A DNA stretch of 64,000 nucleotides, taken from NCBI GenBank assembly GCA_021773365.1, contig JAJFKF010000039.1, positions 1 through 64,000 of the forward strand, read 5' to 3'. The DNA is from Gammaproteobacteria bacterium (GTDB taxonomy: Bacteria; Pseudomonadota; Gammaproteobacteria; Steroidobacterales; Steroidobacteraceae). Made by a program: the position numbers and the translations under genes. Positions 1 through 64,000 of the stretch are shown here, piece by piece (the first letter of the stretch is position 1; the number at the start of each line of letters is the position of its first letter). The notes beneath the pieces were generated by a model, which saw nothing but the letters and a program-made list of their open reading frames with translations, had not been told where the DNA came from and made no database searches.

Positions 1-188
1 TTTTCCCTTATTTTCGGGGGTTTTCTCCCATCTTTGGTTTTTACCCCCGGCGCCCGGCAACGGCGCCAGAGCCATGGACGCTCAGCTCATTGCCTGGAGG
101 TGGGCGTTGCCGATCTCCTCCAGCCAGTATCAGCACCTCCGTCTCTGCTAAACTCCCACCCGCATCAATCACCTAAGTCCTTAATTTC

Positions 189-3100
189 ATGAGTATTCCC
201 GCCGAAGAATTCAAGCGCGAACACCCTGCGGCACAGCGCCCCCTGCGCTTCATCAGCGCGGCCTCGTTGTTCGACGGCCACGATGCGGCCATCAACATCA
301 TCCGGCGCATCCTGCAGGCCAACGGCGCGGAGGTGGTGCATCTCGGGCACAACCGCAGCGTCGCGGATATCGTGCGCGCAGCGATCCAGGAGGATGCGGA
401 CGGGATTGCGGTCAGTTCCTATCAGGGCGGCCACAACGAGTATTTCCGCTACATGGTGGACATGCTGAAGGAACTCGGTGCCGGGCATGTGCGTGTGGTG
501 GTCGGCGGCGGCGGCACCATTGCGCCACAGGAAATTGAGGCGCTGGAAGCCTACGGCGTTGAGAAGGTCTACAGCGCCGAGGACGGGCGGCAGCTGGGCC
601 TGACCGGAATGATCGAGGATGTGTTTCGCCGCGTGCGCGCGGCGCAGCGGCCGCAGTATGAGTTCCGACCGCTAGGCGCCCGCGATCATCAGCAGATCGC
701 GCGGACGATGTCGGTGCTGGAAGGGGCAGGAGAGCAAGGGCATACGGCTGAGCAGGTTCGCCGGCTGATTGAGAAGGCCGCTCCTGCGCCCGGGGCGCCC
801 GCTTCTGGCGCGGGAGAGGGCAAGCACAGAAAGAATGTGCCGGTGATCGGCATCACGGGCACGGGCGGGGCGGGAAAGAGTTCGCTCACCGACGAACTAC
901 TCAGTCGCCTGGTGCGCCACTTCCCCGAGCGCCAGATCGCCGTCGTGGCCATGGACCCGACGCGGCGCCGTTCCGGCGGGGCGTTACTGGGCGACCGCAT
1001 CCGCATGAACAGCCTGGCCAGCGAGAATATCTTCATGCGCTCGCTGGCCACGCGTCGGCAGAACCTGGCCACCAGCGCCGTGCTGGCTGATGTCGTCCGG
1101 CTGCTGAAATTTGCCGGCTTCGATCTTGTCGTGGTCGAGACCGCCGGCATCGGCCAGAGCGACACGGAAATTGTCGACCTGGTGGACGTGTCCCTGTACG
1201 TGATGACCAGCGACTATGGCGCGGCCAGTCAGCTGGAGAAGATCGACATGCTCGATTTCGCGGACATGGTGGCCATCAACAAGTTCGACAAGCGCGGCGC
1301 GGACGATGCGCTGCGTGATGTGCGCAAGCAGTGGCGGCGAAATCATCATGAGGTGCGGGTCGCCGAACAGGACATTCCGGTATTTCCCACCGTTGCCAGC
1401 CAGTTCAACGACGGCGGCGTCAATCGTTTGTTCGAGGCGTTGTGCGGCAGGCTGGATGGCGACCAGTCATGGAGCCTCGCCGGCCATGAGTTGACCGAGC
1501 AGCCGCGGCGCAGCGCGGTGATCCCGCCGGCGCGTGTGCGTTACCTCGCCGAGATTGCCGCCCACGGGCGGCGACTCCAGGCGGGTATTGACTTCCGCGC
1601 CGTTGCCGCCCGTCGTGCGCAGGGATTGTGGGAGTCGCTCCAGGCGCTGGATGACCCGCAGCTGCCGGCGGTGCTGGAGACCTATTCGCAGGACAGTCTT
1701 GCCGCGCCGGCAAAGGGTGCTGCGGCGACAGCAGCGGACCCGACGCTGCAGGCATTGCGCGATGCGTACAACGCCGCGCTGGACGAAGTGGGCGCCGAGG
1801 GGCTGGAGCTGCTCAGGCAATGGCCGCAACGCGTCGCGGCGGCCAGGGCGGCGCAGTATTGTTACTCGGTGCGTGGCAAGGAAATCGTCGGTGAGAACTA
1901 TGTTGAGACGCTCAGCCATCAGCGCACGCCGAAGATCGCCGTGCCGCGGTGGCAGAGCTGGGGTGAACAGCTCGATTTTCTGTTGAAGGAGAATCTGCCG
2001 GGTGCCTATCCCTATACGGCGGGCGTGTATCCGTACCGGCGTGCCGAGGAGGACCCTACCCGCATGTTTGCCGGCGAGGGCATGCCCGAGCGCACCAACC
2101 GGCGCTTCCACTATCTCGCGCACGGCCATGCCGCCACGCGGCTGTCGACGGCGTTCGATTCCACCACGTTGTACGGCGAGGACCCGGACGAGCGGCCGGA
2201 TATCTATGGGCGTATCGGCAATTCCGGGGTGTCCATCGCCACGCTGGATGACATGAAGCGCCTGTATTCAGGACTGGATCTGTGCGCGCCGACCACCTCG
2301 GTGTCGATGACTATCAATGGTCCGGCGCCAATGATCCTGGCCATGTTCATGAACGCCGCCATCGACCAGCGCGTGGAGCGACATCTGCGCGCCGAGGGGC
2401 GCTGGAGTGCGGCCGAGAAGAAGATTGCGGGCCTGCTGCCGCAAGGCCGTCCGATCTACCGCGGCGAATTGCCGCAGGGCCATGATGGTTCCGGGCTGGC
2501 GTTGCTGGGTGTCAGTGGCGATCGTGTGCTGGACAGTGAGACCTACGGGAACATTCGTGCCGAAGTGCTTTCGCAGGTCCGTGGTACGGTGCAGGCCGAT
2601 ATTCTCAAGGAAGATCAGGCGCAAAACACCTGCATCTTCTCCACGGAGTTCGCGCTGCGCATGATGGGCGATGTGCAGGCGTACTTCATCGACAGCAATG
2701 TTCGTAATTTTTATTCGGTGTCGATTTCCGGCTATCACATCGCCGAGGCCGGCGCCAATCCAGTCTCGCAGCTGGCTTTCACCCTGGCCAACGGCTTCAC
2801 CATAGTGGAGTACTACCTCAGCCGCGGCATGAAGATCGATGACTTCGCGCCGAACCTGTCGTTCTTTTTCTCCAATGGCATGGATGCCGAATATGCCGTC
2901 ATCGGGCGGGTGGCGCGGCGTATCTGGTCGCGGGCCATGCGGGATCTGTACAACGGCGGGCCGCGCAGCCAGATGCTCAAGTACCACATTCAGACTTCCG
3001 GGCGCAGCCTGCATGCACGTGAAATACAGTTCAACGATATTCGTACCACGCTGCAGGCGCTGTACGCGCTGTTCGACAACTGCAACAGCCTGCATACCAA

Positions 3101-3683
3101 CGCATACGATGAGGCACTGACCACACCCACCGAGGAATCGGTGCGTCGTGCCATGGCGATCCAGCTCATCATCAATCGCGAACTTGGCCTGAACAAGACC
3201 GAGAATCCCTGGCAGGGTTCCTTTGTCATCGATCAGCTCACCGACATGGTGGAGGAGGCGGTGTACCAGGAGTTCGATCACATCGCCGAGCGCGGCGGCG
3301 TGCTGGGTGCAATGGAAACCATGTACCAGCGCAGCCGCATCCAGGAGGAGAGCCTGCACTACGAGTCGAAGAAACACGACGGCTCGCTGCCTATCGTCGG
3401 CGTGAACACCTTCCTCGGTTCGCAAAACGGGGACGCGGAAACGCGCGGGGCGGAGCTGATCCGTTCCACTGAGGAAGAGAAACAGGCTCAGGTGCAGGCG
3501 GTGCGTGATTTCCAGAGCCGGCATGAAGCACATGCGCCCGGACAGCTACTGCGTCTGCAACAGGCGGCGGCAGGCGGCGGCAATGTGTTCGCTGAGTTGA
3601 TGGAGGCGGTCAAGGTCTGTTCGCTGGGACAGATCTCACACGCGCTCTACGAGGTCGGCGGGCAGTACCGTCGCAACATGTGA
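189..3683 (+). CDS. icmF: Fused isobutyryl-CoA mutase IcmF
   Basis: The 1164-residue protein interconverts isobutyryl-CoA and n-butyryl-CoA using adenosylcobalamin, in the cytoplasm. Three parts appear in the order typical of IcmF. First is a B12-binding domain (about residues 15-150, with the DGHDAAINII motif whose His binds cobalt). Next is a MeaI-type G-protein chaperone (about 215-470, Walker A GTGGAGKSS near residue 222, and AINKFDKRG as the base-recognition NKxD). Last is a TIM-barrel mutase domain (about 560-1130). Length and order match IcmF, not methylmalonyl-CoA mutase, whose subunits lack the inserted GTPase. The ATG at 189 begins MSIPAEEFK; no strong ribosome-binding site is visible. 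Its last 48 bp overlap the convergent acyltransferase gene. Confidence 0.95.
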   Translation: MSIPAEEFKREHPAAQRPLRFISAASLFDGHDAAINIIRRILQANGAEVVHLGHNRSVADIVRAAIQEDADGIAVSSYQGGHNEYFRYMVDMLKELGAGHVRVVVGGGGTIAPQEIEALEAYGVEKVYSAEDGRQLGLTGMIEDVFRRVRAAQRPQYEFRPLGARDHQQIARTMSVLEGAGEQGHTAEQVRRLIEKAAPAPGAPASGAGEGKHRKNVPVIGITGTGGAGKSSLTDELLSRLVRHFPERQIAVVAMDPTRRRSGGALLGDRIRMNSLASENIFMRSLATRRQNLATSAVLADVVRLLKFAGFDLVVVETAGIGQSDTEIVDLVDVSLYVMTSDYGAASQLEKIDMLDFADMVAINKFDKRGADDALRDVRKQWRRNHHEVRVAEQDIPVFPTVASQFNDGGVNRLFEALCGRLDGDQSWSLAGHELTEQPRRSAVIPPARVRYLAEIAAHGRRLQAGIDFRAVAARRAQGLWESLQALDDPQLPAVLETYSQDSLAAPAKGAAATAADPTLQALRDAYNAALDEVGAEGLELLRQWPQRVAAARAAQYCYSVRGKEIVGENYVETLSHQRTPKIAVPRWQSWGEQLDFLLKENLPGAYPYTAGVYPYRRAEEDPTRMFAGEGMPERTNRRFHYLAHGHAATRLSTAFDSTTLYGEDPDERPDIYGRIGNSGVSIATLDDMKRLYSGLDLCAPTTSVSMTINGPAPMILAMFMNAAIDQRVERHLRAEGRWSAAEKKIAGLLPQGRPIYRGELPQGHDGSGLALLGVSGDRVLDSETYGNIRAEVLSQVRGTVQADILKEDQAQNTCIFSTEFALRMMGDVQAYFIDSNVRNFYSVSISGYHIAEAGANPVSQLAFTLANGFTIVEYYLSRGMKIDDFAPNLSFFFSNGMDAEYAVIGRVARRIWSRAMRDLYNGGPRSQMLKYHIQTSGRSLHAREIQFNDIRTTLQALYALFDNCNSLHTNAYDEALTTPTEESVRRAMAIQLIINRELGLNKTENPWQGSFVIDQLTDMVEEAVYQEFDHIAERGGVLGAMETMYQRSRIQEESLHYESKKHDGSLPIVGVNTFLGSQNGDAETRGAELIRSTEEEKQAQVQAVRDFQSRHEAHAPGQLLRLQQAAAGGGNVFAELMEAVKVCSLGQISHALYEVGGQYRRNM

Positions 3684-4478
3684 GCTGACCGCCAGGTCCG
3701 GTTCGCCAAGTTGTTCAAGCAGCAGGCTGCGCACCTCATCGCGCAGTCGCGTCGTGGCATCGGTCGTGCTGGCGTGCGTGCACACGGCCGGCAATATCTG
3801 CACTTCAATTGTGCCGGGATTGACCAGCAGGCGGGCATGGGTGAAGGCGTGACGGGCGCCGCGGATGGCCACCGGGATTACCGGGCAGCCCGCCCGCATT
3901 GCTGCGACGAAGGCGCCGCTGTGAAAACGCAGCAGACCCGGCCCAGGGGGAAATGTGCCTTCCGGAAAGAACACCATGGCTTCCCCGCCGCTGGTCCGTC
4001 GCAACACCCGGCGAGCGTCCATTGCGCCACGCTGCCGGTTGAAACGATCGACGAACTCCGAGCCGATACGCTGCAGCAGGGCCCCGGCCAGTGGCACTCG
4101 ACTCATCTCTTTCTTGATGACAAAGGCGAAGCGCGGTGGCAGCAGCGCAGTGAGTATCACCCCGTCCAGGTAGCTGGTGTGGTTGGCGATGATCACGCAG
4201 CTTTCCGGCACGGCAGCTTCCACTACGCGCACTTGCGCATGCCGTGAAAGCTGGATGCGCTGTTTGCCCAGCGTAACGGCAAGCTTGATGCCCGCCGCAG
4301 CCAGCACCGTGCGTGCGGTAAGGCGGGCCAGGATGCGCCGCCGCCGCATGCCTGGTGTCACCAGCATCGCCAGCAGCGCAAGAGAGCCGACAACCGCCAG
4401 CGTGGTCCAGCCGAGAAGCGTGCGCAGCAGCCTCAAGTGGCCGTTCTCGCCGGGCAGGGCAGTGTCGGGCCTGCGCAT
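3636..4478 (-). CDS. PlsC-family 1-acylglycerol-3-phosphate acyltransferase
   Basis: This 280-residue membrane enzyme should transfer an acyl chain to lysophosphatidate or a related lysolipid. It has one N-terminal membrane segment (about residues 25-42). The acyltransferase HX4D motif is present as NHTSYLD (99-105), followed by the FFPEGT block and a VIPVAIRGAR motif, all typical of the PlsC/LPLAT fold. The substrate cannot be read from sequence; ornithine-lipid or haemolysin-like acyltransferases share these motifs. The gene is convergent with icmF and overlaps its 3' end by 48 bp. Confidence 0.85.
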   Translation of the reverse strand: MRRPDTALPGENGHLRLLRTLLGWTTLAVVGSLALLAMLVTPGMRRRRILARLTARTVLAAAGIKLAVTLGKQRIQLSRHAQVRVVEAAVPESCVIIANHTSYLDGVILTALLPPRFAFVIKKEMSRVPLAGALLQRIGSEFVDRFNRQRGAMDARRVLRRTSGGEAMVFFPEGTFPPGPGLLRFHSGAFVAAMRAGCPVIPVAIRGARHAFTHARLLVNPGTIEVQILPAVCTHASTTDATTRLRDEVRSLLLEQLGEPDLAVSSHVATVLPADLVERV

Positions 4479-4655
4479 CTGCCATGCGGTTGCTGGCCAG
4501 GCCCCTGTGAACTGGTTCTCGTTATGTTAACGAGCGCATATTCTGTGAATGTCATCACGACCCCCCGGGGACCCGCTTCGCATACTGGCGGCACATTTTG
4601 CTTGATTACCCAAGCGCCTGCCTGCGCGGCGCCGGCTTTTCGCACAGACCGTTGC

Positions 4656-5621
4656 ATGACCATAGCCACTGAGAATTCGTTGCACGCCAAGACCGCTATC
4701 GACAAGCTGCCGCGCCGTCCCAAAGAAAGCCATGCGGCGGATCCTGTCATCGCCCGGTTCCTGGATGCTGTCTGGATGGAGCGCGGTTTGTCCACCAACA
4801 CCCTGGCGGCCTACCGTGCCGATCTTACAGCTCTGGCCCGCTGGCTGCAGACACAGGGTACGGCCCTCAGTGACGCCGGTCGCGATGAACTGTTGGCTTT
4901 TATCGCCGCACGCGTTACCGCCGGCGCGCAGCCGCGCTCCACGGCACGCCAGCTTTCGAGTTTCCGTCGGTTTTTCCGTTATCTGGTTCGCGAGGGCGTG
5001 AAGCGTGAGGATCCCACCGCTCAAATTGCGATGCCGAAGATCGGCCGCTCCCTGCCGCGCTCGCTCACCGAGGATGAAGTCGAATCGCTGCTCAACGCGC
5101 CGCTCATTACCGATCCGCTGGGCAATCGCGACCGCACCATGCTTGAGGTTCTGTATGCGACCGGCCTGCGCGTGACGGAGCTGGTCAACCTGCGCCACAG
5201 CCAGGTAAATCTTAACCAGGGTGTGTTGCGTATCGTCGGCAAAGGCGATCGCGAACGGTTGATTCCGCTGGGCGAGGAGTCGGTGCGCTGGCTGGAACAA
5301 TTCGTGCGCAGCCCGCGTGATGAAATTCTCATTGAGCGGCAGACCGATTACCTGTTTCCCACCCGGCGCGGAGACAAGATGACGCGCCAGGCTTTCTGGC
5401 ACATTATCAAGCGCTACGCGCGCAAGGCCGGAGTGCAGAAGGAACTATCGCCCCACACCCTGCGCCATGCCTTCGCCACCCACCTGCTCAACCATGGCGC
5501 CGACCTGCGCGTGGTTCAAATGTTGCTCGGGCACAGCGATCTGTCCACAACGCAGATCTACACCCATGTGGCGCGCGAGCGCATGAAGGAACTGCACGCG
5601 CAGCATCATCCGCGCGGATAA
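4656..5621 (+). CDS. xerD: Tyrosine recombinase XerD
   Basis: XerD acts with XerC at dif to resolve chromosome dimers. The 321-residue protein has the N-terminal SAM-like core-binding domain (RFLDAVWMERGLSTNTLAAYRADL) and a catalytic domain carrying the R-K-H-R-H-Y set: Arg in ATGLRVTEL, Lys in GKGDRERLIPL, HxxR in HTLRHAFATHLL, and LLGHSDLSTTQIYTHV with the nucleophilic Tyr. The C-terminus KELHAQHHPRG is typical of XerD. The open frame extends upstream to 4437, but homology begins only after the ATG at 4656, so I chose that start. The gene is followed at 90 bp by dsbC, a common neighbour of xerD in gammaproteobacteria. Confidence 0.93.
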   Translation: MTIATENSLHAKTAIDKLPRRPKESHAADPVIARFLDAVWMERGLSTNTLAAYRADLTALARWLQTQGTALSDAGRDELLAFIAARVTAGAQPRSTARQLSSFRRFFRYLVREGVKREDPTAQIAMPKIGRSLPRSLTEDEVESLLNAPLITDPLGNRDRTMLEVLYATGLRVTELVNLRHSQVNLNQGVLRIVGKGDRERLIPLGEESVRWLEQFVRSPRDEILIERQTDYLFPTRRGDKMTRQAFWHIIKRYARKAGVQKELSPHTLRHAFATHLLNHGADLRVVQMLLGHSDLSTTQIYTHVARERMKELHAQHHPRG

Positions 5622-5710
5622 GGCCCTGAAATTGCGTTGGTGGGGATTGTAGGGCCGTGCCCCGGCCCGAGTTCCGGAGTAGACTTCACCTCGCACTTCC
5701 GGAGTCCGAT

Positions 5711-6448
5711 ATGACGAGAATCATTGTTTCCCTTGCTGCCGCTGCCGTTCTGGCCTGCGTCGTCCTGCTGAGTGTTTTCGCGCAGGATTCCAGGCCTGAT
5801 CCGCGGGTTGAGGTCGCCAGCAAGCTTCCGGGTGGGGTGAAGCCCGAGGAACTCACTGCCACGGATATTCCGGGCATCTACGAACTGCAGCGGGGCATGG
5901 AAATCGGCTATGTCACCGCCGACGGACGCTACTTCTTCAGTGGCGAGCTGCACAACCTCAAGACAAACGCCAACCTGACCGAGGCGCGCCGCAGCGAGAT
6001 CCGCGGCAGGCTGCTGGCGGCCGTGCCGGCGGGCGACATGCTCGTATTCGGGCCGGAGGCGGCGACATACACCATCACCGTGTTTACCGACGTCGACTGC
6101 GGCTACTGCCGCAAACTTCATGCTGATCTGCCGGAGCTCAATCGCCTGGGCATCAAGGTGCGGTATCTGTTCTATCCGCGCGCCGGTCCGGGCAGCGAAT
6201 CCTGGAAAAAGACCGAGAACATCTGGTGCGCTTCCAGCCGCAAACAGGCGCTTGCGCGGGCCATGGATGGAGAACGCATTCAGTCGGGCAGCTGCGATGC
6301 CGGGGCTGTGGCGCGGCAATTTGAACTGGGCAACAAGTTGGGCGTTCAGGGAACACCGGGCATTTACACGCCCAACGGCCACTTTCTGCCAGGGTATCTG
6401 CCGCCGGCGCAAATGCTGGCGCATGTCCGCCACGCCAACGGGGAATAG
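5711..6448 (+). CDS. dsbC: Periplasmic disulfide isomerase DsbC
   Basis: DsbC shuffles wrong disulfides in periplasmic proteins and is kept reduced by DsbD. The 245-residue precursor starts with a signal peptide (MTRIIVSLAAAAVLACVVLL, cleavage near residue 24). It continues with the small dimerisation domain (about 35-95) and a thioredoxin-fold domain with the active site CGYC (Cys130 and Cys133) and the cis-proline loop GVQGTPGIY. The open frame runs upstream to 5657, but the ATG at 5711 is the first that gives a signal peptide. It lies directly downstream of xerD on the same strand. Confidence 0.93.
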   Translation: MTRIIVSLAAAAVLACVVLLSVFAQDSRPDPRVEVASKLPGGVKPEELTATDIPGIYELQRGMEIGYVTADGRYFFSGELHNLKTNANLTEARRSEIRGRLLAAVPAGDMLVFGPEAATYTITVFTDVDCGYCRKLHADLPELNRLGIKVRYLFYPRAGPGSESWKKTENIWCASSRKQALARAMDGERIQSGSCDAGAVARQFELGNKLGVQGTPGIYTPNGHFLPGYLPPAQMLAHVRHANGE

Positions 6449-6512
6449 CGGGCGGTTTTCAGATGAGTCCGCGCGCGCAGCGGACGGCCTGTATGGCCGG
6501 TCGTCCCGCGCC

Positions 6513-6836
6513 TCAGCGCTCCAGCAGTTTCAGCTTGTCCGGCTTGCCTTCCCATTCCTTGGCATCTTCCGGTGCTGGTCCTTTCTGCGTGATCACGGGC
6601 CACTGCGGGGCCAGTTCGGCGTTGAGTGCCTTGAATTGCTCCTGACCGGCAGGCAGCTCTTCTTCGGAGAATATGGCCTCCACCGGACATTCCGGCTCGC
6701 ACAGCGTGCAGTCGATGCACTCATCCGGATCGATGGCGAGAAAGTTCGGGCCTTCGTGGAAGCAGTCCACGGGGCACACTTCCACGCAGTCCATGTACTT
6801 GCACTTGATGCAGTTTTCGGTAACGACGAAGGTCAT
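6513..6836 (-). CDS. fdxA: 7Fe-8S ferredoxin FdxA
   Basis: This 107-residue cytoplasmic electron carrier has nine cysteines in the pattern of Azotobacter-type FdI ferredoxins: C9, C12, C17, C21, C25 and then C40, C43, C46, C50. These ligate one [3Fe-4S] and one [4Fe-4S] cluster. The C-terminal extension (residues 55-107) is typical of FdxA. The start [12 protein letters not shown] is the family consensus; the upstream extension of the frame to 6932 has no homology and was excluded. Confidence 0.95.
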
Positions 6837-6928
6837 GATGCTGGGATGGGGCCTGGCCCCGGCTGAATTGAACGAGACGGCATTTTGCCACAATTGCCGC
6901 CGGCGCAGACGGGCTTGCGGCTGGATTC

Positions 6929-7468
6929 TCAACTGCGTCGCCGCTGTACCTCGGTGAAATGGTGCGTGTCGCGCCCGGCCGCGCGGTCTTCCAGATAGCG
7001 GCGCAGGGTGTACTCGGTGCTCAGGAAGGCCAGCTCATCCCAGGGAATATCCGCGAAAGGCACCAGCCTGACTTCCGAACTCTCCGGCGCGGGGCCGAAG
7101 CTCGGTTCGAGCAGTCGCGCGCGGAAAAACACATGCACCTGGTTGGCGTGCAGCACATGTACCACGGACAGGAGAGATTCGATCTGTACATCGGCCAGCG
7201 CCTCTTCGCGCGATTCACGCGCCGCGGCCTGTTGCATCGTCTCACCGTTCTCCATGAATCCCGCCGGTACGGTCCAGAAGCCCAGCCTTGGCTCGATGGC
7301 GCGTCGGCAGATGAGTATCTGTCCTTCGTATTCCGGCACACAGCCGGCGACGATAAGCGGGTTGCGGTAATGCACCACACCACAGTGCTCGCAGACGAAA
7401 CGGGGCAGGTGATCTCCCGCGGGGATTTTCTGCACTACGGGGTGTGCGCATTCGGAGCAGAATTTCAT
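6929..7468 (-). CDS. Nudix hydrolase with N-terminal zinc ribbon
   Basis: A 179-residue hydrolase that probably cleaves a nucleoside diphosphate linked to another group. An N-terminal four-cysteine zinc ribbon (CSEC..CEHC) precedes a Nudix domain. The Nudix box is complete: G at the start of [20 protein letters not shown], with REx2EE providing the Mg2+-binding glutamates. Zinc ribbon plus Nudix resembles the NudC-like/NADH pyrophosphatase relatives, but the protein is shorter and lacks the NudC SQPWPFPxS motif, so I do not assign the substrate. The start at 7468 gives [10 protein letters not shown]; upstream codons are outside the domain. Confidence 0.85.
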
Positions 7469-7586
7469 CCGGTCATCATAACGTTCAACCGGCCCCAATG
7501 GGGTCGAACGCAGAGGTTTTCGGGGGCGCGCAGGATGGCGTGTACGCTGATACTGACAGCCATTCGAGGCAGGGTGGGTCGCAAAC

Positions 7587-8651
7587 ATGGAGGCGGCGGC
7601 GATGAACTCAGCGAGCCTGGGGGGACGGTTGCAGGCGGACTTGCAGCTCGAAGAGGAAATTCTGTTCGGGTTGCGCCCCCGTCGGGCGAAAGCCCAACCA
7701 GCCACAGCACATGCAGAGCAGGCCCGACGCGAGGCCGCCGTCGGCCTGGCGGGGGTACGCGAGCAGGCGCGCCGGGAGCCGGGCAGGCGCTTCGATGCCC
7801 TGCTGCACCACGTGGACGTCGAGCTGCTGCAGTTCTCCTATCACCAGCTTCGCAAGGAGGGCGTGCGCGGAGGAGGGGGACGGACATGGACGGATTACGG
7901 TGTGGACCTGCGAACAAACGCTGTGCAGTTGTATACACGCCTGCAACGCGGCCGGCACCGCACCCTGCCGTCCTGGCGGTGCGTGATGGCGATGGCTCAG
8001 GGGCAGCGACAGTCGCTCAAGCGCGCTGCGCTCAAGGACCGAATCGTTCAGCGCGCGGTGGCGGAGGTGTTGCTGGCGGTATATCAGCCGGACTTCATGC
8101 CCTTCGCCGCCTGCGTGGAGCCTCTGCGCCTGAAAGATGATGCGCTTGACCGCCTGGCTGGTGAGTTGACCCAGGCCAGTCCCAGATGGGTAGTGGAAGC
8201 GCGTATCGCCGGGCTGTGTGCGTCGCTGGGCTGCAAGGCGTTGCTGCGCAGCCTGCAACCGCGTATCGGCGATGCCCGCCTGCTGGCCCTGATCGGCAGC
8301 TGGGTCAAGGCCGGGGTCATGGAAGAGGCCGGCATCCCCGCATCGACAGCCGGGCCTCCGGCAGGAGCGATCACCGGCCTGCTGGCCAACATCTACTGCC
8401 ATCATGCGTTCGACCTGTGGGCTGCGCGTTGGCGCCAGCGCCACGCACGCAGCCCGGTCGTCCTGGTACGTGATGCCGGGCGGCTGGTCGCTGCCTTTGA
8501 GCACAAGCCGGGCGCCCGGCGTTTCATGACCGACTTGCGCGCACGACTGCAGCAGTGCGCTCCGGGCCTGCCAGCGCGGAACCTGCGCCTGTCCAGCGCC
8601 GGTTGTTACACCCGGGAGCGCCTGAAGCCTGACGGCCAGGATGGAACCTGA
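7587..8651 (+). CDS. Group II intron reverse-transcriptase-like protein with dead active site
   Basis: The 354-residue frame follows the LtrA/group II intron RT fold collinearly. Matching blocks are WTDYGVDLRTNAVQLYTRL (100-119), LKDRIVQRAVAEVL (149-162), a DALDRL block (185-190), RIGDARLLALIGSWVKAGV (226-244), LLANIYCHHAFDLWAARWRQRHAR (265-288) and FMTDLRARL (313-321). The residues that do chemistry are gone. The motif A stretch, normally a DxxxFFD-type sequence, reads EARIAGLCASLG (204-215), and the YADD box reads VRDAGRLV (294-301). The PQG motif reads PPAGAI (257-262). No maturase thumb or endonuclease domain follows. About 70 N-terminal residues are charged and unlike RTs. The last 46 bp overlap the convergent FlhD-like gene. 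It could be a decaying remnant that happens to be open or an exapted RNA-binding protein. Alternative ATG at 7602. Confidence 0.72.
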   Translation: MEAAAMNSASLGGRLQADLQLEEEILFGLRPRRAKAQPATAHAEQARREAAVGLAGVREQARREPGRRFDALLHHVDVELLQFSYHQLRKEGVRGGGGRTWTDYGVDLRTNAVQLYTRLQRGRHRTLPSWRCVMAMAQGQRQSLKRAALKDRIVQRAVAEVLLAVYQPDFMPFAACVEPLRLKDDALDRLAGELTQASPRWVVEARIAGLCASLGCKALLRSLQPRIGDARLLALIGSWVKAGVMEEAGIPASTAGPPAGAITGLLANIYCHHAFDLWAARWRQRHARSPVVLVRDAGRLVAAFEHKPGARRFMTDLRARLQQCAPGLPARNLRLSSAGCYTRERLKPDGQDGT

Positions 8652-9256
8652 TCGGGCAGCAGTTCGCCAATCTGTTCCTGCAGGGCACGCAGCTTGAATT
8701 CCTCGAGGGCGCGGTCCCCGTCCCCGCGGGCTGCCATCAGCAGTTCCGTCCACATCTGCGGTTGATTTTCCCAGCGCGGGCGCAGGCAGTGAGTGCGCGA
8801 GCGGGCAAGGTGCTCGAGGTCGCCCAGGCGCAGGCGGGCAATGGCGTCCCGGCTGCCCGGTGGCAGTCCAAGGAGTACCCCCGCTGCATGCGGAGCTGTC
8901 CTGCATACATGCCAGGCCAGCGTCAGGGTGGTGCGCAACAGTGCAACGGCCCGGGCACGCCGGAAGAATGCGGGCCTGCCTTCCGCACTGTTCCAGTCGC
9001 GGATGTCCAGCAGCAGCACCGGGCAGCGTGCGGCACAGACGATCGCCTGTGCGTCGATATTGAGCCACACGTCGTGCAGGTCTTCGATCAGCTGCGGGAC
9101 GGGGCGCGAGGGTGGGGCGGTCGCCATCAGCGCCATCAGTTCGAGGCAGCGGTCGTTCGCCTCGAATAGCAAGTCCAGGATCCGGGTGCTCCAATGCGTC
9201 GCTGCCTGCTGGTCGGGCACCGCGCTTCGAATCCGTCCGATTGCGTCCCTGGCCAT
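8606..9256 (-). CDS. FlhD-like transcriptional regulator with N-terminal extension
   Basis: A 216-residue protein whose C-terminal half (about 110-180) matches the FlhD pattern: a helix (LRTTLTLAWHVCRTAP), then AGVLLGLPPGSRDAIARLRLGDLEHLARSR, then a CLRPRWE..MWTELL block comparable to CHFRFDSHQTITQL in Escherichia coli FlhD. FlhD normally pairs with FlhC as the FlhD4C2 activator. Ordinary FlhD is about 110-120 residues; here about 100 extra N-terminal residues are present and not recognised. It is divergent from the FlhC-like gene (89 bp between starts). No flagellar genes lie in the window. Family assignment is by eye and moderate. Confidence 0.55.
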   Translation of the reverse strand: MARDAIGRIRSAVPDQQAATHWSTRILDLLFEANDRCLELMALMATAPPSRPVPQLIEDLHDVWLNIDAQAIVCAARCPVLLLDIRDWNSAEGRPAFFRRARAVALLRTTLTLAWHVCRTAPHAAGVLLGLPPGSRDAIARLRLGDLEHLARSRTHCLRPRWENQPQMWTELLMAARGDGDRALEEFKLRALQEQIGELLPDQVPSWPSGFRRSRV

Positions 9257-9345
9257 TCATGTCTCCGGCGTGAGCGTACGCATCCAACCCTGGAATGCTC
9301 CTGCCGGAGCTTGTTATATTCCATCGCAGCCGGTGTCAATAGGGA

Positions 9346-9945
9346 ATGCAAATGGATTGCAGTAATGAGGGAATGACCCCATCGCGATTTGCTGACATGC
9401 CGGATTGCGGCCAGCAATACCCCGAGCAGGGCCCGCGGGAGCTGAGGCGCCTGGAACTCGCCCTGCGGATGCTGCGCCTGCAGGCCCGCACCCGCACGGT
9501 TTGCGACTGGACGGGGTTGTCACAGCGCCGCGTGCAGGGTATCTCGCGTGAATATGCAGCCGCCAGGGGCATGCGTGCCACCGATCGCCTCCGCGGCCCC
9601 TCTCCGTCCACCCTGTCGCCCTTCTGGGAGTCCCGGCGGCTGCGTCGCGAGGCGGCGGCTTTGGCAGGCTTGTGCTGCCTGTACGGCGTCATGGGCAATG
9701 CAGCTGGATCTGACCGGTTGCGCCTGCCGGATCTGCGTCGGGGAGGGCGACTGTGCCAGGCTTACGAGACTTACCTGTCGTTGCTATCCGAGCCCCGGGT
9801 GTCGCTGGAGCATGCGGTGCTGCTGGTGCGTGCCCTGGTCCGGGGAACGGAGATCGCGCTGAGTCGCTGCGCTGATTGCCGGACTGTGGTCCTGATTGAT
9901 CGTCTCGGCGGAATCCGGGGGCATTGCACCTACTGTGCTTCCTGA
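9346..9945 (+). CDS. FlhC-like transcriptional regulator
   Basis: The 199-residue protein has the FlhC layout: N-terminal helices (RRLELALRMLRLQARTRTVCDWTGLSQRRVQGISREY), the P-S-x-L-x-FW block (86-94), CQAYETYLSLL, a helix LEHAVLLVRALVRGTEIAL, and a C-terminal zinc site C175-x2-C178 and C194-x2-C197. E. coli FlhC has the same CxxC...CxxC spacing style and uses it to hold zinc. With the divergent FlhD-like gene it may form a heteromeric regulator. ATGs at 9352 and 9373 are alternatives. Not the usual co-directional flhDC operon, so a paralogous role is likely. Confidence 0.65.
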   Translation: MQMDCSNEGMTPSRFADMPDCGQQYPEQGPRELRRLELALRMLRLQARTRTVCDWTGLSQRRVQGISREYAAARGMRATDRLRGPSPSTLSPFWESRRLRREAAALAGLCCLYGVMGNAAGSDRLRLPDLRRGGRLCQAYETYLSLLSEPRVSLEHAVLLVRALVRGTEIALSRCADCRTVVLIDRLGGIRGHCTYCAS

Positions 9946-10029
9946 CACCCCAGCGGCCCGGTTCAGCCAACGATTCCAGGGATATCCGTGTCTATAGAGC
10001 CGTACGAGATACGTATTGAGGAGACCCCG

Positions 10030-10164
10030 ATGATGGAATACGCAGTTGTTTTGCAGTTCGCGGCGGTAGCCCTGGTCCTGATTGCCGAGCTGGTCCACGA
10101 TGCGGTAGTGCAGCATCGACCGCACCACTACCAGGCTGCCGCACGCCGCTCGGCATCCCGGTAG
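10030..10164 (+). CDS. Small single-span membrane peptide (hypothetical)
   Basis: A 44-codon frame starts at a double ATG (10030/10033), preceded by GAGGAG with seven bases of spacing, one of the best ribosome-binding sites in this part of the window. The peptide MMEYAVVLQFAAVALVLIAELVHDAVV has one hydrophobic segment followed by a basic, His-rich tail. It sits between the FlhC-like gene and the HEAT-repeat gene, on the same strand. I do not recognise a family. Confidence 0.4.
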   Translation: MMEYAVVLQFAAVALVLIAELVHDAVVQHRPHHYQAAARRSASR

Positions 10165-10216
10165 CATGGGCGTTCATGGTCAATACCAGCGATAGCATGG
10201 GCAACGGAGTCCACTG

Positions 10217-11956
10217 ATGATGCTGCGCAGCGTTCTGTGCGCAGCCTTGGGGCTATCGGTTGTGTTCGCGGCCATTGCCGTGCAGGCAACCCCGCCGGGC
10301 ACGATAGTGGACCCGCCCGCCCGGGCGCTGAAGGCTCCCCAGCGTGCTCCTGAGTCACAGCTCCTGCATCCGGCGCTGCCTCCGGATTCACCGGCTGCTC
10401 TGTACATCAGGGCGCGCGAGCGGCTCAATCAGGGCGAGTATCGCGAGGCTGCGGATCTGTTCGGCAAGGTTGCCGAGCACTTTCTGCCCAAGGGTTATGC
10501 CGCCGACGCACTGTACTGGCAGGCCTTTGCGCTTTACCGGCTGGGCGAGCCCGGGGACCTGCAGCAGGCCCGTGAGCTGCTCGAACAGCAGCGTGAGCAG
10601 TTGTCGCTGACCGAGCAGCGCGTCCGTCAGGCCATGGCGCAAGGTCACGCCAGCCGTCTTCAGGCCAACAAGGAGGCTGTCGGCAAGTCTGAAGCCCTGC
10701 TCGACAGACAACGCCGCGAGTCGAGAGCGCATTTTGAACATCAGCTCAAGGAGACGGCCGCAGCCCAGGTGACGCGCACCAAGGAGCGCCAGGCTGCGCT
10801 CGTCGCCCAGCAGGAGGCCAATGAGAAGTTCCTGCTCGAGCTGCAGGAGCGCAATCGCCAGTCACTGGCCGAACTGGACGAGCGTCGCCAGACGCTGCTG
10901 GCCAGCTACGAGGCGCGTAGCCGGCAGATTCAACAGGACTTCGACAAGGAGGCGCGCCGGCGCCGCTCCGGCGAGGCGCGCGAAGCGCTGGAGAAGCAGC
11001 GCGAAGCCACGCTGCTGGCATTGGAGGAGCAGCGCCAGCAGTCACAGACCCAGCTGGAAGTGCAGCGTCAGCAGTTCCTGGATGCCTTCGCGCGGCAGCG
11101 TCGCCAGACCGAGCAGGCATTGCAGGACCAGCAGTCGCGCCTGGAGGCGGCCGCGATAGCCGGCGAAGAGGAAAGCAGGCGGTTGCTGGCCGAAATCGAA
11201 CTGCGTCACCGTCAGACGCTGCAGGCGCTGCAGGCGCTGCAGGAGAATCGCGAACACCAGCAGCAGCAGTTCGAAGAGCAGACGCGCAGCATGCGTGCCA
11301 CCTATCGCGAGCAGGTGCAACGCATGGAGCAAAGATTCGTTGAGCAGCGCGAACAGTCCCTGGCGCTCAGCCAGCGTATTGCCGGATCGCTGGCCCAGAA
11401 AGGGGATCCCGTCGCGGTACAGGCGCTGCGCGACAGCGTGGTGTGGCCCTCGCCCTGCGACGATGAGGCACAGATGCCCGCCCGGCTGGAGTCGCTGATC
11501 GCGCTGTCGAAGGTGGATCCGGCAGCGGTGCGTCCGGTGCTGAAACAGATTCTCGACCCCAAAAACAAGTGTTCGAAATCCATGCTCGAGCGAGCTGTGT
11601 TCCTGCTCAGCCTGCAGCGGGACGAACCGGCCGCACGCATGCTGGTGGCTACGGCACGTGCGCCACTTGACGAAGACCTGCGCCAGCAGGCCCTGATGTC
11701 GCTGTTGCGCAGCCGTGCGCTGCCGGCGGTTGGACAGGAACTCGTTGGTTTGTACGAGCAGCTGGAACAGCCGCGACACCGCCGACTCCTGATGACGCTC
11801 TATGCCCGCAGCCGGACGCCGGCAACGACGGCCAAGCTCATCGCCATTGCCCGCAGCGACGAGAAGAGCACGGCGGAGCATGCAATTGCACTGCTGCGCG
11901 AATCGAAAGATCCCCGCGCGCGGGAGGCATTGAAGGAGCTTTCCGGTGGCAAGTAA
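10217..11956 (+). CDS. Exported coiled-coil/HEAT-repeat protein
   Basis: A 579-residue protein with an N-terminal signal peptide (about residues 1-25). A short TPR-like stretch follows (ALYIRARERLNQGEYREAADLFGKVAEHF..ALYWQAFALYRLG), then a very long Gln/Glu/Arg-rich coiled coil (about 115-395). The C-terminal part (about 410-575) is made of HEAT-like repeats (ALMSLLRSRALPAVGQELVGLYEQ; HAIALLRESKDPRAREALKEL). It is followed at 26 bp by an ECF sigma factor and an anti-sigma candidate, so it may be the periplasmic sensor or scaffold of that regulatory unit; this is inference from gene order. The start could also be the next codon (10220). Confidence 0.7.
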   Translation: MMLRSVLCAALGLSVVFAAIAVQATPPGTIVDPPARALKAPQRAPESQLLHPALPPDSPAALYIRARERLNQGEYREAADLFGKVAEHFLPKGYAADALYWQAFALYRLGEPGDLQQARELLEQQREQLSLTEQRVRQAMAQGHASRLQANKEAVGKSEALLDRQRRESRAHFEHQLKETAAAQVTRTKERQAALVAQQEANEKFLLELQERNRQSLAELDERRQTLLASYEARSRQIQQDFDKEARRRRSGEAREALEKQREATLLALEEQRQQSQTQLEVQRQQFLDAFARQRRQTEQALQDQQSRLEAAAIAGEEESRRLLAEIELRHRQTLQALQALQENREHQQQQFEEQTRSMRATYREQVQRMEQRFVEQREQSLALSQRIAGSLAQKGDPVAVQALRDSVVWPSPCDDEAQMPARLESLIALSKVDPAAVRPVLKQILDPKNKCSKSMLERAVFLLSLQRDEPAARMLVATARAPLDEDLRQQALMSLLRSRALPAVGQELVGLYEQLEQPRHRRLLMTLYARSRTPATTAKLIAIARSDEKSTAEHAIALLRESKDPRAREALKELSGGK

Positions 11957-11982
11957 CGCGGCAGATTTTGTGCAGGAACTGA

Positions 11983-12573
11983 ATGCAGCCGGCCGCTGAG
12001 GTCGGCGGTGTGGCGATTGCTGATCAGTCCGCGCTGATTGCGCAGGTGCTTGCTGGCGACCGGCGCGCAGCGCGACGTTTTTACGACGCACACGCCGCGC
12101 GGGTCTACAGGTTGGCGTATCGACTCTGTGGCGATGCCCATCTGGCGCAGGATTTCACGCAGGAGACTTTCCTGCGAGCCTTCCGGGCGCTGGAGAATTT
12201 TCGTGGTGAAGCCTCGCTGTTTACCTGGCTGCACCGCATCGCTGTCAGCGTCACGCTGAATGGCCTGCGCAAGATCAGGCAGTTTCGTGAACATGAGGTG
12301 GCGGTCAATGACGATGATGCAATGGAAGTATTGATGCAGGACTCGGCGCGTGCGCGGCTGTCGGCCGAGGGGCCGTTCAGTGAGCAGGTGGTACAGGCAA
12401 CGGATGCGCTGCCTGAGGCGTTGCGTCTGACACTGCTGATGCACGATGTGGAAGGCTACACGCACAGCGAGATCGCGGTGATGCTGGAGATCCCGGAGGG
12501 GACCAGCAAGGCCCGGTTGTCCACCGCGCGCGCGCGGCTGCGACAGGCGCTGGCGGATTTTGAGGAGGATTGA
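11983..12573 (+). CDS. ECF-type RNA polymerase sigma factor
   Basis: The 196-residue sigma-70 family protein has region 2 (LIAQVLAGDRRAARRFYDAHAARVYRLAYRLCGDAHLAQDFTQETFLRAFRALENFRGEASLFTWLHRIA, -10 binding) and region 4 (LPEALRLTLLMHDVEGYTHSEIAVMLEIPEGTSKARLSTARARLRQAL, -35 binding). The sequence is of the RpoE/SigW kind, not FecI-like. It is 3 bp upstream of the next gene, a membrane protein placed as its anti-sigma factor. Confidence 0.92.
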   Translation: MQPAAEVGGVAIADQSALIAQVLAGDRRAARRFYDAHAARVYRLAYRLCGDAHLAQDFTQETFLRAFRALENFRGEASLFTWLHRIAVSVTLNGLRKIRQFREHEVAVNDDDAMEVLMQDSARARLSAEGPFSEQVVQATDALPEALRLTLLMHDVEGYTHSEIAVMLEIPEGTSKARLSTARARLRQALADFEED

Positions 12574-12576
12574 ATC

Positions 12577-13341
12577 ATGATGAGCAATGAAGAACTCGAA
12601 CCGCGCCTGCAGGAGGCTCTGCGCGCCTATAACAGTCCGCCGCCGCCGCCGCTGGAGAGAATGTGGCAGGCGATCGAACAAACGCACTTTGGCGCTACCG
12701 TACATACCCTGTCGGCACGCGCGCGCACCTGGTTGCCGATGAGTCTGGCCGCCGCCGCCGCGCTGGTGCTCGGCATAGCCATCGGTCACTTCGGCCCGAT
12801 GCCGGGCAGTGAACCAGAGCAGGTGGCTGATGTGCCGGAGGATCCGCCCTCGCTCACCAGTCCGGTTTCTGCAGCGACGCTTGATGGTGAGTTCCGCACG
12901 GTGGATGCCGCCTACAACATGACCGCCAACCGCTACCTGGGTCAGGCCGCAGCCTTGCTGGCGGTGCTGCCCGGCGTGGCCCGCATCGACGAGCAGGACG
13001 TGGCGCAGCAGGTGGATGCGCACTTCGCGGGCCAGGCCGGCGATCTGCTGTCGACCACCCGCATGCTGCTGGCCTCGCCTGAGATGGAAGACCCGAGGTT
13101 TCACGACCTGCTGTCGGACCTGGAACTGGTGCTGGCGCAGGTAGCCGGCCTTTCACCGACGCGTACCTCAGAGGAATTGCGGCTGATTACGGCGGCTGTG
13201 CGGCAGCACGATGTGATGTCCCGTCTGCGGCGGGCAGCGGTGAGCACTGCCGACGGCAATGCCGTGGATTTCGATGCGGCAGTTGACTCGTTCGAGCCGA
13301 ATGGGCGCGGCAAAAGGGCGGCGCTGAAGGACTCCATGTAG
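12577..13341 (+). CDS. Putative membrane anti-sigma factor
   Basis: A 254-residue protein with a short cytoplasmic N-terminus (about 50 residues), one transmembrane segment (about residues 50-68, LAAAAALVLGIAIG) and a periplasmic domain of about 185 residues. It starts 3 bp after the sigma-factor stop. No zinc-binding HxxxCxxC motif is present, so it is not a ZAS-type anti-sigma. The role rests on topology and gene order. The periplasmic part contains no motif I recognise. Confidence 0.6.
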   Translation: MMSNEELEPRLQEALRAYNSPPPPPLERMWQAIEQTHFGATVHTLSARARTWLPMSLAAAAALVLGIAIGHFGPMPGSEPEQVADVPEDPPSLTSPVSAATLDGEFRTVDAAYNMTANRYLGQAAALLAVLPGVARIDEQDVAQQVDAHFAGQAGDLLSTTRMLLASPEMEDPRFHDLLSDLELVLAQVAGLSPTRTSEELRLITAAVRQHDVMSRLRRAAVSTADGNAVDFDAAVDSFEPNGRGKRAALKDSM

Positions 13342-13485
13342 GCTTCCCGCCTGCCACGCGCCGCGTGCGTGTCCGCAGGCCCGTGAACGGCGCGTGAAGG
13401 CGTTCACAGAGCGTTTCGCTCTTGCTGGTCATTGTGGCGCGGCCTCTTTAGAGTACGCCTGCCTTCAGGCCGCATGATCACAACA

Positions 13486-14778
13486 ATGTCCAAGCAGCTC
13501 GTTGAAATCCCGGTTGACCAGCTCAGGCTGGGTTTGTACGTCTCGCGCCTGGACCGGCCGTGGATCGAATCCCCCTTCCTGTTCCAGGGATTCGAAGTTA
13601 CCACGGACGAGGAGCTTGCCCAGCTGCGTTCTCTGTGCAAGACAGTGCACGTTGAGGTCACTGCGGAAGAGGCCCGCGAGCTGGCGGAGAAAGCCCGCAC
13701 CGCCATCGGTGCAGCGTCGCCTTCCGGGCCTGAACCCGCACCTGGCGCGATCCCAGCGGTCGACCTGCTTGAGGATCTCGCCGCCAATCCTGCCGCGCGG
13801 CGTGACAAGGTACCGCTCAAGGATTCTGTACCACTGAAAACCGAGCTCACCGCGGCGCGCGCTGCGCACACCGGCGCCAAGCAGGCGGTGTCGCAGATGC
13901 TGGACCGCCTGCGTCGCGGCCGTTCGCTCGACGTGCCTCAGCTGGAAACGGTGGTCGATTCCATGGTCGAGAGCGTGCTGCGCAATCGCGAGGCCATGGG
14001 CTGGCTGGCGCGCATGAAAACCAAGGATGACTATCTCTACGGCCACTCGCTGGCCGTGTCGGTGTGGTCGCTGGCGTTCGGGCGGCACCTGGGCCTGGAT
14101 CGCGATACGCTCAAGGCCGTCGGTCTGGGCGCCATGCTGCTGGACATCGGCAAGATGCGGATTGACACCGCGTTGCTGCAGAAGCCAGAAAAACCCACCC
14201 CCGAGGAATGGAAGACGCTGCACGCGCATGTCGATCACGGCCTGGAGTTGCTGCGCGCCGCCCCCGGTGTGGATCAGCGGGTGATCAGCATGGTGGCTAC
14301 GCATCACGAGCGGTTCGACGGCTCCGGTTATCCGCGCGGGCTGAAGAGCGATGCCATACCGATGGTCGGACGCATTGCCGGAATTGTTGATTGCTACGAC
14401 GCGATGACCTCCGCGCGCAGCTACGCCAAGGCAAAGTCCACCTACGACGCGGTGCGTGAGCTGAAGCGTCTGTCAGGCGCCTGGTTTCAGGCCGAGCTGG
14501 TGGAGCTTTTTATCCAGGCCGTGGGCGTGTTTCCTACCGGTACGCTGGTGGAGCTGAACACCGGCGAAGTGGGCGTGGTAGTTGGACAGAATCGGTTTCG
14601 CCGCCTGCGCCCGGAGATCATGCTGATCCTCGACGCCGGGAAGCAGGTGCGTACGGATTTTGTGATCGTCGACCTGCAAAGCTACGACGACAAAGCTGGC
14701 ACCAGCCCTTCGCTGTGGATTACCCATGGCCTGGAGCCTGGCGCCTACGGCATCGATCCGACGGAGTACTTTCTCTGA
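13486..14778 (+). CDS. HD-GYP domain protein with DUF3391 (c-di-GMP phosphodiesterase family)
   Basis: The 430-residue cytoplasmic protein has an N-terminal DUF3391 region (IPVDQLRLGLYVSRLDRPWIESPFLFQGF) and an HD-GYP domain (about 165-350). The HHERFDGSGYP signature and the downstream helix are intact. The HD dyad is changed: HDIGK reads LDIGK, so one metal ligand is a leucine. HD-GYP proteins hydrolyse c-di-GMP using a di- or tri-iron centre; loss of this His may reduce or abolish that. ATG 13474 is an equally possible start. The frame to 13432 has no homology. The next gene is an EAL-domain protein. Confidence 0.82.
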   Translation: MSKQLVEIPVDQLRLGLYVSRLDRPWIESPFLFQGFEVTTDEELAQLRSLCKTVHVEVTAEEARELAEKARTAIGAASPSGPEPAPGAIPAVDLLEDLAANPAARRDKVPLKDSVPLKTELTAARAAHTGAKQAVSQMLDRLRRGRSLDVPQLETVVDSMVESVLRNREAMGWLARMKTKDDYLYGHSLAVSVWSLAFGRHLGLDRDTLKAVGLGAMLLDIGKMRIDTALLQKPEKPTPEEWKTLHAHVDHGLELLRAAPGVDQRVISMVATHHERFDGSGYPRGLKSDAIPMVGRIAGIVDCYDAMTSARSYAKAKSTYDAVRELKRLSGAWFQAELVELFIQAVGVFPTGTLVELNTGEVGVVVGQNRFRRLRPEIMLILDAGKQVRTDFVIVDLQSYDDKAGTSPSLWITHGLEPGAYGIDPTEYFL

Positions 14779-14826
14779 TTGCCCCGTCTCAGCCCGCCGC
14801 GCGAGTCGTGCCGTACCGGTGCATAT

Positions 14827-16071
14827 ATGGATGAGGCGCGTTACCGAACGCTTCTCACATCGCTGGAGACGTGCTTGCGCGAGGCGCAGGAAATCCGTGC
14901 GCTCCTGCTGGTGGAAGTGGCCGATATGGTCGGCCTGCAGGCGCGGCTGGGCTACGCCGCCAGCGTGGATCTGATGGCCCGCCTGGCCGGAAGTTTCTCC
15001 ACAGCCGTGCACGGACGTGGCGTGGTGCACAAGCTCGGCGACGGCAGCTTCTGCGTGCCCGTGGGCGGTTTGCGCAACCCGGGCCATGCCATGCTGGCTG
15101 CGCAGAAACTGGTGCGGGAAGCCGAGCAGACCATGAACGACATGGAATTGGCGCTCAGTCCGCAGATGCACGTGGGCATTGCGCTGTATCCGGAGCACGC
15201 CAGCGCAGCGGATGAGCTGCTGCGCAAGGCGCAACTTACTGCAGTGGCTGCCAGACGGCGTGGCGTGCGGGCCCTGCAGTTTGATGAGAGCTGCGCCGAG
15301 CAGGTTACGAAGCCGTGGGCGTTGCGCGAGGCCTTCGCCTCGGCACTTCAATCAGGCGGCCTGCAGCTGTACTACCAGCCCAAGGTGGCCATTGCCGACG
15401 GTCGGCCGGTGGGCGCGGAAGCGCTGATGCGCTGGATTCAGGAGGGGCGCACGGTGGCCACACCGGACGTGTTCATCCCGATGGCGGAAGAGTCAGGGCT
15501 CATCCACAACACTACCTGGTATGCACTGAGCGTGGCCCTGCGGGAAGCGGCCGAGTGGCCGCGGCGGGATGAACTGGGTGTAGCTGTCAATGTCACCCCG
15601 GGGATGCTGCATCACCGTGAATTCCCGGACATGGTGCGCAGTGCCGTCGCCACCTGGGGAGTGCACGAGGGCGGCCTGACGCTGGAGATTACCGAAGGCG
15701 CCATCATTGCGGACTTCGCCCAGGCCACGGCACGCCTGCGCATGCTGCGTGACCTCGGCGTGCGCATCTCCATCGACGACTTCGGAACCGGCTACTCCTC
15801 GCTCAGCTATTTCAAGAAAATTCCCGCCCATGAATTGAAGATCGACAAGTCCTTTGTGTTCGGCATGCGCCAGGACGCCGCCGACCGCCGCCTGGTGGAA
15901 ACCATTGTCACGCTGGCACGCCAGTTCGGTCTGAGCGTGGTGGCGGAGGGCGTGGAGGATGCGGAAACCCTGCAGGCACTGGCGCAGATCGGCTGCGACT
16001 ACGCACAGGGCTATCATTTTGCACCGGCGCTCGATCAGCAGCGCTTCTGCGAGTGGGTGAGCCAGCGCTAG
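14827..16071 (+). CDS. EAL-domain c-di-GMP phosphodiesterase with degenerate GGDEF
   Basis: The 414-residue protein has a GGDEF-like fold (about 1-155) whose signature is reduced to LGDGSF, so it should not synthesise c-di-GMP. A full EAL domain follows (about 165-410). Its catalytic residues are present: EALMRW, the LTLEITE glutamate, the DDFGTGYSSL metal-binding loop, LKIDKSFV and VVAEGVED. It should therefore hydrolyse c-di-GMP to pGpG. The frame opens with TTG at 14779 right after the HD-GYP stop; ATG 14827 is the first ATG and fits the domain start. Two predicted degraders side by side suggest one signalling unit. Confidence 0.85.
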   Translation: MDEARYRTLLTSLETCLREAQEIRALLLVEVADMVGLQARLGYAASVDLMARLAGSFSTAVHGRGVVHKLGDGSFCVPVGGLRNPGHAMLAAQKLVREAEQTMNDMELALSPQMHVGIALYPEHASAADELLRKAQLTAVAARRRGVRALQFDESCAEQVTKPWALREAFASALQSGGLQLYYQPKVAIADGRPVGAEALMRWIQEGRTVATPDVFIPMAEESGLIHNTTWYALSVALREAAEWPRRDELGVAVNVTPGMLHHREFPDMVRSAVATWGVHEGGLTLEITEGAIIADFAQATARLRMLRDLGVRISIDDFGTGYSSLSYFKKIPAHELKIDKSFVFGMRQDAADRRLVETIVTLARQFGLSVVAEGVEDAETLQALAQIGCDYAQGYHFAPALDQQRFCEWVSQR

Positions 16072-16145
16072 CTCGACTTCCAGGCGCGCCCGGGTCTTTC
16101 CAGCGGCCCATTTGCGTCGGCATTCGGGCATACTAGCGCGCCTCT

Positions 16146-17552
16146 ATGACCGTACGAACCCGCTTCGCTCCCAGTCCCACCGGCATGTTGCACATCGGTG
16201 GCGTGCGCACTGCGCTGTTTTGTTGGCTGTACGCACGTCGTCACGGCGGCGTCTTCATCCTGCGCGTGGAAGACACCGACCGTGAACGCTCCACTGATGA
16301 GGCGGTCCAGGTCATTCTCGATGGCATGGAATGGTTGGGGCTGAAGTCCGACGAGGGTCCCTACTACCAGACCCGGCGCATGGACCGATACCGCGCCACG
16401 CTGGAAAAGCTGCTGGCGGAGAGCAAGGCCTACCGCTGCTACTGTTCGAAGGATGAGCTGGACGAGATGCGCAAGGCGCAGATGGCGCGCAAGGAGAAGC
16501 CGCGCTACGACGGGCGCTGCCGCGAGCGCACCGAACCGCGTGCCGGCGTTGAGCCGGTCATCCGCTTCAGGAATCCGCTGGACGGTGTGGTGGAAGTGGG
16601 CGATGTGATCCACGGCCGGGTGACCTTCCAGAACCGTGAACTCGACGACCTGATCATCGCGCGCGCCGACGGCTCGCCCACCTACAACTTCTGCGTGGTG
16701 GTGGACGACATGGACATGGCCATCACGCACGTCATCCGCGGCGACGATCACCTGAACAACACCCCGCGCCAGATCAACATGCTGCAGGCGCTGGGCGCCG
16801 CGCCGCCGGCCTATGCACACCTGCCGATGATCCTGGGGCCGGACGGCGCCAAGCTGTCCAAGCGCCACGGTGCGGTCAGCGTGCTGGAGTACCGCGAGCA
16901 GGGCTATCTGCCCGAGGCGTTGCTGAATTATCTGGCGCGCCTGGGCTGGTCGCATGGTGACCAGGAAGTGTTCTCGCAGGACGAGATGACCGGTTTGTTC
17001 GACCTGGCACAGGTGAACAAGTCCGCCGCCGCGATCAATCCCGACAAGCTCAACTGGCTGAACCAGCAACACATGCTGCGTGCTGACCTGCAGCGGCTGG
17101 CCGTGGAACTGCAGGGGCAGCTGCAGCGCCTGGGTGTGCAGGCGCCGGATCTGGTGCAGTTGCAAGGCATTGTGGCCATCCAGCGGGAGCGGGCGAAGAC
17201 GCTGGTAGAGATGGCGCGCGCCAGCCGGTTCTTCTTCGCGGCGCCGGACATGTACGAAGACAAGGCGGTGGCCAAGCACATCAAGTCCGAAACGCCGGCA
17301 CTGCTGCAACAGTTCCGCGACAGGCTGCATGCGCTGACTGCCTGGGAGGCGCCAGCCATTCATCAGGCGCTGGAGGGGTTGTGCGCAGAGGCCGGCGTGG
17401 GCCTGGGCAAGCTGGCGCAGCCGGTGCGAATCGCCGTCAGTGGCGGGTCGGTATCCCCGCCGATTGATGCAACATTGGCGCTGCTCGGTCGGGAGGCCAC
17501 GCTGGCGCGTCTCGACGTGGCGCTGGCGCATTTCGGCAGCGGCGCACAGTAG
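16146..17552 (+). CDS. gltX: Glutamyl-tRNA synthetase
   Basis: A 468-residue class I aminoacyl-tRNA synthetase charging tRNA-Glu. The HIGH signature is MLHIGGVRTAL near residue 17 and the KMSKS-equivalent is KLSKRHG near residue 239. The N-terminal consensus VRTRFAPSPTG is intact, and the C-terminal anticodon-binding helices end with LARLDVALAHF. Length is normal for the family. It is followed after 55 bp by tRNA-Ala; a tRNA-Glu lies 4.4 kb downstream. Confidence 0.96.
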   Translation: MTVRTRFAPSPTGMLHIGGVRTALFCWLYARRHGGVFILRVEDTDRERSTDEAVQVILDGMEWLGLKSDEGPYYQTRRMDRYRATLEKLLAESKAYRCYCSKDELDEMRKAQMARKEKPRYDGRCRERTEPRAGVEPVIRFRNPLDGVVEVGDVIHGRVTFQNRELDDLIIARADGSPTYNFCVVVDDMDMAITHVIRGDDHLNNTPRQINMLQALGAAPPAYAHLPMILGPDGAKLSKRHGAVSVLEYREQGYLPEALLNYLARLGWSHGDQEVFSQDEMTGLFDLAQVNKSAAAINPDKLNWLNQQHMLRADLQRLAVELQGQLQRLGVQAPDLVQLQGIVAIQRERAKTLVEMARASRFFFAAPDMYEDKAVAKHIKSETPALLQQFRDRLHALTAWEAPAIHQALEGLCAEAGVGLGKLAQPVRIAVSGGSVSPPIDATLALLGREATLARLDVALAHFGSGAQ

Positions 17553-17607
17553 CGGCCGATTCAGTGGACAGCATCGGCGGGTTGCACTAGAGTCGCGCCC
17601 CCGGTAA

Positions 17608-17683
17608 GGGGCCGTAGCTCAGCTGGGAGAGCGCAACAATGGCATTGTTGAGGTCAGGGGTTCGATCCCCCTCGGCTCCACCA
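17608..17683 (+). tRNA. tRNA-Ala (anticodon GGC)
   Basis: A complete cloverleaf with encoded CCA. The acceptor stem GGGGCCG/CGGCTCC contains the G3:U70 wobble pair that identifies tRNA-Ala. The D stem is GCTC/GAGC. The anticodon stem CAACA/TGTTG holds loop ATGGCAT with anticodon GGC at 17641-17643. The T arm has AGGGG/CCCCT with TTCGATC. It reads GCC (and GCU) codons. Confidence 0.97.
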
Positions 17684-17923
17684 TCCCCCAATATAACGGT
17701 CAGTCGCCGTCACCAGTCCGCTTCCGGCCCTGCGCGATTGGATCCTCACTGCTGAGTCGCTTGTAGTACGCCTGCATCATGCCGCCGCGCTCGGCGGGAC
17801 CGGTTTGCCTTCCGGGTTACCGCTTCTTAACGGGCGGACCACGACGTTGGCGCGCGAGAATGAACTTCCGCTTGCCGGGAGCATCCGACGGCTACTGCTT
17901 CGAATCGTGAGGGCGCGAATAAC

Positions 17924-18658
17924 ATGACAACAACTGCGGCCGCGGCCACCACCGGGCTTCAGGCCACCGGACTGACCAAGCGTTACGGGAATTTCACCGC
18001 CCTGGATCAGCTGAATCTCACCGTCAATCGTGGCGAGATCGTGTGCCTGCTGGGCGCCAACGGCGCCGGCAAGACCACCACCATCAATCTGTTCCTGAAC
18101 TTCACCGATCCGAGCGCCGGCACCGCGTGCGTGGCCGGCATCGATGTGGTGCAGGCGCCCCTGGAGAGCAAGCGGCATCTGGCGTACATCCCCGAACTGG
18201 TCATGCTCTACCGGAACCTGTCTGGTCTGGAGAACCTGGGCTACTTTGCCTCGCTGGCCACGGGGCGTTCGTTCGCTCGCGAGGAACTGGTCGGCTACCT
18301 GCGGCAGGCGGGACTGGACGCGGATTTCGTCGATCGCCGGGTCGAGGGGTATTCAAAGGGCATGCGGCAGAAGGTGGGCATTGCGCTGGCGCTGGCAAAG
18401 AACGCTTCCACGCTGCTGCTCGATGAGCCCACCTCGGGCCTGGACCCGAAAGCCTCCAACGAATTCTCCGAGCTGCTGCTGATGTTCCGCGCGCGTGGCG
18501 CCTCCATTCTCATGGCCACGCACGACCTGTTTCGCGCCAAGGAGACTTGCGACCGCATCGGCATCATGAAGCACGGTCGCCTCATGCAGATGCTGTCCGC
18601 CAGCGAGGTCGATCATGCCGAGCTGGAGCGCATCTACCTCGACCACATGCGGGATTGA
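17924..18658 (+). CDS. ABC transporter ATP-binding protein
   Basis: A 244-residue ABC ATPase with Walker A GANGAGKTTT, signature block YSKGMRQKVGIALALA, Walker B LLLDEPTSGLD and the H-loop in MATHDLF. It should power the two membrane proteins encoded immediately downstream (3 bp gap, then a 4-bp overlap). The set resembles ABC-2 exporters with DUF3526 permeases; the substrate is unknown. About 240 bp between tRNA-Ala and this gene hold nothing I can assign. Confidence 0.92.
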   Translation: MTTTAAAATTGLQATGLTKRYGNFTALDQLNLTVNRGEIVCLLGANGAGKTTTINLFLNFTDPSAGTACVAGIDVVQAPLESKRHLAYIPELVMLYRNLSGLENLGYFASLATGRSFAREELVGYLRQAGLDADFVDRRVEGYSKGMRQKVGIALALAKNASTLLLDEPTSGLDPKASNEFSELLLMFRARGASILMATHDLFRAKETCDRIGIMKHGRLMQMLSASEVDHAELERIYLDHMRD

Positions 18659-18661
18659 GCC

Positions 18662-19963
18662 ATGACAGGCACCATTGTCCGCAAGGAATTCATGGAGCTG
18701 CTGCGCGACGGGCGTTTCCGCTGGGCCTCGCTGGCGCTGGTGGTCCTGCTCGCGCTGTCGGCATTGTCGGCATGGCATAACCGCGCGACCTCCGAGCAGC
18801 AGCGCCACGATGCCGGACAGTCCATGCATGATGGCTGGTTGAACCAGGGTGAGAAGAGCGGCCATTCCGCCACCCACTATGGCAGCTGGGCGCTGAAACC
18901 TTCCACGGTGCTCAGTGCGCTGGATCCAGGGGTGGAGCCGTACGCCGGCACTGCTGTGTTCATGGAATCGCATCGGCGCAATGCCGATCGTCACCGCCCG
19001 GCAGCCGCGGGTACCAGCGCGCAGCGTTTCGGCTCCTGGAGCGCAGCGGCCATCCTGCAGGTGCTGGTGCCCTTGCTCATTATTGTCGTGGCATTTCCGG
19101 CCTTTGCAGGCGAGCGTGAGCAGGGCACCTTGCGCCAGCTGGCGAGCCTCGGCATCTCTATGCGACCGGTTGCCGCCGGCAAGGTGCTGGGGATCGCCGG
19201 AGCGCTGGCGGCGGTGGTGGTGCCGGTGACGCTGGCCGGCGCATTGCTGCTGGACCCGGCGCGGGTGTTCGCGCTCGCCGTCGTCTACTTCGTTTACTAC
19301 GCAGTGGCACTGGCGATCGCGCTGGCGGTGTCTGCGCGCGCGCCGTCGTCGCGCACGGCGCTGGTCGCTCTGCTCGGACTCTGGGCCGTGGCCACACTGG
19401 TTGTGCCGCGGGCGTCATCGGATCTTGCGCGGCACCTGCATCCCACGCCTTCCTCGTTCGAGTTCGCGCGCCAGATTCAGGAAGACATGAGGAACGTGAG
19501 CGATGGCCACAGTCTCGGTGGCGGCGACCCGCGGGCCGCCGCACTGGCGCTGGCGGAGGGCGAGGCGAAGAGCGCCGCCGCCTATGAGTATCGCTATGGT
19601 CTGTTGTTCGATACCTATGAAGCGCAGGGCCGCGTGCATACGCTGGCCTCGCTGCTGTCCCCGACCCTGGCGGTGCGCAGCCTGTCCATGGGCATTGCCG
19701 GGTCCGATCTGGTGCAGCACCGGCGTTTTCTCGATGCCGCCGAAGCCCACCGGCACCGCATGGTGGATGCGCTGAATGCTTCCGATGCGCAGGAAGGCAT
19801 CGCCGGGGCTGAGCTGTGGGCCAGCATTCCGCAATTCTCGCTACCGCCGGTCGGGCTCGGTGCGGCGATTGCGCCGTACCGCATGGCCTTGTTTGTTCTG
19901 GCTGGCTGGTTGCTACTGGCGGCGTTGCTGTTCTGGTCGCTGCGGAGGGTGCGCGTGTCATGA
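18662..19963 (+). CDS. ABC-2/DUF3526-type transporter permease, subunit 1
   Basis: The 433-residue membrane protein has an N-terminal membrane segment after IVRKEFMELLRDGRFRWASLALVVLLAL and a large extracytoplasmic loop (about 38-118). A block of membrane helices (about 125-240) includes the coupling-helix motif EREQGTLRQL, and a final helix ends in a basic tail. It follows the ATPase gene by 3 bp and overlaps the second permease by ATGA (19960-19963), so the three should be co-translated. Confidence 0.88.
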   Translation: MTGTIVRKEFMELLRDGRFRWASLALVVLLALSALSAWHNRATSEQQRHDAGQSMHDGWLNQGEKSGHSATHYGSWALKPSTVLSALDPGVEPYAGTAVFMESHRRNADRHRPAAAGTSAQRFGSWSAAAILQVLVPLLIIVVAFPAFAGEREQGTLRQLASLGISMRPVAAGKVLGIAGALAAVVVPVTLAGALLLDPARVFALAVVYFVYYAVALAIALAVSARAPSSRTALVALLGLWAVATLVVPRASSDLARHLHPTPSSFEFARQIQEDMRNVSDGHSLGGGDPRAAALALAEGEAKSAAAYEYRYGLLFDTYEAQGRVHTLASLLSPTLAVRSLSMGIAGSDLVQHRRFLDAAEAHRHRMVDALNASDAQEGIAGAELWASIPQFSLPPVGLGAAIAPYRMALFVLAGWLLLAALLFWSLRRVRVS

Positions 19964-21348
19964 GTCACTCGCTGCTTCGAACCGAATGGCGTCTGCTGGT
20001 GCGTGATCGCGCCCTGGGGACGCTACTGGTCATTCTCGTTGCCGCTTCCGGCTATGGCATCTACAACGGCCTGGAAATGGTGCGATTTCAGTCCGCAACC
20101 AGCGCCGCGGTGCAGGAAGACGGGCGCGCGCGCATGGAGGAGGTGGTCGCCAGACATGAGCAGATGCAGCGCCCCGCGGCTGACGGCGAGACGCAGAGCC
20201 CCATGGCGCGCGCGCAGCCGCTCAGCAGCATGCTGGGTACCCAGTACGCGATTCTGCCGCCGGCACCGCTTGGCATGCTTGGAACCGGACAAACAGACCT
20301 GTCGGGGTTCTACGCCGGAGTATCGGCGCGGCAGCAGAACGCCGCGCCCACCAATGAGATCGACAATCCGGTGCATCTGATGGCCGGGCGTTTCGATCTG
20401 ACCTTCGTGCTGCTGCTGCTCTACCCGCTGCTCATCATGGGGCTGTTGTTCAACCTGGTATCCGGTGAGCGGGAGCAGGGCACATTGCGCCTCATGGCCG
20501 CACAGCCAGTGCGCATGATCCGGGTGATGTGGTCCAGGCTCGCCATCCGCTTCGCGGTCGTGGCCGCCGTACCGGCCGCGATCGCGGCGTGCGCGGTGCT
20601 GCTGGCGGACGCGGAGGGCGCCCGGGCATTGCTGTGGCTGGCGATTGCCTTGTGCTACGGCGCGTTCTGGGTTGCCGTCTCCCTGCTGGTCAATGCATAC
20701 GGCCGTACCTCGGCCGGCAATGCCGCGGTCCTGCTGGCCGTGTGGCTGCTGGTCATCGTCGGCGTGCCGGCCGCACAGCAGATGCTGGTGTCGGCGAATC
20801 ATCCGCCGCCCTCGGAGATCACCCTGGTGGCCGCCATGCGCGCCGCGCAGGACGAGGCCAGCAAACGTGGCGACGACCTGGTGAAAGAGCTGTACTTCGA
20901 GCATCCCGAGTTGGCGCCGGTAAGCGGTGAGCAGGATGCACGGCGGTTCTACAATCGCCGCATGGCCATCGACCTGCACGTGCAGAAGGCCGTGCAGCCG
21001 GTGATCGATGAGTTCGACAGGGACTTCTCCGAACGGCAGGCACTGGCGCATCGCTATCGCTTTCTCTCCCCCGCGCTGACGGCGCAGGCAGCGCTGGAAG
21101 ATGTCACGGGCACCGGCATGGACCGCCAGCGCGACTTCCGTGAGCAGGTCAGCGCCTTCCAGGCGCAATGGCGTACGTTCGCACAGGCACAGGACGGAGC
21201 GCAGATTCCCCGCTTTGAATTCAGCGAAGCGCCGTTGTCCAGTGTTACCGCACGCGTGATGCCGGGTCTGCTGGTACTGCTGGCGCTGTCCGCGATTCTG
21301 GCCGGCGTGGCCACGCGGCGGTTGTCGAAGGTGTCACGGCTGCTGTAG
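19960..21348 (+). CDS. ABC-2/DUF3526-type transporter permease, subunit 2
   Basis: A 462-residue paralogue of the preceding permease with the same layout: N-terminal helix (LGTLLVILVAASGYGIY), a large loop, a helix bundle carrying EREQGTLRLMAAQPV, a second loop and a C-terminal helix (LLVLLALSAILAGV). The ATG at 19960 overlaps the previous stop by four bases. The open frame extends upstream to 19816 inside the previous gene; that part is a shadow. Confidence 0.88.
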   Translation: MSHSLLRTEWRLLVRDRALGTLLVILVAASGYGIYNGLEMVRFQSATSAAVQEDGRARMEEVVARHEQMQRPAADGETQSPMARAQPLSSMLGTQYAILPPAPLGMLGTGQTDLSGFYAGVSARQQNAAPTNEIDNPVHLMAGRFDLTFVLLLLYPLLIMGLLFNLVSGEREQGTLRLMAAQPVRMIRVMWSRLAIRFAVVAAVPAAIAACAVLLADAEGARALLWLAIALCYGAFWVAVSLLVNAYGRTSAGNAAVLLAVWLLVIVGVPAAQQMLVSANHPPPSEITLVAAMRAAQDEASKRGDDLVKELYFEHPELAPVSGEQDARRFYNRRMAIDLHVQKAVQPVIDEFDRDFSERQALAHRYRFLSPALTAQAALEDVTGTGMDRQRDFREQVSAFQAQWRTFAQAQDGAQIPRFEFSEAPLSSVTARVMPGLLVLLALSAILAGVATRRLSKVSRLL

Positions 21349-21375
21349 CGGCACTTTTCCGCCACCGGATACGGA

Positions 21376-21843
21376 TCAGGCCGGGCCGCTGCCGAAGCCC
21401 TGCTGACGCCAGGCCTCGAATACCACCACGGCGACCGCGTTGGACAGATTCAGACTGCGCTCGTGCGTCAGCATCGGGATGGCCAGCTGAAAGTTGGAGA
21501 GCACCCGCCTGAGCACCCCGGGTGGGAGGCTGCCGGTCTCGGGGCCGAAGATAAACGCATCGCCCGCCTGGAAGCGCGCCTCGCTGTACACCCGCGGACA
21601 CCCGGTCTCGACGGCAAAGACCCGGCTGCCTGGCAGCGTCTCCAGGCAGGCATCGATGTCGGCGTGGCTGTGGACATTGGTGAGCTGGTGATAGTCCAGT
21701 CCGGCGCGGCGCAATGACTTCTCGTCCAGGGAAAATCCTAATGGCTCGATCAGATGCAGGGTGCTGCCGGTATTGGCGCACAGGCGGATGATGTTGCCGG
21801 TGTTGGGCGGGATTTCAGGCTGGAACAGGATGATGTGGAACAT
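21376..21843 (-). CDS. trmL: tRNA (cytidine/uridine-34-2'-O)-methyltransferase TrmL
   Basis: The 155-residue SPOUT methyltransferase modifies the wobble ribose of certain tRNA-Leu isoacceptors. It has the family start MFHIILFQPEIPPNTGNIIRLCANTG, the SAM-binding knot FIFGPETGSLPPGV and the C-terminal LNLSNAVAVVVFEAWRQ. Length is normal. The frame extends upstream to 21969 without homology. It lies between the ABC transporter and tRNA-Glu, facing the transporter. Confidence 0.95.
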   Translation of the reverse strand: MFHIILFQPEIPPNTGNIIRLCANTGSTLHLIEPLGFSLDEKSLRRAGLDYHQLTNVHSHADIDACLETLPGSRVFAVETGCPRVYSEARFQAGDAFIFGPETGSLPPGVLRRVLSNFQLAIPMLTHERSLNLSNAVAVVVFEAWRQQGFGSGPA

Positions 21844-22013
21844 GTGGCTATATCGATAGGGCTGATTGATTGCGGACCGATGCCTGGGGCCCCGCACGAG
21901 CTGGGCGGCGTGCCGCCACGTGCTTGATGATACTGGCCACGATGCTACAATCCCGCGCCCTCGCGGCACCGGAGCGGGTTACCGCGCAATCCACCGCGCC
22001 GGCAAAAACCGAC

Positions 22014-22089
22014 GTCCCCATCGTCTAGAGGCCTAGGACACCACCCTTTCACGGTGAGAACCGGGGTTCGACTCCCCGTGGGGACGCCA
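22014..22089 (+). tRNA. tRNA-Glu (anticodon TTC); island integration site
   Basis: The acceptor stem GTCCCCA/TGGGGAC, the CCTTTCACG anticodon loop (anticodon TTC) and the T arm ending in GGGGACGCCA all match bacterial tRNA-Glu. A C-A mismatch sits at the base of the anticodon stem. The recombinase gene on the opposite strand begins to overlap it at the 3' end and terminates at 22049 within the tRNA. The tRNA 3' end is repeated in related form at 36627, 38856, 47296 and 50930, which marks it as the attachment site. Confidence 0.95.
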
Positions 22090-23623
22090 TCACATTTTCG
22101 CCCCTCGAGATCTGCTCTAAGAACTTGAATGGAAAGGAGATTTCTGGGGTTCGAAAGCCCTCGTTCCGGGCGTAGGAAACCCGCTTTGCGAAGGCCAATC
22201 TGAGCACCATTCTGCGGTCCTGCAGGCGCGGAGAATTCCATAGCGTACAAGGACTTGCCATGAACTCCAGTGGGGTTCGAACTTTCTCCCCATGGGCCTT
22301 CGGCGCACGGCCGCAATCGGCGATTTTCTCGCCCAGCACGGCCTTCTCCGTTTCCAGTTTCCGGATGCGGTTCTCAAAAGCTTTCGTGATCGACGGGGAG
22401 TCGGAGTCCGCGATCCGATCCACGAGCTGCTCGATCTTGCGCTCGATCTCGACCAGCCTTCTCTTGTGCGTCTGGGCGTCGTTTCGCAGTGAGCTGTGAC
22501 GGTGCGTCAACATCCCCTCGATCATGGCCCGAGCGGTGCGCAGGTGATCCGCCGCCGGCGTCAGCTTCTCCAGCAGCGTCTGGAACTCATCCTCCATGAC
22601 CTGACGCCGGATCGATTTGCGATAGTTCGCGCAGCCGCGTCTGGCGCACAGGTAGTAAGGATACCTGTCCTTCCACCGGCCCACCGACCAGCACGCGGTC
22701 ATGGGCGAACCGCAGTCCGCGCAAAGTACGAATCCGCGCAAGGGGAAATCGCTGGCGATGTCCTTGCGCGCGGGGACCTTGACGCCGCCCGTCAGGCGCT
22801 CCTGGATTCTGTGATAGGTCGCGACGGTGATGAGCGGCTCGTGATGTCCCTTGCGCAGGGTGACACCCCATGCGGGCGCTTCCACCAGCCCCGCGTATAC
22901 CGGGCGCTTGAGGATGTTCGTGACATTCTGGTTGCGAACCGCGTCGCTCGCGGCTTTCGGAAACTCCGGCCGTGCCTCGAGAAACCGCTTCACGTCCGCC
23001 TGGGTGTGGAAACGTCCGCTCGCAAATCCTTCGAGGGCTTCCTGCACGCTGGAGGCCAGCGGCTCATTCCTGACCAGTACCTTTCCCTTGCCGGCGGACT
23101 TCTCGTAGCGATAGCCCACGGGCACCTTGAACACATAGAAGCCCTGCTCGACGCGGGCCTTCATCTTCTGAATCGTCTGCCGGCGGCCCTGCATGCGCTC
23201 GAGTTCGCCCTGGGCGGCGATAATCGTCTCGATGAACTTGCCTTCCGGCGTGTCCTCGAACTTGAAGTTCAGGCACTCCACCGTCGCGTTGTACGTCGCC
23301 AGGCGCTTGCGCAGCACGAGGTGAAACTCGGTATCGCGGGCAAAGCGCTTCAGATCATCGAAGATGACCGCGTAGTTGTCGCGCTTGTGGTGGCTCAGGA
23401 ACCTCAGCATCGCCACCATGCCGGGACGGCTCATGAAATCGCCGCCACCGGAAACATCGTCGTTGAAAACCGTCTCGACTACGTAGCCCCGGGAGGCGGC
23501 ATACTCACGGCAGCGATGCTCCTGGCTGTGCAGGCCGTCGCCCTCGTTCCTTTGTTTGACGTGGGAGACGCGGCAGTAGATGACTGCCTTTTGATGGGAC
23601 TGGGATTGCTGTTCTACAGACAT
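22049..23623 (-). CDS. Large serine recombinase (site-specific integrase)
   Basis: The 524-residue protein has an N-terminal resolvase domain (AVIYCRVSHVKQRNEGDGLHSQ, nucleophilic Ser in YCRVS; about 12-155). A recombinase domain follows (about 165-270), then a zinc ribbon (CADCGSPM...CARRGC) and a coiled coil (about 375-430). It should integrate and excise the island at tRNA-Glu. The last residues MASPRGVEPRFSP are read from the antisense strand of tRNA-Glu, and the stop lies in the tRNA; the native C-terminus in the excised form must differ (see findings). It is 17 bp downstream of a small protein gene and shares an operon with the AlpA-like gene. Confidence 0.92.
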   Translation of the reverse strand: MSVEQQSQSHQKAVIYCRVSHVKQRNEGDGLHSQEHRCREYAASRGYVVETVFNDDVSGGGDFMSRPGMVAMLRFLSHHKRDNYAVIFDDLKRFARDTEFHLVLRKRLATYNATVECLNFKFEDTPEGKFIETIIAAQGELERMQGRRQTIQKMKARVEQGFYVFKVPVGYRYEKSAGKGKVLVRNEPLASSVQEALEGFASGRFHTQADVKRFLEARPEFPKAASDAVRNQNVTNILKRPVYAGLVEAPAWGVTLRKGHHEPLITVATYHRIQERLTGGVKVPARKDIASDFPLRGFVLCADCGSPMTACWSVGRWKDRYPYYLCARRGCANYRKSIRRQVMEDEFQTLLEKLTPAADHLRTARAMIEGMLTHRHSSLRNDAQTHKRRLVEIERKIEQLVDRIADSDSPSITKAFENRIRKLETEKAVLGEKIADCGRAPKAHGEKVRTPLEFMASPCTLWNSPRLQDRRMVLRLAFAKRVSYARNEGFRTPEISFPFKFLEQISRGENVMASPRGVEPRFSP

Positions 23624-23640
23624 GCTGGCGGTCCATCATC

Positions 23641-23925
23641 CTATGGGTCATCTGATCGCCGCTCCGCGCCATGACTCTCACCACCGGGATCCTGTTCATC
23701 GAGCGCGGGCAGCACCTGCTGAACGGAATTTACGTCAAAACCCAGATCGATAAAAGTCACCAGAATCGTCCAAAGCGCCTGTAGGTACTCGATCTTCTGC
23801 TCGTCGGTGAGCCCGGAGTCATCGAGGTAGCCCAGATACTTTTCGGGCTCGAAGGGCGGGATAGTGGTGTGTTCGCCAGAAGCGGCGAGAATTGACTGTT
23901 TTTTGTCCGTCAGCGAGGAGTCCAT
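23641..23925 (-). CDS. Small recombinase-associated protein (hypothetical)
   Basis: A 94-residue acidic protein starting MDSSLTDKKQ, with PPFEPEKYLGYLDDSGLTDEQKIEYLQALWTILVTFIDLGFDVNSV. The start codon overlaps the AlpA-like stop (TGATG), which implies translational coupling, and the stop lies 17 bp before the recombinase start. Position suggests a recombination directionality or accessory factor, but I recognise no domain. A similar phrase (TPPFDPEN) appears on the minus strand near 39.1 kb beside repeat copy C. Confidence 0.65.
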   Translation of the reverse strand: MDSSLTDKKQSILAASGEHTTIPPFEPEKYLGYLDDSGLTDEQKIEYLQALWTILVTFIDLGFDVNSVQQVLPALDEQDPGGESHGAERRSDDP

Positions 23926-24314
23926 CAGCGAGCACGCCGCCGGTGTGCGCACGGCCCCCGGCACTCCAGCGGCAGACAGGCCTGCGGCAGATGCGGCCGC
24001 GCGCAGCGGCGCGGAGCGTTTAAACGCTCTCTCTCATCCGGCACAACGGTCAACCCCCGCGCCATCCACTCCAGCACCTCCGTCCGTCGCCATCCCAGCG
24101 CCCGTCCGTGATAGCACTGCCGGCGCGGGAACCGCCCCACCAGCACCAGACCGCACAGCAGCCAGCGCGGCCGGCGCGTCAGCCGCGCCACATCATGCGC
24201 GCTCAGGATGTCCTGCAGCGGCGGGCAGCGCTCATTGACCCAGGGTGACAGCGTCACGCTAACCTTGCGTCGTGCCGTCGTTGCCCGATCGCTTACGGTT
24301 GAATCGGTTTTCAT
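23925..24314 (-). CDS. AlpA-like helix-turn-helix protein (probable excisionase/regulator)
   Basis: A 129-residue protein whose centre reads DILSAHDVARLTRRPRWLLCGLVLVGRFPRRQCYHGRALGWRRTEVLEWMARG. This is the MerR/AlpA-type winged helix with the closing GW..xEVxxWM helix, as in prophage excisionases. The C-terminal 45 residues are basic and unassigned. It heads the recombinase operon and probably controls excision or recombinase expression. Confidence 0.75.
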   Translation of the reverse strand: MKTDSTVSDRATTARRKVSVTLSPWVNERCPPLQDILSAHDVARLTRRPRWLLCGLVLVGRFPRRQCYHGRALGWRRTEVLEWMARGLTVVPDERERLNAPRRCARPHLPQACLPLECRGPCAHRRRAR

Positions 24315-24480
24315 CGGAACAATCCTCGTCAGTGAAAGAACGAGGACAAGCGTCGGTGAAAACGCATGAGAAAACAGCCGGGAAAATCAGCGAGAAAGCA
24401 GCCGATACCTGAAACAAAACTGCTGCGCGTCAGCGTCTGTCGTTCGATGCGCGGACTTTCCGGAAGGGGAACCCCGATAC

Positions 24481-24711
24481 TCAGTCGCGCCTGGCAGCGG
24501 CTGCGAAGAGATCCTGCAGCGATACCTCCAGCTTCACCGCAATGGAGTGCAAGGTCAGCACCGTCGGGTTGTAGATGCCGCGCTCCAGCCGTCCGACCAC
24601 ATTGGTATGAATACCGGCCTGATGGGCCAGCATTTCCTGGCTCAGATCCCGCCGCTTGCGGCGCTCGCGGATTTCCTCGCCCAGGTTTCGCAGGAGACTT
24701 TTGCTTCGCAC
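24481..24711 (-). CDS. XRE-family transcriptional regulator
   Basis: A 76-residue single HTH protein: LGEEIRERRKRRDLSQEMLAHQAGIHTNVVGRLERGIYNPTVLTLHSIAVKLEVSLQDLF. It starts with GTG. It is divergent from csrA, and three TGTCT/AGACA half-sites lie between them, which it could bind. It is a candidate regulator of the island. Confidence 0.85.
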   Translation of the reverse strand: MRSKSLLRNLGEEIRERRKRRDLSQEMLAHQAGIHTNVVGRLERGIYNPTVLTLHSIAVKLEVSLQDLFAAAARRD

Positions 24712-24741
24712 CCCCGCAGCGTCCGGTCTTGAACAGGATAG

Positions 24742-24762
24742 TGTCTAGACATTAAAATGTCT
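24742..24762. promoter_or_regulatory. Inverted repeats between XRE and csrA (operator candidate)
   Basis: Two overlapping perfect inverted repeats: TGTCTAGACA (24742-24751) and AGACATTAAAATGTCT (24747-24762). They place three TGTCT-type half-sites between the divergent XRE and csrA genes, 31 bp from the XRE start, as expected for autoregulation by a small HTH repressor. Confidence 0.55.
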
Positions 24763-24814
24763 GATCGGGAAATATCCCCGCAGGCTACGGATCACTCAAG
24801 CCAAGGAGAAAACC

Positions 24815-25009
24815 ATGCTGGTGCTCACCCGTCGAACCGGAGAAACCGTGATGATCGGCGCCAACATCACCGTCACCGTCCTGGATATCAAAGGAGGCCA
24901 GACGCGCCTCGGCATCCAGGCCCCGACCAGCGTGGCAGTGGACCGGGAGGAGGTCTATCGGCGCAAGCTCAAGGAGCGGGAGTGCGCACAGCCCGACCGG
25001 CAGCCGTGA
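24815..25009 (+). CDS. csrA: CsrA-family RNA-binding regulator
   Basis: The 64-residue protein [51 protein letters not shown] matches CsrA along its whole core. This includes the N-terminal LxLTRR strand and the VxxxREEVY strand with the RNA-contacting Arg. CsrA dimers bind GGA motifs in mRNA leaders. An AAGGAG site precedes the ATG. It is an island-borne copy, divergent from XRE and overlapping a small membrane protein gene by GTGA. Confidence 0.93.
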
Positions 25010-25272
25010 GCGCTGGCGGCATTCTCGCCGGCGGGGCAGGGCTGTTGGTTGCGTTGCTTCGGGCTGCGTTCGTGGCCGTCCTGCTGTTGCTTCAGCCCGT
25101 CGTAAGCTTCATCTGCGCGGTGGCCATGCTGCTGGGCCTGTTCGTTGCCGTGCTGTTCGAGATCTCAGTAGTAGGGCCGACCTTTTCCTTTCTCGGGATG
25201 GTCGGTGCGTCTCTCGCTTTTGGGTTGGTGCTGATTCTCTATAACGCGCTGATCGCCTGGCTGCTGCGCTGA
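25006..25272 (+). CDS. Small multi-span membrane protein (hypothetical)
   Basis: An 88-residue frame begins with GTG overlapping the csrA stop codon (GTGA). It is almost entirely hydrophobic, with three predicted membrane segments (about residues 4-30, 32-52 and 58-86) and few charges. Coupling to csrA indicates co-expression. No family recognised; short islands often carry such peptides. Confidence 0.6.
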
Positions 25273-25327
25273 AGTCATCGGCTTTCGCGCCCGCCCATAG
25301 TCGATCCGAGTTGTCGCAAGGTTGAAG

Positions 25328-25627
25328 TTACGCGTGCGCCACCCGTGGAAGCTGCGGAGTTTCGATTTTCCGCACCCGCGCCTTGAACTGTTTGCGCGCT
25401 TGCCAAAGATCGTAATCGGCCTGCAGGCCCAGCCAGAAACCGGGCGAAGTTCCGAGCGCCTTGGACAGCCGCAGGTCCATTTCCGCGCTGATCGCAGAGG
25501 CCCCATTCAGAATGCGCGAAAGCATTGCGCGGGTAACGCCCAGGCGATCGGCGGCCTCGGTCACGGTAGTCTCGGTGAGCCACTCGCGCAGAATCTCGCC
25601 GGGATGCGGAGGATTGTGAATGCTCAT
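25328..25627 (-). CDS. higA: HigA-type antitoxin
   Basis: A 99-residue HTH protein: MSIHNPPHPGEILREWLTETTVTEAADRLGVTRAMLSRILNGASAISAEMDLRLSKALGTSPGFWLGLQADYDLW. This is the VapI/HigA signature. It neutralises the HigB toxin encoded 10 bp upstream in the same operon and represses their promoter. The toxin-first order is typical of higBA. Confidence 0.93.
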   Translation of the reverse strand: MSIHNPPHPGEILREWLTETTVTEAADRLGVTRAMLSRILNGASAISAEMDLRLSKALGTSPGFWLGLQADYDLWQARKQFKARVRKIETPQLPRVAHA

Positions 25628-25637
25628 ACTCGTGCCC

Positions 25638-25916
25638 TCAGTGGTAATCCTGGTAATCCACCAACACGGCATCGCCGCCTTCGAAGGCGAACGTCAGCCG
25701 GTAGTTCTCATCGACCCAAACCGCCCAGTGACCGGCGAGCTTGCCCTTCAGAGGGTGGAGCCGCCAGGTAGGCGCATTCATGTCGTTCGGCCTCTTGGCA
25801 CGATCCAAAGCCGGCAGTTGCAGACGCAGCCGCTTGGCATGCTTGGGCTGGATACCCGTGACCTTGCCCGTGCGGAAGAATGTCTCGATTCCCTTGTGGC
25901 GGAATGACTTGATCAC
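25638..25916 (-). CDS. higB: HigB-type toxin (RelE superfamily)
   Basis: A 92-residue protein: MIKSFRHKGIETFFRTGKVTGIQPKHAKRLRLQLPALDRAKRPNDMNAPTWRLHPLKGKLAGHWAVWVDENYRLTFAFEGGDAVLVDYQDYH. The WRLHPLKG..WAVWVxxNYRLTF block and the terminal YxDYH are hallmarks of HigB, a ribosome-dependent mRNA interferase. It starts with GTG after an AGGAGG site. Operon with higA. Confidence 0.94.
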   Translation of the reverse strand: MIKSFRHKGIETFFRTGKVTGIQPKHAKRLRLQLPALDRAKRPNDMNAPTWRLHPLKGKLAGHWAVWVDENYRLTFAFEGGDAVLVDYQDYH

Positions 25917-25928
25917 GGGATCCCTCCT

Positions 25929-25945
25929 GTATAGCTATAGTATAC
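25929..25945 (-). promoter_or_regulatory. higBA promoter/operator
   Basis: Upstream of higB, the minus strand reads GTATACTATAGCTATAC. It contains the palindrome TATAGCTATA (25930-25939) overlapping a TATACT -10 element, 13 bp before the start codon. HigA would repress by covering this palindrome. Confidence 0.55.
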
Positions 25946-25982
25946 GCCACGAATTCTCGCCACCCAAGGCTCTGAGTGGACG

Positions 25983-26171
25983 CTATTCCCGCTTCCCCTT
26001 CCCACCCGGCTCCTTGAGAGCCGAGGCATGCTTTTTCAGCAGGTCCTCAACGGCTTCCCGAAAGTAGGCCGCCTGGGAAATCCGGGTCTTAGCTGAAAGC
26101 TGCCTCAGGCGCTCGGCGACCTCGGGCGGCAGATAAAGGCTGACTTGCTCCTGGCGACCTTTCGACGGCAC
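25983..26171 (-). CDS. Ribbon-helix-helix (CopG/ParD-like) protein
   Basis: A 62-residue protein with EQVSLYLPPEVAERLRQLSAKTRISQAAYFREAVEDLLKKH, the RHH DNA-binding fold. It may be an orphan antitoxin: no toxin gene adjoins it. It lies just upstream of the HigBA operon on the same strand. Confidence 0.8.
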   Translation of the reverse strand: MPSKGRQEQVSLYLPPEVAERLRQLSAKTRISQAAYFREAVEDLLKKHASALKEPGGKGKRE

Positions 26172-26249
26172 TGATTACCCCTTAGAAGGTGTATTTACAC
26201 GTAAAGATGAGAGGCGTATTTTAGCCTCCGCGGCTGTAGGCCGTCAGCG

Positions 26250-26282
26250 GAGCCCGGCCGGGATTGTGGCCTGGCCGGGCTC
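26250..26282. other. Perfect 10-bp hairpin
   Basis: GAGCCCGGCC (26250-26259) pairs perfectly with GGCCGGGCTC (26273-26282) around a 13-nt loop. No U-tract follows on either strand, so it is not a standard intrinsic terminator. It sits 38 bp before a plus-strand ATG and after the RHH gene, and may be a leader structure. Confidence 0.5.
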
Positions 26283-26319
26283 CTCACCACCACGCATCCC
26301 AAGTTAAGGAGTCTGCGCA

Positions 26320-26613
26320 ATGGCTACCTCGCATGATAACAGCGCCCGAAAGGGCGCCCGTTCCCGCCCAACTCGCCCCCGTCCCATCCGCCGCCCACCG
26401 GTGGACACTCCCATCCCCGCTACCGAAGTCCGGCTGACCGTCCTGCGCCTGCAGACGGTCCGCTCCGTCGTCATCACCGCCGCGGCGGCCCTCTGGCACC
26501 AGAGCGCCGACCACGACGCCGACATCGCCCATGCGCTGCGCTACTCGGCCTCCATGCCCCTGACAGCCGAGATCGAGCGGCTGGAAACTCTGCTCGCCAG
26601 GGGCAGGGCATAG
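26320..26613 (+). CDS. Hypothetical protein
   Basis: A 97-residue protein with a basic, Pro/Arg-rich N-terminus (about 1-35) and a helical C-terminal half (VRLTVLRLQTVRSVVITAAAALWHQSADHDADIAHALRYSASMPLTAEIERLETLLA). AAGGAG precedes the ATG. It has no family I recognise. It lies between the 26250 hairpin and a broken minus-strand gene, both in accessory DNA. Confidence 0.5.
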   Translation: MATSHDNSARKGARSRPTRPRPIRRPPVDTPIPATEVRLTVLRLQTVRSVVITAAAALWHQSADHDADIAHALRYSASMPLTAEIERLETLLARGRA

Positions 26614-26628
26614 CCGGTACGGTGCTCC

Positions 26629-26875
26629 TCAATCGGCCCGCAGGGACGCGGGCCGATACTTCGACATCCCTCGCGGCATCTGCACCACATCCCGGATCGT
26701 CACCAGGCTGTCCATCCCGTGCTGCTCCCCAATCTCCTCCAGCACGCCGGCCACGGCTTCAGTGCTATGCAGGATGAGACGATCGGAGAACCACTCCAGG
26801 TCCGCATCGCCCTCCGGGCTGTTAACCGGCGCGCTGGTTGGACGCTGATCGGCGCCGCACGGCCTTGTTTTTCAT
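26629..26875 (-). pseudogene. Frameshifted small protein gene
   Basis: On the minus strand a frame ending at 26629 reads SAPVNSPEGDADLEWFSDRLILHSTEAVAGVLEEIGEQHGMDSLVTIRDVVQMPRGMSKYRPASLRAD but lacks a start codon. An ATG at 26875 in the next frame encodes MKNKAVRRRSASNQ and then stops. One frameshift near 26830 would join them into a protein of about 80 residues. It abuts the thioredoxin fragment at 26923, so both may date from the same rearrangement. Confidence 0.4.
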
Positions 26876-26922
26876 GGATGCGGCTGCTGGATTCCTGGTC
26901 AATATTCGACGCTGGTTTACAC

Positions 26923-27050
26923 CGGTAGCAATCTTCGCTCCACGTATCTGGTGGATAAGCAGGACAAAGTCGTGTTCTTGCAGGATAACCTCAATCGTCA
27001 AGCGCTCGAGCGAGCGCATCGTTGATGCAGGCTTCCGGGTTCCGCGTTAG
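26923..27050 (+). pseudogene. Fragment of the two-domain thioredoxin-like gene
   Basis: The 128 bp repeat the 3' end of the gene at 32245-34647 (matching 34521-34647, including the stop TAG). There are a few substitutions and a one-base insertion that breaks the frame in the last codons. The fragment precedes another ECF sigma gene, so it is probably the scar of a lost neighbouring sigma/FecR/receptor/thioredoxin unit. Confidence 0.85.
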
Positions 27051-27209
27051 TCAGCGTGCCGGGGAATGTCGAGATTCCGACCGGTGAGTAGGGGAAACTT
27101 TGCTGTCGTTCGACCTAATGGAGTTGTGACCCTGGACGGGGGCTTTTTCCCATCGGTGGCATCGAGGAAACGCTGTATCTGGGCGCTGCAACAGGCGTAA
27201 GGTAGGTCC

Positions 27210-27788
27210 ATGCCTGAGTCTCTGGACAGCTGGTTCAAGCGCGAAATCATCGTGCACGAGGCGCCGCTGACGCGGTTCCTGCGCCGATTGTGTCCCGCGA
27301 CCGAGGACATTCCGGACCTGCGCCAGGAGACCTATGCCCGTGTGTACGAGGCCGCCCGCAAGGCACGCCCGGCCTCGGCGAAGGCCTTCATGTACGGCAC
27401 GGCCCGCCACGTGGTGGTCGACCGGATCCGGCGTCGGCGGGTCATTACCATAGACACGGTAAGGGATTTGGACGCTTTGCCCGACTTAGTAGATGACGTG
27501 ACGCCGGAACGTCAGGCTGCCGCCGGGCAGGAGCTGCGGGTGCTGGCGTGGGCCTTCGATGCGTTGCCGCCGAAGTGCCGCGAAGTCGTATGGCTGCGGC
27601 GTGTCGATCGCCTGACGCAACGGGAAGTGGCCAGTGAACTCGGAATTGCCGAGAAGACGGTGGAGAATCACCTGGCAAAAGGAATGAAGCGGCTCGCCGA
27701 ACTGCTCCTGGGCAATCGCCAGGGCGACGCGCCGGACACGATGCAACATCCAAATGAGAATTCGCATGGACAGCACCAGACAGACTGA
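27210..27788 (+). CDS. FecI-like ECF sigma factor
   Basis: A 192-residue sigma factor with region 2 (LTRFLRRLCPATEDIPDLRQETYARVYEAARKARPASAKAFMYGTARHVVVDRIRRRR) and region 4 (LPPKCREVVWLRRVDRLTQREVASELGIAEKTVENHLAKGMKRLAELL), both of the FecI subgroup. It overlaps the FecR gene by 35 bp and heads a four-gene plus-strand unit (sigma, FecR, TonB receptor, thioredoxin-like). Confidence 0.93.
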   Translation: MPESLDSWFKREIIVHEAPLTRFLRRLCPATEDIPDLRQETYARVYEAARKARPASAKAFMYGTARHVVVDRIRRRRVITIDTVRDLDALPDLVDDVTPERQAAAGQELRVLAWAFDALPPKCREVVWLRRVDRLTQREVASELGIAEKTVENHLAKGMKRLAELLLGNRQGDAPDTMQHPNENSHGQHQTD

Positions 27789-28743
27789 AGACACCGCGGC
27801 GCACTGGCTCGCGCGGCGTGAGCTCGAGGACTGGACCGTGGACGACCAGGCGCAGCTCGATGTCTGGCTGGATGCAGCAATCTTGAACCGCGTAGCATTT
27901 CTGCGCCTGGAGACGGCCTGGGAGCAGACCCGGCGGCTGCCGGCGCTGGCGCCGGGCGCTGGACGGCGCAGCGTGCCGCCGCGGGATGGCTGGAACGTGT
28001 CGCCATTCTTTGAACGCAGGCAGGGAGAGGCCTTACCAGCGGCGCGTTTCCGTCAGCCGCTGACCTGGGCCGCAGCATTGCTGCCTGCCGCCTTGTTGGC
28101 GGGCTGGTATCTGTGGCCGGGCGACCGTACGTTCGAAACACCCATTGGTGCGACAGCCAGTATCCCGCTCCAGGATGGCTCAAATGTCACACTGAACACC
28201 GCGAGCAGAATCCGCATTGCGCTGGATGACAGGGAGCGGCGCATCGAGTTGCGGTCCGGTGAGGCGTTCTTTGACGTGGCAAAGGATCCGACAAGGCCGT
28301 TCATTGTTGAGGCGGGCGCCCGAAGAATTGTCGCGGTGGGAACGAAATTCTCGGTTCGCCGGGACGGCAGCGCGGTCTCCGTGATTGTGACCGAGGGAGC
28401 GGTTCGTTTCGATGCTGACGATGCCGGACTTCTGGAAGCCGGCGCGGTGGCTCAAACCCGCGGAGATGAGGTTGCGGTGGTGAGCAAAACCGTCCGCGAA
28501 GCCGAGGAGGCGCTGAGCTGGCGGACGGGTTATCTCACTTTCGATGAAACGGCGCTGGGTGAGGTGGTGGCCGAGTTCAACCGGTATACGCCGCGCCCGA
28601 TCCGGATCGGGAGCGCACGCCTCGAAGACTTGCGTATCACCGGCCGCTTTCGTGCCACCAACACGGACGCCTTTATCCGCGTCGTGGAGCAGGGATTCCG
28701 GGTCGAAGTGGAGGCGGGTGAGAAGGAAATCATTTTGCGGTAG
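27754..28743 (+). CDS. FecR-family anti-sigma regulator
   Basis: A 329-residue inner-membrane regulator. The cytoplasmic DUF4880 domain (AAHWLARRELEDWTVDDQAQLDVWLDAAILNRVAFLRLETAW) is followed by one membrane segment (about 97-112, WAAALLPAALLAGWYLWPG). The periplasmic FecR domain (IPLQDGSNVTLNTASRIRIALDDRERRIELRSGEAFFDVAKDPTRPFIVEAGARRIVAVGTKFSVR) and a STN-like C-terminal domain (VVAEFNRYTPRPIRIGSARLEDLRITGRF) complete it. It relays receptor occupancy to the sigma factor. ATG 27766 is an alternative start. Confidence 0.93.
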   Translation: MRIRMDSTRQTEDTAAHWLARRELEDWTVDDQAQLDVWLDAAILNRVAFLRLETAWEQTRRLPALAPGAGRRSVPPRDGWNVSPFFERRQGEALPAARFRQPLTWAAALLPAALLAGWYLWPGDRTFETPIGATASIPLQDGSNVTLNTASRIRIALDDRERRIELRSGEAFFDVAKDPTRPFIVEAGARRIVAVGTKFSVRRDGSAVSVIVTEGAVRFDADDAGLLEAGAVAQTRGDEVAVVSKTVREAEEALSWRTGYLTFDETALGEVVAEFNRYTPRPIRIGSARLEDLRITGRFRATNTDAFIRVVEQGFRVEVEAGEKEIILR

Positions 28744-28801
28744 TAGTGGTTTATCTGGAGTTGTTCGACTAAAGGCCCGACTATCATTCGGGGAGACGAA
28801 C

Positions 28802-31800
28802 ATGTTTAAGACCCTGGCGTTCAAGTCCGTTCTGGTTGCGCTGACAAGTGCAGCGTGTGTTGCCGCGTTCGCGGCGCCAGACTCACAAAGCAAGCTGGAT
28901 GTGCCTGCGGGAGAACTGGTGACGGCGCTGAAAGCGCTGGCCAGGCAGGCAGATGTGGAGCTGGTGTTTCAGGCCAAAGAGGTCAAGGGGATCAAGACCG
29001 AACGACTGGTCGGATCCTACTCGGTGACGCAGGCGCTGGATATTCTGCTGAAAGGGACGGGGCTGAGGCTCTTTACCGACAGTTCGGGTGCAATGGTGGT
29101 GTCGCGCCCGGAGTCGAAGTCATCGGCGGTGCGTCCCGTGGCCGGTCTTCAACTCGCCAGGAGCAACCAGGTCGGGCAGGAAATTTCGCCCTCTCCTGGG
29201 GCAGGGAGAGCGCCGGGTGAGGACAAGCAGGACATCGCAAGTACCGATGATCCGGACACGGATCAAGCTGAAGCAACCAAAGGCGTGCCCGAAATCCTGG
29301 TGAAGGGCTCCCGCAGCCTGAACATGGATATCGAGCGCAGCGAAGACGGGCCGCTCCCGTATGTTGTGTTCGACCGCGAGGAGATCCGGCGCTCGCAGGC
29401 CATGCACCTGGAAGACTTCCTGCATTCACGGCTGCCGATGAACACCTCCGCGGGCATGGCAACTGAAACCGGCGGTGCCGTCCTGAATGGTGCCAGCCGT
29501 ATCAATCTGCGTGGCCTGGGAACGAACCAGACTCTGGTGCTGGTAGATGGGCGGCGGGTGCCCGAAGTAACGTTGCAAGGTCTTCCCGGGCAAGGCGACC
29601 TCAACGGCATCCCGCTGGCTTCTGTAGAGCGTATAGAAGTGCTGCCGTCCAGCGCCGGCGGCATCTATGGCGGCGGCGCCACCGGCGGAGTGATCAATAT
29701 CATCCTGCGCCGCGACTACAGCGGCGTGGACGCGACGGCAAGCTACGCCAACACCTTCGACACCGATGTAGCCGAGTTGCGGCTGGACACCACCGCGGGA
29801 TTCGCGCTCGAAGGCGGCCGCACCCAGGTCACACTCTCGCTCAGCCGGTCGGGAGGAAATGAGTTGAAGGTGGCAGACCGGGAATTCGCGGCCCGCAGCC
29901 GCGCGCTCCAGCTGAAGAACAATCCGAATATTGCAGAGTGGACCACGTCGACGACGCCGCCAATCGGTGCAACGGTCAATATCCACAGTTCCGACGGCAG
30001 CCCGCTGGTGCTGGACGCGGGCTATGGTGGCGCGACACTGACCAACAGTCTCGGCCAGCCAACCAATATCACCCATATCCCCCTGGGTTATGCGGGGCCA
30101 GCTTCGGACAGCGGACAGGCGTTGCGCACGAATGCCGGGAGATACAACCTCGGGCTGCCGAATGACATGAAGGGACTGCAGGCCAGGATGCGACAACAGC
30201 CCACATCAGAGTCGTATTCCTTGAACGTCCGCCGTGGGTTCACCGAGCAGCTGGATGTATTCCTGGATCTGTCGCACCGCGAGCGGCATGGCGAGGCGGT
30301 CTCCGGAACGGTTTTTTCCGCCAGAAATCTCCCCGCCGGCGCGCCGAACAACCCCTTTCAGCAGAATATCAACGTGTCTTTTCCGGTGCCCGGACTGGAA
30401 GTCGGTACTCAGAACGAGAACAGCACCTTGAGCGGGACGGTCGGGCTCATTGCGCGTCTGCCTTACCAGTGGATGGGTGAAATCGACTATGCGGTGGGCC
30501 GCTCGCGGCTGGAAGCGAGTTATGCAGGTTCTATCGTGGAGCCCGCAGGTGCAAGCTTTAGCTCGGGGGTGATCAGCACCGGGCTGCCTGCGCCGGACGG
30601 GCGTCCCGCACTGAATGCGCTGCAGGAAGGCAATACCTATCCGATCGACTTTTCGCCCTATCTGCTGCCACAGCCGGCCATTGTCCAGGGGCCTTTTGAC
30701 ACCGTGCTGACTGATGTGACGCTGCGCCTGTCGGGACCGACGTTCAAGCTGCCCGGTGGTCCTGTGAACCTGTCGGCACTGGTCGAGAGCAGGAAGCAGG
30801 TGATGGAGAACGGCTTCTTCGTGGATCGTCCTACCCGTACGACTACGACGTATCGGCTGTTTGCCGAGCGCCCGCAGGAAACGCGATCCTATTACCTTGA
30901 AGCGCGCGCGCCGTTGATCTCAGTCAGCAATGCAATGCCCGGCGTACAGGAACTGGAGCTACAGGTGTCGTTGCGGCGGGATGAATATACAACGCACGGT
31001 ACGGCGCCGAATTTCCGGTCAGTGCCGTCGCTCCAGGGCCCGTTTCCAGAGTTCGCGCGCCATACGGGTGAGGTAGCCTCGAATGACCATACCGTCGGCG
31101 TGCGGTATATGCCGTTTCAAGACCTGGCGCTGCGTGCCAGCGTTGGGACCGGATTTCTGCCGCCATCGGTCAGCCAGGTGGTGTCCAACGTGTTCCCGGC
31201 GTTCTCGTTCGGAAGTTTTGGCACTGACCCGAAGCGCGGCGGCACCCAGATGGATGCCAACGGGAGCTTCGATTACATCTACGGTGGCAATCCGGATCTG
31301 CAGCCGGAGCTCTCGGACAACCTGTCGTTGGGAATGATTTTCACGCCGCGCTGGGCGCCCGGCCTCAGGCTTTCAGTCGACTACACCCGGATCAAGAAGG
31401 TGGATGAGATCCAGAGTGCGAGCGAGCAGTATTTTCTCGACAACGAGGATTTCCTGCCTGGCCGGATTGTCCGCGGGGAGAGGCTGGTGGGAGATCCTCC
31501 GGAGTGGGCGGGCCCTATCACGTCCTTCAACACAACGTTGGTCAATATTGCGAACACCCGGGTGGAGGCGTACGACCTCCAGGTCGACTATGACCTGCAG
31601 ACGGCCCGTTTCGGCGACTTCCGCTGGTATGCACTGGTGACCCGGCAGACCGATTACCAGAACCAGCGGCTGCCCGGCGAGCCGATGGTGGATTATGTGG
31701 GGTATAGCGGCGGGCGGCCACTGGAGTGGCGGGGCAACCTGGGAATGAACTGGGAGAAAGGACCGCTCGCGCTGGGATGGAATGCGCAGTACTACGACTC

Positions 31801-32137
31801 GTACTACGCCTATTCCGTCGGGACGGGAACAACAGCCGCCGCGATCGCGGCGTCCACCGCCAGCAACAGAGCCACTGCCTTGCTCAACCAGGGGTCCGAT
31901 GCGATTCCAAGCCAGCTCTATCATGACTTGATCATGAGTTACCGGTTTGACCGAGCAATCGGGTTCGCCGGCGGGTTGTTTTCGAACAGCGAGGTTTCCT
32001 TGGGTATCCAGAACCTGTTCGATACTTTGCCGCCCATCCTCGCCACGACCGATCCGGGGGGCAGCTTCAGTCCCTACGGCGATGGCCGCCTGCGGCGCTA
32101 TACGCTCTCGTGGAATAAATCCTTCGGCATGAGGTGA
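28802..32137 (+). CDS. TonB-dependent receptor with STN signalling domain
   Basis: The 1111-residue outer-membrane transporter has a signal peptide (about 1-25) and a STN domain (about 28-95, LDVPAGELVTALKALARQADVELVFQAKEVKGIKTERLVGSYSVTQALDILLKGTGL). A TonB-box-like EILVKGSRSLN and the plug (YVVFDREEI..INLRGLGTNQTLVLVDGRRVPE) follow. The beta-barrel ends NKSFGMR. The STN domain should contact the FecR protein encoded upstream. The ATG at 28802 gives the signal peptide; the longer frame from 28544 overlaps fecR and is wrong. Its pre-plug motif is nearly identical to that of the receptor at 57978. Confidence 0.94.
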   Translation: MFKTLAFKSVLVALTSAACVAAFAAPDSQSKLDVPAGELVTALKALARQADVELVFQAKEVKGIKTERLVGSYSVTQALDILLKGTGLRLFTDSSGAMVVSRPESKSSAVRPVAGLQLARSNQVGQEISPSPGAGRAPGEDKQDIASTDDPDTDQAEATKGVPEILVKGSRSLNMDIERSEDGPLPYVVFDREEIRRSQAMHLEDFLHSRLPMNTSAGMATETGGAVLNGASRINLRGLGTNQTLVLVDGRRVPEVTLQGLPGQGDLNGIPLASVERIEVLPSSAGGIYGGGATGGVINIILRRDYSGVDATASYANTFDTDVAELRLDTTAGFALEGGRTQVTLSLSRSGGNELKVADREFAARSRALQLKNNPNIAEWTTSTTPPIGATVNIHSSDGSPLVLDAGYGGATLTNSLGQPTNITHIPLGYAGPASDSGQALRTNAGRYNLGLPNDMKGLQARMRQQPTSESYSLNVRRGFTEQLDVFLDLSHRERHGEAVSGTVFSARNLPAGAPNNPFQQNINVSFPVPGLEVGTQNENSTLSGTVGLIARLPYQWMGEIDYAVGRSRLEASYAGSIVEPAGASFSSGVISTGLPAPDGRPALNALQEGNTYPIDFSPYLLPQPAIVQGPFDTVLTDVTLRLSGPTFKLPGGPVNLSALVESRKQVMENGFFVDRPTRTTTTYRLFAERPQETRSYYLEARAPLISVSNAMPGVQELELQVSLRRDEYTTHGTAPNFRSVPSLQGPFPEFARHTGEVASNDHTVGVRYMPFQDLALRASVGTGFLPPSVSQVVSNVFPAFSFGSFGTDPKRGGTQMDANGSFDYIYGGNPDLQPELSDNLSLGMIFTPRWAPGLRLSVDYTRIKKVDEIQSASEQYFLDNEDFLPGRIVRGERLVGDPPEWAGPITSFNTTLVNIANTRVEAYDLQVDYDLQTARFGDFRWYALVTRQTDYQNQRLPGEPMVDYVGYSGGRPLEWRGNLGMNWEKGPLALGWNAQYYDSYYAYSVGTGTTAAAIAASTASNRATALLNQGSDAIPSQLYHDLIMSYRFDRAIGFAGGLFSNSEVSLGIQNLFDTLPPILATTDPGGSFSPYGDGRLRRYTLSWNKSFGMR

Positions 32138-32168
32138 TGCCGGCCGGGCGGTAGCCCCGTCCTCACTT

Positions 32169-32199
32169 GACACCGGTCTGCCCTGTGCAGGCCGGTGTC
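32169..32199. other. Hairpin between receptor and thioredoxin-like genes
   Basis: GACACCGG (32169-32176) pairs perfectly with CCGGTGTC (32192-32199) around a 15-nt loop, about 30 bp after the receptor stop and 45 bp before the next start. No U-tract follows, so it may attenuate transcription or stabilise the receptor mRNA rather than end it. Confidence 0.45.
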
Positions 32200-32244
32200 G
32201 TTACGGAAGGCTCAAGTCCCACTCAGTACAGAGGCTCACTCCGA

Positions 32245-34647
32245 ATGAAACGTTGTATCAATACGATCCTGGCATTTTTGTCGCTGGGCATGATGATCGC
32301 CTTCGCCGTCACCGCCGCGCCCCCGGCCGAGGAGACCGTCACCCGTGCAGTGGAGGGATTTGACGAGGCTGCGAAGAATCTCGACCGGTCCGACTGGGAG
32401 AATCACTTCCGGCTCAGGCGGGAGGCGGCACTCGCGGCAATGCGAGGTATCGATGTATCGGAGGCCTCATTGGCGCAGCTCCGTCGACTGAAGTGGGTGC
32501 TGCCCGCCGCGGAGATGACTGATCAGGCGCTGGCGCGGCTCGAGGTGCTTGCGCGGGACACGGGCAAGGAGGGCGCGGAAGCGGCGATCCTGCGGCTGTC
32601 GTACCTGTTGTCCCCGCGGCATACAAGGCAGGACGAGACGGATGCCGATCGCGAGAATGCACTCAAGGCGCAAGAAGCGGCACTGCGACAGGTCGTGGAT
32701 CACCCCGGGCTTACTGCGTCCTTGGCCGAGAGTGGCGATGTGTTCCTGGAGCTCAGGCGCGTGAACCGCCAGGTGATGGCTTCGGCCCTCCCGCAGATGC
32801 TGCAGCTCGTTTCGCGCTTTCCGGCGCAGTTGTCACCAAACCTCGCCGGGAATCTGGTGAATTTCATCCTGGCACTGGACGGCGTACAGATGGAGGCCGC
32901 CGATCGCCAGCGCCTGCTTGGCCGTCTTGCCACTGCACTGCAGGCAGCCCGGAACAATGCCAGCGATGACGTGCGCGATCGCTATACGCGACCGCTGCAA
33001 TGGGTCAACGGCGCCTTCGCGCGCGGCCAGCTCGTGGGTCATCTTTCCCCGCCGCTGGACATCACCTGGAGCACACTCGCCGAGCCCATCGGGAGCGTTG
33101 CGGAACTCAAGGGCAAGGTAGTGGTGCTGGACTTCTGGGCCACCTGGTGTGGCCCCTGCATCGGCCTTTTTCCCGAAGTGCGCGAGCTTCAGGCGCGTTA
33201 CAAGGACTCACCTGTTGTCATACTCGGCGTCACCAGCCTCCAGGGTTATCATATGGATCGCCCGGACGGCGTCGATGGCGCGGCCAGGCGTATCGATACC
33301 AGCGACAGTCCGGCGCAGGAATACAAACTGATGGAGACCTTCATCCAGCAGCTGGGCATGACCTGGCCGGTGGCCTTCACTGCCCAGCAGGTGTTGAACC
33401 CGGAGTTTGGTATCAACGGAATTCCGCGACTGGCCATTCTCGATCCCGCGGGGGTGGTGCGTTACTCCGATGCTGGCAGCGACATCGCCGGGAAGATCGA
33501 CGGTTTGCTGCGTGAGTTCAACCTGCCAGTGCCTGCCGACGCGCAAGGCTCCAAGGACCTGTCCTTGACTGAAGTCAGTGGTCACGAGCGCATGAGCAGC
33601 GGGCTTTTAACTCACTCTGCCCTGTCCGGATCGAAGGGGAGTGGGCTCGATCCTTTGCTCGCCTGGAACGACAAGCTCCGCGACGCCATCAGCGTCACGG
33701 GAACCTACGAGATTATCGGCGCTGGCGGCGAAAGCACACCGGGGACGTTCAAGTTGCTCAAGCCATCCTTCAGGGTGGAGCGCTCCGGTCAGCCGGGCAG
33801 GGGCACGGTGAACTACACCGACGGAGTCTTTGCGGAAAGGCTCTGGGAAGACAGGAAAGTGCGCAATCAGAAGCTGGTAGACGAAGACCTCGCCGGCGTG
33901 CTCCGCGGCTTCGAGAGTTTCTTTGGTCAACCGGTGTATCGCGTCATCAAGTGCTCCGAGCTGCAGCTCGATGGACGGAAGAGCATCGGATACGAACTCG
34001 CCGTGCCGGGTGGGGCGCAGACGTCCACCACGCTCCTGTTCGACCCCTCGACCGGCGCTTTGCTGGGATACGACCGTGTGGCCGCAGGCGGGATTCTGAG
34101 CCGGTACCGCTATCATGATCTGAAGTTCGATACAGAGATGACTGTGGCAGACGTCAAGCCGATCTACCCTGCGGACGTAAGTCTCCCCCAGACCGTCAAA
34201 TGGACGCCCACCGTCGAGATCGGTGCAGCGGCTCCACAAGCCCGCCTGCTGTTCCCTGATGACAAGTCGATCGCGATGAAGGACCTTTGGAACGGACGGA
34301 GCTATGTTCTGCTGAACTTCCTGTGCTTCGGGTGCGGCGACCACGTTGCGGAGCTTCCGTACTACGACAAACTGATGCGCCACCTCGCTCCACAGGGTCT
34401 GAAAGTGTTCTCCATCGTTGAGAGTGACAGAACCAACAGCCTCGAAAGCCACATGAAGCGGGAGGGGTTGTCGGTCCCGACGCTGACGATCCCGGATGAA
34501 AAGACGCTTGCGGCCTATCGCGGTAGCAACCTTCGCTCCACGTACCTGGTGGATAAGCAGGGAAAAGTCGTGTTCTGGCAGGATTACCTCAATCGTCAAG
34601 CGCTCGAGCGAGCGCTCGTTGATGCAGGCTTCCGGGTTCCGCGTTAG
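32245..34647 (+). CDS. Exported protein with two thioredoxin-like domains
   Basis: An 800-residue periplasmic protein. A signal peptide (about 1-27) is followed by a helical region (about 30-270). A TlpA-like thioredoxin domain (about 280-430) has active site WCGPC (VVVLDFWATWCGPCIGLFPE), then comes a linker domain of unknown kind (about 455-650). A second thioredoxin-like domain (about 665-800) has a reduced CFGC site (LLNFLCFGCGDHVAELPYYDKL). It closes the sigma/FecR/receptor unit and may reduce or process a disulfide-containing ligand. ATG 32245 is chosen because it opens the signal peptide. A broken copy of its 3' end lies at 26923. Confidence 0.82.
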   Translation: MKRCINTILAFLSLGMMIAFAVTAAPPAEETVTRAVEGFDEAAKNLDRSDWENHFRLRREAALAAMRGIDVSEASLAQLRRLKWVLPAAEMTDQALARLEVLARDTGKEGAEAAILRLSYLLSPRHTRQDETDADRENALKAQEAALRQVVDHPGLTASLAESGDVFLELRRVNRQVMASALPQMLQLVSRFPAQLSPNLAGNLVNFILALDGVQMEAADRQRLLGRLATALQAARNNASDDVRDRYTRPLQWVNGAFARGQLVGHLSPPLDITWSTLAEPIGSVAELKGKVVVLDFWATWCGPCIGLFPEVRELQARYKDSPVVILGVTSLQGYHMDRPDGVDGAARRIDTSDSPAQEYKLMETFIQQLGMTWPVAFTAQQVLNPEFGINGIPRLAILDPAGVVRYSDAGSDIAGKIDGLLREFNLPVPADAQGSKDLSLTEVSGHERMSSGLLTHSALSGSKGSGLDPLLAWNDKLRDAISVTGTYEIIGAGGESTPGTFKLLKPSFRVERSGQPGRGTVNYTDGVFAERLWEDRKVRNQKLVDEDLAGVLRGFESFFGQPVYRVIKCSELQLDGRKSIGYELAVPGGAQTSTTLLFDPSTGALLGYDRVAAGGILSRYRYHDLKFDTEMTVADVKPIYPADVSLPQTVKWTPTVEIGAAAPQARLLFPDDKSIAMKDLWNGRSYVLLNFLCFGCGDHVAELPYYDKLMRHLAPQGLKVFSIVESDRTNSLESHMKREGLSVPTLTIPDEKTLAAYRGSNLRSTYLVDKQGKVVFWQDYLNRQALERALVDAGFRVPR

Positions 34648-34720
34648 TCGGTGACGCGGCCAGTCCTGCCGCTGGCCAGCGAGGGTGCGACGTCATGGCC
34701 AACAGCCGCGCGGTACGTAT

Positions 34721-35176
34721 TTACCGTCGGTCCGGCCGGACGCGGATGACGAATTGTCCACGCCGGCCTTCCAGCGCCAGAGCTTCATCCACCGAAAGCA
34801 CCAGTGCCAGCGATTCCGGGTCGTAGGCGTCGAAGATACCCGAGTACCGGCGCGTGCCGACGTCCGCGCCTTGCACCAGGATGCGCGGAGCACGGTTGTA
34901 GCGGTTGAATTCACTCGCGATGTGCGCCAGCGATCCTTGCGGAACACCACGCGCCCCTCCCGCCAGGCCACGGCATCCCCGATGTTCGCGGGCCGCCTCA
35001 CAAGGATGTGTCCGTCCTCTACGATGTCCGCCGCCTGGCCTGCTTCCAGCGGGGTCATTGGCTTGGCCATTACAAACAATGCCTCGCCGCCGATGAGCCG
35101 GATGTCCCGAGCGGTATCCGAGTAGTCGACCTGCGCCGTCGAGCGGGTCGTGCGCCACGGCAGCTTTCAACATCAA
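34721..35176 (-). pseudogene. FecR-family pseudogene
   Basis: The C-terminal region IASEFNRYNRAPRILVQG..RRYSGIFDAYDPESLALVLSVDEALALEGRRGQFVIRVR is clearly FecR, but the upstream parts are in other frames. LEAGQAADIVEDGHILVRRPANIGDAVAWREGRVVF lies in a second frame, and DYSDTARDIRLIGGEALFVMAK runs straight into PLEAGQ. This shows an internal deletion of the FecR core plus at least one frameshift. It resembles the FecR at 45409, and marks a lost third regulatory unit. Confidence 0.85.
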
Positions 35177-35267
35177 CTTTCGCGTGCCTGCCCAAGATGC
35201 CCCGCGAGGGTTGCAGGAATTGCTGGCGGGCGCCTCGATAATCTTCGGGGTTAATAGCGGCTGAAAT

Positions 35268-35375
35268 CTCCCGGAAACTCCCCGCTGACACGGCGTCTGG
35301 CGGTATATATCATGGCTGCTGGCTTCGACTTACGGGTATGCAGTCCTCAAGGCAGACATTCCACTCCTCAAGGGC
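35268..35375. repeat. Island repeat copy A
   Basis: About 108 bp matching copies B-E: CCGGAAACTCC near the left end, TATATCATGG, and TCAAGGCAGACATTCCACTCCTCAAGGGC at the right. On the minus strand it encodes the shared C-terminal peptide (AALEEWNVCLEDC..) ending at TGA (35310-35312). The match stops at about 35375 without the GGGACG core; a TlpA-like gene begins inside it. Confidence 0.75.
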
Positions 35376-36486
35376 TGCCGCAGAACTGCCCGATCCGGCG
35401 CAAGCTGAAACCGAACGCGGCTGGGCGGCCCTCCAGGCGCTGCTGTATGAACCGGCGCCGCCTGACGCCCAGGAAGATCCGGAGGCGCTCAGGCGCTGGG
35501 TACGGGACCGTACGCCGCGTCTGCGAGAAGCGGGAATGGCTTTCTATGCCGCCTATCCCGACGACCCACGCCGCTGGGACGTCGTCGTGTACTTCCTGAT
35601 GCAATCCGTGGCGGATCTCGCTTCCGAAGGCGGCGCCTTGATCCGGGACGAACAAAAGGCATGGGCCGCTGAGCTGGAGAAGATGCGTCTCGCCCTGGAG
35701 CGGTCGACCGACGCCAGCCCCTATGCGCGCGAGCAAGCCGCTGGCGTAGTCATTCAGCGGGCGTTGATCAGCGCTCGCATGCCGGCGGCGCCGGATTCCG
35801 CACAGAGAATGCCCGTCCACGAAGCACCCGAAAAGGATTCGGCCGTCCTTCGGGACATCCAGCGGCAGATCGACGATTTCGCCGAACGCTTTCCCGAAGG
35901 GCGCATGCCAGGGCAACTGCAGGCCATGTACCTGAGGATGTTGGAACGGCGCCAGCCGGATGCTGTTGGTCCGCTGCAGACAACACTGCTGAATAGCCCG
36001 AATGTCTCCGTCCGCGCCGTGGCCTCCGGGCGCATCGAGCTGGAAAAAGCGCGCCGCGAGCCGCTGGAGATGCGCTTTACCGCCTTGGACGGGCGCGAAG
36101 TTGATCTGGTCGATCTACGGGGTAAGGTAGTGTTGATCGAATTTTGGGCCACCTGGTGCAAGCCCTGTATCGCCGAAATACCGCATCTCAAGGAGGTTTA
36201 CGAGCGCTATCGTGCGCAGGGATTTGAAGTCATCGGCGTCGCGCTTGACCGCGCCTTGGATCGCCAGAAGCTGCTGGATCTCGTCGCTGAGCATGGCGTG
36301 CCCTGGCCTCAGTTCTTCGATGGCCGGGGGATGAATAATCCTTACGCGCAGCGCTTCGCGGTCAGCGGTGTACCGTTTGCTCTCCTGCTGGACCGCGAAG
36401 GTCGGCTGGCCACAACCGAAGTGCGCGGTCCCCGGCTCGAAGTGGAAGTGTCGAAGCTGCTGGGTTCAGCCGGCGCATCCTCCTAG
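35338..36486 (+). CDS. TlpA-like thioredoxin-domain protein, N-terminus recombined
   Basis: A 382-residue protein with a helical N-terminal region and a C-terminal TlpA/AhpC-type thioredoxin domain (about 235-375). The active site WCKPC lies in KVVLIEFWATWCKPCIAEIPHLKEVY, with the cis-Pro in VSGVPFALLLD. The first ~15 residues (MQSSRQTFHSSRA) are encoded by repeat copy A, and no signal peptide is present, although relatives are exported. The gene was probably truncated and fused to the repeat, and may no longer reach the periplasm. Copy B starts at its stop codon. Confidence 0.75.
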   Translation: MQSSRQTFHSSRAAAELPDPAQAETERGWAALQALLYEPAPPDAQEDPEALRRWVRDRTPRLREAGMAFYAAYPDDPRRWDVVVYFLMQSVADLASEGGALIRDEQKAWAAELEKMRLALERSTDASPYAREQAAGVVIQRALISARMPAAPDSAQRMPVHEAPEKDSAVLRDIQRQIDDFAERFPEGRMPGQLQAMYLRMLERRQPDAVGPLQTTLLNSPNVSVRAVASGRIELEKARREPLEMRFTALDGREVDLVDLRGKVVLIEFWATWCKPCIAEIPHLKEVYERYRAQGFEVIGVALDRALDRQKLLDLVAEHGVPWPQFFDGRGMNNPYAQRFAVSGVPFALLLDREGRLATTEVRGPRLEVEVSKLLGSAGASS

Positions 36487-36635
36487 CTCCCAGAAACCCT
36501 CTCTGACACGCCGCTTGGGAGGCGTCTATCATGGCCGCCGGTTTCGATACATGGGCGTGCAGTTCTCAAGGCAGGCATTCCATTCCTCAAGGGCCTCGAA
36601 AAGCTGGTTTGACTCTATTAGACCAAGGGACGTAA
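36486..36635. repeat. Island repeat copy B with att-like core
   Basis: About 150 bp. It includes CCAGAAACCCTC, CTATCATGG, TCAAGGCAGGCATTCCATTCC and AAGCTGGTTTGAC, and ends in GGGACGTAA (36627-36635), a variant of the tRNA-Glu 3' end. The minus strand encodes NQLFEALEEWNACLENCTPM and then YRNRRP before TGA at 36529-36531. It separates the TlpA-like gene from the AbiE-like pair. Confidence 0.8.
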
Positions 36636-36701
36636 TTTTCAATAAAATCAATAGGTTACTAAATTGATTCTCGCTGAATCTTGATCGCGTGGATTGCCAG
36701 C

Positions 36702-36755
36702 GTTCACGAAAATGTATATGTTCACGGATCCGTGAACAACCAAAAAATCGTGAAC
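36702..36755. promoter_or_regulatory. Symmetric four-half-site operator of the AbiE-like operon
   Basis: TGTTCACGGATCCGTGAACA (36719-36738) is a perfect 20-bp palindrome. It is flanked by GTTCACGA (36702-36709) and its exact complement TCGTGAAC (36748-36755), placed symmetrically about the same centre. Four identical half-sites with two-fold symmetry are expected for autorepression by a dimeric or tetrameric antitoxin; AbiEi proteins repress their own promoters through inverted repeats. Confidence 0.7.
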
Positions 36756-37865
36756 ATTCCTGAGCCCGCCGGTCCATTTCTCGAACGGGCGCTCGTAAAC
36801 CAGTTACGCGCGCTTCTGGAGAGCATTGGATGGCTCAAGGGTTGGTCGGTGGACGAACAGCCTGCGAAGCGTCGTCCCGATTTCGACTTTCGACTCAGAA
36901 TACCTCGTTCCAAAGGCCCGGCAGCTGAGCTGTGGGTGCAATGCTCAGCCAATCCTCGACCATCCCGTTTCGCTCCGGCGCGTGGACGTAATCAACCCAA
37001 ACCGGGGGAAGCCATATTGGCGGCTCCGTACATTTCTCCTCGCATGGCGCAGGTGTGCGAGGAGCAGGGATGGAGCTGGTACGACCTCGCAGGCAATTGC
37101 CGGTTGAGTCTCCCGGGAGTACTGGAGGTTCAACGCTCCGGCCACAGATTAAAACGGCGCCAGAGGCCTCCCAGGGCCAACCTGGGTACGACTGAGGCGG
37201 CGCGGGTCATTCGCGCCTTGCTCGTGCCTGAGAATGCAAATTTGCGATGGACACAGCGCACGCTCAGCGAAGCCTGCAAGCCCAAAGCCAGCATTGGACT
37301 CGTCAACAAACTGGCCCGATATCTACGCGACGAAGGCTATCTTGAGTATCTTCCATTGCCGGATGAGGGATTCCGGCTGCGCGATCCGGTCGGGCTGCTT
37401 ACGGCCTGGCGTGAATCCTATCGGTTCGACCGCCACAAGCGTCTCGGGTATTTCACTCTGATGCAGGGGCAGAAGCTACAAACCGCTTTGAGCGAACTCG
37501 GCGAAAAAAGACAGGGAAATGTTGCCTATGCCGCTTTTTCCGCCGCCGATTTCCAGGCCCCCCACGTGCGGCAACCGAAAACATGGCTCTACGTTTCAGG
37601 CAGCGATCTGCCGCTGATGGAGCGGCTGTTGGAGGCCAAGCCCGTGGACTCCGGTGAAAATCTGGTGATACTGGTTCCATGGGACGAGGGAGTTTTCTTC
37701 CTTGCCGCTCCCGGCTCGGACAAGCGGGGACTGATGCAATCGACGCACCCGGTACAGACGTATGTCGATCTATGTCACGTCGGTGGGCGGGGTACCGAGG
37801 CGGCGGCCGCACTATTGGAGAAAAGTCTTCTGCCTGCATGGAACCGCGGAGGAGCAACCGGTTGA
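36732..37865 (+). CDS. AbiEi-like antitoxin/transcriptional regulator
   Basis: About 377 residues with an N-terminal nuclease-like or sensor region (RALLESIGW..RRPDFDFRLRI..GWSWYDLAGNCRLSLPGVLEVQRSG). A winged-helix region follows (TEAARVIRALLVPENANLRWTQRTLSEACKPKASIGLVNKLARYLRDEGYLEYL), then a C-terminal domain ending before the partner gene. This layout, followed by an overlapping nucleotidyltransferase, is that of type IV AbiE systems, in which AbiEi antagonises AbiEii and represses the operon. The start is uncertain: GTG 36732 and GTG 36750 both lie in the operator; TTG 36681 is upstream. Confidence 0.75.
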   Translation: MNNQKIVNIPEPAGPFLERALVNQLRALLESIGWLKGWSVDEQPAKRRPDFDFRLRIPRSKGPAAELWVQCSANPRPSRFAPARGRNQPKPGEAILAAPYISPRMAQVCEEQGWSWYDLAGNCRLSLPGVLEVQRSGHRLKRRQRPPRANLGTTEAARVIRALLVPENANLRWTQRTLSEACKPKASIGLVNKLARYLRDEGYLEYLPLPDEGFRLRDPVGLLTAWRESYRFDRHKRLGYFTLMQGQKLQTALSELGEKRQGNVAYAAFSAADFQAPHVRQPKTWLYVSGSDLPLMERLLEAKPVDSGENLVILVPWDEGVFFLAAPGSDKRGLMQSTHPVQTYVDLCHVGGRGTEAAAALLEKSLLPAWNRGGATG

Positions 37866-38710
37866 ATTCAGAGCCTAGTGAGATCGTTGACTATAACCGC
37901 CGTCAGGTCGAGGCCGCCCGGCGGGTGCTGGTGGATCTCGGTCAGGTGCTCGCCTCGTTTGCGGACTGCATGGTGCTGATTGGCGGCTGGGTGCCGGATC
38001 TGCTGTTGGTTGACGCGACGGAGCCGCATGTGGGGAGTATCGACGTCGATATTGCACTCGATGCGGCCAGGCTTGGGAACGGCCGGTACGCGGAACTGCT
38101 CAAGCTGCTCTTGGACACACGGCGTTACTACCGTGGCGAAAAGGATTTTCAGCTCATCGCGGATGTCGATCTCGCGGATGGCGAGCTGCCGGTGCAGGTC
38201 GACGTGGAGTTTCTGGCGCCGAGTCAGGTGAAACTGAAGAAGAACAGACCGAAACTGCTCGACGGTTTCCGCGTTCTGCAGACTGCGGCCTGCGGTATCG
38301 CGTTTCATGACCCCTTGGAGTTGACGCTCTCCGGGAAAACTGTGCGCGGCGCCCGGAATACGGTACGGCTCCGGGTGGCTTCACTCGCGGATTTCCTGAC
38401 CATGAAAGCGCACGCGATCGCGGGCAGGGACAAACCGAAGGATTCCTATGATCTGTGCTATTGCCTGGAGCATGTTCCCGGAGGGATCGAGGTACTGGCC
38501 GAAGCGTGGCGCAATCACAGGCACCTGAAAGAGGTCGGCCAGGCCATCGCGATTCTTCAGGAGAAATTCTCTGCTACCGATGCGTTTGGTCCGTCTCAGG
38601 TCGTGGAGTTTCACAACTCACCGGACGTGGATACTCGCGCCATGCAGGCGCGCAGGGCCTATGAACTCGTGCAGAAATTCCTTGGCCTGCTGCGGTCTCA
38701 GGATCGATGA
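37862..38710 (+). CDS. AbiEii-like nucleotidyltransferase toxin
   Basis: A 282-residue protein with the minimal nucleotidyltransferase signature: MVLIGGWVPDLLL followed by GSIDVDIALD (the DxD metal site), then VQVDVEFL as the third carboxylate strand. AbiEii toxins transfer nucleotides, in some cases to tRNA 3' ends. It starts with TTG overlapping the upstream stop (TTGA), and GGAGGAG lies 8 bp before it, which decides the start. Repeat copy C follows its stop codon. Confidence 0.8.
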   Translation: MNSEPSEIVDYNRRQVEAARRVLVDLGQVLASFADCMVLIGGWVPDLLLVDATEPHVGSIDVDIALDAARLGNGRYAELLKLLLDTRRYYRGEKDFQLIADVDLADGELPVQVDVEFLAPSQVKLKKNRPKLLDGFRVLQTAACGIAFHDPLELTLSGKTVRGARNTVRLRVASLADFLTMKAHAIAGRDKPKDSYDLCYCLEHVPGGIEVLAEAWRNHRHLKEVGQAIAILQEKFSATDAFGPSQVVEFHNSPDVDTRAMQARRAYELVQKFLGLLRSQDR

Positions 38711-38712
38711 GG

Positions 38713-38864
38713 TAATCCCTGGAATCTCCCTGGAGACATGCCGGCGTCGTTCACCTATCATGGCTGCCGGTTCTGATACACGGACGCGCAGCGCTCAAGG
38801 CAGACGTTCCATTCCTCAAGGGCCTCTAAAAGCTGGTTCGAACTTTTTTGACTTTGGGACGCCA
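38713..38864. repeat. Island repeat copy C with att-like core
   Basis: About 152 bp, with CCTGGAATCTCCCTGGAGAC, CTATCATGG, TCAAGGCAGACGTTCCATTCC, AGCTGGTTCGAACTTTTTTG and GGGACGCCA (38856-38864), identical to the tRNA-Glu 3' end. The minus strand encodes LLEALEEWNVCLERC and ends at TGA (38758-38760). Similarity to copy D continues to about 39040, through a stretch with KYGRT on the minus strand that may be another recombinase 3' end. From 38711 to 39199 I see no intact gene. Confidence 0.85.
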
Positions 38865-39199
38865 CTTCCTGTTGGGCGCTCGTGCGCCCGTATTTTTTGC
38901 CTACTGAATTCTGTAAGTAGTTGAAAAATAACAAAATGTTAAAAACGACGCCCGGTTCGAACAATCCTTCCCCGTCGAGTCGATTTCCTCCGATGAATAA
39001 GCTTCTGCGAAGACATCCGCTCGAACTCTCGCGAGTTCAATGAGTTACGGCGCGATCACGGGGTTCGAATCTCCTTGGGCCGCGTAGCGTATATCTGGAT
39101 GCTGTTCAGCTGCAGTACTTAAGGTATTTTCCGGATCGAATGGCGGCGTGGTGAAGTCGCCTTGTGTGTTCTTGCTATCCGGACCGTGAGCTTTTCTCG

Positions 39200-40150
39200 A
39201 TGCTACGCGCGTTTCTCGTACTCCTCGCATTCGCCAGCATTTCGGCGCAAGCCAATGGGCGGGACCGGCTGGTCGAAGCCGCTCGTAAACAGATCGGCGT
39301 GACCACAGGCTACGATGGCGCCTACCGCTCCATCCCGTACCCTGACGGCGATGTGCCGATTTCGACGGGCGTCTGCACGGATGTCATCGTCAGGGCAATC
39401 GGTCTGGATCTTCAGGTGCTCATCCACGAGGACATGAAGCGTGCACCCTCGTCTTATCCCTGGAACTGGGGATCGCGCCGTCCCGACCCCAATATCGACC
39501 ATCGCCGGGTGCCGAATATCACGGCCTTTCTGAAACGCCAGAACGCGAGTCTTGCGCCGACAAGCGATTCGTCAAATTACAAACCTGGCGATCTGGTGAT
39601 CTGGGAACTTCCCGGTGGCCTGGCGCATATTGGTGTCGTCTCGTCGAATCGCACAGAAGATCGGCCGCTTATCATCCACAATATCGGACACGGCACGTGC
39701 GAAGAGGACATCCTCTTTGCTTACCGCATCACTGGACACTACCGCTACCCAAAGATTGAAATGGCCGCGCGCCAATCCTCCGGGGCTGCGCCCCCGTTAA
39801 TGGACGGTTTGCTTTGCATCGCAAACGTGCCGCGGGCCACAGCGGGGGAAAAATCACTCTCGAACGCAACTGCGAGCGCCGTGCCCTACGACTTCTCAAT
39901 CGCTGTCGGTCCGCATCCCGCCGTCGCGATATCTCATGAACGCGACACCCTGATTCAAGGGCTGGATACTTTCGCCAGTCATCTGGTGAGAATCAGCCAA
40001 CATGGCAAGCAAATAGCATCCTTTGGATTTCGATTCTCGGAGATGAAATCCAGGAATCTGTGCCTGTGGTTTAACCCACTTTACGAAACCTGGTCGCTGT
40101 GGCCACTTGCAGAGAGCAAAGGTAAATGCTCCTGCGCGCGAACGGAATAA
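39200..40150 (+). CDS. DUF1287-family exported protein with C-terminal extension
   Basis: A 316-residue protein. A signal peptide (MLRAFLVLLAFASISAQA) is followed by a DUF1287 domain (about 22-190): ARKQIGVTTGYDGAYRSIPYPDGDVPISTGVCTDVIVRA..LQVLIHEDMKRAPSSYPWNWGSRRPDPNIDHRRVPN, then DLVIWELPGGLAHIGVVS. Conserved Cys and His fit an NlpC/P60-like fold, suggesting a cell-wall or amide substrate. About 125 extra residues at the C-terminus have no family I know. Base composition is lower in GC than the flanks. ATG 39200 gives the signal peptide. Confidence 0.8.
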   Translation: MLRAFLVLLAFASISAQANGRDRLVEAARKQIGVTTGYDGAYRSIPYPDGDVPISTGVCTDVIVRAIGLDLQVLIHEDMKRAPSSYPWNWGSRRPDPNIDHRRVPNITAFLKRQNASLAPTSDSSNYKPGDLVIWELPGGLAHIGVVSSNRTEDRPLIIHNIGHGTCEEDILFAYRITGHYRYPKIEMAARQSSGAAPPLMDGLLCIANVPRATAGEKSLSNATASAVPYDFSIAVGPHPAVAISHERDTLIQGLDTFASHLVRISQHGKQIASFGFRFSEMKSRNLCLWFNPLYETWSLWPLAESKGKCSCARTE

Positions 40151-40236
40151 GCCTTCCATTGATTCAGAATCCTCGACGTCTGCCCTAGTCCTGCCGCCTG
40201 GGATGGACGGCACCGGAGATCTTTTCGCTCCGCTTC

Positions 40237-40329
40237 TCACTGATGCGAGCCGTGCTCGGCTTGGTGCTCCGACACCATGCGCACCGCCCGTTCCCGTACC
40301 TCTGCTGAATACCGTTTTGCTGTTCCCAT
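40237..40329 (-). pseudogene. IS3-family OrfA fragment
   Basis: Thirty codons from an ATG at 40329 read MGTAKRYSAEVRERAVRMVSE and continue HQAEHGSHQ before a stop. This is the N-terminal HTH start of IS3/IS51-type transposase OrfA. The rest of the element is missing. Confidence 0.7.
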
Positions 40330-40377
40330 AAACTCCATCCTCTCTCATGTTGGAGTCTCCGGGAAAGTCGGCTCGAT

Positions 40378-41580
40378 TCATTTCGTTCCATTTCTGGTTC
40401 TGTATTCCGCCAACTGATCCTCAAGGCCGGAAAGGTAATGTTCGGGCAATTTGTTGTTGCCTCCGGCGATGGCCAGGGCCTTTTCCTGCGCTACGATGGC
40501 TTGCCGTAGATTGCCCAGTCGGCTGTGCACGCGGGCTATCGCTTCCCAAGTAGATAGATTCCCGGTGTTTGTAGCCGCTGCTTCCTGCAAGTAGTCTAGA
40601 CCGAGTTCGTATGTATCTTTAGACAGGTTCTCTTCGGCCGCAATCACGGATCCCACTGCGCCCCAGTACTGCGGATTGTCGGTTTGGCCGATATTTTTTC
40701 GCAGTGCGATGTCCTGTGCCGTTGCGTGCGCGTACTTCAGACCTTGAATCGCGTCAAGCTGAAGTAGTGCGCCGAGCTTGGCTGAGAACATCTCCCAGGC
40801 CCATTGTGGTGACTGCGCGCCCAGTCTATCCGCTTCGGTAATAACTGAGCAGTAGTCCTTACGTTGCTGCGCGTCTTTTAATGCCCGTATGATCGTCTGC
40901 ACTTGCAGGCTCTCGAAATTTTCTTCGTTGATTTCAGTCTGCATGGTCCATGCTGCGGCCAAATCGCTGCTGCCGAGGAGTGCCTGCTCGATTGCCGTGT
41001 CAAAAGCCGCGGTACTTACAGATGGGTAGCCCATCCACACCAGTTTGCCAGAACCGTCGACGACAAAAGACGTGGGAATTGCATAGGAGCCACCAGCTAC
41101 CATCCAGGCCTCAAACACGGTTTTCCTGGCAGGATCGTCCATCGCCACCGTGTAGGCCATCCTCTCGTCTTTCTTCTTGACGAATGCCGAGATGGCGTCA
41201 ACGCTGGTGTTCGCACCGCTGTCCGCTTCGCGCACATTGACGCCGATGACTGTGATCTGTCCAGCGTGCTTCCGCTGTAAGTCGCTTAGATGAGGCATGA
41301 TTGCCTCGCACGGTGCACACCAAGTTGCCCAGAATTCCACCACGTACACATGACCAGGCAAATAGCCGGTAACCGGCGCACCACGAATCCACGCCATGGC
41401 GTCGATCGCAGGGGCAGCGTCACCGATCTTCAGCCTGGGCTCTGGCGCTGCAGCTGCCAGCGGTATTGCCGGTGCAATCGTCGGGGTTGCGCAGCCAGCA
41501 AGCACGAGCAGCATCGTCGTTATGGTGCGCCATGGAATCGTCAGCAGTACCGCCGACGTTGCGCCTTGTCCGACTGACAT
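40378..41580 (-). CDS. Thioredoxin-domain lipoprotein, receptor-associated
   Basis: A 400-residue protein with a lipoprotein signal (LLVLAGCATP, lipobox LAGC). A TlpA-like thioredoxin domain follows (about 50-200, WCAPC in VEFWATWCAPCEAIMPHL, cis-Pro in YAIPTSFVVD), then a TPR-like helical C-terminus (about 225-395). Its start overlaps the stop of the TonB receptor by one base (TGATG), so the two are translationally coupled. Like the gene at 32245, it pairs a thioredoxin with a STN-TonB receptor. Confidence 0.85.
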   Translation of the reverse strand: MSVGQGATSAVLLTIPWRTITTMLLVLAGCATPTIAPAIPLAAAAPEPRLKIGDAAPAIDAMAWIRGAPVTGYLPGHVYVVEFWATWCAPCEAIMPHLSDLQRKHAGQITVIGVNVREADSGANTSVDAISAFVKKKDERMAYTVAMDDPARKTVFEAWMVAGGSYAIPTSFVVDGSGKLVWMGYPSVSTAAFDTAIEQALLGSSDLAAAWTMQTEINEENFESLQVQTIIRALKDAQQRKDYCSVITEADRLGAQSPQWAWEMFSAKLGALLQLDAIQGLKYAHATAQDIALRKNIGQTDNPQYWGAVGSVIAAEENLSKDTYELGLDYLQEAAATNTGNLSTWEAIARVHSRLGNLRQAIVAQEKALAIAGGNNKLPEHYLSGLEDQLAEYRTRNGTK

Positions 41581-44500
41581 CAGAATGCCTTCTTGATGCT
41601 TATATAGTAGCTGGCCAGTTGAGCCGCGTTGGCTAAGGCATTTCCAGAGGCCCTCACATCTATCGGCGGCAGGGTATTGAATACGTTCTTGACGCCGGCC
41701 TGGAGTTCCAGCCCGCTCAGCAGCCCCGGGGCCGCCGCAAGGTCTCCGGCAGCGTCAGCGAAGCGATAGCTGGCGTAAAGATCGTGATAGTCCTGTGACC
41801 GGACCATGGCCGAGCCCTGATCGGCATCGAAGTTGTGGGCGAGATTCAGCCAGTAGCCGTCGTAGTAACGGGTGGACCATGCCAGTCTCCAGGCACGGTA
41901 GTCCCACGATAGCGTTGCGAAGGACTTCCATTTCAGGTGAGTGCGCTGCCCGAGATTCTCCACCAGCGGAGCGGACGGTACGATCTGTGTTTCAAACTGC
42001 ACCTGACGGGTGGCTCCGGCCGTGATGCCGAAGGCTCCGAAGCGGCTGGTTTCCCAGTCGTATTGCAGCGCCAGGTCATACATCTGCAGTCTGGTCTGCG
42101 CGATATTGAGGAGAGTCAGATCCAGTCCGATGATCGGTCCCACACCGTACGGATCACCCGGCGCAACCGGGCCTCGCGGCAGGCGCGACGGCGCAAAGTC
42201 GGCAAAAGTGACGATGGTGGCGCCTCCCAGCGAAAAGGAAGTGATGTTGTCCATCTTCTGTATTTCGGTCCAGTCGATCGAAGCGCGAAAACCGGGTACG
42301 AAATCCGGAGTCCACACGATGCCCGCGGACCGGCTCTTCGATTCCTCGGGACGCAAATCGGCGTTGCCGCCGGTCAGGACGAAGAAATCTCCCAACAGCT
42401 CGTTGCCCCTAAGCGGGTCTCTCAATCCCAGAAGTCCCGAAAGGAATCCCTCTACGTCGAATGGCGGCGCGGTTACCAGCTGCTCCACCGCCGGCGGCAG
42501 AAAGCCACTGCCGTAGCTAAGACGCAGCATAAGGTCGCGTACCGGCCGGTAGCGCAATCCAATCGTTGGATTGGTAGAGTCGGTATTATTGGTGGCGCGC
42601 TGTACGTCCTGATCGGGTGAGGTCGCGCTGATGTTGTTGGCGCCGCTGGTCTCATATTCGTCCCGGCGTCCGGATAGCTGCAGATCAAGTTCATGCACAC
42701 CCCGCCAGTTCAGATGAGGCGCGACCAGGGGCAGGTTCACTTCCAGATAGACGCTGTTCACGCGCTGTGACCGGCTGGGGAAGAACGCATCGTAGGAACC
42801 CCCGATCGTCCTCTGGTTTCCCAGGCTTTCACGCCTGTGCTCGATCGAGGTCGACACGCTTGCCGCTCCGGCGGGGAGTCTCCATACCGGTCCAGCCAAT
42901 CGAATGACGGCGTTTTGCAGCCTGGTATCTGCGTCGGTGGTGACGATCGTCTGGCCGATGTACGGGGAGAAATCCACCGGAAAGGCGTTGGTGTCGCGCA
43001 ACACATCCAGTGCGCCGCTGGTGACCGCCGCCGTGCTCTGTGCCGTCGATTCGCCATGACTGGCGTTGGAGAAGCGGGTTTGGTCCCAGGTGTAATCTGC
43101 TTCCGCCCGCCACCCGGCGGCGAGTTGCATGATTACACCGCCGACAACCCGTTGCTTTTCGTTGCTCGACTGTATGACACCATCTCCACCGAATATTGGT
43201 GTCGTCACGCGAATTGCCTGTCCGAACGGATTGTTCGGTGCGGCGACGGGAATGGTGAAGGATCGCGTCGCCCGGTTGGTGTAGAAGGCGCCATCGTTGC
43301 TGCTCGCGCTCAGATCCAGAAACGCCTGAACTCTTCCGGACAGCGGACGACGGATGGCCGCGTTGAAAGACTTCACCGTGGGATTGTTCACCAGGCTGGC
43401 CCTGCGCCCACCGTTCGTTTGCGCAGTGTTGGCCAGTTCCAAATTGTACCGACCGGCGTTTGCAACCAGGGCCGCGCCGCCGTCGGCGGTGCCGGCGTAC
43501 CCGGCGGGAACAAAGGTAATCGGGGAGTTCAGGGCGGTTCCATTCTTCAGGATCAACGGCGATCCGTTGCTGCTGCGGATATTGGTGGTTGCGCCCAGCA
43601 GCGGCGTGGTTGCGTTGAGCACAGCAGCCGGATTGTTGGCAAACCGGTGCGCCAGGGTACGTGCCTGGAATCCGCGGTCCTGCTCGAGCAGCACGTTGCC
43701 GTCGCTGTAGCTGGCGCTGAAAATGACGTCAGTCTTGCCCGACTCCAGCGAGAAGCCGCCGCTGACGTCCACGCGGCGCCGCGAAACATCCGTGTCGAAT
43801 GTATTCTCGTAGGTGACCTTCGTTTCCACCCCCGCGTAGTCACGGCGCAGAATGATGTTGATGACCCCACCGGTAGCGCTGCCGCCGTAGATGCCCGAGG
43901 CCGTTGTCGCGAGCACTTCGATTCGCTCTACCGCCGACAAAGGAATGCCGTTGATATCCGGTTGCTGCGCGCTGCCGCCATAGGCAAAGGAGGCGCTGCG
44001 GTGGCCGTCGATCAGGATCAGCGTCTGGTTGGATCCCAGGCCCCGCAAGTCAATGCTGCTGGCGCTGCCGAGCCCGACCGGACTGTCGGACTGGCTGGGC
44101 GAAAGTACTGTCGTATTGGCCATCAGCCGCTGGCGCAGGAAGTCCTCCAGATTGACCGCCGCGGACTGTTCGATTTGCCGCCGGTCGAATATGACGTACG
44201 GCTGCGCGTCATCGGCGCTGCGCCTGATATCCATATTGAGGACTTTCGAGCCCCGCACCAGAATCTCGGGAACAGCTTCGGCCCGCTCCGGCGCCTCCGG
44301 CGCAGCTCGATCCTTGAGTGCGTCCTCGGCGACAAAGCCGGTCCGGGCGAGAGCAAGCTGTACCGCCTCGCCTTGCGCTTCCCGCCCGTCGGCCGGAAGA
44401 GACGTGGTGGATTTCTGAAGACGAATAGCGATGGTGCGCGGATTGATGAACTCATATTGCAGCCCGGACCCCTTGAGCAACCGATCCAGCGCCACCTCGG

Positions 44501-44726
44501 GGGTATAGGTGCCGGTGAGCTTGCGCGCTGGAATCCGGGCCGCTTCCTCGTCAGTGGGAAAAATCAGCTGCAAGCCCGACTGCTGGGTGAACTGGATCAG
44601 CGCCTTGACCATGGTGGGAGCGTCGATATCCAGCGTGACAGACTGGACCGGAGGTTCCTCCGCACCGGCAACGGCACACAACAGCGACAAGAAAATACCC
44701 GCCATCGCATTGTTAAAGGCCTTCAT
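41580..44726 (-). CDS. TonB-dependent receptor with STN signalling domain
   Basis: A 1048-residue receptor with a signal peptide (about 1-22) and a STN domain (about 28-105, LDIDAPTMVKALIQFTQQSGLQLIFPTDEEAARIPARKLTGTYTPEVALDRLLKGSGLQYEF). A TonB-box-like EILVRGSKVLN, the plug (IDLRGLGSNQTLILIDGHRSASFAYGG) and the barrel ending YYISIKKAF complete it. It is divergent from the sigma factor at 44878 (151 bp apart) and coupled to the thioredoxin lipoprotein downstream. Confidence 0.94.
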   Translation of the reverse strand: MKAFNNAMAGIFLSLLCAVAGAEEPPVQSVTLDIDAPTMVKALIQFTQQSGLQLIFPTDEEAARIPARKLTGTYTPEVALDRLLKGSGLQYEFINPRTIAIRLQKSTTSLPADGREAQGEAVQLALARTGFVAEDALKDRAAPEAPERAEAVPEILVRGSKVLNMDIRRSADDAQPYVIFDRRQIEQSAAVNLEDFLRQRLMANTTVLSPSQSDSPVGLGSASSIDLRGLGSNQTLILIDGHRSASFAYGGSAQQPDINGIPLSAVERIEVLATTASGIYGGSATGGVINIILRRDYAGVETKVTYENTFDTDVSRRRVDVSGGFSLESGKTDVIFSASYSDGNVLLEQDRGFQARTLAHRFANNPAAVLNATTPLLGATTNIRSSNGSPLILKNGTALNSPITFVPAGYAGTADGGAALVANAGRYNLELANTAQTNGGRRASLVNNPTVKSFNAAIRRPLSGRVQAFLDLSASSNDGAFYTNRATRSFTIPVAAPNNPFGQAIRVTTPIFGGDGVIQSSNEKQRVVGGVIMQLAAGWRAEADYTWDQTRFSNASHGESTAQSTAAVTSGALDVLRDTNAFPVDFSPYIGQTIVTTDADTRLQNAVIRLAGPVWRLPAGAASVSTSIEHRRESLGNQRTIGGSYDAFFPSRSQRVNSVYLEVNLPLVAPHLNWRGVHELDLQLSGRRDEYETSGANNISATSPDQDVQRATNNTDSTNPTIGLRYRPVRDLMLRLSYGSGFLPPAVEQLVTAPPFDVEGFLSGLLGLRDPLRGNELLGDFFVLTGGNADLRPEESKSRSAGIVWTPDFVPGFRASIDWTEIQKMDNITSFSLGGATIVTFADFAPSRLPRGPVAPGDPYGVGPIIGLDLTLLNIAQTRLQMYDLALQYDWETSRFGAFGITAGATRQVQFETQIVPSAPLVENLGQRTHLKWKSFATLSWDYRAWRLAWSTRYYDGYWLNLAHNFDADQGSAMVRSQDYHDLYASYRFADAAGDLAAAPGLLSGLELQAGVKNVFNTLPPIDVRASGNALANAAQLASYYISIKKAF

Positions 44727-44877
44727 TCTCGTTTCCTCCGGAGTGGTACTGTAGCCGGGCGGCAGTCGCAGAATCGTGCCGCCGTCACCCGCTTCGATAT
44801 CCCGGAGTGCCGAAAAGGGGTAGATGCGGCTGTTTTTTACCCCTTTTTGCGCGGAGTGCTACTCGTATACAGATGCC

Positions 44878-45402
44878 ATGAAGATCGAGAGCTCGTCCCA
44901 CGCCGCCCGCCTGGTGACCTCCGTACATGAAACGTACGGAGTCGAGCTGCATCGCTATCTGATGCGGCATCTGCCGAAATCCGCCGACGCGGGCGATCTG
45001 GCCCAGGAGGTCTACCTGCGCCTGCTGCGGTTGAACAGGAGCGAACTGGTCCGCAAGCCCATTGCCTATGTCTACGTCATTGCTTCCCAGGTTGCAGCGC
45101 AGTTCCGGATGCGCAACGACCAGGATCCGGTGACATACGATTCCGATGCCGTGGCGTACTGGGGCGAGCACCCTATCGAGACCGCGCCGGACGAAGTCGG
45201 CGAACAGGTCAACGCGGAGCGCCAGCTGCAGCAGCTGTTGAACTTGCTACCGGCCATGCACCGCGAGGTATTGCTGTTACGCAAGCGGGACGGGTTGTCG
45301 TGGGTGGAGATTTCCCGCCAGCTGGATATCTCCGTACATACCGTCAAGAAGTATCAATACGAAGCAAGGGCGCGGCTCAGTGCTTCGCGGTCACGACCAT
45401 AG
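44878..45402 (+). CDS. FecI-like ECF sigma factor
   Basis: A 174-residue sigma factor with region 2 (LHRYLMRHLPKSADAGDLAQEVYLRLLRLNRSELVRKPIAYVYVIASQVAAQF) and region 4 (LPAMHREVLLLRKRDGLSWVEISRQLDISVHTVKKYQYEARARL). It is followed by fecR (6 bp) and is divergent from its probable target receptor. The frame before 44878 lacks homology. Confidence 0.92.
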   Translation: MKIESSSHAARLVTSVHETYGVELHRYLMRHLPKSADAGDLAQEVYLRLLRLNRSELVRKPIAYVYVIASQVAAQFRMRNDQDPVTYDSDAVAYWGEHPIETAPDEVGEQVNAERQLQQLLNLLPAMHREVLLLRKRDGLSWVEISRQLDISVHTVKKYQYEARARLSASRSRP

Positions 45403-45408
45403 GACATC

Positions 45409-46482
45409 ATGCAAATGGATACGCCAGCAAATTCACACCGTCAGCAGGAAATCGATCGCAAGGTAGTCGAGCAGGCGGCCGAATGGTTCACCCTGTTCGA
45501 GCAGTCCGGTGCAGCTGTGGAGCGTGACGCCTTCGCGGAGTGGTTGATGCGGTCGCCGGTCCATGTACAGGCATTCCTGAAAGTGACTGCCACTGAGCGC
45601 GTGCTTGAAGGCCTGCAATCGGAGCAGTGGCCCGAGACCGGCCTCGACGGCGTCGTACGCAATAGAAACGTGGTGGAGCTGAAACCGGCGATCGTGCTCG
45701 GTCCGCATCGTCAGCGTCGTGGGCGCAAATGGGTAGTGGGGCTTGCGGCAACTGTGGCTGCGTTAGGCGTATTCGTGTGGCAGCTGGCACCCATAGTCGA
45801 CGGTCGACTGAGTTATACGACAGCAACGGGAGAGCAGAGATCCGTGGAGCTGGCGGATGGCTCGGTAGCACACATGAACGCGCAATCGCGCCTTGAAGTA
45901 CGGTTCACGTCCCGTGAGCGTGAGCTGCGACTACTGGCTGGCGAAGTATTGTTCAGGGTGCACAACGACCCAGCCCGGCCATTCCGTGTACGTGCCGGAG
46001 AGGTAGTGGTGCAGGCGCTTGGCACACAGTTCAATGTCGACCGTCGCAATGAGCGGACGACGGTTTCCGTAGTCGAGGGTGTAGTGCGCGTTTCGGTGCA
46101 CCCCGATTCACTGGTTGTGGCGGAACCAGCGGCGCCCGGCACCGTCGAATCAAATGAAGTCCTGATGGCGGGGCAGACTGCGAATATTGTCGCCGACGGC
46201 CGAATCAGTAGAAACGATGCGGTCGATGTGACGCAAGTTACCGCCTGGCGTCAGCGGCGACTGGTCTTTGAGGAAGATACGCTTGAGGATATTGCCGCGG
46301 AGTTCAATCGCTATAATCGTACACCTCAGATTAAAATTGAGGGTGATGCAGTGCGCGAGCGCCGCTATGCTGCAGTATTCGATGCAGACGATCCAGAATC
46401 TTTGCTGCTATTCTTGCGGCGCGACCCGGGTATCGTTCTTGAGGTTCGAGGGCAAAGCCTGATAGTCCGGCAGCGTCAGTAA
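45409..46482 (+). CDS. FecR-family anti-sigma regulator
   Basis: A 357-residue protein: DUF4880 domain (EQAAEWFTLFEQSGAAVERDAFAEWLMRSPVHVQAFLKVTATE), membrane segment (about 108-126, VVGLAATVAALGVFVWQLA) and periplasmic FecR domain (VELADGSVAHMNAQSRLEVRFTSRERELRLLAGEVLFRVHNDPARPFRVRAGEVVVQALGTQFNV). The C-terminal STN-like domain (IAAEFNRYNRTPQIKIEGDAVRERRYAAVFDADDPESLLLFL) is the closest match to the pseudogene at 34721. Partner of the sigma factor just upstream. Confidence 0.93.
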   Translation: MQMDTPANSHRQQEIDRKVVEQAAEWFTLFEQSGAAVERDAFAEWLMRSPVHVQAFLKVTATERVLEGLQSEQWPETGLDGVVRNRNVVELKPAIVLGPHRQRRGRKWVVGLAATVAALGVFVWQLAPIVDGRLSYTTATGEQRSVELADGSVAHMNAQSRLEVRFTSRERELRLLAGEVLFRVHNDPARPFRVRAGEVVVQALGTQFNVDRRNERTTVSVVEGVVRVSVHPDSLVVAEPAAPGTVESNEVLMAGQTANIVADGRISRNDAVDVTQVTAWRQRRLVFEEDTLEDIAAEFNRYNRTPQIKIEGDAVRERRYAAVFDADDPESLLLFLRRDPGIVLEVRGQSLIVRQRQ

Positions 46483-46490
46483 GGAACGCT

Positions 46491-47016
46491 GGGGCGCGGC
46501 GCCGGAGCTGCCCGATGGTTTCGAGGGACTCTCGGACGGTGAGGTCGACAGCTGGCGCGATCGGAGCACGGGCGGTGGCAGGACCTCGACATGGACCGCG
46601 TTAGGTATAACCCTGGATACCAATGTTATTTTGGAGCTTTCAAAGCCCGAGCCGAGCCCGCACCTCCTGAAGAAATTCCAGTAGCACCGATTCGTCTGTG
46701 CGACCTGCGCGCCGGTACTGTACGAACTGAGGTGCGGCATCGCTCAGCTCGCCGCCAGCAAGCGCCGCAAGGCACCGACAGAATTCATCGATGGGCTTCT
46801 GGGCGATGGCATCGAGGCGTTGCCATATGATCGTAAGGCGGCGGAAATTTACGCGGAGGAACGCGCTGCACTCACTGCCAAGGGTAGGCCACTCACCTAC
46901 GTGGATGGCCAGATCGCCGCTGTTGCACTCGCTTATGAGGCGGCCGTCGCCACCCGCAACGTCGATGACTTCAAGTCCTTCACTCGGCCTGCGCGTGGAG
47001 AACTGGTTCAAGTAGT
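46491..47016 (+). pseudogene. Decayed copy of Phd-VapC module
   Basis: This stretch repeats the 3' part of the antitoxin and all of vapC at 47760-48291, but it is broken. Lesions include a one-base insertion after the vapC start (near 46605), a CAG to TAG nonsense change in the FQQHR region (46679-46681), and a one-base insertion near the end. Just after it, GGATACGGGACGGAGCTTCAGCG matches the last bases of the primase-helicase gene (50695 on), so the helicase of this copy was deleted almost completely. Confidence 0.88.
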
Positions 47017-47154
47017 AGTCGCGAACCGTGACGGATACGGGACGGAGCTTCAGCGACGCAAACGCTGACTATAAGCCGCCAGCAATGCGCGGGTCGCTCT
47101 GCCGCATGCGAGCGCGTGCTCCAGCTGCGACAAGTTCGCTAAAGAAATACCCAA

Positions 47155-47304
47155 AAGTTCCCCGAAACTCCCTGGAGACTCTGCGGTGGTCACATGCGTA
47201 TCATGGCGCATGGTTGGAATCTGGGTCGTTGCGCTCGAGACAGGTGCTCCATTCTTCAAGGGCGTCAAAAAGCTGGTTCGAACTTTTTTGACTTAGGGAC
47301 GCCA
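47155..47304. repeat. Island repeat copy D with att-like core
   Basis: About 150 bp, nearly identical to copy E: CCGAAACTCCCTGGAGACTC, GTATCATGGCGCATGGTTGG, AGCTGGTTCGAACTTTTTTG, then GGGACGCCA (47296-47304), identical to the tRNA-Glu 3' end. The minus strand encodes LFDALEEWSTCLERN to TGA at 47201-47203. Similarity to copy C continues to about 47490. The stretch 47017-47525 has no intact gene. Confidence 0.85.
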
Positions 47305-47525
47305 CTTCCCGGGCGCGTGTGCGCCCGTACTTTTTGTGCACGTGGTTTCTGCAAGTATTTGGAAAAAAATAACAATAAATCAGAACGGGTAAGCGGTTCG
47401 AAGACTCGGTTTCTATTTGGTCGATTCTCCTGCTTCAGACATGATTCCTCAGAAACCCTTCCGCGAACTCTTTCAAGTTCAATGTGCAGCATGCGGGGTA
47501 ACCCTTCGAGGGGCTCGGGAGGGGC

Positions 47526-47571
47526 TTGGAATTCCAGTCGGCAGACGCTATTATGGCCACAATTGTAGCCA
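47526..47571 (+). promoter_or_regulatory. Promoter and operator of the phd-vapC-primase operon
   Basis: TTGGAA (47526-47531) and TATTAT (47549-47554) are separated by 17 bp, a good sigma-70 promoter. The pseudopalindrome TGGCCACAATTGTAGCCA (47554-47571; one mismatched pair) begins at the last base of the -10 and covers the start point, 17 bp before the antitoxin ATG. Phd antitoxins repress by binding such sites. Confidence 0.65.
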
Positions 47572-47587
47572 CATTAAAGGTGCTGCC

Positions 47588-47881
47588 ATGCGCGAAAGCA
47601 CGATCCGGGAGGCGAAAAACGCCTTCACCCGGCTGATTCATTCCGCCGAGAAAGGTGAGGCCGTGCGCATCACGCGCCACGGAAAACCCGTGGCGGTGCT
47701 GGTGTCCAACCGCGAGTACCAGCGCCTGAACACCGGTGGGGCTCGTAAGGATCCCTGGGAGTTCCTGAAGGACTGGCGCGCGAAGCTGCCTGATGATTTC
47801 GAGGGACTCTCGGACCGTGAGGTCGACAGCTGGCGCGACAGGAGCACGGGCGGTGGCAGGACCTCGACATGGAGCGCATGA
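47588..47881 (+). CDS. Phd/YefM-family antitoxin
   Basis: A 97-residue antitoxin: MRESTIREAKNAFTRLIHSAEKGEAVRITRHGKPVAVLVSNREYQRL is the Phd DNA-binding fold, and the C-terminal acidic part (DDFEGLSDREVDSWRDR) would wrap VapC. The ATG at 47588 is preceded by AAAGGTG; the longer frame from 47417 runs through the repeat. The stop lies 13 bp inside vapC. Confidence 0.92.
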   Translation: MRESTIREAKNAFTRLIHSAEKGEAVRITRHGKPVAVLVSNREYQRLNTGGARKDPWEFLKDWRAKLPDDFEGLSDREVDSWRDRSTGGGRTSTWSA

Positions 47882-48291
47882 GGTTCATCCTGGATACCAA
47901 TGTCATTTCGGAGCTTTCCAAGCCCGAGCCGAATCCGCGTGTCCTGAAGAAGTTCCAGCAGCACCGTTTCGTCTGCGCGACCTGCGCGCCGGTGCTGCAT
48001 GAACTGAGATTCGGTATCGCGCAGCTCGCCGCCGGAAAACGCCGCAAGGCACTGACGGAATTCATCGATGGTCTTCTAGGCGATGGCATTGAGGCGTTGC
48101 CATATGATCGCAAGGCGGCGGAAATCCACGCGCAGGAACGCGCCGCACTTACTGCCAAGGGTACGCCGCCCACCTATGTGGATGGCCAGATCGCCGCGAT
48201 TGCACTCGCTTGTGATGCGGCCGTCGCAACCCGCAATGTCGATGACTTCAAGCCCTTCACCGGCCTGCGCGTGGAGAACTGGTTCAAGTAA
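47869..48291 (+). CDS. vapC: VapC-family PIN-domain toxin
   Basis: A 140-residue PIN ribonuclease. The acidic residues are in place: Asp in FILDTNVISEL, Glu in LHELRFGI, Asp in YVDGQIAAIA and the ATRNVDDF closing motif. It is encoded with a 13-bp overlap after the antitoxin and 12 bp before the primase-helicase, so all three are probably one operon. A broken copy lies at 46590-47016. Confidence 0.93.
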   Translation: MERMRFILDTNVISELSKPEPNPRVLKKFQQHRFVCATCAPVLHELRFGIAQLAAGKRRKALTEFIDGLLGDGIEALPYDRKAAEIHAQERAALTAKGTPPTYVDGQIAAIALACDAAVATRNVDDFKPFTGLRVENWFK

Positions 48292-48303
48292 CCATCGCGA
48301 ACC

Positions 48304-50712
48304 GTGACAGGATCTGGCCACATCGCGGCCCTGCGCGCCCGGCTCGCCGAACTGGATGCTGAGCGGGCGTCAATCACCCGCAAGCTCCAGGCTTTTCAAA
48401 CTCAGACCGACTTCCCGGTCGCTGGAACCAGCCTGCCTTCCGTCACAGCTGAATCGAAGCCCGCGGAGAAGATCGCGCTCTTCCGTCGCCTTTTCGCCGG
48501 TCGCCAGGACATCTTTCCTCTCTATTGGCACAGCCCCAAGACCGAACGTTCCGGCTACGCTCCTGCCTGTGCGAACGAGTGGGTGCGTGGGGTCTGTAAC
48601 AAACCGCAGGTGAAGTGCGGCGAATGCCCAAACCAGGCTTTCATTCCCTTGAGTGATCAGGTGATCGCCCAGCACCTGCGTGGTACTGATCGCACCCGCT
48701 CGCGGGACTACATCGCTGGCGTCTATCCGCTGCTTCCTGATGACACCTGCTGGTTCCTCGCTGCCGACTTCGATGGCGATCAATGGTCGGCAGATGCTTC
48801 GGCGTACCTCGAGACTTGTCTTGCGCGGAACATTCCCGCGGCGCTTGAGCGTTCCCGGTCAGGGGAGGGCGGTCACGTTTGGATTTTCTTCTCTCAGCCA
48901 CTGCCGGCCAAAGAAGCCCGGCAACTCGGTGCCTACCTGTTGACCGAAACCCTCGAGCGCCGCCCCGAGATCGGGTTCGCCTCCTACGATCGCTTCTTTC
49001 CCAGCCAGGACACGCTGCCGCGTGGTGGTTTCGGCAATCTCATTGCACTGCCACTGCAGCGACAGGCCCGCCACTACGGCAACAGCCTGTTTGTGAACGG
49101 GAAGCTCGAATCCTATTCTGACCAATGGGCCTTCCTTGCCTCGCTCCCCCGCATGGAACCGCGCGCCGTGTACGACCTTATTGCCGAAGCTCAGGCCCGC
49201 GATCGTGTGCTTGGCGTGCGGATACCGCTCGCGGATGATGCCGGAGAGGAGCCTTGGCGCTTTTCCCCGTCTCGCCGACAGAATATCCAGCCCGTCACGG
49301 AAGCTTTGCCAGAACGCGTGAGGGTTGTCATGGCTGATGGTCTCTATGTCGACCGCACCGCTTTGCCGCCTTCTATGGTCGCGCGCCTGCTGCGGCTGGC
49401 CGCTTTTCAGAACCCCGAATTCTATCGCGCCCAAGCCATGCGCATGCCCACGTACGGCAAGCCCCGAATCGTTTCCTGCGCAGAACTGCACAGCAAGCAG
49501 GTTCAGTTGCCACGCGGATGCCTGGACGAGGCACTTGAGCTGCTACGCGGCCACAAGGTGGAACCGGAGATCGAGGATCTGCGCGAATCGGGCGCGCCGC
49601 TGGATTGCCGCTTTCTGGGTACTCTTCGTCCCGAACAAAAAATTGCCGTCGGCGCCCTCGCGGTACACGATACCGGTGTTCTCGCAGCCACCACCGCTTT
49701 TGGCAAGACTGTTGTTGCAGCTGCCCTCATTGCCCGTCGCCAGCGCAACACCCTCGTTCTTGTCCACCGTAAGGAGCTGCTGACCCAGTGGGTCGAACGG
49801 CTCAAGACGTTTCTCGCCATCGACTCCACCCAGATCGGCACTATTGCTGGGGGCCGGCGCAAAGCCACCGGCAAGCTCGATGTCGCCGTCATTCAAAGCC
49901 TGGTGCGCAAGGGCGAAGTGTCGGACCTGATTGCCGGCTACGGACACCTCATCGTCGACGAATGCCATCACCTCTCCGCCAAGACCTTCGAACTCGTCAC
50001 CCACCGCTCCAAAGCTCGCTGCGTCCTCGGCCTCTCCGCCACCGTCACTCGCAAGGACGGTCACCACCCCATCATCTTCATGCAATGCGGCCCCATTCGG
50101 CATCGCGTCGATCCGCGCACCCAGGCCGCTCGTCGCGGCTTCGAGCACACGGTCCGGATCCGCGAAACGGATTTCCGGTTGCCGCCGCAGCTTGATGTTG
50201 ATCGTCCGGCCATTGCCGCGCTGTACGCGGCCGTTGCCCAGGACGAGGCGCGCAATGCCCTGATTTTCGATGACGTGCTGAAGGCCCTGGAGGCTGGCCG
50301 ATCACCCCTTGTTCTCACCGAACGGCGCGAGCACCTCGAGGCATTGCGCCGGCGCTTCGAGCCGTTCACCAGCTCATTGGTTGTTCTCCATGGCGGCCTT
50401 TCCGCCTCGGAACGGCGGGCTGCCACTGCCGCTTTGAAATCCGCAGGTTCCACCGAACGGCTGATACTGGCCACCGGCCGTTATCTTGGCGAAGGCTTCG
50501 ACGACCCCCGCCTCGATACCCTGTTTCTCCTCATGCCGATCTCCTGGAAGGGAACCCTTGCCCAGTACGTCGGCCGCCTGCACCGCGAGCACGACGGTAA
50601 GCGTGAGGTCATTGTTTATGACTACGTTGACGCCCAGGTTCCGATCCTTGCCCGTATGGCGGCCAAGCGGGCGCAGGGGTATCGGGCGCTCGGATATGGG
50701 ACGGAGCTTTAG
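48304..50712 (+). CDS. TOTE-type archaeo-eukaryotic primase fused to a superfamily 2 helicase
   Basis: An 802-residue fusion. The N-terminal primase-like domain (about 50-270) has GYAPACANEWVRGVC..KCGECPNQAF, the metal-binding AADFDGD (about 154-160), SRSGEGGHVWIFF with the conserved His near 190, and DTLPRGGFGNLIALPLQ. This matches the primase domain of TOTE conflict systems. The C-terminal helicase has Walker A TTAFGKT (463-469), DECHH (near 550), LSATVTRKDG and motif VI QYVGRLHRE (near 754). It starts with GTG 12 bp after vapC. Such proteins are predicted to act against invading nucleic acid. Here a toxin-antitoxin pair is upstream, which may guard it. Confidence 0.85.
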   Translation: MTGSGHIAALRARLAELDAERASITRKLQAFQTQTDFPVAGTSLPSVTAESKPAEKIALFRRLFAGRQDIFPLYWHSPKTERSGYAPACANEWVRGVCNKPQVKCGECPNQAFIPLSDQVIAQHLRGTDRTRSRDYIAGVYPLLPDDTCWFLAADFDGDQWSADASAYLETCLARNIPAALERSRSGEGGHVWIFFSQPLPAKEARQLGAYLLTETLERRPEIGFASYDRFFPSQDTLPRGGFGNLIALPLQRQARHYGNSLFVNGKLESYSDQWAFLASLPRMEPRAVYDLIAEAQARDRVLGVRIPLADDAGEEPWRFSPSRRQNIQPVTEALPERVRVVMADGLYVDRTALPPSMVARLLRLAAFQNPEFYRAQAMRMPTYGKPRIVSCAELHSKQVQLPRGCLDEALELLRGHKVEPEIEDLRESGAPLDCRFLGTLRPEQKIAVGALAVHDTGVLAATTAFGKTVVAAALIARRQRNTLVLVHRKELLTQWVERLKTFLAIDSTQIGTIAGGRRKATGKLDVAVIQSLVRKGEVSDLIAGYGHLIVDECHHLSAKTFELVTHRSKARCVLGLSATVTRKDGHHPIIFMQCGPIRHRVDPRTQAARRGFEHTVRIRETDFRLPPQLDVDRPAIAALYAAVAQDEARNALIFDDVLKALEAGRSPLVLTERREHLEALRRRFEPFTSSLVVLHGGLSASERRAATAALKSAGSTERLILATGRYLGEGFDDPRLDTLFLLMPISWKGTLAQYVGRLHREHDGKREVIVYDYVDAQVPILARMAAKRAQGYRALGYGTEL

Positions 50713-50794
50713 CGGCGCGGACGCGGGTCGCTCTGCAGCATGCGAGTGCGTGCCCCAGTTGCGACAAGTTCGCTGAAGAAATACCTAAAACTTC

Positions 50795-50938
50795 CCTGAA
50801 ACTCCCTGGAGACTCTGCAGTGGTCACATGCGTATCATGGCGCATGGTTGGAATCAGAGTCGTTGCGCTCGAGACAGGTGTTCCATTCTTCAAGGGTTTC
50901 AAGAAGCTTGTTCGAACTTTCTCTGTTTAGGGACGTCA
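50795..50938. repeat. Island repeat copy E and right attachment core
   Basis: About 144 bp, a near copy of D: CCTGAAACTCCCTGGAGACTC, GTATCATGGCGCATGGTTGG, AGCTTGTTCGAACTTTC, ending GGGACGTCA (50930-50938). The next bases TCACATTTT also match those after tRNA-Glu. The minus strand encodes LLETLEEWNTCLERN to TGA at 50835-50837. It forms the right end of the island. Confidence 0.85.
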
Positions 50939-51130
50939 TCACATTTTCACCCCTTGAATCTGCCATAAGAGCTTGAAAGAAAAGGAGATTTCAGGGGTTC
51001 GCAAGCCCTCGCTCCGGGCGCAGGAAATCCGCCCAGCGAAGGCTACCTTGAGCGCGATTCTGCGGTCCTGCAGCCGATCGGAATTCCATTGGCTACAAGG
51101 ACCTGCCATGAACTCCAGCGGGGTTCGAAC
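50939..51130 (-). pseudogene. 3' remnant of a second serine recombinase
   Basis: About 190 bp align with 22090-22282, the 3' end of the intact recombinase. The encoded peptide is RTPLEFMAGPCSQWNSDRLQDRRIALKVAFAGRISCARSEGLRTPEISFSFKLLWQIQ. It is diverged at many positions, with a one-base loss just before the att core. The rest of the gene is missing; OmpW begins at 51140. It is the scar of a second, related element at the same site. Confidence 0.85.
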
Positions 51131-51139
51131 CTTGGCGTC

Positions 51140-51841
51140 TCAGAAGGAAAATCCCACCGTCAATCCGAAGACGTCCGGATCGGCGGTCAGATCGATTGTC
51201 CGGGATACCACGCCGAGCCCGGGTGTATCGGTATTCACCGTAGCGGAAGTATTGATCCAGTACCGCGAGTAGGACAGATCCAGCGTCCAGCGTGAGCCCA
51301 GCGGCATGGTTGCCCCGATCTTCGCCACCGGACCAGTGTGGGAATCAAGATCGCCGTCGCTGTCGGTCCCGCCGAAAGCCGCCGTGTAACCAGGGCGTAT
51401 CTCATTGTCCTTGAACCACGTGTAATTCACTCCAGCGCTAACGTAGGGTGTGAAACCCGGCAACGGGAATGAGTACTTCACCAGCACTGCGGGAAACCAC
51501 GCCCGGGTTGAACCCACCTCACCGAGGGCAGCGGCCGCGCCTTGACCTGTCAGACGGATCTGCGGCGGGGCTCCTACCTGCACTACCAGCGAAAGCGGCC
51601 CGGTGAGTTTGCGCTCATAGACCAGAGCAATCGTGTCGGTATCCTTCGTGCCAAGGGTGACGCCGGGAGGCGTCGTGCCGGGCGGCCCGGAGAGCTCGCT
51701 GGAGCTTGAATTGAACGACACCCGCGCATATCCGATCGTGAGCGAATTGTCGGGCGTTTCGGCTTTGGCGATGGCGCCGCAGAAGGCCATGGTCAAAGTT
51801 GCCGCATAAGCGATACGGCGATAGTTCGTTGTTCGTGACAT
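51140..51841 (-). CDS. OmpW-family outer-membrane protein
   Basis: A 233-residue protein with a signal peptide (about 1-27) and an eight-stranded barrel pattern: LTIGYARVSFNSSSSELSG, then LSLVVQVGAPP, VLVKYSFPLPGFTPYVSAGVNYTWFKD, WTLDLSYSRYWINTS and the terminal VFGLTVGFSF ending in Phe. OmpW proteins form small hydrophobic channels. Its stop lies 10 bp from the recombinase remnant, so this is the first intact gene right of the island. Confidence 0.88.
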   Translation of the reverse strand: MSRTTNYRRIAYAATLTMAFCGAIAKAETPDNSLTIGYARVSFNSSSSELSGPPGTTPPGVTLGTKDTDTIALVYERKLTGPLSLVVQVGAPPQIRLTGQGAAAALGEVGSTRAWFPAVLVKYSFPLPGFTPYVSAGVNYTWFKDNEIRPGYTAAFGGTDSDGDLDSHTGPVAKIGATMPLGSRWTLDLSYSRYWINTSATVNTDTPGLGVVSRTIDLTADPDVFGLTVGFSF

Positions 51842-51877
51842 TGGTCGTTTCTCCCGTTGGTTAATGGAAATAGAGCG

Positions 51878-54733
51878 TCAGCCCAGGGATCGCAGGCGGT
51901 AGTTCCTGGTCCGCGATTCTCCCAGCGGCCTGTTGTCCGCCAGCATTTGTGCGAACCGGCCTTCCGGCACCGCCTCGCTGCACAGGAATCCCTGGTATTC
52001 GTCGCAGCCGAGTTTTTGCAGAATCTTCAGCTGTCCTGGGGTTTCGACGCCCTCGGCGACCACCTTCAGATCGAGCGAGTGGCCCAGAGCTATGATCGCC
52101 TTGATGATTGCGCTGTCGTCGGGATCGAGCGCGATATCGCGGACGAAGGCATAGTCGATCTTGACGCTGTCGACCGGAAAGCGCTTCAGGTATGCCAGCG
52201 ATGAATGTCCCGTGCCGAAGTCATCGATTGCGATCGTGATGCCGTAGATCTTGATCTGCTCCAGCTGCGTGATCGCGCGGTCCGGATCGGCCATGACGGC
52301 GCTCTCGGTGATCTCGAACTCCAGGGAACTCGGATCGCATCGCGTCTCGCCCAGGGCTTCCTGCAGATGATCCAGCAGTTGCGAGTCTGCGAACTGCTGG
52401 GCGGAGAGATTGACGGCCACCCGCGTCGCCGGCAACCCTGCCTCGCGCCACTTCACGGTCGTCCGGCAAACGGAGGTGAGTACCTGCTTGCCAATCGCGC
52501 CTATGAGTCCCATTTCTTCAGCAACCTGGATGAATGCACTGGGCAGCAGCAGGCCGCGTTGCGGATGACGCCAACGTACCAGTGCCTCGGCTCCTGCGAC
52601 GCCGCCGCTGCGGATGTCGATCTTCGGCTGGTAGAACACTTCGAACTGGTGCTGCGCGATCGCCTGGCGCAGCTCGTTCTCAAGCGAGAGGCGTTCGACC
52701 GTATGCTTGTCCAACTCCCTGGCATAGAACTGGAACTGGTTGCGGCCGCCTTTGGCGCGGTACATCGCAATATCGGCATTTTTCAGCAGAGTGAGGCAGT
52801 CGGCGCCGTCTTTCGGATAGGTCGCGATGCCGATGCTGCCTGAGACCTGGTAGGTCTGACCGCTGATGGTCAGGGGGCTTTCCATCGCCGTCAGCAGGTC
52901 GCCGGCGATCAGGGACAGTTCGGAGGGATCATTGAATTGTTCAACCAGCAGTGCGAATTCGTCGCCACCGACACGGGCCAGGGTGTCGCCGCGGCGAACG
53001 CACGCGCGCAGGTGACGGGCGATCTGCTTCAGCACGTTATCGCCGGCGTCGTGTCCGAGCGTATCGTTGATGACCTTGAACCGGTCCAGATCGAAGAACA
53101 GCAGGCCGACACTGCGGCCGGTGCGTTCGGCGCGCGCCAGCGCCTGCGACACCTGCAAGTGCAGCAGCAGGCGGTTGGGCAATCCTGTCAGCTCGTCGTG
53201 ATGCGCGAGGTGGCGTATGCGCTCCGCCGCGCGACTGGTCTCTATGGCGATGCCCGCCAGGTTTACGCAGACATCGATCAACTGCGAGTCCAGGCTCGCC
53301 GAGCCGCCACCGTCGCCGGCATAGAGAGCCAGCGTGCCGAGCAGTTGGTTCTTGCCGCCGACAATCTTCCTCGTCCCGGATATTGTCGAACGCCCACGGG
53401 AAGCCGCACGCACACTGAAGTCGGCTGGCAGAGAGGGAGAACGTCCTATGCAGGCAGTGGTGCCATCAGCATTTCCGGCTACGAGTGCACACAATGTCCC
53501 GTCCGACTGGGATTCGACGAATGCTGCCAGGGCGTTCAGGATGGATTGCAGGTCGGTGCCGGCTGCGACGAGGTTGAGGATGCGGTTCTGTTCCGCGAGC
53601 AGAGTCGCCTGGCGGCGCCGCTCGGCCTCGTGATGCAGCGTATCCAGCGCGAAGGACGCTTCCTGGGTAAGCTGCGCCATGAGGTCCACGATGTCCTGCT
53701 GAAAAAAGCTGGACTCGGAGGAGAAGACACACAGGGCGCCGATCGTGACGCCCTGACGTCGCAGTGGAAAGGCCGAATCGGATCCGAATCGGCCATGGGA
53801 GCCGGGCTTGCCGCTGGACGATACGAATTGCAGAAGAGAGTTCCCGGGCCGTTGCAGCCCGACTGCGGCCAGTTCGATACCGCTGGTGCCCACGCAAATT
53901 CTGCACAGCTCCTGGAACAGTGAATTGCGATCCCGAACCCTGGAGACAAGCTGGCTGGCCTGGCTGAGCGCCGCATACAACTCGCTGATTCTCGCCAGGC
54001 CCTTTTCCTTGGCATCGCGTTCACGCACGCGCGCGCGCGTGACGCGGATACACAGCACGCTCGTCAGCAGTGTTCCTATGGCCAGCGCGAGAATCAGCAG
54101 CGTGCGCGTCGTGCGCGCCAGATCACCCAGCGTCGATGAGAAGCGTGCCGCCAGCGGCGTCAGCTCGCTGTTGATGCGATTCAGCTTATCGATGATCTGC
54201 GTCCGTTCCGCGCTCGTGGGGGTGTACCCGTCGGCCGGACGCAGCCGGTCGGCAATCGCGCGCAGTTGCAGCGTGTAGCCATCACCTTCGGTCCAGATCG
54301 CGATCGCCTGACGCACCTGGCCGACGTTACGGAACAGGCGAAAGACAGTGATGATGCTGGGGATATCGGACGCACTGCTGCCGCCCTCGAGGAACCCGGC
54401 TTCCGCGGCTGCGATGTCCGGAGGATGCTGCTCCAGCGCCAGGCGCGCCTTGTAGTCGCCGTAGGGGAAACGGATGGCCTCCTCGTACAGGCGAAAATCC
54501 TCCTGTGAACCGTAGAGCGCGTATTGCGACAGATAGTAGGTGGCGTTCTTCTGGCCTTTTGAATAGAGCCCCTCTCCACCCACCCATGCACGAATCGTCG
54601 ACAGCAGTTCAATGCTGAACACCGCGGCGATCAGCATGACGGTCAGGGAAACCAGGACGGGAGCGGCAAAGCGCAGTATTGACCGGCTGACGCGCGGTCG
54701 AACTGAATTGGCCGCCGATGGGCGCGTCTCCAT
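51878..54733 (-). CDS. Membrane GGDEF/EAL c-di-GMP enzyme with sensor regions
   Basis: A 951-residue protein. Two membrane segments (about 22-48 and 210-232) bracket a periplasmic domain. Cytoplasmic GAF-like regions follow (about 260-400 and 400-500). Then come a GGDEF domain with intact RVGGDEF (near 585) and an EAL domain with GAEALVRW (near 716), LEFEITES, DDFGTGHSSL and VVAEGVET. Both catalytic sites look intact, so it could make or break c-di-GMP depending on its input. It is 36 bp upstream of OmpW on the same strand. Confidence 0.9.
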   Translation of the reverse strand: METRPSAANSVRPRVSRSILRFAAPVLVSLTVMLIAAVFSIELLSTIRAWVGGEGLYSKGQKNATYYLSQYALYGSQEDFRLYEEAIRFPYGDYKARLALEQHPPDIAAAEAGFLEGGSSASDIPSIITVFRLFRNVGQVRQAIAIWTEGDGYTLQLRAIADRLRPADGYTPTSAERTQIIDKLNRINSELTPLAARFSSTLGDLARTTRTLLILALAIGTLLTSVLCIRVTRARVRERDAKEKGLARISELYAALSQASQLVSRVRDRNSLFQELCRICVGTSGIELAAVGLQRPGNSLLQFVSSSGKPGSHGRFGSDSAFPLRRQGVTIGALCVFSSESSFFQQDIVDLMAQLTQEASFALDTLHHEAERRRQATLLAEQNRILNLVAAGTDLQSILNALAAFVESQSDGTLCALVAGNADGTTACIGRSPSLPADFSVRAASRGRSTISGTRKIVGGKNQLLGTLALYAGDGGGSASLDSQLIDVCVNLAGIAIETSRAAERIRHLAHHDELTGLPNRLLLHLQVSQALARAERTGRSVGLLFFDLDRFKVINDTLGHDAGDNVLKQIARHLRACVRRGDTLARVGGDEFALLVEQFNDPSELSLIAGDLLTAMESPLTISGQTYQVSGSIGIATYPKDGADCLTLLKNADIAMYRAKGGRNQFQFYARELDKHTVERLSLENELRQAIAQHQFEVFYQPKIDIRSGGVAGAEALVRWRHPQRGLLLPSAFIQVAEEMGLIGAIGKQVLTSVCRTTVKWREAGLPATRVAVNLSAQQFADSQLLDHLQEALGETRCDPSSLEFEITESAVMADPDRAITQLEQIKIYGITIAIDDFGTGHSSLAYLKRFPVDSVKIDYAFVRDIALDPDDSAIIKAIIALGHSLDLKVVAEGVETPGQLKILQKLGCDEYQGFLCSEAVPEGRFAQMLADNRPLGESRTRNYRLRSLG

Positions 54734-55055
54734 CTTGCGTGCATACCTTTATCTAGAGGTGGGGCAGGCTATCGCCGGTAGTCAGGCTTTTCTGAGCATC
54801 AATTCACGCGCGCGAAGTCTCATGTGAGAAGTTGTTATGTCGCATTCAAAGCGTTGCGTTCATCTCACATGGGTTGCATTGGTCATAATCTGTTTATAGA
54901 CTGCACATAATCTGGTTCAGAAAGTGCACATAGTCCGTTGTTATGGCAGCAAATACCGCAGCCATAGCAGCAAATCCAAAGAAACAGCGACCGAGACCCA
55001 CGTCAAAGTTGGGCACTAGACCCACCCGACGTGCCACGGTGCAAGTGAAATTCCG
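54734..55055. other. Intergenic region, no gene seen
   Basis: This 322-bp stretch lies between the divergent GGDEF/EAL gene and the haem-oxygenase-like gene, so promoters for both are expected here. It is AT-rich in its middle (54820-54910, TTGTTATGTCGCATTC and TCTGTTTATAGACTGCAC). I see no convincing open frame, tRNA or terminator. Confidence 0.5.
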
Positions 55056-55925
55056 GTGAATTTCGCCGGGGGGGGAATTGAAGTGGACGTAGAGCGCAAT
55101 CTCGAAGTAGAGCACCCATGGGTTGGTGCGCTCAGGCAGTACGTGCAGCCCGACTGGGACGAACTCGTCTCTGGTGAGTGGGCCACTCACCTGCAGACCG
55201 GCAGTTGGTCCACGGATGCCATACGGGGCTGGTGCCTGCAGCTCTATCCTTTCGTGCACACCTTCCCGAAGTTTCTGGCCGAGGCGCTGATCAAGGTCGA
55301 GGACGACCACGCACGCGCCTTCCTCATCGACAACATCCGCGTCGAGAAGGCGCACGCCGAGCATTGGCTCTGGATGGGAGAAGGCTTCGGCATCCCGCGC
55401 CAGGAAATGCTGGCGATGACATCCGGTGAACGTCCGCTGCTCAGAGACGTGCAGTCACTGAACGACTGGATCTGGTACATCAACGCGAAAGGTTCGCTGG
55501 CCGAGGCCGTCGCCGCCACCAGCTTCGCGATCGAAGGCGCCACTGGCGACCTGACGCGCAGCCTGATGGACGCCTTCGAGCGTTACGGCCGCCGCGAAGA
55601 CGTCACGATGAATCCGCGCACGTCAAAATGGTTCCGCAATCACGCCCGCTATGATGACGAGCATCCGAAAATCGCGCTCGAGATCATCGTCAACTACGCG
55701 CAGACCGAGCAGATGCGCCGGAAGGTGATGGCGGCCGCGCGACGGAGCCTGCAACTGATGAACCTGGCCCTGTTGACCGCGAGCCGCGAGTACTCGGTCA
55801 CGCCGGTGTCGAGCACCGCTTCCAGCAACGTTACATCCCTCGTGGATCGTCGCCACTCGCAGCAGCCGATCCCGTTTCCGGATCGACGGGTTGCGCGCAG
55901 ACCGATGGAGCGGCGCGCCTCGTAG
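55056..55925 (+). CDS. Haem-oxygenase-fold (TenA/PqqC-like) enzyme
   Basis: A 289-residue mostly helical protein of the iron-containing redox/PqqC-like group. The helices carry Glu and His at expected metal-ligand positions: LIKVEDDHARAFLIDNIRVEKAHAEHWLWMGEGFGI and later HARYDDEHPKIALEII. The reaction cannot be named from sequence. The C-terminal 45 residues are Ser/Arg-rich and probably disordered. The GTG start at 55056 is not firm; GTG 55083 is an alternative. Confidence 0.7.
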   Translation: MNFAGGGIEVDVERNLEVEHPWVGALRQYVQPDWDELVSGEWATHLQTGSWSTDAIRGWCLQLYPFVHTFPKFLAEALIKVEDDHARAFLIDNIRVEKAHAEHWLWMGEGFGIPRQEMLAMTSGERPLLRDVQSLNDWIWYINAKGSLAEAVAATSFAIEGATGDLTRSLMDAFERYGRREDVTMNPRTSKWFRNHARYDDEHPKIALEIIVNYAQTEQMRRKVMAAARRSLQLMNLALLTASREYSVTPVSSTASSNVTSLVDRRHSQQPIPFPDRRVARRPMERRAS

Positions 55926-55944
55926 GACATCTCGACGGTTGCGT

Positions 55945-56115
55945 CCGCTTGTCAGGTAGGTAGAGTCTGCCACCCATTTGCAGTTCGGCGTCGGTGCCTA
56001 GAACTGTCGACCCAGCAAGTTCCCAGCAATGCGTTGCTCGCAGTGCTCGCCTCATCCACTCGTAAAAACTACTCGGCGAGACATCGAGAATCTCGCACAT
56101 CCAACGCACCGGCCC
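55945..56115 (-). pseudogene. IS3-family OrfB remnant
   Basis: Minus-strand pieces of an IS3 transposase are visible: PVRWMCEILDVSPSSFYEWMRR (56048-56113) and, in another frame, CKWVADSTYLTSG (near 55950-55990), the start of the DDE domain. The middle is deleted and the frames differ. No terminal repeats were identified. Confidence 0.6.
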
Positions 56116-56195
56116 ACCAAGTTGCCTCGAATACCCGGTTCTCAGCCAGCCTGCGCTGCAGTCAAGACAGCATATTGACGAAATATCGCGCCTGT

Positions 56196-57203
56196 CTAGC
56201 GCGTCAGCACGATGCGCTCCGGTTCCTCCACCGCGCGCAGCCCGAAGGCGTTCTCCAGGCTGCCGATCCATTCGCCGAGGTTATCGCTGATGACCGTGCC
56301 GGTAATACGCAGGTCGCCGATGGCCGGATCGAGGATGAAGATGGGCTTGTGAGTATAGCGATTGACATCCTGCAGGACGTAACGCAACGGTTCGCGCTGA
56401 AAGGACAGCAGGCCCTCGCGCCAGGTGGTGACGGTGGCCAGATCATCGACAACGGCGGTGGATTGCAAACCGTCGTGGCCGACGATGGTTTTCTGTCCGG
56501 CATCAAGGTGTACCGGCTGGCGCGCGGGCGAGTGTGGACGCAACCATTCAACCGGAGCAATGAATCGGGTCGGTTCCACCCTGACGCTGCCTTCGACCAC
56601 GGCGACGATCACGCGGTCGTCGCTGCGACGGATGTTGAATTCAGTGCCAGTGGCCGTCACCGTGGCATCGCCGGCATCGACCTTGAAGGGACGGGAGAGG
56701 TCCCTGGCTACCACAAACAGCGCCTCGCCCCTGGTGAGTCTCAGGCGCCGCATCCCGGTGGTGAGTTCAACCTCAAGTCGCGTATCACCGCCCAGGGTGA
56801 CTTGCGAACCATCGGCGAGACGCTGCAAGCGGTTCTGGCCGACGACCGTCTGCAGAATCTGTATCTGCGGCCGCAGCCATGGCACAGCGCTGCGGTGTGC
56901 AAGAGCCCAGGTCAGCCCGACGATTGCCAGCACCGCCGCCGCCGCAAGCGCCAGGCCGAAAGGCCGCCGCCCACCGGACGGACGCGAGGTATGAGCGGTC
57001 AGCGCTTCCACCCGCTCGGGCGAGACCGCCTGCACGGCATCCCACGCCGCCTCAATGCGGTTGAACGCCACGGTATGGCGCGCATCGGCCCGGGTCCAGC
57101 GCTGCCAGGCCAGCATGTCATCCACCGTGACTTCACAGTCCTGCAATCGTGCGAACCACTGTGCCGCGGTGGCCTCGATGAGGCGATCAGCCCTGCGCGT
57201 CAT
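56196..57203 (-). CDS. FecR-family anti-sigma regulator
   Basis: A 335-residue regulator: DUF4880 domain (AAQWFARLQDCEVTVDDMLAWQRWTRADARHTVAFNRIEAAWDA), membrane segment (about 80-100, GLALAAAAVLAIVGLTWALA), FecR domain (LADGSQVTLGGDTRLEVELTTGMRRLRLTRGEALFVVARDLSRPFKVDAGDATVTATGTEFNI) and C-terminal domain (VNRYTHKPIFILDPAIGDLRITGTV). It overlaps the sigma gene by 17 bp. Start chosen at MTRRADRLIEA. Confidence 0.93.
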   Translation of the reverse strand: MTRRADRLIEATAAQWFARLQDCEVTVDDMLAWQRWTRADARHTVAFNRIEAAWDAVQAVSPERVEALTAHTSRPSGGRRPFGLALAAAAVLAIVGLTWALAHRSAVPWLRPQIQILQTVVGQNRLQRLADGSQVTLGGDTRLEVELTTGMRRLRLTRGEALFVVARDLSRPFKVDAGDATVTATGTEFNIRRSDDRVIVAVVEGSVRVEPTRFIAPVEWLRPHSPARQPVHLDAGQKTIVGHDGLQSTAVVDDLATVTTWREGLLSFQREPLRYVLQDVNRYTHKPIFILDPAIGDLRITGTVISDNLGEWIGSLENAFGLRAVEEPERIVLTR

Positions 57204-57786
57204 GGCGGGATTCCTGTGGTGAAGGGGTGTCCATTTCCAGGCTGGCGCGGCATTGCAGCAGCGCACGGGCGATGTACTCGCGAACCATGCGCCTGGACAG
57301 TTTCAGCTCCGCGGCGATGGCCGCCACATCCCGGCCCTCGAAACGCTTGAGCATGAAGGCACGGCGGCACTTGAACGGCAACGCGGCGATTACCCGTTCC
57401 AGCCGCTGCACGGTCTGTGCCGCCGCCGTTTCGCGCTCCGGCGTGCGGGTGTCAGCGAAGTCCTGAAACAGCGGCAGTCGCACCGCCCGCTCATGCACGT
57501 CCTCGCGGCGCAGCCGGTCTACTGCCAGGTTCTCGGCGGTCCTGAACAGAAAGGCTCGCAGATAGCTGACCGCCCCGGTTTCATCCAGGCTGAGCAGCCG
57601 GACGTAGGCCTCCTGCGCCACCTCACGTGCAGCTTGATGGGAATGCAGCCGCGCGCGCAGGAAACGAATCAGGGTCTCGTTGTGCTCGCGAAACAGCTGC
57701 TCGATCAGTGCGGTCCGCGCCAGACGCAACTGTGGTACCTCATCCGGGGGCGAAGTCAGGGGTCTGTGGGGTTGTTTCGCGGTCAT
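57187..57786 (-). CDS. FecI-like ECF sigma factor
   Basis: A 199-residue sigma factor with region 2 (LFREHNETLIRFLRARLHSHQAAREVAQEAYVRLLSLDETGAVSYLRAFLFRTAENLAVDRLRRE) and region 4 (LPFKCRRAFMLKRFEGRDVAAIAAELKLSRRMVREYIARALLQC). It is divergent from the receptor at 57978 (191 bp). ATG 57813 is a less likely start. Confidence 0.92.
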   Translation of the reverse strand: MTAKQPHRPLTSPPDEVPQLRLARTALIEQLFREHNETLIRFLRARLHSHQAAREVAQEAYVRLLSLDETGAVSYLRAFLFRTAENLAVDRLRREDVHERAVRLPLFQDFADTRTPERETAAAQTVQRLERVIAALPFKCRRAFMLKRFEGRDVAAIAAELKLSRRMVREYIARALLQCRASLEMDTPSPQESRHDAQG

Positions 57787-57977
57787 GCGCCGAGCAGTCC
57801 TCGCCTCGAACATGCAGCCTGGACGAACAGGCCGTGCAGAATGGCAATCTATTTATACCGTTGCGGCGGCAGGCGAAAACAGGTCGCCGTTTTCCAGTCG
57901 GTATTCGTCTCGTTCCCAGGTACGGCGGCACTTGTGGCCGGTAGAACTACAAATGACTGTATACAGGGGAGACTGAC

Positions 57978-60900
57978 ATGATCGCGAGCCGGATATCCAC
58001 TCTGCTCTATCGCACGCTCGCAGCGGCTGCCCTGGCCGCCAGCCTTGTCCTGCTGCCGCTGACGGCGGTGGGGGATCTGGCAAAAACCGCCCGGTTCGAT
58101 ATCGATCCGCAGCAGCTGTCGGATGCGCTGGTGAAGTACTCCGCGCAATCCGGCATACAGGTCACCAGCCGCGCCGAACTGCTGGAAGGCAAGACCAGCA
58201 CCGGTGTCGTCGGCTCGCACTCTGCTCAGGATGCGCTGAAGCGCCTGCTGGAAGGCACCAGTCTGGTGTATGAGGTTGTGGGCGAGAGCACCGTTACTAT
58301 CCGCCCGGCGTCGCTGACGACGGCTCATACCGCAGCGGATGAGAACGGATATGGAGGCGCTAGTGAGGCGCTGCTACTTTCCCGCGCTGGCAACGACAGT
58401 CGGCGGGAAGAACCGGAATTGACAGCCCCGCCTGCGCAGGCGGATCAATCGGCCGACCCGCGCGCCACAGTTTCGCGTGAATCCGGCGCTGTTCCGGAGC
58501 TTCTCGTCAAGGGCAGACGCTCGATGAATACCGACATCGAGCGCACAGAAGACGCCCCGCAGCCCTACGTGGTCTTCGACAATGAGGAGATTCAAAGCTC
58601 CCAGGCGGTGAACCTGGAGGAATTTCTGCGCACGCGTCTGCCGATGAACACTGCCGCCGGCAGCAACGCGCAGCTGATCGGCCAGTCGAATACCACTTCC
58701 AGCATCGATCTGCGTGGCCTGGGTTCCGGCCAGACGCTCATTCTGGTGGACGGCCGGCGTCTGCCTGCCGTGGCGGTGGAAGGCGAGCGATTGCAGCCGG
58801 ACCTCAACGGCATTCCGCTGTCGGCGGTGGAGCGCATCGAAGTACTGCCTTCCACCGCCAGCGGCATCTACGGCGGCGGCGCCACCGGTGGCGTCGTCAA
58901 CATTGTCCTGCGCCGCGATTTCCGCGGACTGGAAACCAGGGCCACCTATGGCAACACCTTCGATACCGACGCCGCCGCCATCAGTGTGGACGTAAATGGC
59001 GGTTTCAGTCTCGAAGGCGGACGCACACGGGTGATGATCGCGGCAACCTACGCCGAAGCGAACAACCTGATCAACGGCGATCGTGACTTCGCGGCCCGCT
59101 CGCGGGCGCTGCAACTGGCCAACAATCCGGCCGCGATTACCGGCTCGAGCCTGCCGCCGCTGGGGGCTACGGTGAACATCCTCAGCAACACCGTGATCGG
59201 CGGGGTTCGCCAGCCGCTGACGCTGGACATGGCCTACGGCGGCACGGCACTGGATTCAACCATTACGCATCTGCCGCTGGGCTACGCCGGCCCCGCTACC
59301 GACAACGGCGCGGCACTGATCGCCAACGCCGGCAGCTACAATCTGCAGCTGCCGGACGATCTGAACGGCAAACAGCAGGGACTGCTGGCGGCGCCGGGAC
59401 TGCGTTCGGCCATGATCAACCTGCGCCGCGAATTCGGTGGGCGGTTCGAGGTGTTCCTGGATCTGTCCCGGCTGGGCAATGAAGGCAGCTCCTTCAGCGC
59501 CGGCGTGCCGAACTTCATCTTCAGCCTGCCGGCGGGCGCGCCCAACAATCCTTTCGAGCAGGATATTCGTCTGCGCTTTCCATTGCCCGGCCTGTCGTTT
59601 GAGTCCCGCTTCAAGTCCACCACGGTTCGCGCCACCGGCGGACTTATCGTACGCCTACCTCATCGCTGGAGTGGTGAGGTGGATTATGGCTGGAGCCGCT
59701 CGCGCGTCGAATCAAGCGCGACGTTCTTTGTGCTGGATGCCGAGGGCCAAGCCTCTCTCGGCAACGGCTTGCCGGCCGCGGACGGGCGGCCGGCCTTGAA
59801 CGTACTGCAGGAAAGCAACACCTTTCCGCTTGATTTCAGCCCTTATTTGCTGCCGTCACCGAACTCCTTCATCGGCCCGTATGATGCCATTCTCAAGGAC
59901 GCGACCCTGCGTCTGTCCGGACCGGTACTGGATCTGCCGGGCGGTGCGCTGAGTCTTTCCGCCCTGATCGCGCATCGTGAGGAGGCCATCAAGGACACCA
60001 TCACCCGCACTCTGAGCAGCTTCCGCACGACTTTCTATTCCTTTTATCCAGAACGCACGCAGGACGCGGATTCCTTTTACCTCGAGGCCCGCGCGCCGCT
60101 GATTCCGGCAACCCATGCAGCGCCGTGGGCACATGCCCTGGGACTGCAGGCCTCGGTGCGCCACGATGAGTACACGACCCGAAGCGACGGCAGTTCCGGC
60201 TATCCGCTGGCGATGGCCGACGGGCCGTTCCCCGAACTGAACTACACCACCAACCGGCTGGGGTCCACCGACTACACGCTGGGACTGCGCTACATGCCGT
60301 TTGCGGATGTGACGTTGCGCGCCAGTTTCGGCACCGGCTTTCTTCCGCCTTCCCTGACGCAGGTCGCACAGATCGAGTCACTGCAATCCTCTTCCTTCAA
60401 CACCGATCCCAAGCGCGGCAATACCAGTGTGTATGTCGATACGCCGTTCACCAACTTCAACGGCGGCGGTCCCGGCCTCAGGCCCGAGCAGTCGGAAAGC
60501 TGGTCGGCCGGAATGATCCTGACACCACGTATCGCCCCTGGCCTGCGGCTATCGGTCGATTACACCAAAATCGACAAGGTGGACGAGATCCAGAATCCAG
60601 GCGCCCAGTTCATTCTGGACAACGAAGACCGGCTGCCCGGCAGAATCGTGCGCGGCCCCACACGGGTGGGGGATGATCCGGACTGGGCAGGTCCGATCAT
60701 CTCGATCAACAGCGGGCTGCTGAATATCGCCAGGACCTCGGTGGAGGCCTATGACATCCAGGTGGACTACGCGGTGACGACGGCACGGTTCGGCGATATC
60801 CGCTGGTATGCGCTGGCCACGCGGCAAACACACTTCAAGAACCAGACCCTGCCCATCTTCCCGGTGGTCGACAGCGTGGGCTTCGCCAGGGGGCCGCTGC

Positions 60901-61280
60901 AATGGCGCGGCAATGCGGGCATCGCCTGGGATCGGGGTCCGCTGTCGCTGAGCTGGAACTCGCAGTACTACGACTCATACTGGGTATTCGCTGCGACATT
61001 CAGTCCGGCATCAGTGGCACGCGCCACGCTCGATCAGGGGTCGCCCACCGTCCCGAGTCAGATCTATCATGACCTGATAGCCAGCTATCGCTTCGATTCC
61101 CCCGCCCGCGGCTTCGCCGGACTGCTGGCCGACAGTGAGATCTCCATCGGTATCCAGAACCTGTTTAATGAGTCGCCACCCATCCTGGCCTCCACCGGTG
61201 CGGTGGCGAGCGGCTACAGCACCTACGGCGATCCGCGTTTGCGACGATACTCCATCTCCATCCGCAAGCGCTTCGAGTAG
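57978..61280 (+). CDS. TonB-dependent receptor with STN signalling domain
   Basis: A 1100-residue receptor: signal peptide (about 1-35), STN domain (about 37-110, FDIDPQQLSDALVKYSAQSGIQVTSRAELLEGKTSTGVVGSHSAQDALKRLLEGTSLVYEV), and TonB-box-like ELLVKGRRSMN. The plug (YVVFDNEEIQSSQAVNLEEFL; IDLRGLGSGQTLILVDGRRLPAVAVEG) precedes a barrel ending ISIRKRFE. Sequence similarity to the island receptor at 28802 is strong throughout, so they are paralogues. No thioredoxin gene follows this one; 61281-61557 holds no gene I can support. Confidence 0.94.
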   Translation: MIASRISTLLYRTLAAAALAASLVLLPLTAVGDLAKTARFDIDPQQLSDALVKYSAQSGIQVTSRAELLEGKTSTGVVGSHSAQDALKRLLEGTSLVYEVVGESTVTIRPASLTTAHTAADENGYGGASEALLLSRAGNDSRREEPELTAPPAQADQSADPRATVSRESGAVPELLVKGRRSMNTDIERTEDAPQPYVVFDNEEIQSSQAVNLEEFLRTRLPMNTAAGSNAQLIGQSNTTSSIDLRGLGSGQTLILVDGRRLPAVAVEGERLQPDLNGIPLSAVERIEVLPSTASGIYGGGATGGVVNIVLRRDFRGLETRATYGNTFDTDAAAISVDVNGGFSLEGGRTRVMIAATYAEANNLINGDRDFAARSRALQLANNPAAITGSSLPPLGATVNILSNTVIGGVRQPLTLDMAYGGTALDSTITHLPLGYAGPATDNGAALIANAGSYNLQLPDDLNGKQQGLLAAPGLRSAMINLRREFGGRFEVFLDLSRLGNEGSSFSAGVPNFIFSLPAGAPNNPFEQDIRLRFPLPGLSFESRFKSTTVRATGGLIVRLPHRWSGEVDYGWSRSRVESSATFFVLDAEGQASLGNGLPAADGRPALNVLQESNTFPLDFSPYLLPSPNSFIGPYDAILKDATLRLSGPVLDLPGGALSLSALIAHREEAIKDTITRTLSSFRTTFYSFYPERTQDADSFYLEARAPLIPATHAAPWAHALGLQASVRHDEYTTRSDGSSGYPLAMADGPFPELNYTTNRLGSTDYTLGLRYMPFADVTLRASFGTGFLPPSLTQVAQIESLQSSSFNTDPKRGNTSVYVDTPFTNFNGGGPGLRPEQSESWSAGMILTPRIAPGLRLSVDYTKIDKVDEIQNPGAQFILDNEDRLPGRIVRGPTRVGDDPDWAGPIISINSGLLNIARTSVEAYDIQVDYAVTTARFGDIRWYALATRQTHFKNQTLPIFPVVDSVGFARGPLQWRGNAGIAWDRGPLSLSWNSQYYDSYWVFAATFSPASVARATLDQGSPTVPSQIYHDLIASYRFDSPARGFAGLLADSEISIGIQNLFNESPPILASTGAVASGYSTYGDPRLRRYSISIRKRFE

Positions 61281-61557
61281 CGCAGGCAGATCAGAATCAT
61301 TTGATCGCCACCGCCACAACGTGTTCGATCGCGAGCCGGGCTATGCCACCAACCGCGGCAGCCTCTGGTGCAACTACTTCAGCGATTCCTGCCAGCGGTA
61401 TGTCAATCTCGACGTCCGCAAAAGTCTAGACGAACGGGATACGATAACCCCACCCGCTACTTTCAGGCTGGCTTAGCGCCCTGCAACGCGGGTAAGGTGT
61501 TACGAACTTATGCAAGGCTCAATAGAAGTGCTCTGCATTGTTGAGAGCGGGAGGAGG

Positions 61558-62583
61558 TCAGAAACCCCGGTCCCGGATCACCCGCTCATTCCCCACTGCC
61601 ACCACTTCGATATCGGCATCCTTCTCTAGATACTTCAGCAAGGACTCTGGGTGATCGGCGCCGAAGATGCCGGATATGCGCCGCACCCCGGTGCGTTCGC
61701 TGTCCAGGCGCAGCTGGATCGCGTTGTAGCGGTTGAACTCGGCCACCACCTCCGGCAGCGCCGTGTCACGGAAGACCAAAGTGCGCTGCGGCCACGAGAC
61801 CGAGCGCGATGCATCAGGTATCGCGGACTTGACGACCTGCCCGGTGGCAACCACTTCAACCTGTTCGCCTGCACTCACCCGCGGAGGATCACCGGCCCGC
61901 GCCGTGCCGGATGAGGTGTTTACCTGCACGACGCCTTCCGTCACCGTGAGCCGGGTTCCGTCCTCACGTTTGTAGAGATTGAACTGCGTGCCCAGGGCGC
62001 GGAATGTCGCGCGGCCGTCGCTGACATCAAACGGGCGGGCCGGATCTGACGCCACGGTGAACAGGGCCTCGCCGGCCAGCAGCTGCACGTGACGCGTCGC
62101 GCCCGAGAATTCCACCCGCACGCGCGAGTGCGTGTTGAGATGAATGGTTGATCCATCGGCCAGTTTCACGAAGCGCTGCTCGCCCACCGAAGTCGCATAG
62201 GTGGGAGCGGCGAGGGGATTGAAGACCAGCGCAACGCCAATCGCCGCGATGGCCGCGGCGGCTGCCACGGACCAGAGGCGTGAAAGACGGCGTCGCGCCG
62301 GAGCTGCGCGTGGCGCAGCGGCATCCTGGCGCGCCAGGGAAAACGCGCCATGTACCACGTTCGCGAGCCGGTTACCCGCCAGCGCATTCACATCGATCTG
62401 TTTGTCCGGATCGATCCCGTCCAGCCGGCGGAACGTGCCATACAGGCGCATGTAGCGGGCCACATGCCGCGGCGAGCGTTCCAGCCACTCGCCGAATTCA
62501 TCGTGCAGGTCTTTCGTGCCGGCTTCGTGGCGCATCAGCCAGCCGACAGCCTCCTCGTCGATGCGGGCGTCTTCCATGTTCAT
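61558..62583 (-). CDS. FecR-family anti-sigma regulator
   Basis: A 341-residue protein: DUF4880 domain (AVGWLMRHEAGTKDLHDEFGEWLERSPRHVARYMRLYGTFRRL), membrane segment (about 103-122, SVAAAAAIAAIGVALVFNPL), FecR domain (VKLADGSTIHLNTHSRVRVEFSGATRHVQLLAGEALFTVASDPARPFDV) and C-terminal domain (VVAEFNRYNAIQLRLDSERTGVRRISGIFGADHPESLLKYL). The start overlaps the sigma-factor stop (62580-62583). Confidence 0.93.
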   Translation of the reverse strand: MNMEDARIDEEAVGWLMRHEAGTKDLHDEFGEWLERSPRHVARYMRLYGTFRRLDGIDPDKQIDVNALAGNRLANVVHGAFSLARQDAAAPRAAPARRRLSRLWSVAAAAAIAAIGVALVFNPLAAPTYATSVGEQRFVKLADGSTIHLNTHSRVRVEFSGATRHVQLLAGEALFTVASDPARPFDVSDGRATFRALGTQFNLYKREDGTRLTVTEGVVQVNTSSGTARAGDPPRVSAGEQVEVVATGQVVKSAIPDASRSVSWPQRTLVFRDTALPEVVAEFNRYNAIQLRLDSERTGVRRISGIFGADHPESLLKYLEKDADIEVVAVGNERVIRDRGF

Positions 62584-63128
62584 GGTTTGCTCCAGTCCGC
62601 CTGCGAGAAATGCAGCACGGCGCGTCCGATATACTTGGTGACGGTGTTGACGGACAGGCCCAGTCGCCGCGCGATTTCCTTGTGGGAAAGTCCGTCGCGT
62701 TTGTATAGCAGCAGCGCCGCCTGCACCGGTCCGGGCAGCTCGCCCAGCACGTGGTTGAACTGCTCGCGGAAGGCGAGTTCGTGGCAGGGGTCGCCGATCC
62801 AGAGTTCGGGCTGGCTGTCGGCCACGGTCTCGACATGGGTGGAATCGTGGTAACTCATGCGTTCGAGGTTGTGTGCCTCGCGGCGGTTGAAGCGGTGGAC
62901 GATGTGCCAGGCAATCTTGAACAGATACGCGCGGGTGTCCCGTATGCCTTCCTGCGGGCGAAAGCGGACAAACTGCAGGAAGATCTCCTGCACCATGTCC
63001 TGCGCGCTCAAGCCCCGCTTCAGCCGTGAATTGCCGAAGCGGTGCAGCTCCGCCTGTAGCTGCTTGTACAGCTCGGCAACGCTCTCGTCGGCCTGCGGCG
63101 GGGGTCCTGGTTGTGCTTCGGCGTCCAT
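62580..63128 (-). CDS. FecI-like ECF sigma factor
   Basis: A 182-residue sigma factor: region 2 (LHRFGNSRLKRGLSAQDMVQEIFLQFVRFRPQEGIRDTRAYLFKIAWHIVHRFNRR) and region 4 (LPGPVQAALLLYKRDGLSHKEIARRLGLSVNTVTKYIGRAVLHF). It is divergent from the STN receptor at 63304, its likely target; 175 bp separate them. Confidence 0.92.
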   Translation of the reverse strand: MDAEAQPGPPPQADESVAELYKQLQAELHRFGNSRLKRGLSAQDMVQEIFLQFVRFRPQEGIRDTRAYLFKIAWHIVHRFNRREAHNLERMSYHDSTHVETVADSQPELWIGDPCHELAFREQFNHVLGELPGPVQAALLLYKRDGLSHKEIARRLGLSVNTVTKYIGRAVLHFSQADWSKP

Positions 63129-63231
63129 CTCTACCCTATAAGAGCACGGCAGCAGACCGAATCTGTACCTCGCGGCGCAACAAAAGCCTGAGAAACCTCC
63201 GAAAGGACTTAAGAGTCACCAGTACTGCGGA

Positions 63232-63251
63232 ATCGGTACTGTTGTACCGAT
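63232..63251. promoter_or_regulatory. Perfect inverted repeat in the sigma/receptor intergenic region
   Basis: ATCGGTACTGTTGTACCGAT is an 8-bp perfect stem (ATCGGTAC/GTACCGAT) around TGTT, 52 bp before the receptor ATG. It could be an operator or a leader hairpin. A second short stem GTGAG/CTCAC lies at about 63280-63294, next to the ribosome-binding region. Confidence 0.45.
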
Positions 63252-63303
63252 CCTTGGGGTTAGCCGACCCTTACACGGGTGAGCGACACTCACGGGAGCC
63301 GAT

Positions 63304-64000
63304 ATGACTACTAAAAGCATAACACTCGCAGTTTCATTGCTGATGGCCGGCCTGGCGGGCGCGGCGGCGCCGCCGGCAAAGTCCGCAGCATCCGTTGCCG
63401 TCTCCATTACCCGCCAGCCCATGGCCGATGCACTGACGGAGCTCGGCCGGCAGATCGGCATGCAGGTGGTGATCGATTCGGAGCTGGCCAAAGGGAGAAC
63501 AGCGCCGGCGGTGTCAGGGAGGCTGACGCTGGACCAGGCCATGCGCTCCATCCTGAAGGACACGGGATTGCGATATGAGTTCGTGGACGAGCGGACCATC
63601 GCGGTGATGAGTGCGTCAGCCATGACTACCGTCGATGCCTCCGGCGGCGGCGTGCACTTTGCGCGCACTGACCGGGACTCGATGCAGAAGGTGGAAAGCG
63701 CCACTGCTGAAGCGCCGCCAAGCGGTTCCACCGGCATCGCGATCAGAAAAAACGACGGGGATGTGGAAATTGTGGTGCAAGGCACGCGCGACACCGGCAT
63801 CGTCAACCAGGGCGTCATTCCCCGGACCGAAAATGAGGCCGTGCGGTATGAAGTGATCGACCGGGCGGCGATTGAACGTTCAGGCGCCACGAGCCTGTCC
63901 GACCTGCTGTTGCGCGGTGTTCCGCAGTCGGCGAACTACGGCACCGGGACGCACAAGGAATTCGGCGGCCAGTTCGCGGTTGCCTTTAGTTCGGGTGGAT
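63304..64000 (+). CDS. TonB-dependent receptor with STN domain (cut by window end)
   Basis: The frame opens at ATG 63304 and runs off the window (232 codons seen). A signal peptide (MTTKSITLAVSLLMAGLAGAAA) is followed by a STN domain (ADALTELGRQIGMQVVIDSELAKGRTAPAVSGRLTLDQAMRSILKDTGLRYEF). The start of the plug has VEIVVQGTRDTGIVNQGV and EVIDRAAIERSGATSLSDLLLRGVPQS. It is less related to the other three receptors. It is divergent from its sigma/FecR pair. Confidence 0.9.
   Translation, partial: MTTKSITLAVSLLMAGLAGAAAPPAKSAASVAVSITRQPMADALTELGRQIGMQVVIDSELAKGRTAPAVSGRLTLDQAMRSILKDTGLRYEFVDERTIAVMSASAMTTVDASGGGVHFARTDRDSMQKVESATAEAPPSGSTGIAIRKNDGDVEIVVQGTRDTGIVNQGVIPRTENEAVRYEVIDRAAIERSGATSLSDLLLRGVPQSANYGTGTHKEFGGQFAVAFSSGG

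Follow-up and report, generated by a model that had tools for sequence, protein, structure and literature searches.

We propose that the large serine recombinase (LSR) described here carries its attP site inside its own coding sequence. Very probably, the frame of the enzyme continues on the circular element into a conserved tail, and integration exchanges that tail for an end encoded by the antisense strand of a tRNA gene. The gene was identified in a stretch of 64,000 nucleotides (the window) from a member of the Steroidobacteraceae, and the features at this edge of the island are as follows:

22049 to 23623, minus strand: LSR (integrase) in its integrated form, 524 amino acids, from the list of open reading frames and Pfam
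22014 to 22089, plus strand: tRNA-Glu(TTC) from tRNA prediction, the target gene and attB-derived part of attL
22090 to 22285, minus strand: C-terminal codons of the recombinase, forming the integrase-side att arm, within repeat D5
22081 to 22089, plus strand: core common to the tRNA end and the att arms, GGGACGCCA (TGGCGTCCC on the recombinase strand)

Ahead of the tRNA, the recombinase frame contains no stop codon. Its minus-strand codons from 22090 to 22049 read MASPRGVEPRFSP followed by a stop. The A of the first of these codons is the base just outside tRNA-Glu, whereas the remaining bases and the TGA are tRNA antisense, the stop codon being made from the TCA of the tRNA-Glu anticodon loop. 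The coordinates and this codon reading bear out the preliminary description, which had ascribed the last 13 or so residues and the stop codon of the recombinase to the antisense strand of the tRNA.

Pfam searches of the 524-aa protein identified Resolvase (PF00239, 7e-23), Zn_ribbon_recom (PF13408, 8.3e-9) and Recombinase (PF07508, 2.9e-5) domains, and this domain set identifies it as a large serine recombinase. Only serine recombinase domains were detected, and no tyrosine recombinase domain. The catalytic serine motif RVS is present, S20 is invariant in 26 of 26 aligned sequences, and the protein matches the A118 integrase profile at 6.9e-10. In an AF2 model, long helices at residues 358-438 form a coiled coil. 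A fold search with this model matched LSR structures with Z scores of 13.3-12.0, but with high rmsd; matches other than serine recombinases were mostly coiled-coil proteins and were discounted as helix matches. The recognised LSR domains and structural matches finish by residue 506, and residues 517-524 are unstructured in the model (pLDDT < 50).

The same arrangement recurs in relatives of the enzyme. A scan of species genomes provided a first set of 54 loci encoding recombinase relatives, most at 41-60% identity, and each was examined for two features, antisense of a tRNA or tmRNA where the recombinase ends and a frame open into that gene. Such antisense is present at 48 of the 54 loci, and at 45 of the 48 with a called tRNA or tmRNA the frame enters it without a stop. 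A native stop codon before the tRNA in close homologues had been proposed beforehand as the observation that would refute the idea; it was found only at the three exceptions among the 48, all of them degenerate (L019 is truncated, L020 has an internal stop and L030 an altered end), and at none of 21 loci in an independent draw; in addition, the recombinases of L038 and L051 in the first set stop where no tRNA was called. The first set includes four other loci without a called tRNA: at L050 the contig edge ends the frame, L042 and L047 have broken frames (a separate scan did call tRNA-Leu at L042), and the frame of L028 continues like the tRNA-Thr frame of G231.

The independent draw, made as a check on selection, covered 289 genomes from the class of G200 and yielded 24 recombinase loci in 19 genomes besides G200. 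The recombinase overlaps a tRNA at 21 of the 24, with an open frame at all 21; the other three, L199, L208 and L210, have tRNA-like residues at their ends, which for L199 and L208 coincide with contig edges. Over both sets the targets are tRNAs for Arg, Met, Ala, Thr, Tyr, Val, Leu, Lys, Ser and Phe as well as tmRNA, and the window adds Glu, for a total of eleven tRNA isotypes and tmRNA. The C-termini of the integrated forms vary in length from MVL and a stop (G216, G220) up to an 848-aa frame (L046). Loci of the first set are mostly from Rhodobacteraceae or other Alphaproteobacteria. L003 (which has the coordinates of G078) belongs to the window's own family, the Steroidobacteraceae of the Gammaproteobacteria, and L025 is also gammaproteobacterial (genome G214, which holds the G214a tail as well). 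Of 200 genomes from the window's family, three have a match (E up to 1e-40): the window genome, G027 and G078.

Some individual loci differ in what surrounds or follows the overlap. At L046 (G217:C25) the recombinase frame passes through tRNA-Tyr to reach 848 aa, and its end is RNA methyltransferase-like by eye. At L062 / L159 (IMGVR_UViG_3300025839_000345) the frame breaks off inside a tRNA-Tyr-like stretch and is followed by sequence that appears phage-like by eye, possibly a phage inserted into the same tRNA. Outside the Proteobacteria, L049 (Candidatus Doudnabacteria) is a distant relative, at 33% identity, with the same 3' overlap at a tmRNA gene.

At the far end of the islands we identified a conserved tail, encoded on the LSR strand with the consensus SSNxLFExLxEW...; one example, MVGLTVEESNRLFEILQDWESQLSHFDLDDPRCDNDNNAP and a stop, lies 29.9 kb from a tRNA-Tyr. 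We analysed stretches of up to 100 kb upstream of the recombinase, oriented by it, comprising 38 besides the window (36 genomic and two viral contigs) and ten further ones, mostly of the phase-shifted kind, for a total of 49 including the window. The first tails were picked by a search for the tRNA-end core and then by a search for core plus motif, both read in integrase phase. From 13 tails (10 elements and three window copies) we built an HMM, which in a six-frame search found nine further elements at 16.0-51.7 bits, on the recombinase strand in every case, against a best opposite-strand match of 13.0 bits and a best reversed-sequence match of 9.6. Retraining on 22 tails added three elements (35.4, 19.0 and 10.3 bits). 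Tails were thus found in 23 of the 49 stretches, window included, many of the stretches being short because of contig ends; among those of at least 35 kb the count is 19 of 24. The HMMs detected no tail in the long stretches G200, G221, G218, G231 and G221b (at least 35 kb each), and a looser pattern search in these five gave only matches like those of the control strand.

Ten stretches from the independent draw served as a held-out test. Eight contain a tail, at 25.6-51.1 bits with a control maximum of 12.1; none was found in the 39 kb of G356 or in G445, which is only 3.4 kb long. An open frame arising by chance across tRNA antisense was also considered, and it is ruled out by the far-end tails together with the recurrence at 48/54 and 21/24 loci.

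The tail is conserved as a protein between Alpha- and Gammaproteobacteria and lies 7-39 kb from the recombinase end. Linkers of 0, 3, 4 or 18 residues separate SN from LFExLxEW, and the frame is kept each time. Tails end in the form RGP(R/K/S)(P/L) in G209, G219b, G227, G211, G235 and G204a (G205 is similar) and in the form xxAP in the window (WIN), G215, G216, G219a and G222. Such an ending may serve as a recognition signal for a partner or a protease.

The tail and the recombinase also agree in codon phase. Two subfamilies cross the core in different phases: 19 of 22 elements are in phase 1 at both ends and three (G204b, G211 and G227) are in phase 2, with no discordant ends. Half of these elements (11/22) were first picked by integrase-phase reading and provide no test of phase. 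The 11 found independently of phase, in six frames, comprise eight of phase 1 and three of phase 2, all concordant, and the eight held-out tails are all phase 1 (G361 being read through its mutated core). If the phases were independent, 16 phase-1 and three phase-2 elements with none discordant would have a probability of 1 in 969, and the 11 alone 1 in 165. The phase-2 group has only three members, of which G227 scores 10.3 bits, near noise (9.5), and has no called target tRNA.

As judged from sequence comparison alone, the tail is under selection as a protein, amino-acid changes being rarer than silent ones. Six pooled tail pairs (of twelve computed) have pS 0.40 and pN 0.18 in the fused frame, and pS/pN of 0.21/0.21 and 0.21/0.23 in the other frames. 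The window tail pair WINc/WINb has no silent excess (pS 0.12, pN 0.14), as might be expected of relics. Past the stop codon, identity falls sharply in only one of three pairs: in G219a/G222, 0.90 at the end of the tail gives way to 0.45 and 0.23, whereas it stays at 0.68-0.92 in G213a/G213b and the window pair. Given a conserved, in-phase far-end tail with a silent excess, the free enzyme should therefore carry a selected tail that integration removes. The claim of the preliminary description that integration alters the recombinase's own C-terminus has gained strong support across the family, in which the tail is conserved, in frame and phase-shifting with the recombinase.

The joined gene itself has not been seen. 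A joined C-terminus query of 385 genomes (E up to 0.001) matched separate integrase and tail halves, never both in one match. Free-form searches gave no joined gene in plasmids (one weak partial match, E up to 1e-30), no match in phages at E up to 1e-30, and two matches in viral contigs, both ending in tRNA-like residues and neither a joined gene. Because no intact joined gene was found in these genomes, plasmids, phages and viral contigs, the free form remains an inference. A query consisting of the gene before the tRNA and tRNA-Glu matched 36 of 40 relatives and defined no empty site among the 40; outside the window genome, the gene or the tRNA was covered separately.

The att arms resemble their tRNA targets beyond the core. 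A TCGAA-like pentamer lies at +23 from the core start in 21 of 22 att arms, and its T-loop equivalent lies at +18 in 22 of 22 targets. The spacing of the T-loop is set by tRNA geometry and is not evidence in itself. Six of the 22 arms were picked with a pattern that included the +23 spacing; it is found in 15 of the other 16 and in seven of eight held-out arms, the eighth being G361, whose core is mutated. The available part of a study of the Listeria LI integrase reports a zinc-ribbon (ZD) motif shifted by 5 bp between attP and attB, and a half-site of 25 bp (PMC3783163). On sequence alone, without binding data, the 5-bp offset between att arm and tRNA matches this known LSR difference between attP and attB. 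We infer, likewise without binding data, that the T-loop motif is read by the zinc ribbon; recognition of this kind would account for the wide range of tRNAs used by a single family. The SN codons of the tail coincide with TCGAA at +23, so DNA recognition probably accounts for some of the conservation of SN; G208b and G214a have TCAAA as the motif, a silent change, and retain SN. If crossover occurs within the core, LFExLxEW should lie mostly beyond the 25-bp half-site. Since TGG opens the core, most tails have ATG, GTG or TTG as their first codon.

The window contains several copies of the tail, as well as a second recombinase end:

50940 to 51133, minus strand: relic recombinase 3' end with a broken frame, 83% identical to D5, beyond the rightmost tail copy
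50835 to 50939, minus strand: free-form tail copy MTSLNRESSNKLLETLEEWNTCLERNDSDSNHAP and a stop, in phase with the decayed recombinase 3' end, an attP-like joint
47201 to 47305, minus strand: free-form tail copy VASLSQKSSNQLFDALEEWSTCLERNDPDSNHAP and a stop, core 9/9 against the tRNA end, terminator-like sequence next (by eye)
38758 to 38865, minus strand: free-form tail copy VASQSQKSSNQLLEALEEWNVCLERCASVYQNRQP and a stop, core 9/9, similar terminator-like sequence next (by eye)
36529 to 36615, minus strand: older tail copy ending in ESNQLFEALEEWNACLENCTPMYRNRRP and a stop, core altered
35310 to 35375, minus strand: tail-copy fragment ALEEWNVCLEDCIPVSRSQQP and a stop, from sequence reading

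The C-terminal recombinase codons together with the core, 22081-22285, have a counterpart with 83% identity at 50930-51133. The sequence on the opposite side of the core is also repeated: 47088-47304 and 50722-50938 share 90% identity, and weaker copies lie near 38.8, 36.6 and 35.4 kb. All of these opposite-side copies specify, on the recombinase strand, a tail of this type; at 35375 it is only a fragment. The core GGGACGCCA is identical at 47305 and 38865 and has one mismatch at 50939, and the terminator-like sequence after 38865 and 47305 is in both cases a hairpin and T run (by eye). It had been predicted that the repeat copies read on from GENVM into a tail, and they do: the minus strand from 50939 reads GENVM-TSLNRESSNKLLETLEEWNTCLERNDSDSNHAP and a stop in recombinase phase, and the ALEEWNxCLE form of the tail is found at 38865, 36615 and 35375. 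The limits of 22.1-50.9 kb assigned earlier to a single element, by contrast, are those of an array. The five tail copies and the relic recombinase end rule out repeats D5 and D2 as the two ends of one element, and point instead to putative tandem accretion. At 50939 the decayed recombinase end runs directly, and in phase, into a tail (GENVMTSLNRESSN...), the arrangement expected after tandem insertion at one tRNA; this joint also speaks for fusion of tail and recombinase on the circle. With five copies, the partner of the intact recombinase is ambiguous; those at 38865 and 47305 match the tRNA core 9/9.

The tail copies mark off a series of modules, and the recombinase is in the first of them only. 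Between 35310 and 50939, recombinase-less modules of about 1.2, 2.2, 8.4 and 3.6 kb are bounded by tail copies, and look like non-autonomous cassettes stacked at one tRNA. The module at 36681-38710 encodes two proteins, one of 394 aa without a match and one of 343 aa that weakly matches AbiEii in PADLOC (21.8 bits); they are possibly an AbiE-type pair. Tail copy 47305 is flanked by near-duplicates at 46503-47032 and 47781-48308 (88-92% identical), and the open reading frame at 47417-47881, which runs into the second of these, matches the NCBIfam phd_fam antitoxin; the duplicated segments look like toxin-antitoxin genes. The last module, 48304-50712, encodes an 802-aa protein with a strong PADLOC match to PrimPol (270 bits) and weaker helicase matches. 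Two large island genes in opposite orientations, 28544-32137 and 41580-44726, are TonB-receptor-like by eye, and both are 70-76% similar to segments at 58.5-61.2 kb outside the island (repeats D3, D6, I1 and I2).

With regard to known enzymes, the integrase of Myxococcus phage Mx8 is a tyrosine integrase, the LI/A118 integrase targets comK and not a tRNA gene, and the staphylococcal cassette recombinase CcrB targets rlmH. CcrB is the best NCBIfam match of the window recombinase, at 83.5 bits, but the curated cut-off of 900 bits is not reached. On the sequence evidence, and without the joined gene itself, the integrase frame would cross the att core as in Mx8, in SSV-type integrases and in the concept raised for DsiB. 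These are precedents, Mx8 and SSV among tyrosine enzymes and DsiB as a serine enzyme for which the idea was raised, and DsiB is the closest. In Mx8, attP lies inside the integrase gene, and integration gives int a new 3' end and, reportedly, a changed specificity; the wording "molecular switch" appears in the section of the review available to us (PMC6070905). Mx8 is a phage, whereas the window family consists of serine enzymes and is a whole family of islands. In SSV-type archaeal tyrosine integrases the recombination site is inside the integrase gene, which integration disrupts, and the accessible part of a review describes self-disrupting recombinases as found only in archaea (PMC8371274). 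There the split separates the catalytic part, whereas the window integrase loses only its C-terminal tail and retains all of its Pfam domains in the 524-aa integrated frame. The Listeria LI/A118 serine integrase (PDB 4kis) is similar in its recombinase, zinc-ribbon and coiled-coil regions and in the 5-bp ZD motif shift; an att site inside the coding sequence is not described in the available part of that study (PMC3783163).

DsiB, from the ssrA islands of Dehalococcoides, is a CcrB-like serine recombinase whose 3' end always overlaps attL, with no stop before the island edge. According to the portions of the paper at hand, its authors suggested that full function may be limited to the circle, or to a position beside an adjacent island with the needed 3' fragment, judged a functional region in the ssrA overlap unlikely, and left the stop codon unclear (PMC3146451). 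The window recombinase is alike in that its gene overlaps attL at the 3' end and is stopless before the island edge. DsiB has a single tmRNA target, whereas the window family has many tRNA targets and a conserved tail, and a conserved far-end tail, a test of phase and a treatment of att geometry are all absent from the same portions (PMC3146451). The window island is in tRNA-Glu rather than ssrA (tmRNA), which is the target of the homologue L049. Inspection by eye of the open reading frames at 20.5-25.5 kb revealed no second, DsiA-like small serine recombinase. A literature search of open-licence papers turned up neither a description of a conserved far-end tail nor one of serine integrases that, as a family, use many tRNAs.

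We suggest that attP lies about 510 codons into the LSR coding sequence. On the circular element, the frame would run over the crossover core into the opposite att arm and through a conserved tail of some 30-50 residues, predicted to read SSNxLFExLxEW and often to end in RGPRP or xxAP. We infer that this tailed, circle-made enzyme is the one that most likely performs integration. Crossover in the last bases of the tRNA gene would leave the tRNA whole, sever the tail codons and strand them at the far end of the island, and tRNA antisense, whatever its coding, would complete the integrase. The chromosomal enzyme would then be tailless and end in a tRNA-coded peptide, unstructured in the model. 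We infer, in the absence of activity data, that this form is altered, most likely in having lower activity or in needing a directionality factor, which would hold the island in. Its Pfam domains are intact and it may therefore still act, perhaps only with a directionality factor. Integrase-RDF fusions illustrate that an attached part can tip an integrase towards the reverse reaction (PMC5737554, from the available part of the source). That the tail swap is a switch between integrated and excised forms is plausible; it is an inference rather than a demonstration, with no activity data for either form. More tentatively still, and at somewhat less than even odds, we speculate that the helix LFExLxEW is a state tag present only on the circle-made enzyme, where it either promotes attP x attB synapsis or prevents the reverse reaction. 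Integration would in that case edit the enzyme and lock or re-tune its directionality; the att arm would also mimic the T-loop (TCGAA shifted by 5 bp), making nearly any tRNA gene usable.

The tail might be only a DNA signal of the att arm, or a small independent reading frame at the island end, never fused to the integrase. The coincidence of the TCGAA motif with the SN codons, the ATG, GTG or TTG at the start of most tails, the failure to observe the joined form in 385 genomes and the lack of a drop in DNA identity past the tail stop in two of three pairs could all be taken this way. We nevertheless regard it as very improbable, since LFExLxEW should lie mostly outside the 25-bp half-site and shifts by 0-18 codons from SN in frame, the tail phase tracks the integrase phase in both subfamilies, and pS exceeds pN in the fused frame only. 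In addition, the held-out G361 has kept its tail despite a lost start codon (QAHLGGESSN).

It is quite possible, if short of probable, that the overlap is passive: attP would lie at the 3' end for compactness, the tail would aid folding or lifetime of the free enzyme, and its loss would have no regulatory effect, the catalytic and DNA-binding domains being complete. LSR domains and structural matches do end by residue 506, and with integrated C-termini as arbitrary as MVL and an 848-aa frame, the enzyme may tolerate any ending. A tail kept as protein, in frame, from Alpha- to Gammaproteobacteria must however matter to the free form, and it is absent from every integrated gene examined. Suicide integration, in which the tailless integrase is dead and excision needs a tailed copy in trans, has been discussed for archaeal SSV-type integrases, and this precedent (PMC8371274, as far as the accessible part goes) speaks for it, as do the tandem insertions and relic ends of the window, which fit islands accreting rather than leaving. 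We consider it possible but less likely than not here: unlike in SSV, the catalytic, recombinase and zinc-ribbon domains remain in one frame after integration, the model of the integrated form has a long coiled coil, and most integrated genes have open frames.

If integration does replace a functional tail, as we propose, then integrases taken from integrated islands are tailless versions, and cloning them as found would miss the protein that is likely to be integration-competent and could also misplace attP. Genome engineering could profit from a self-editing integrase whose recognition motif is shared by tRNAs. For the question left by the DsiB overlap, regarding both its stop codon and its function, the in-frame tail offers a testable answer, namely that the free enzyme should have a selected tail which integration deletes.
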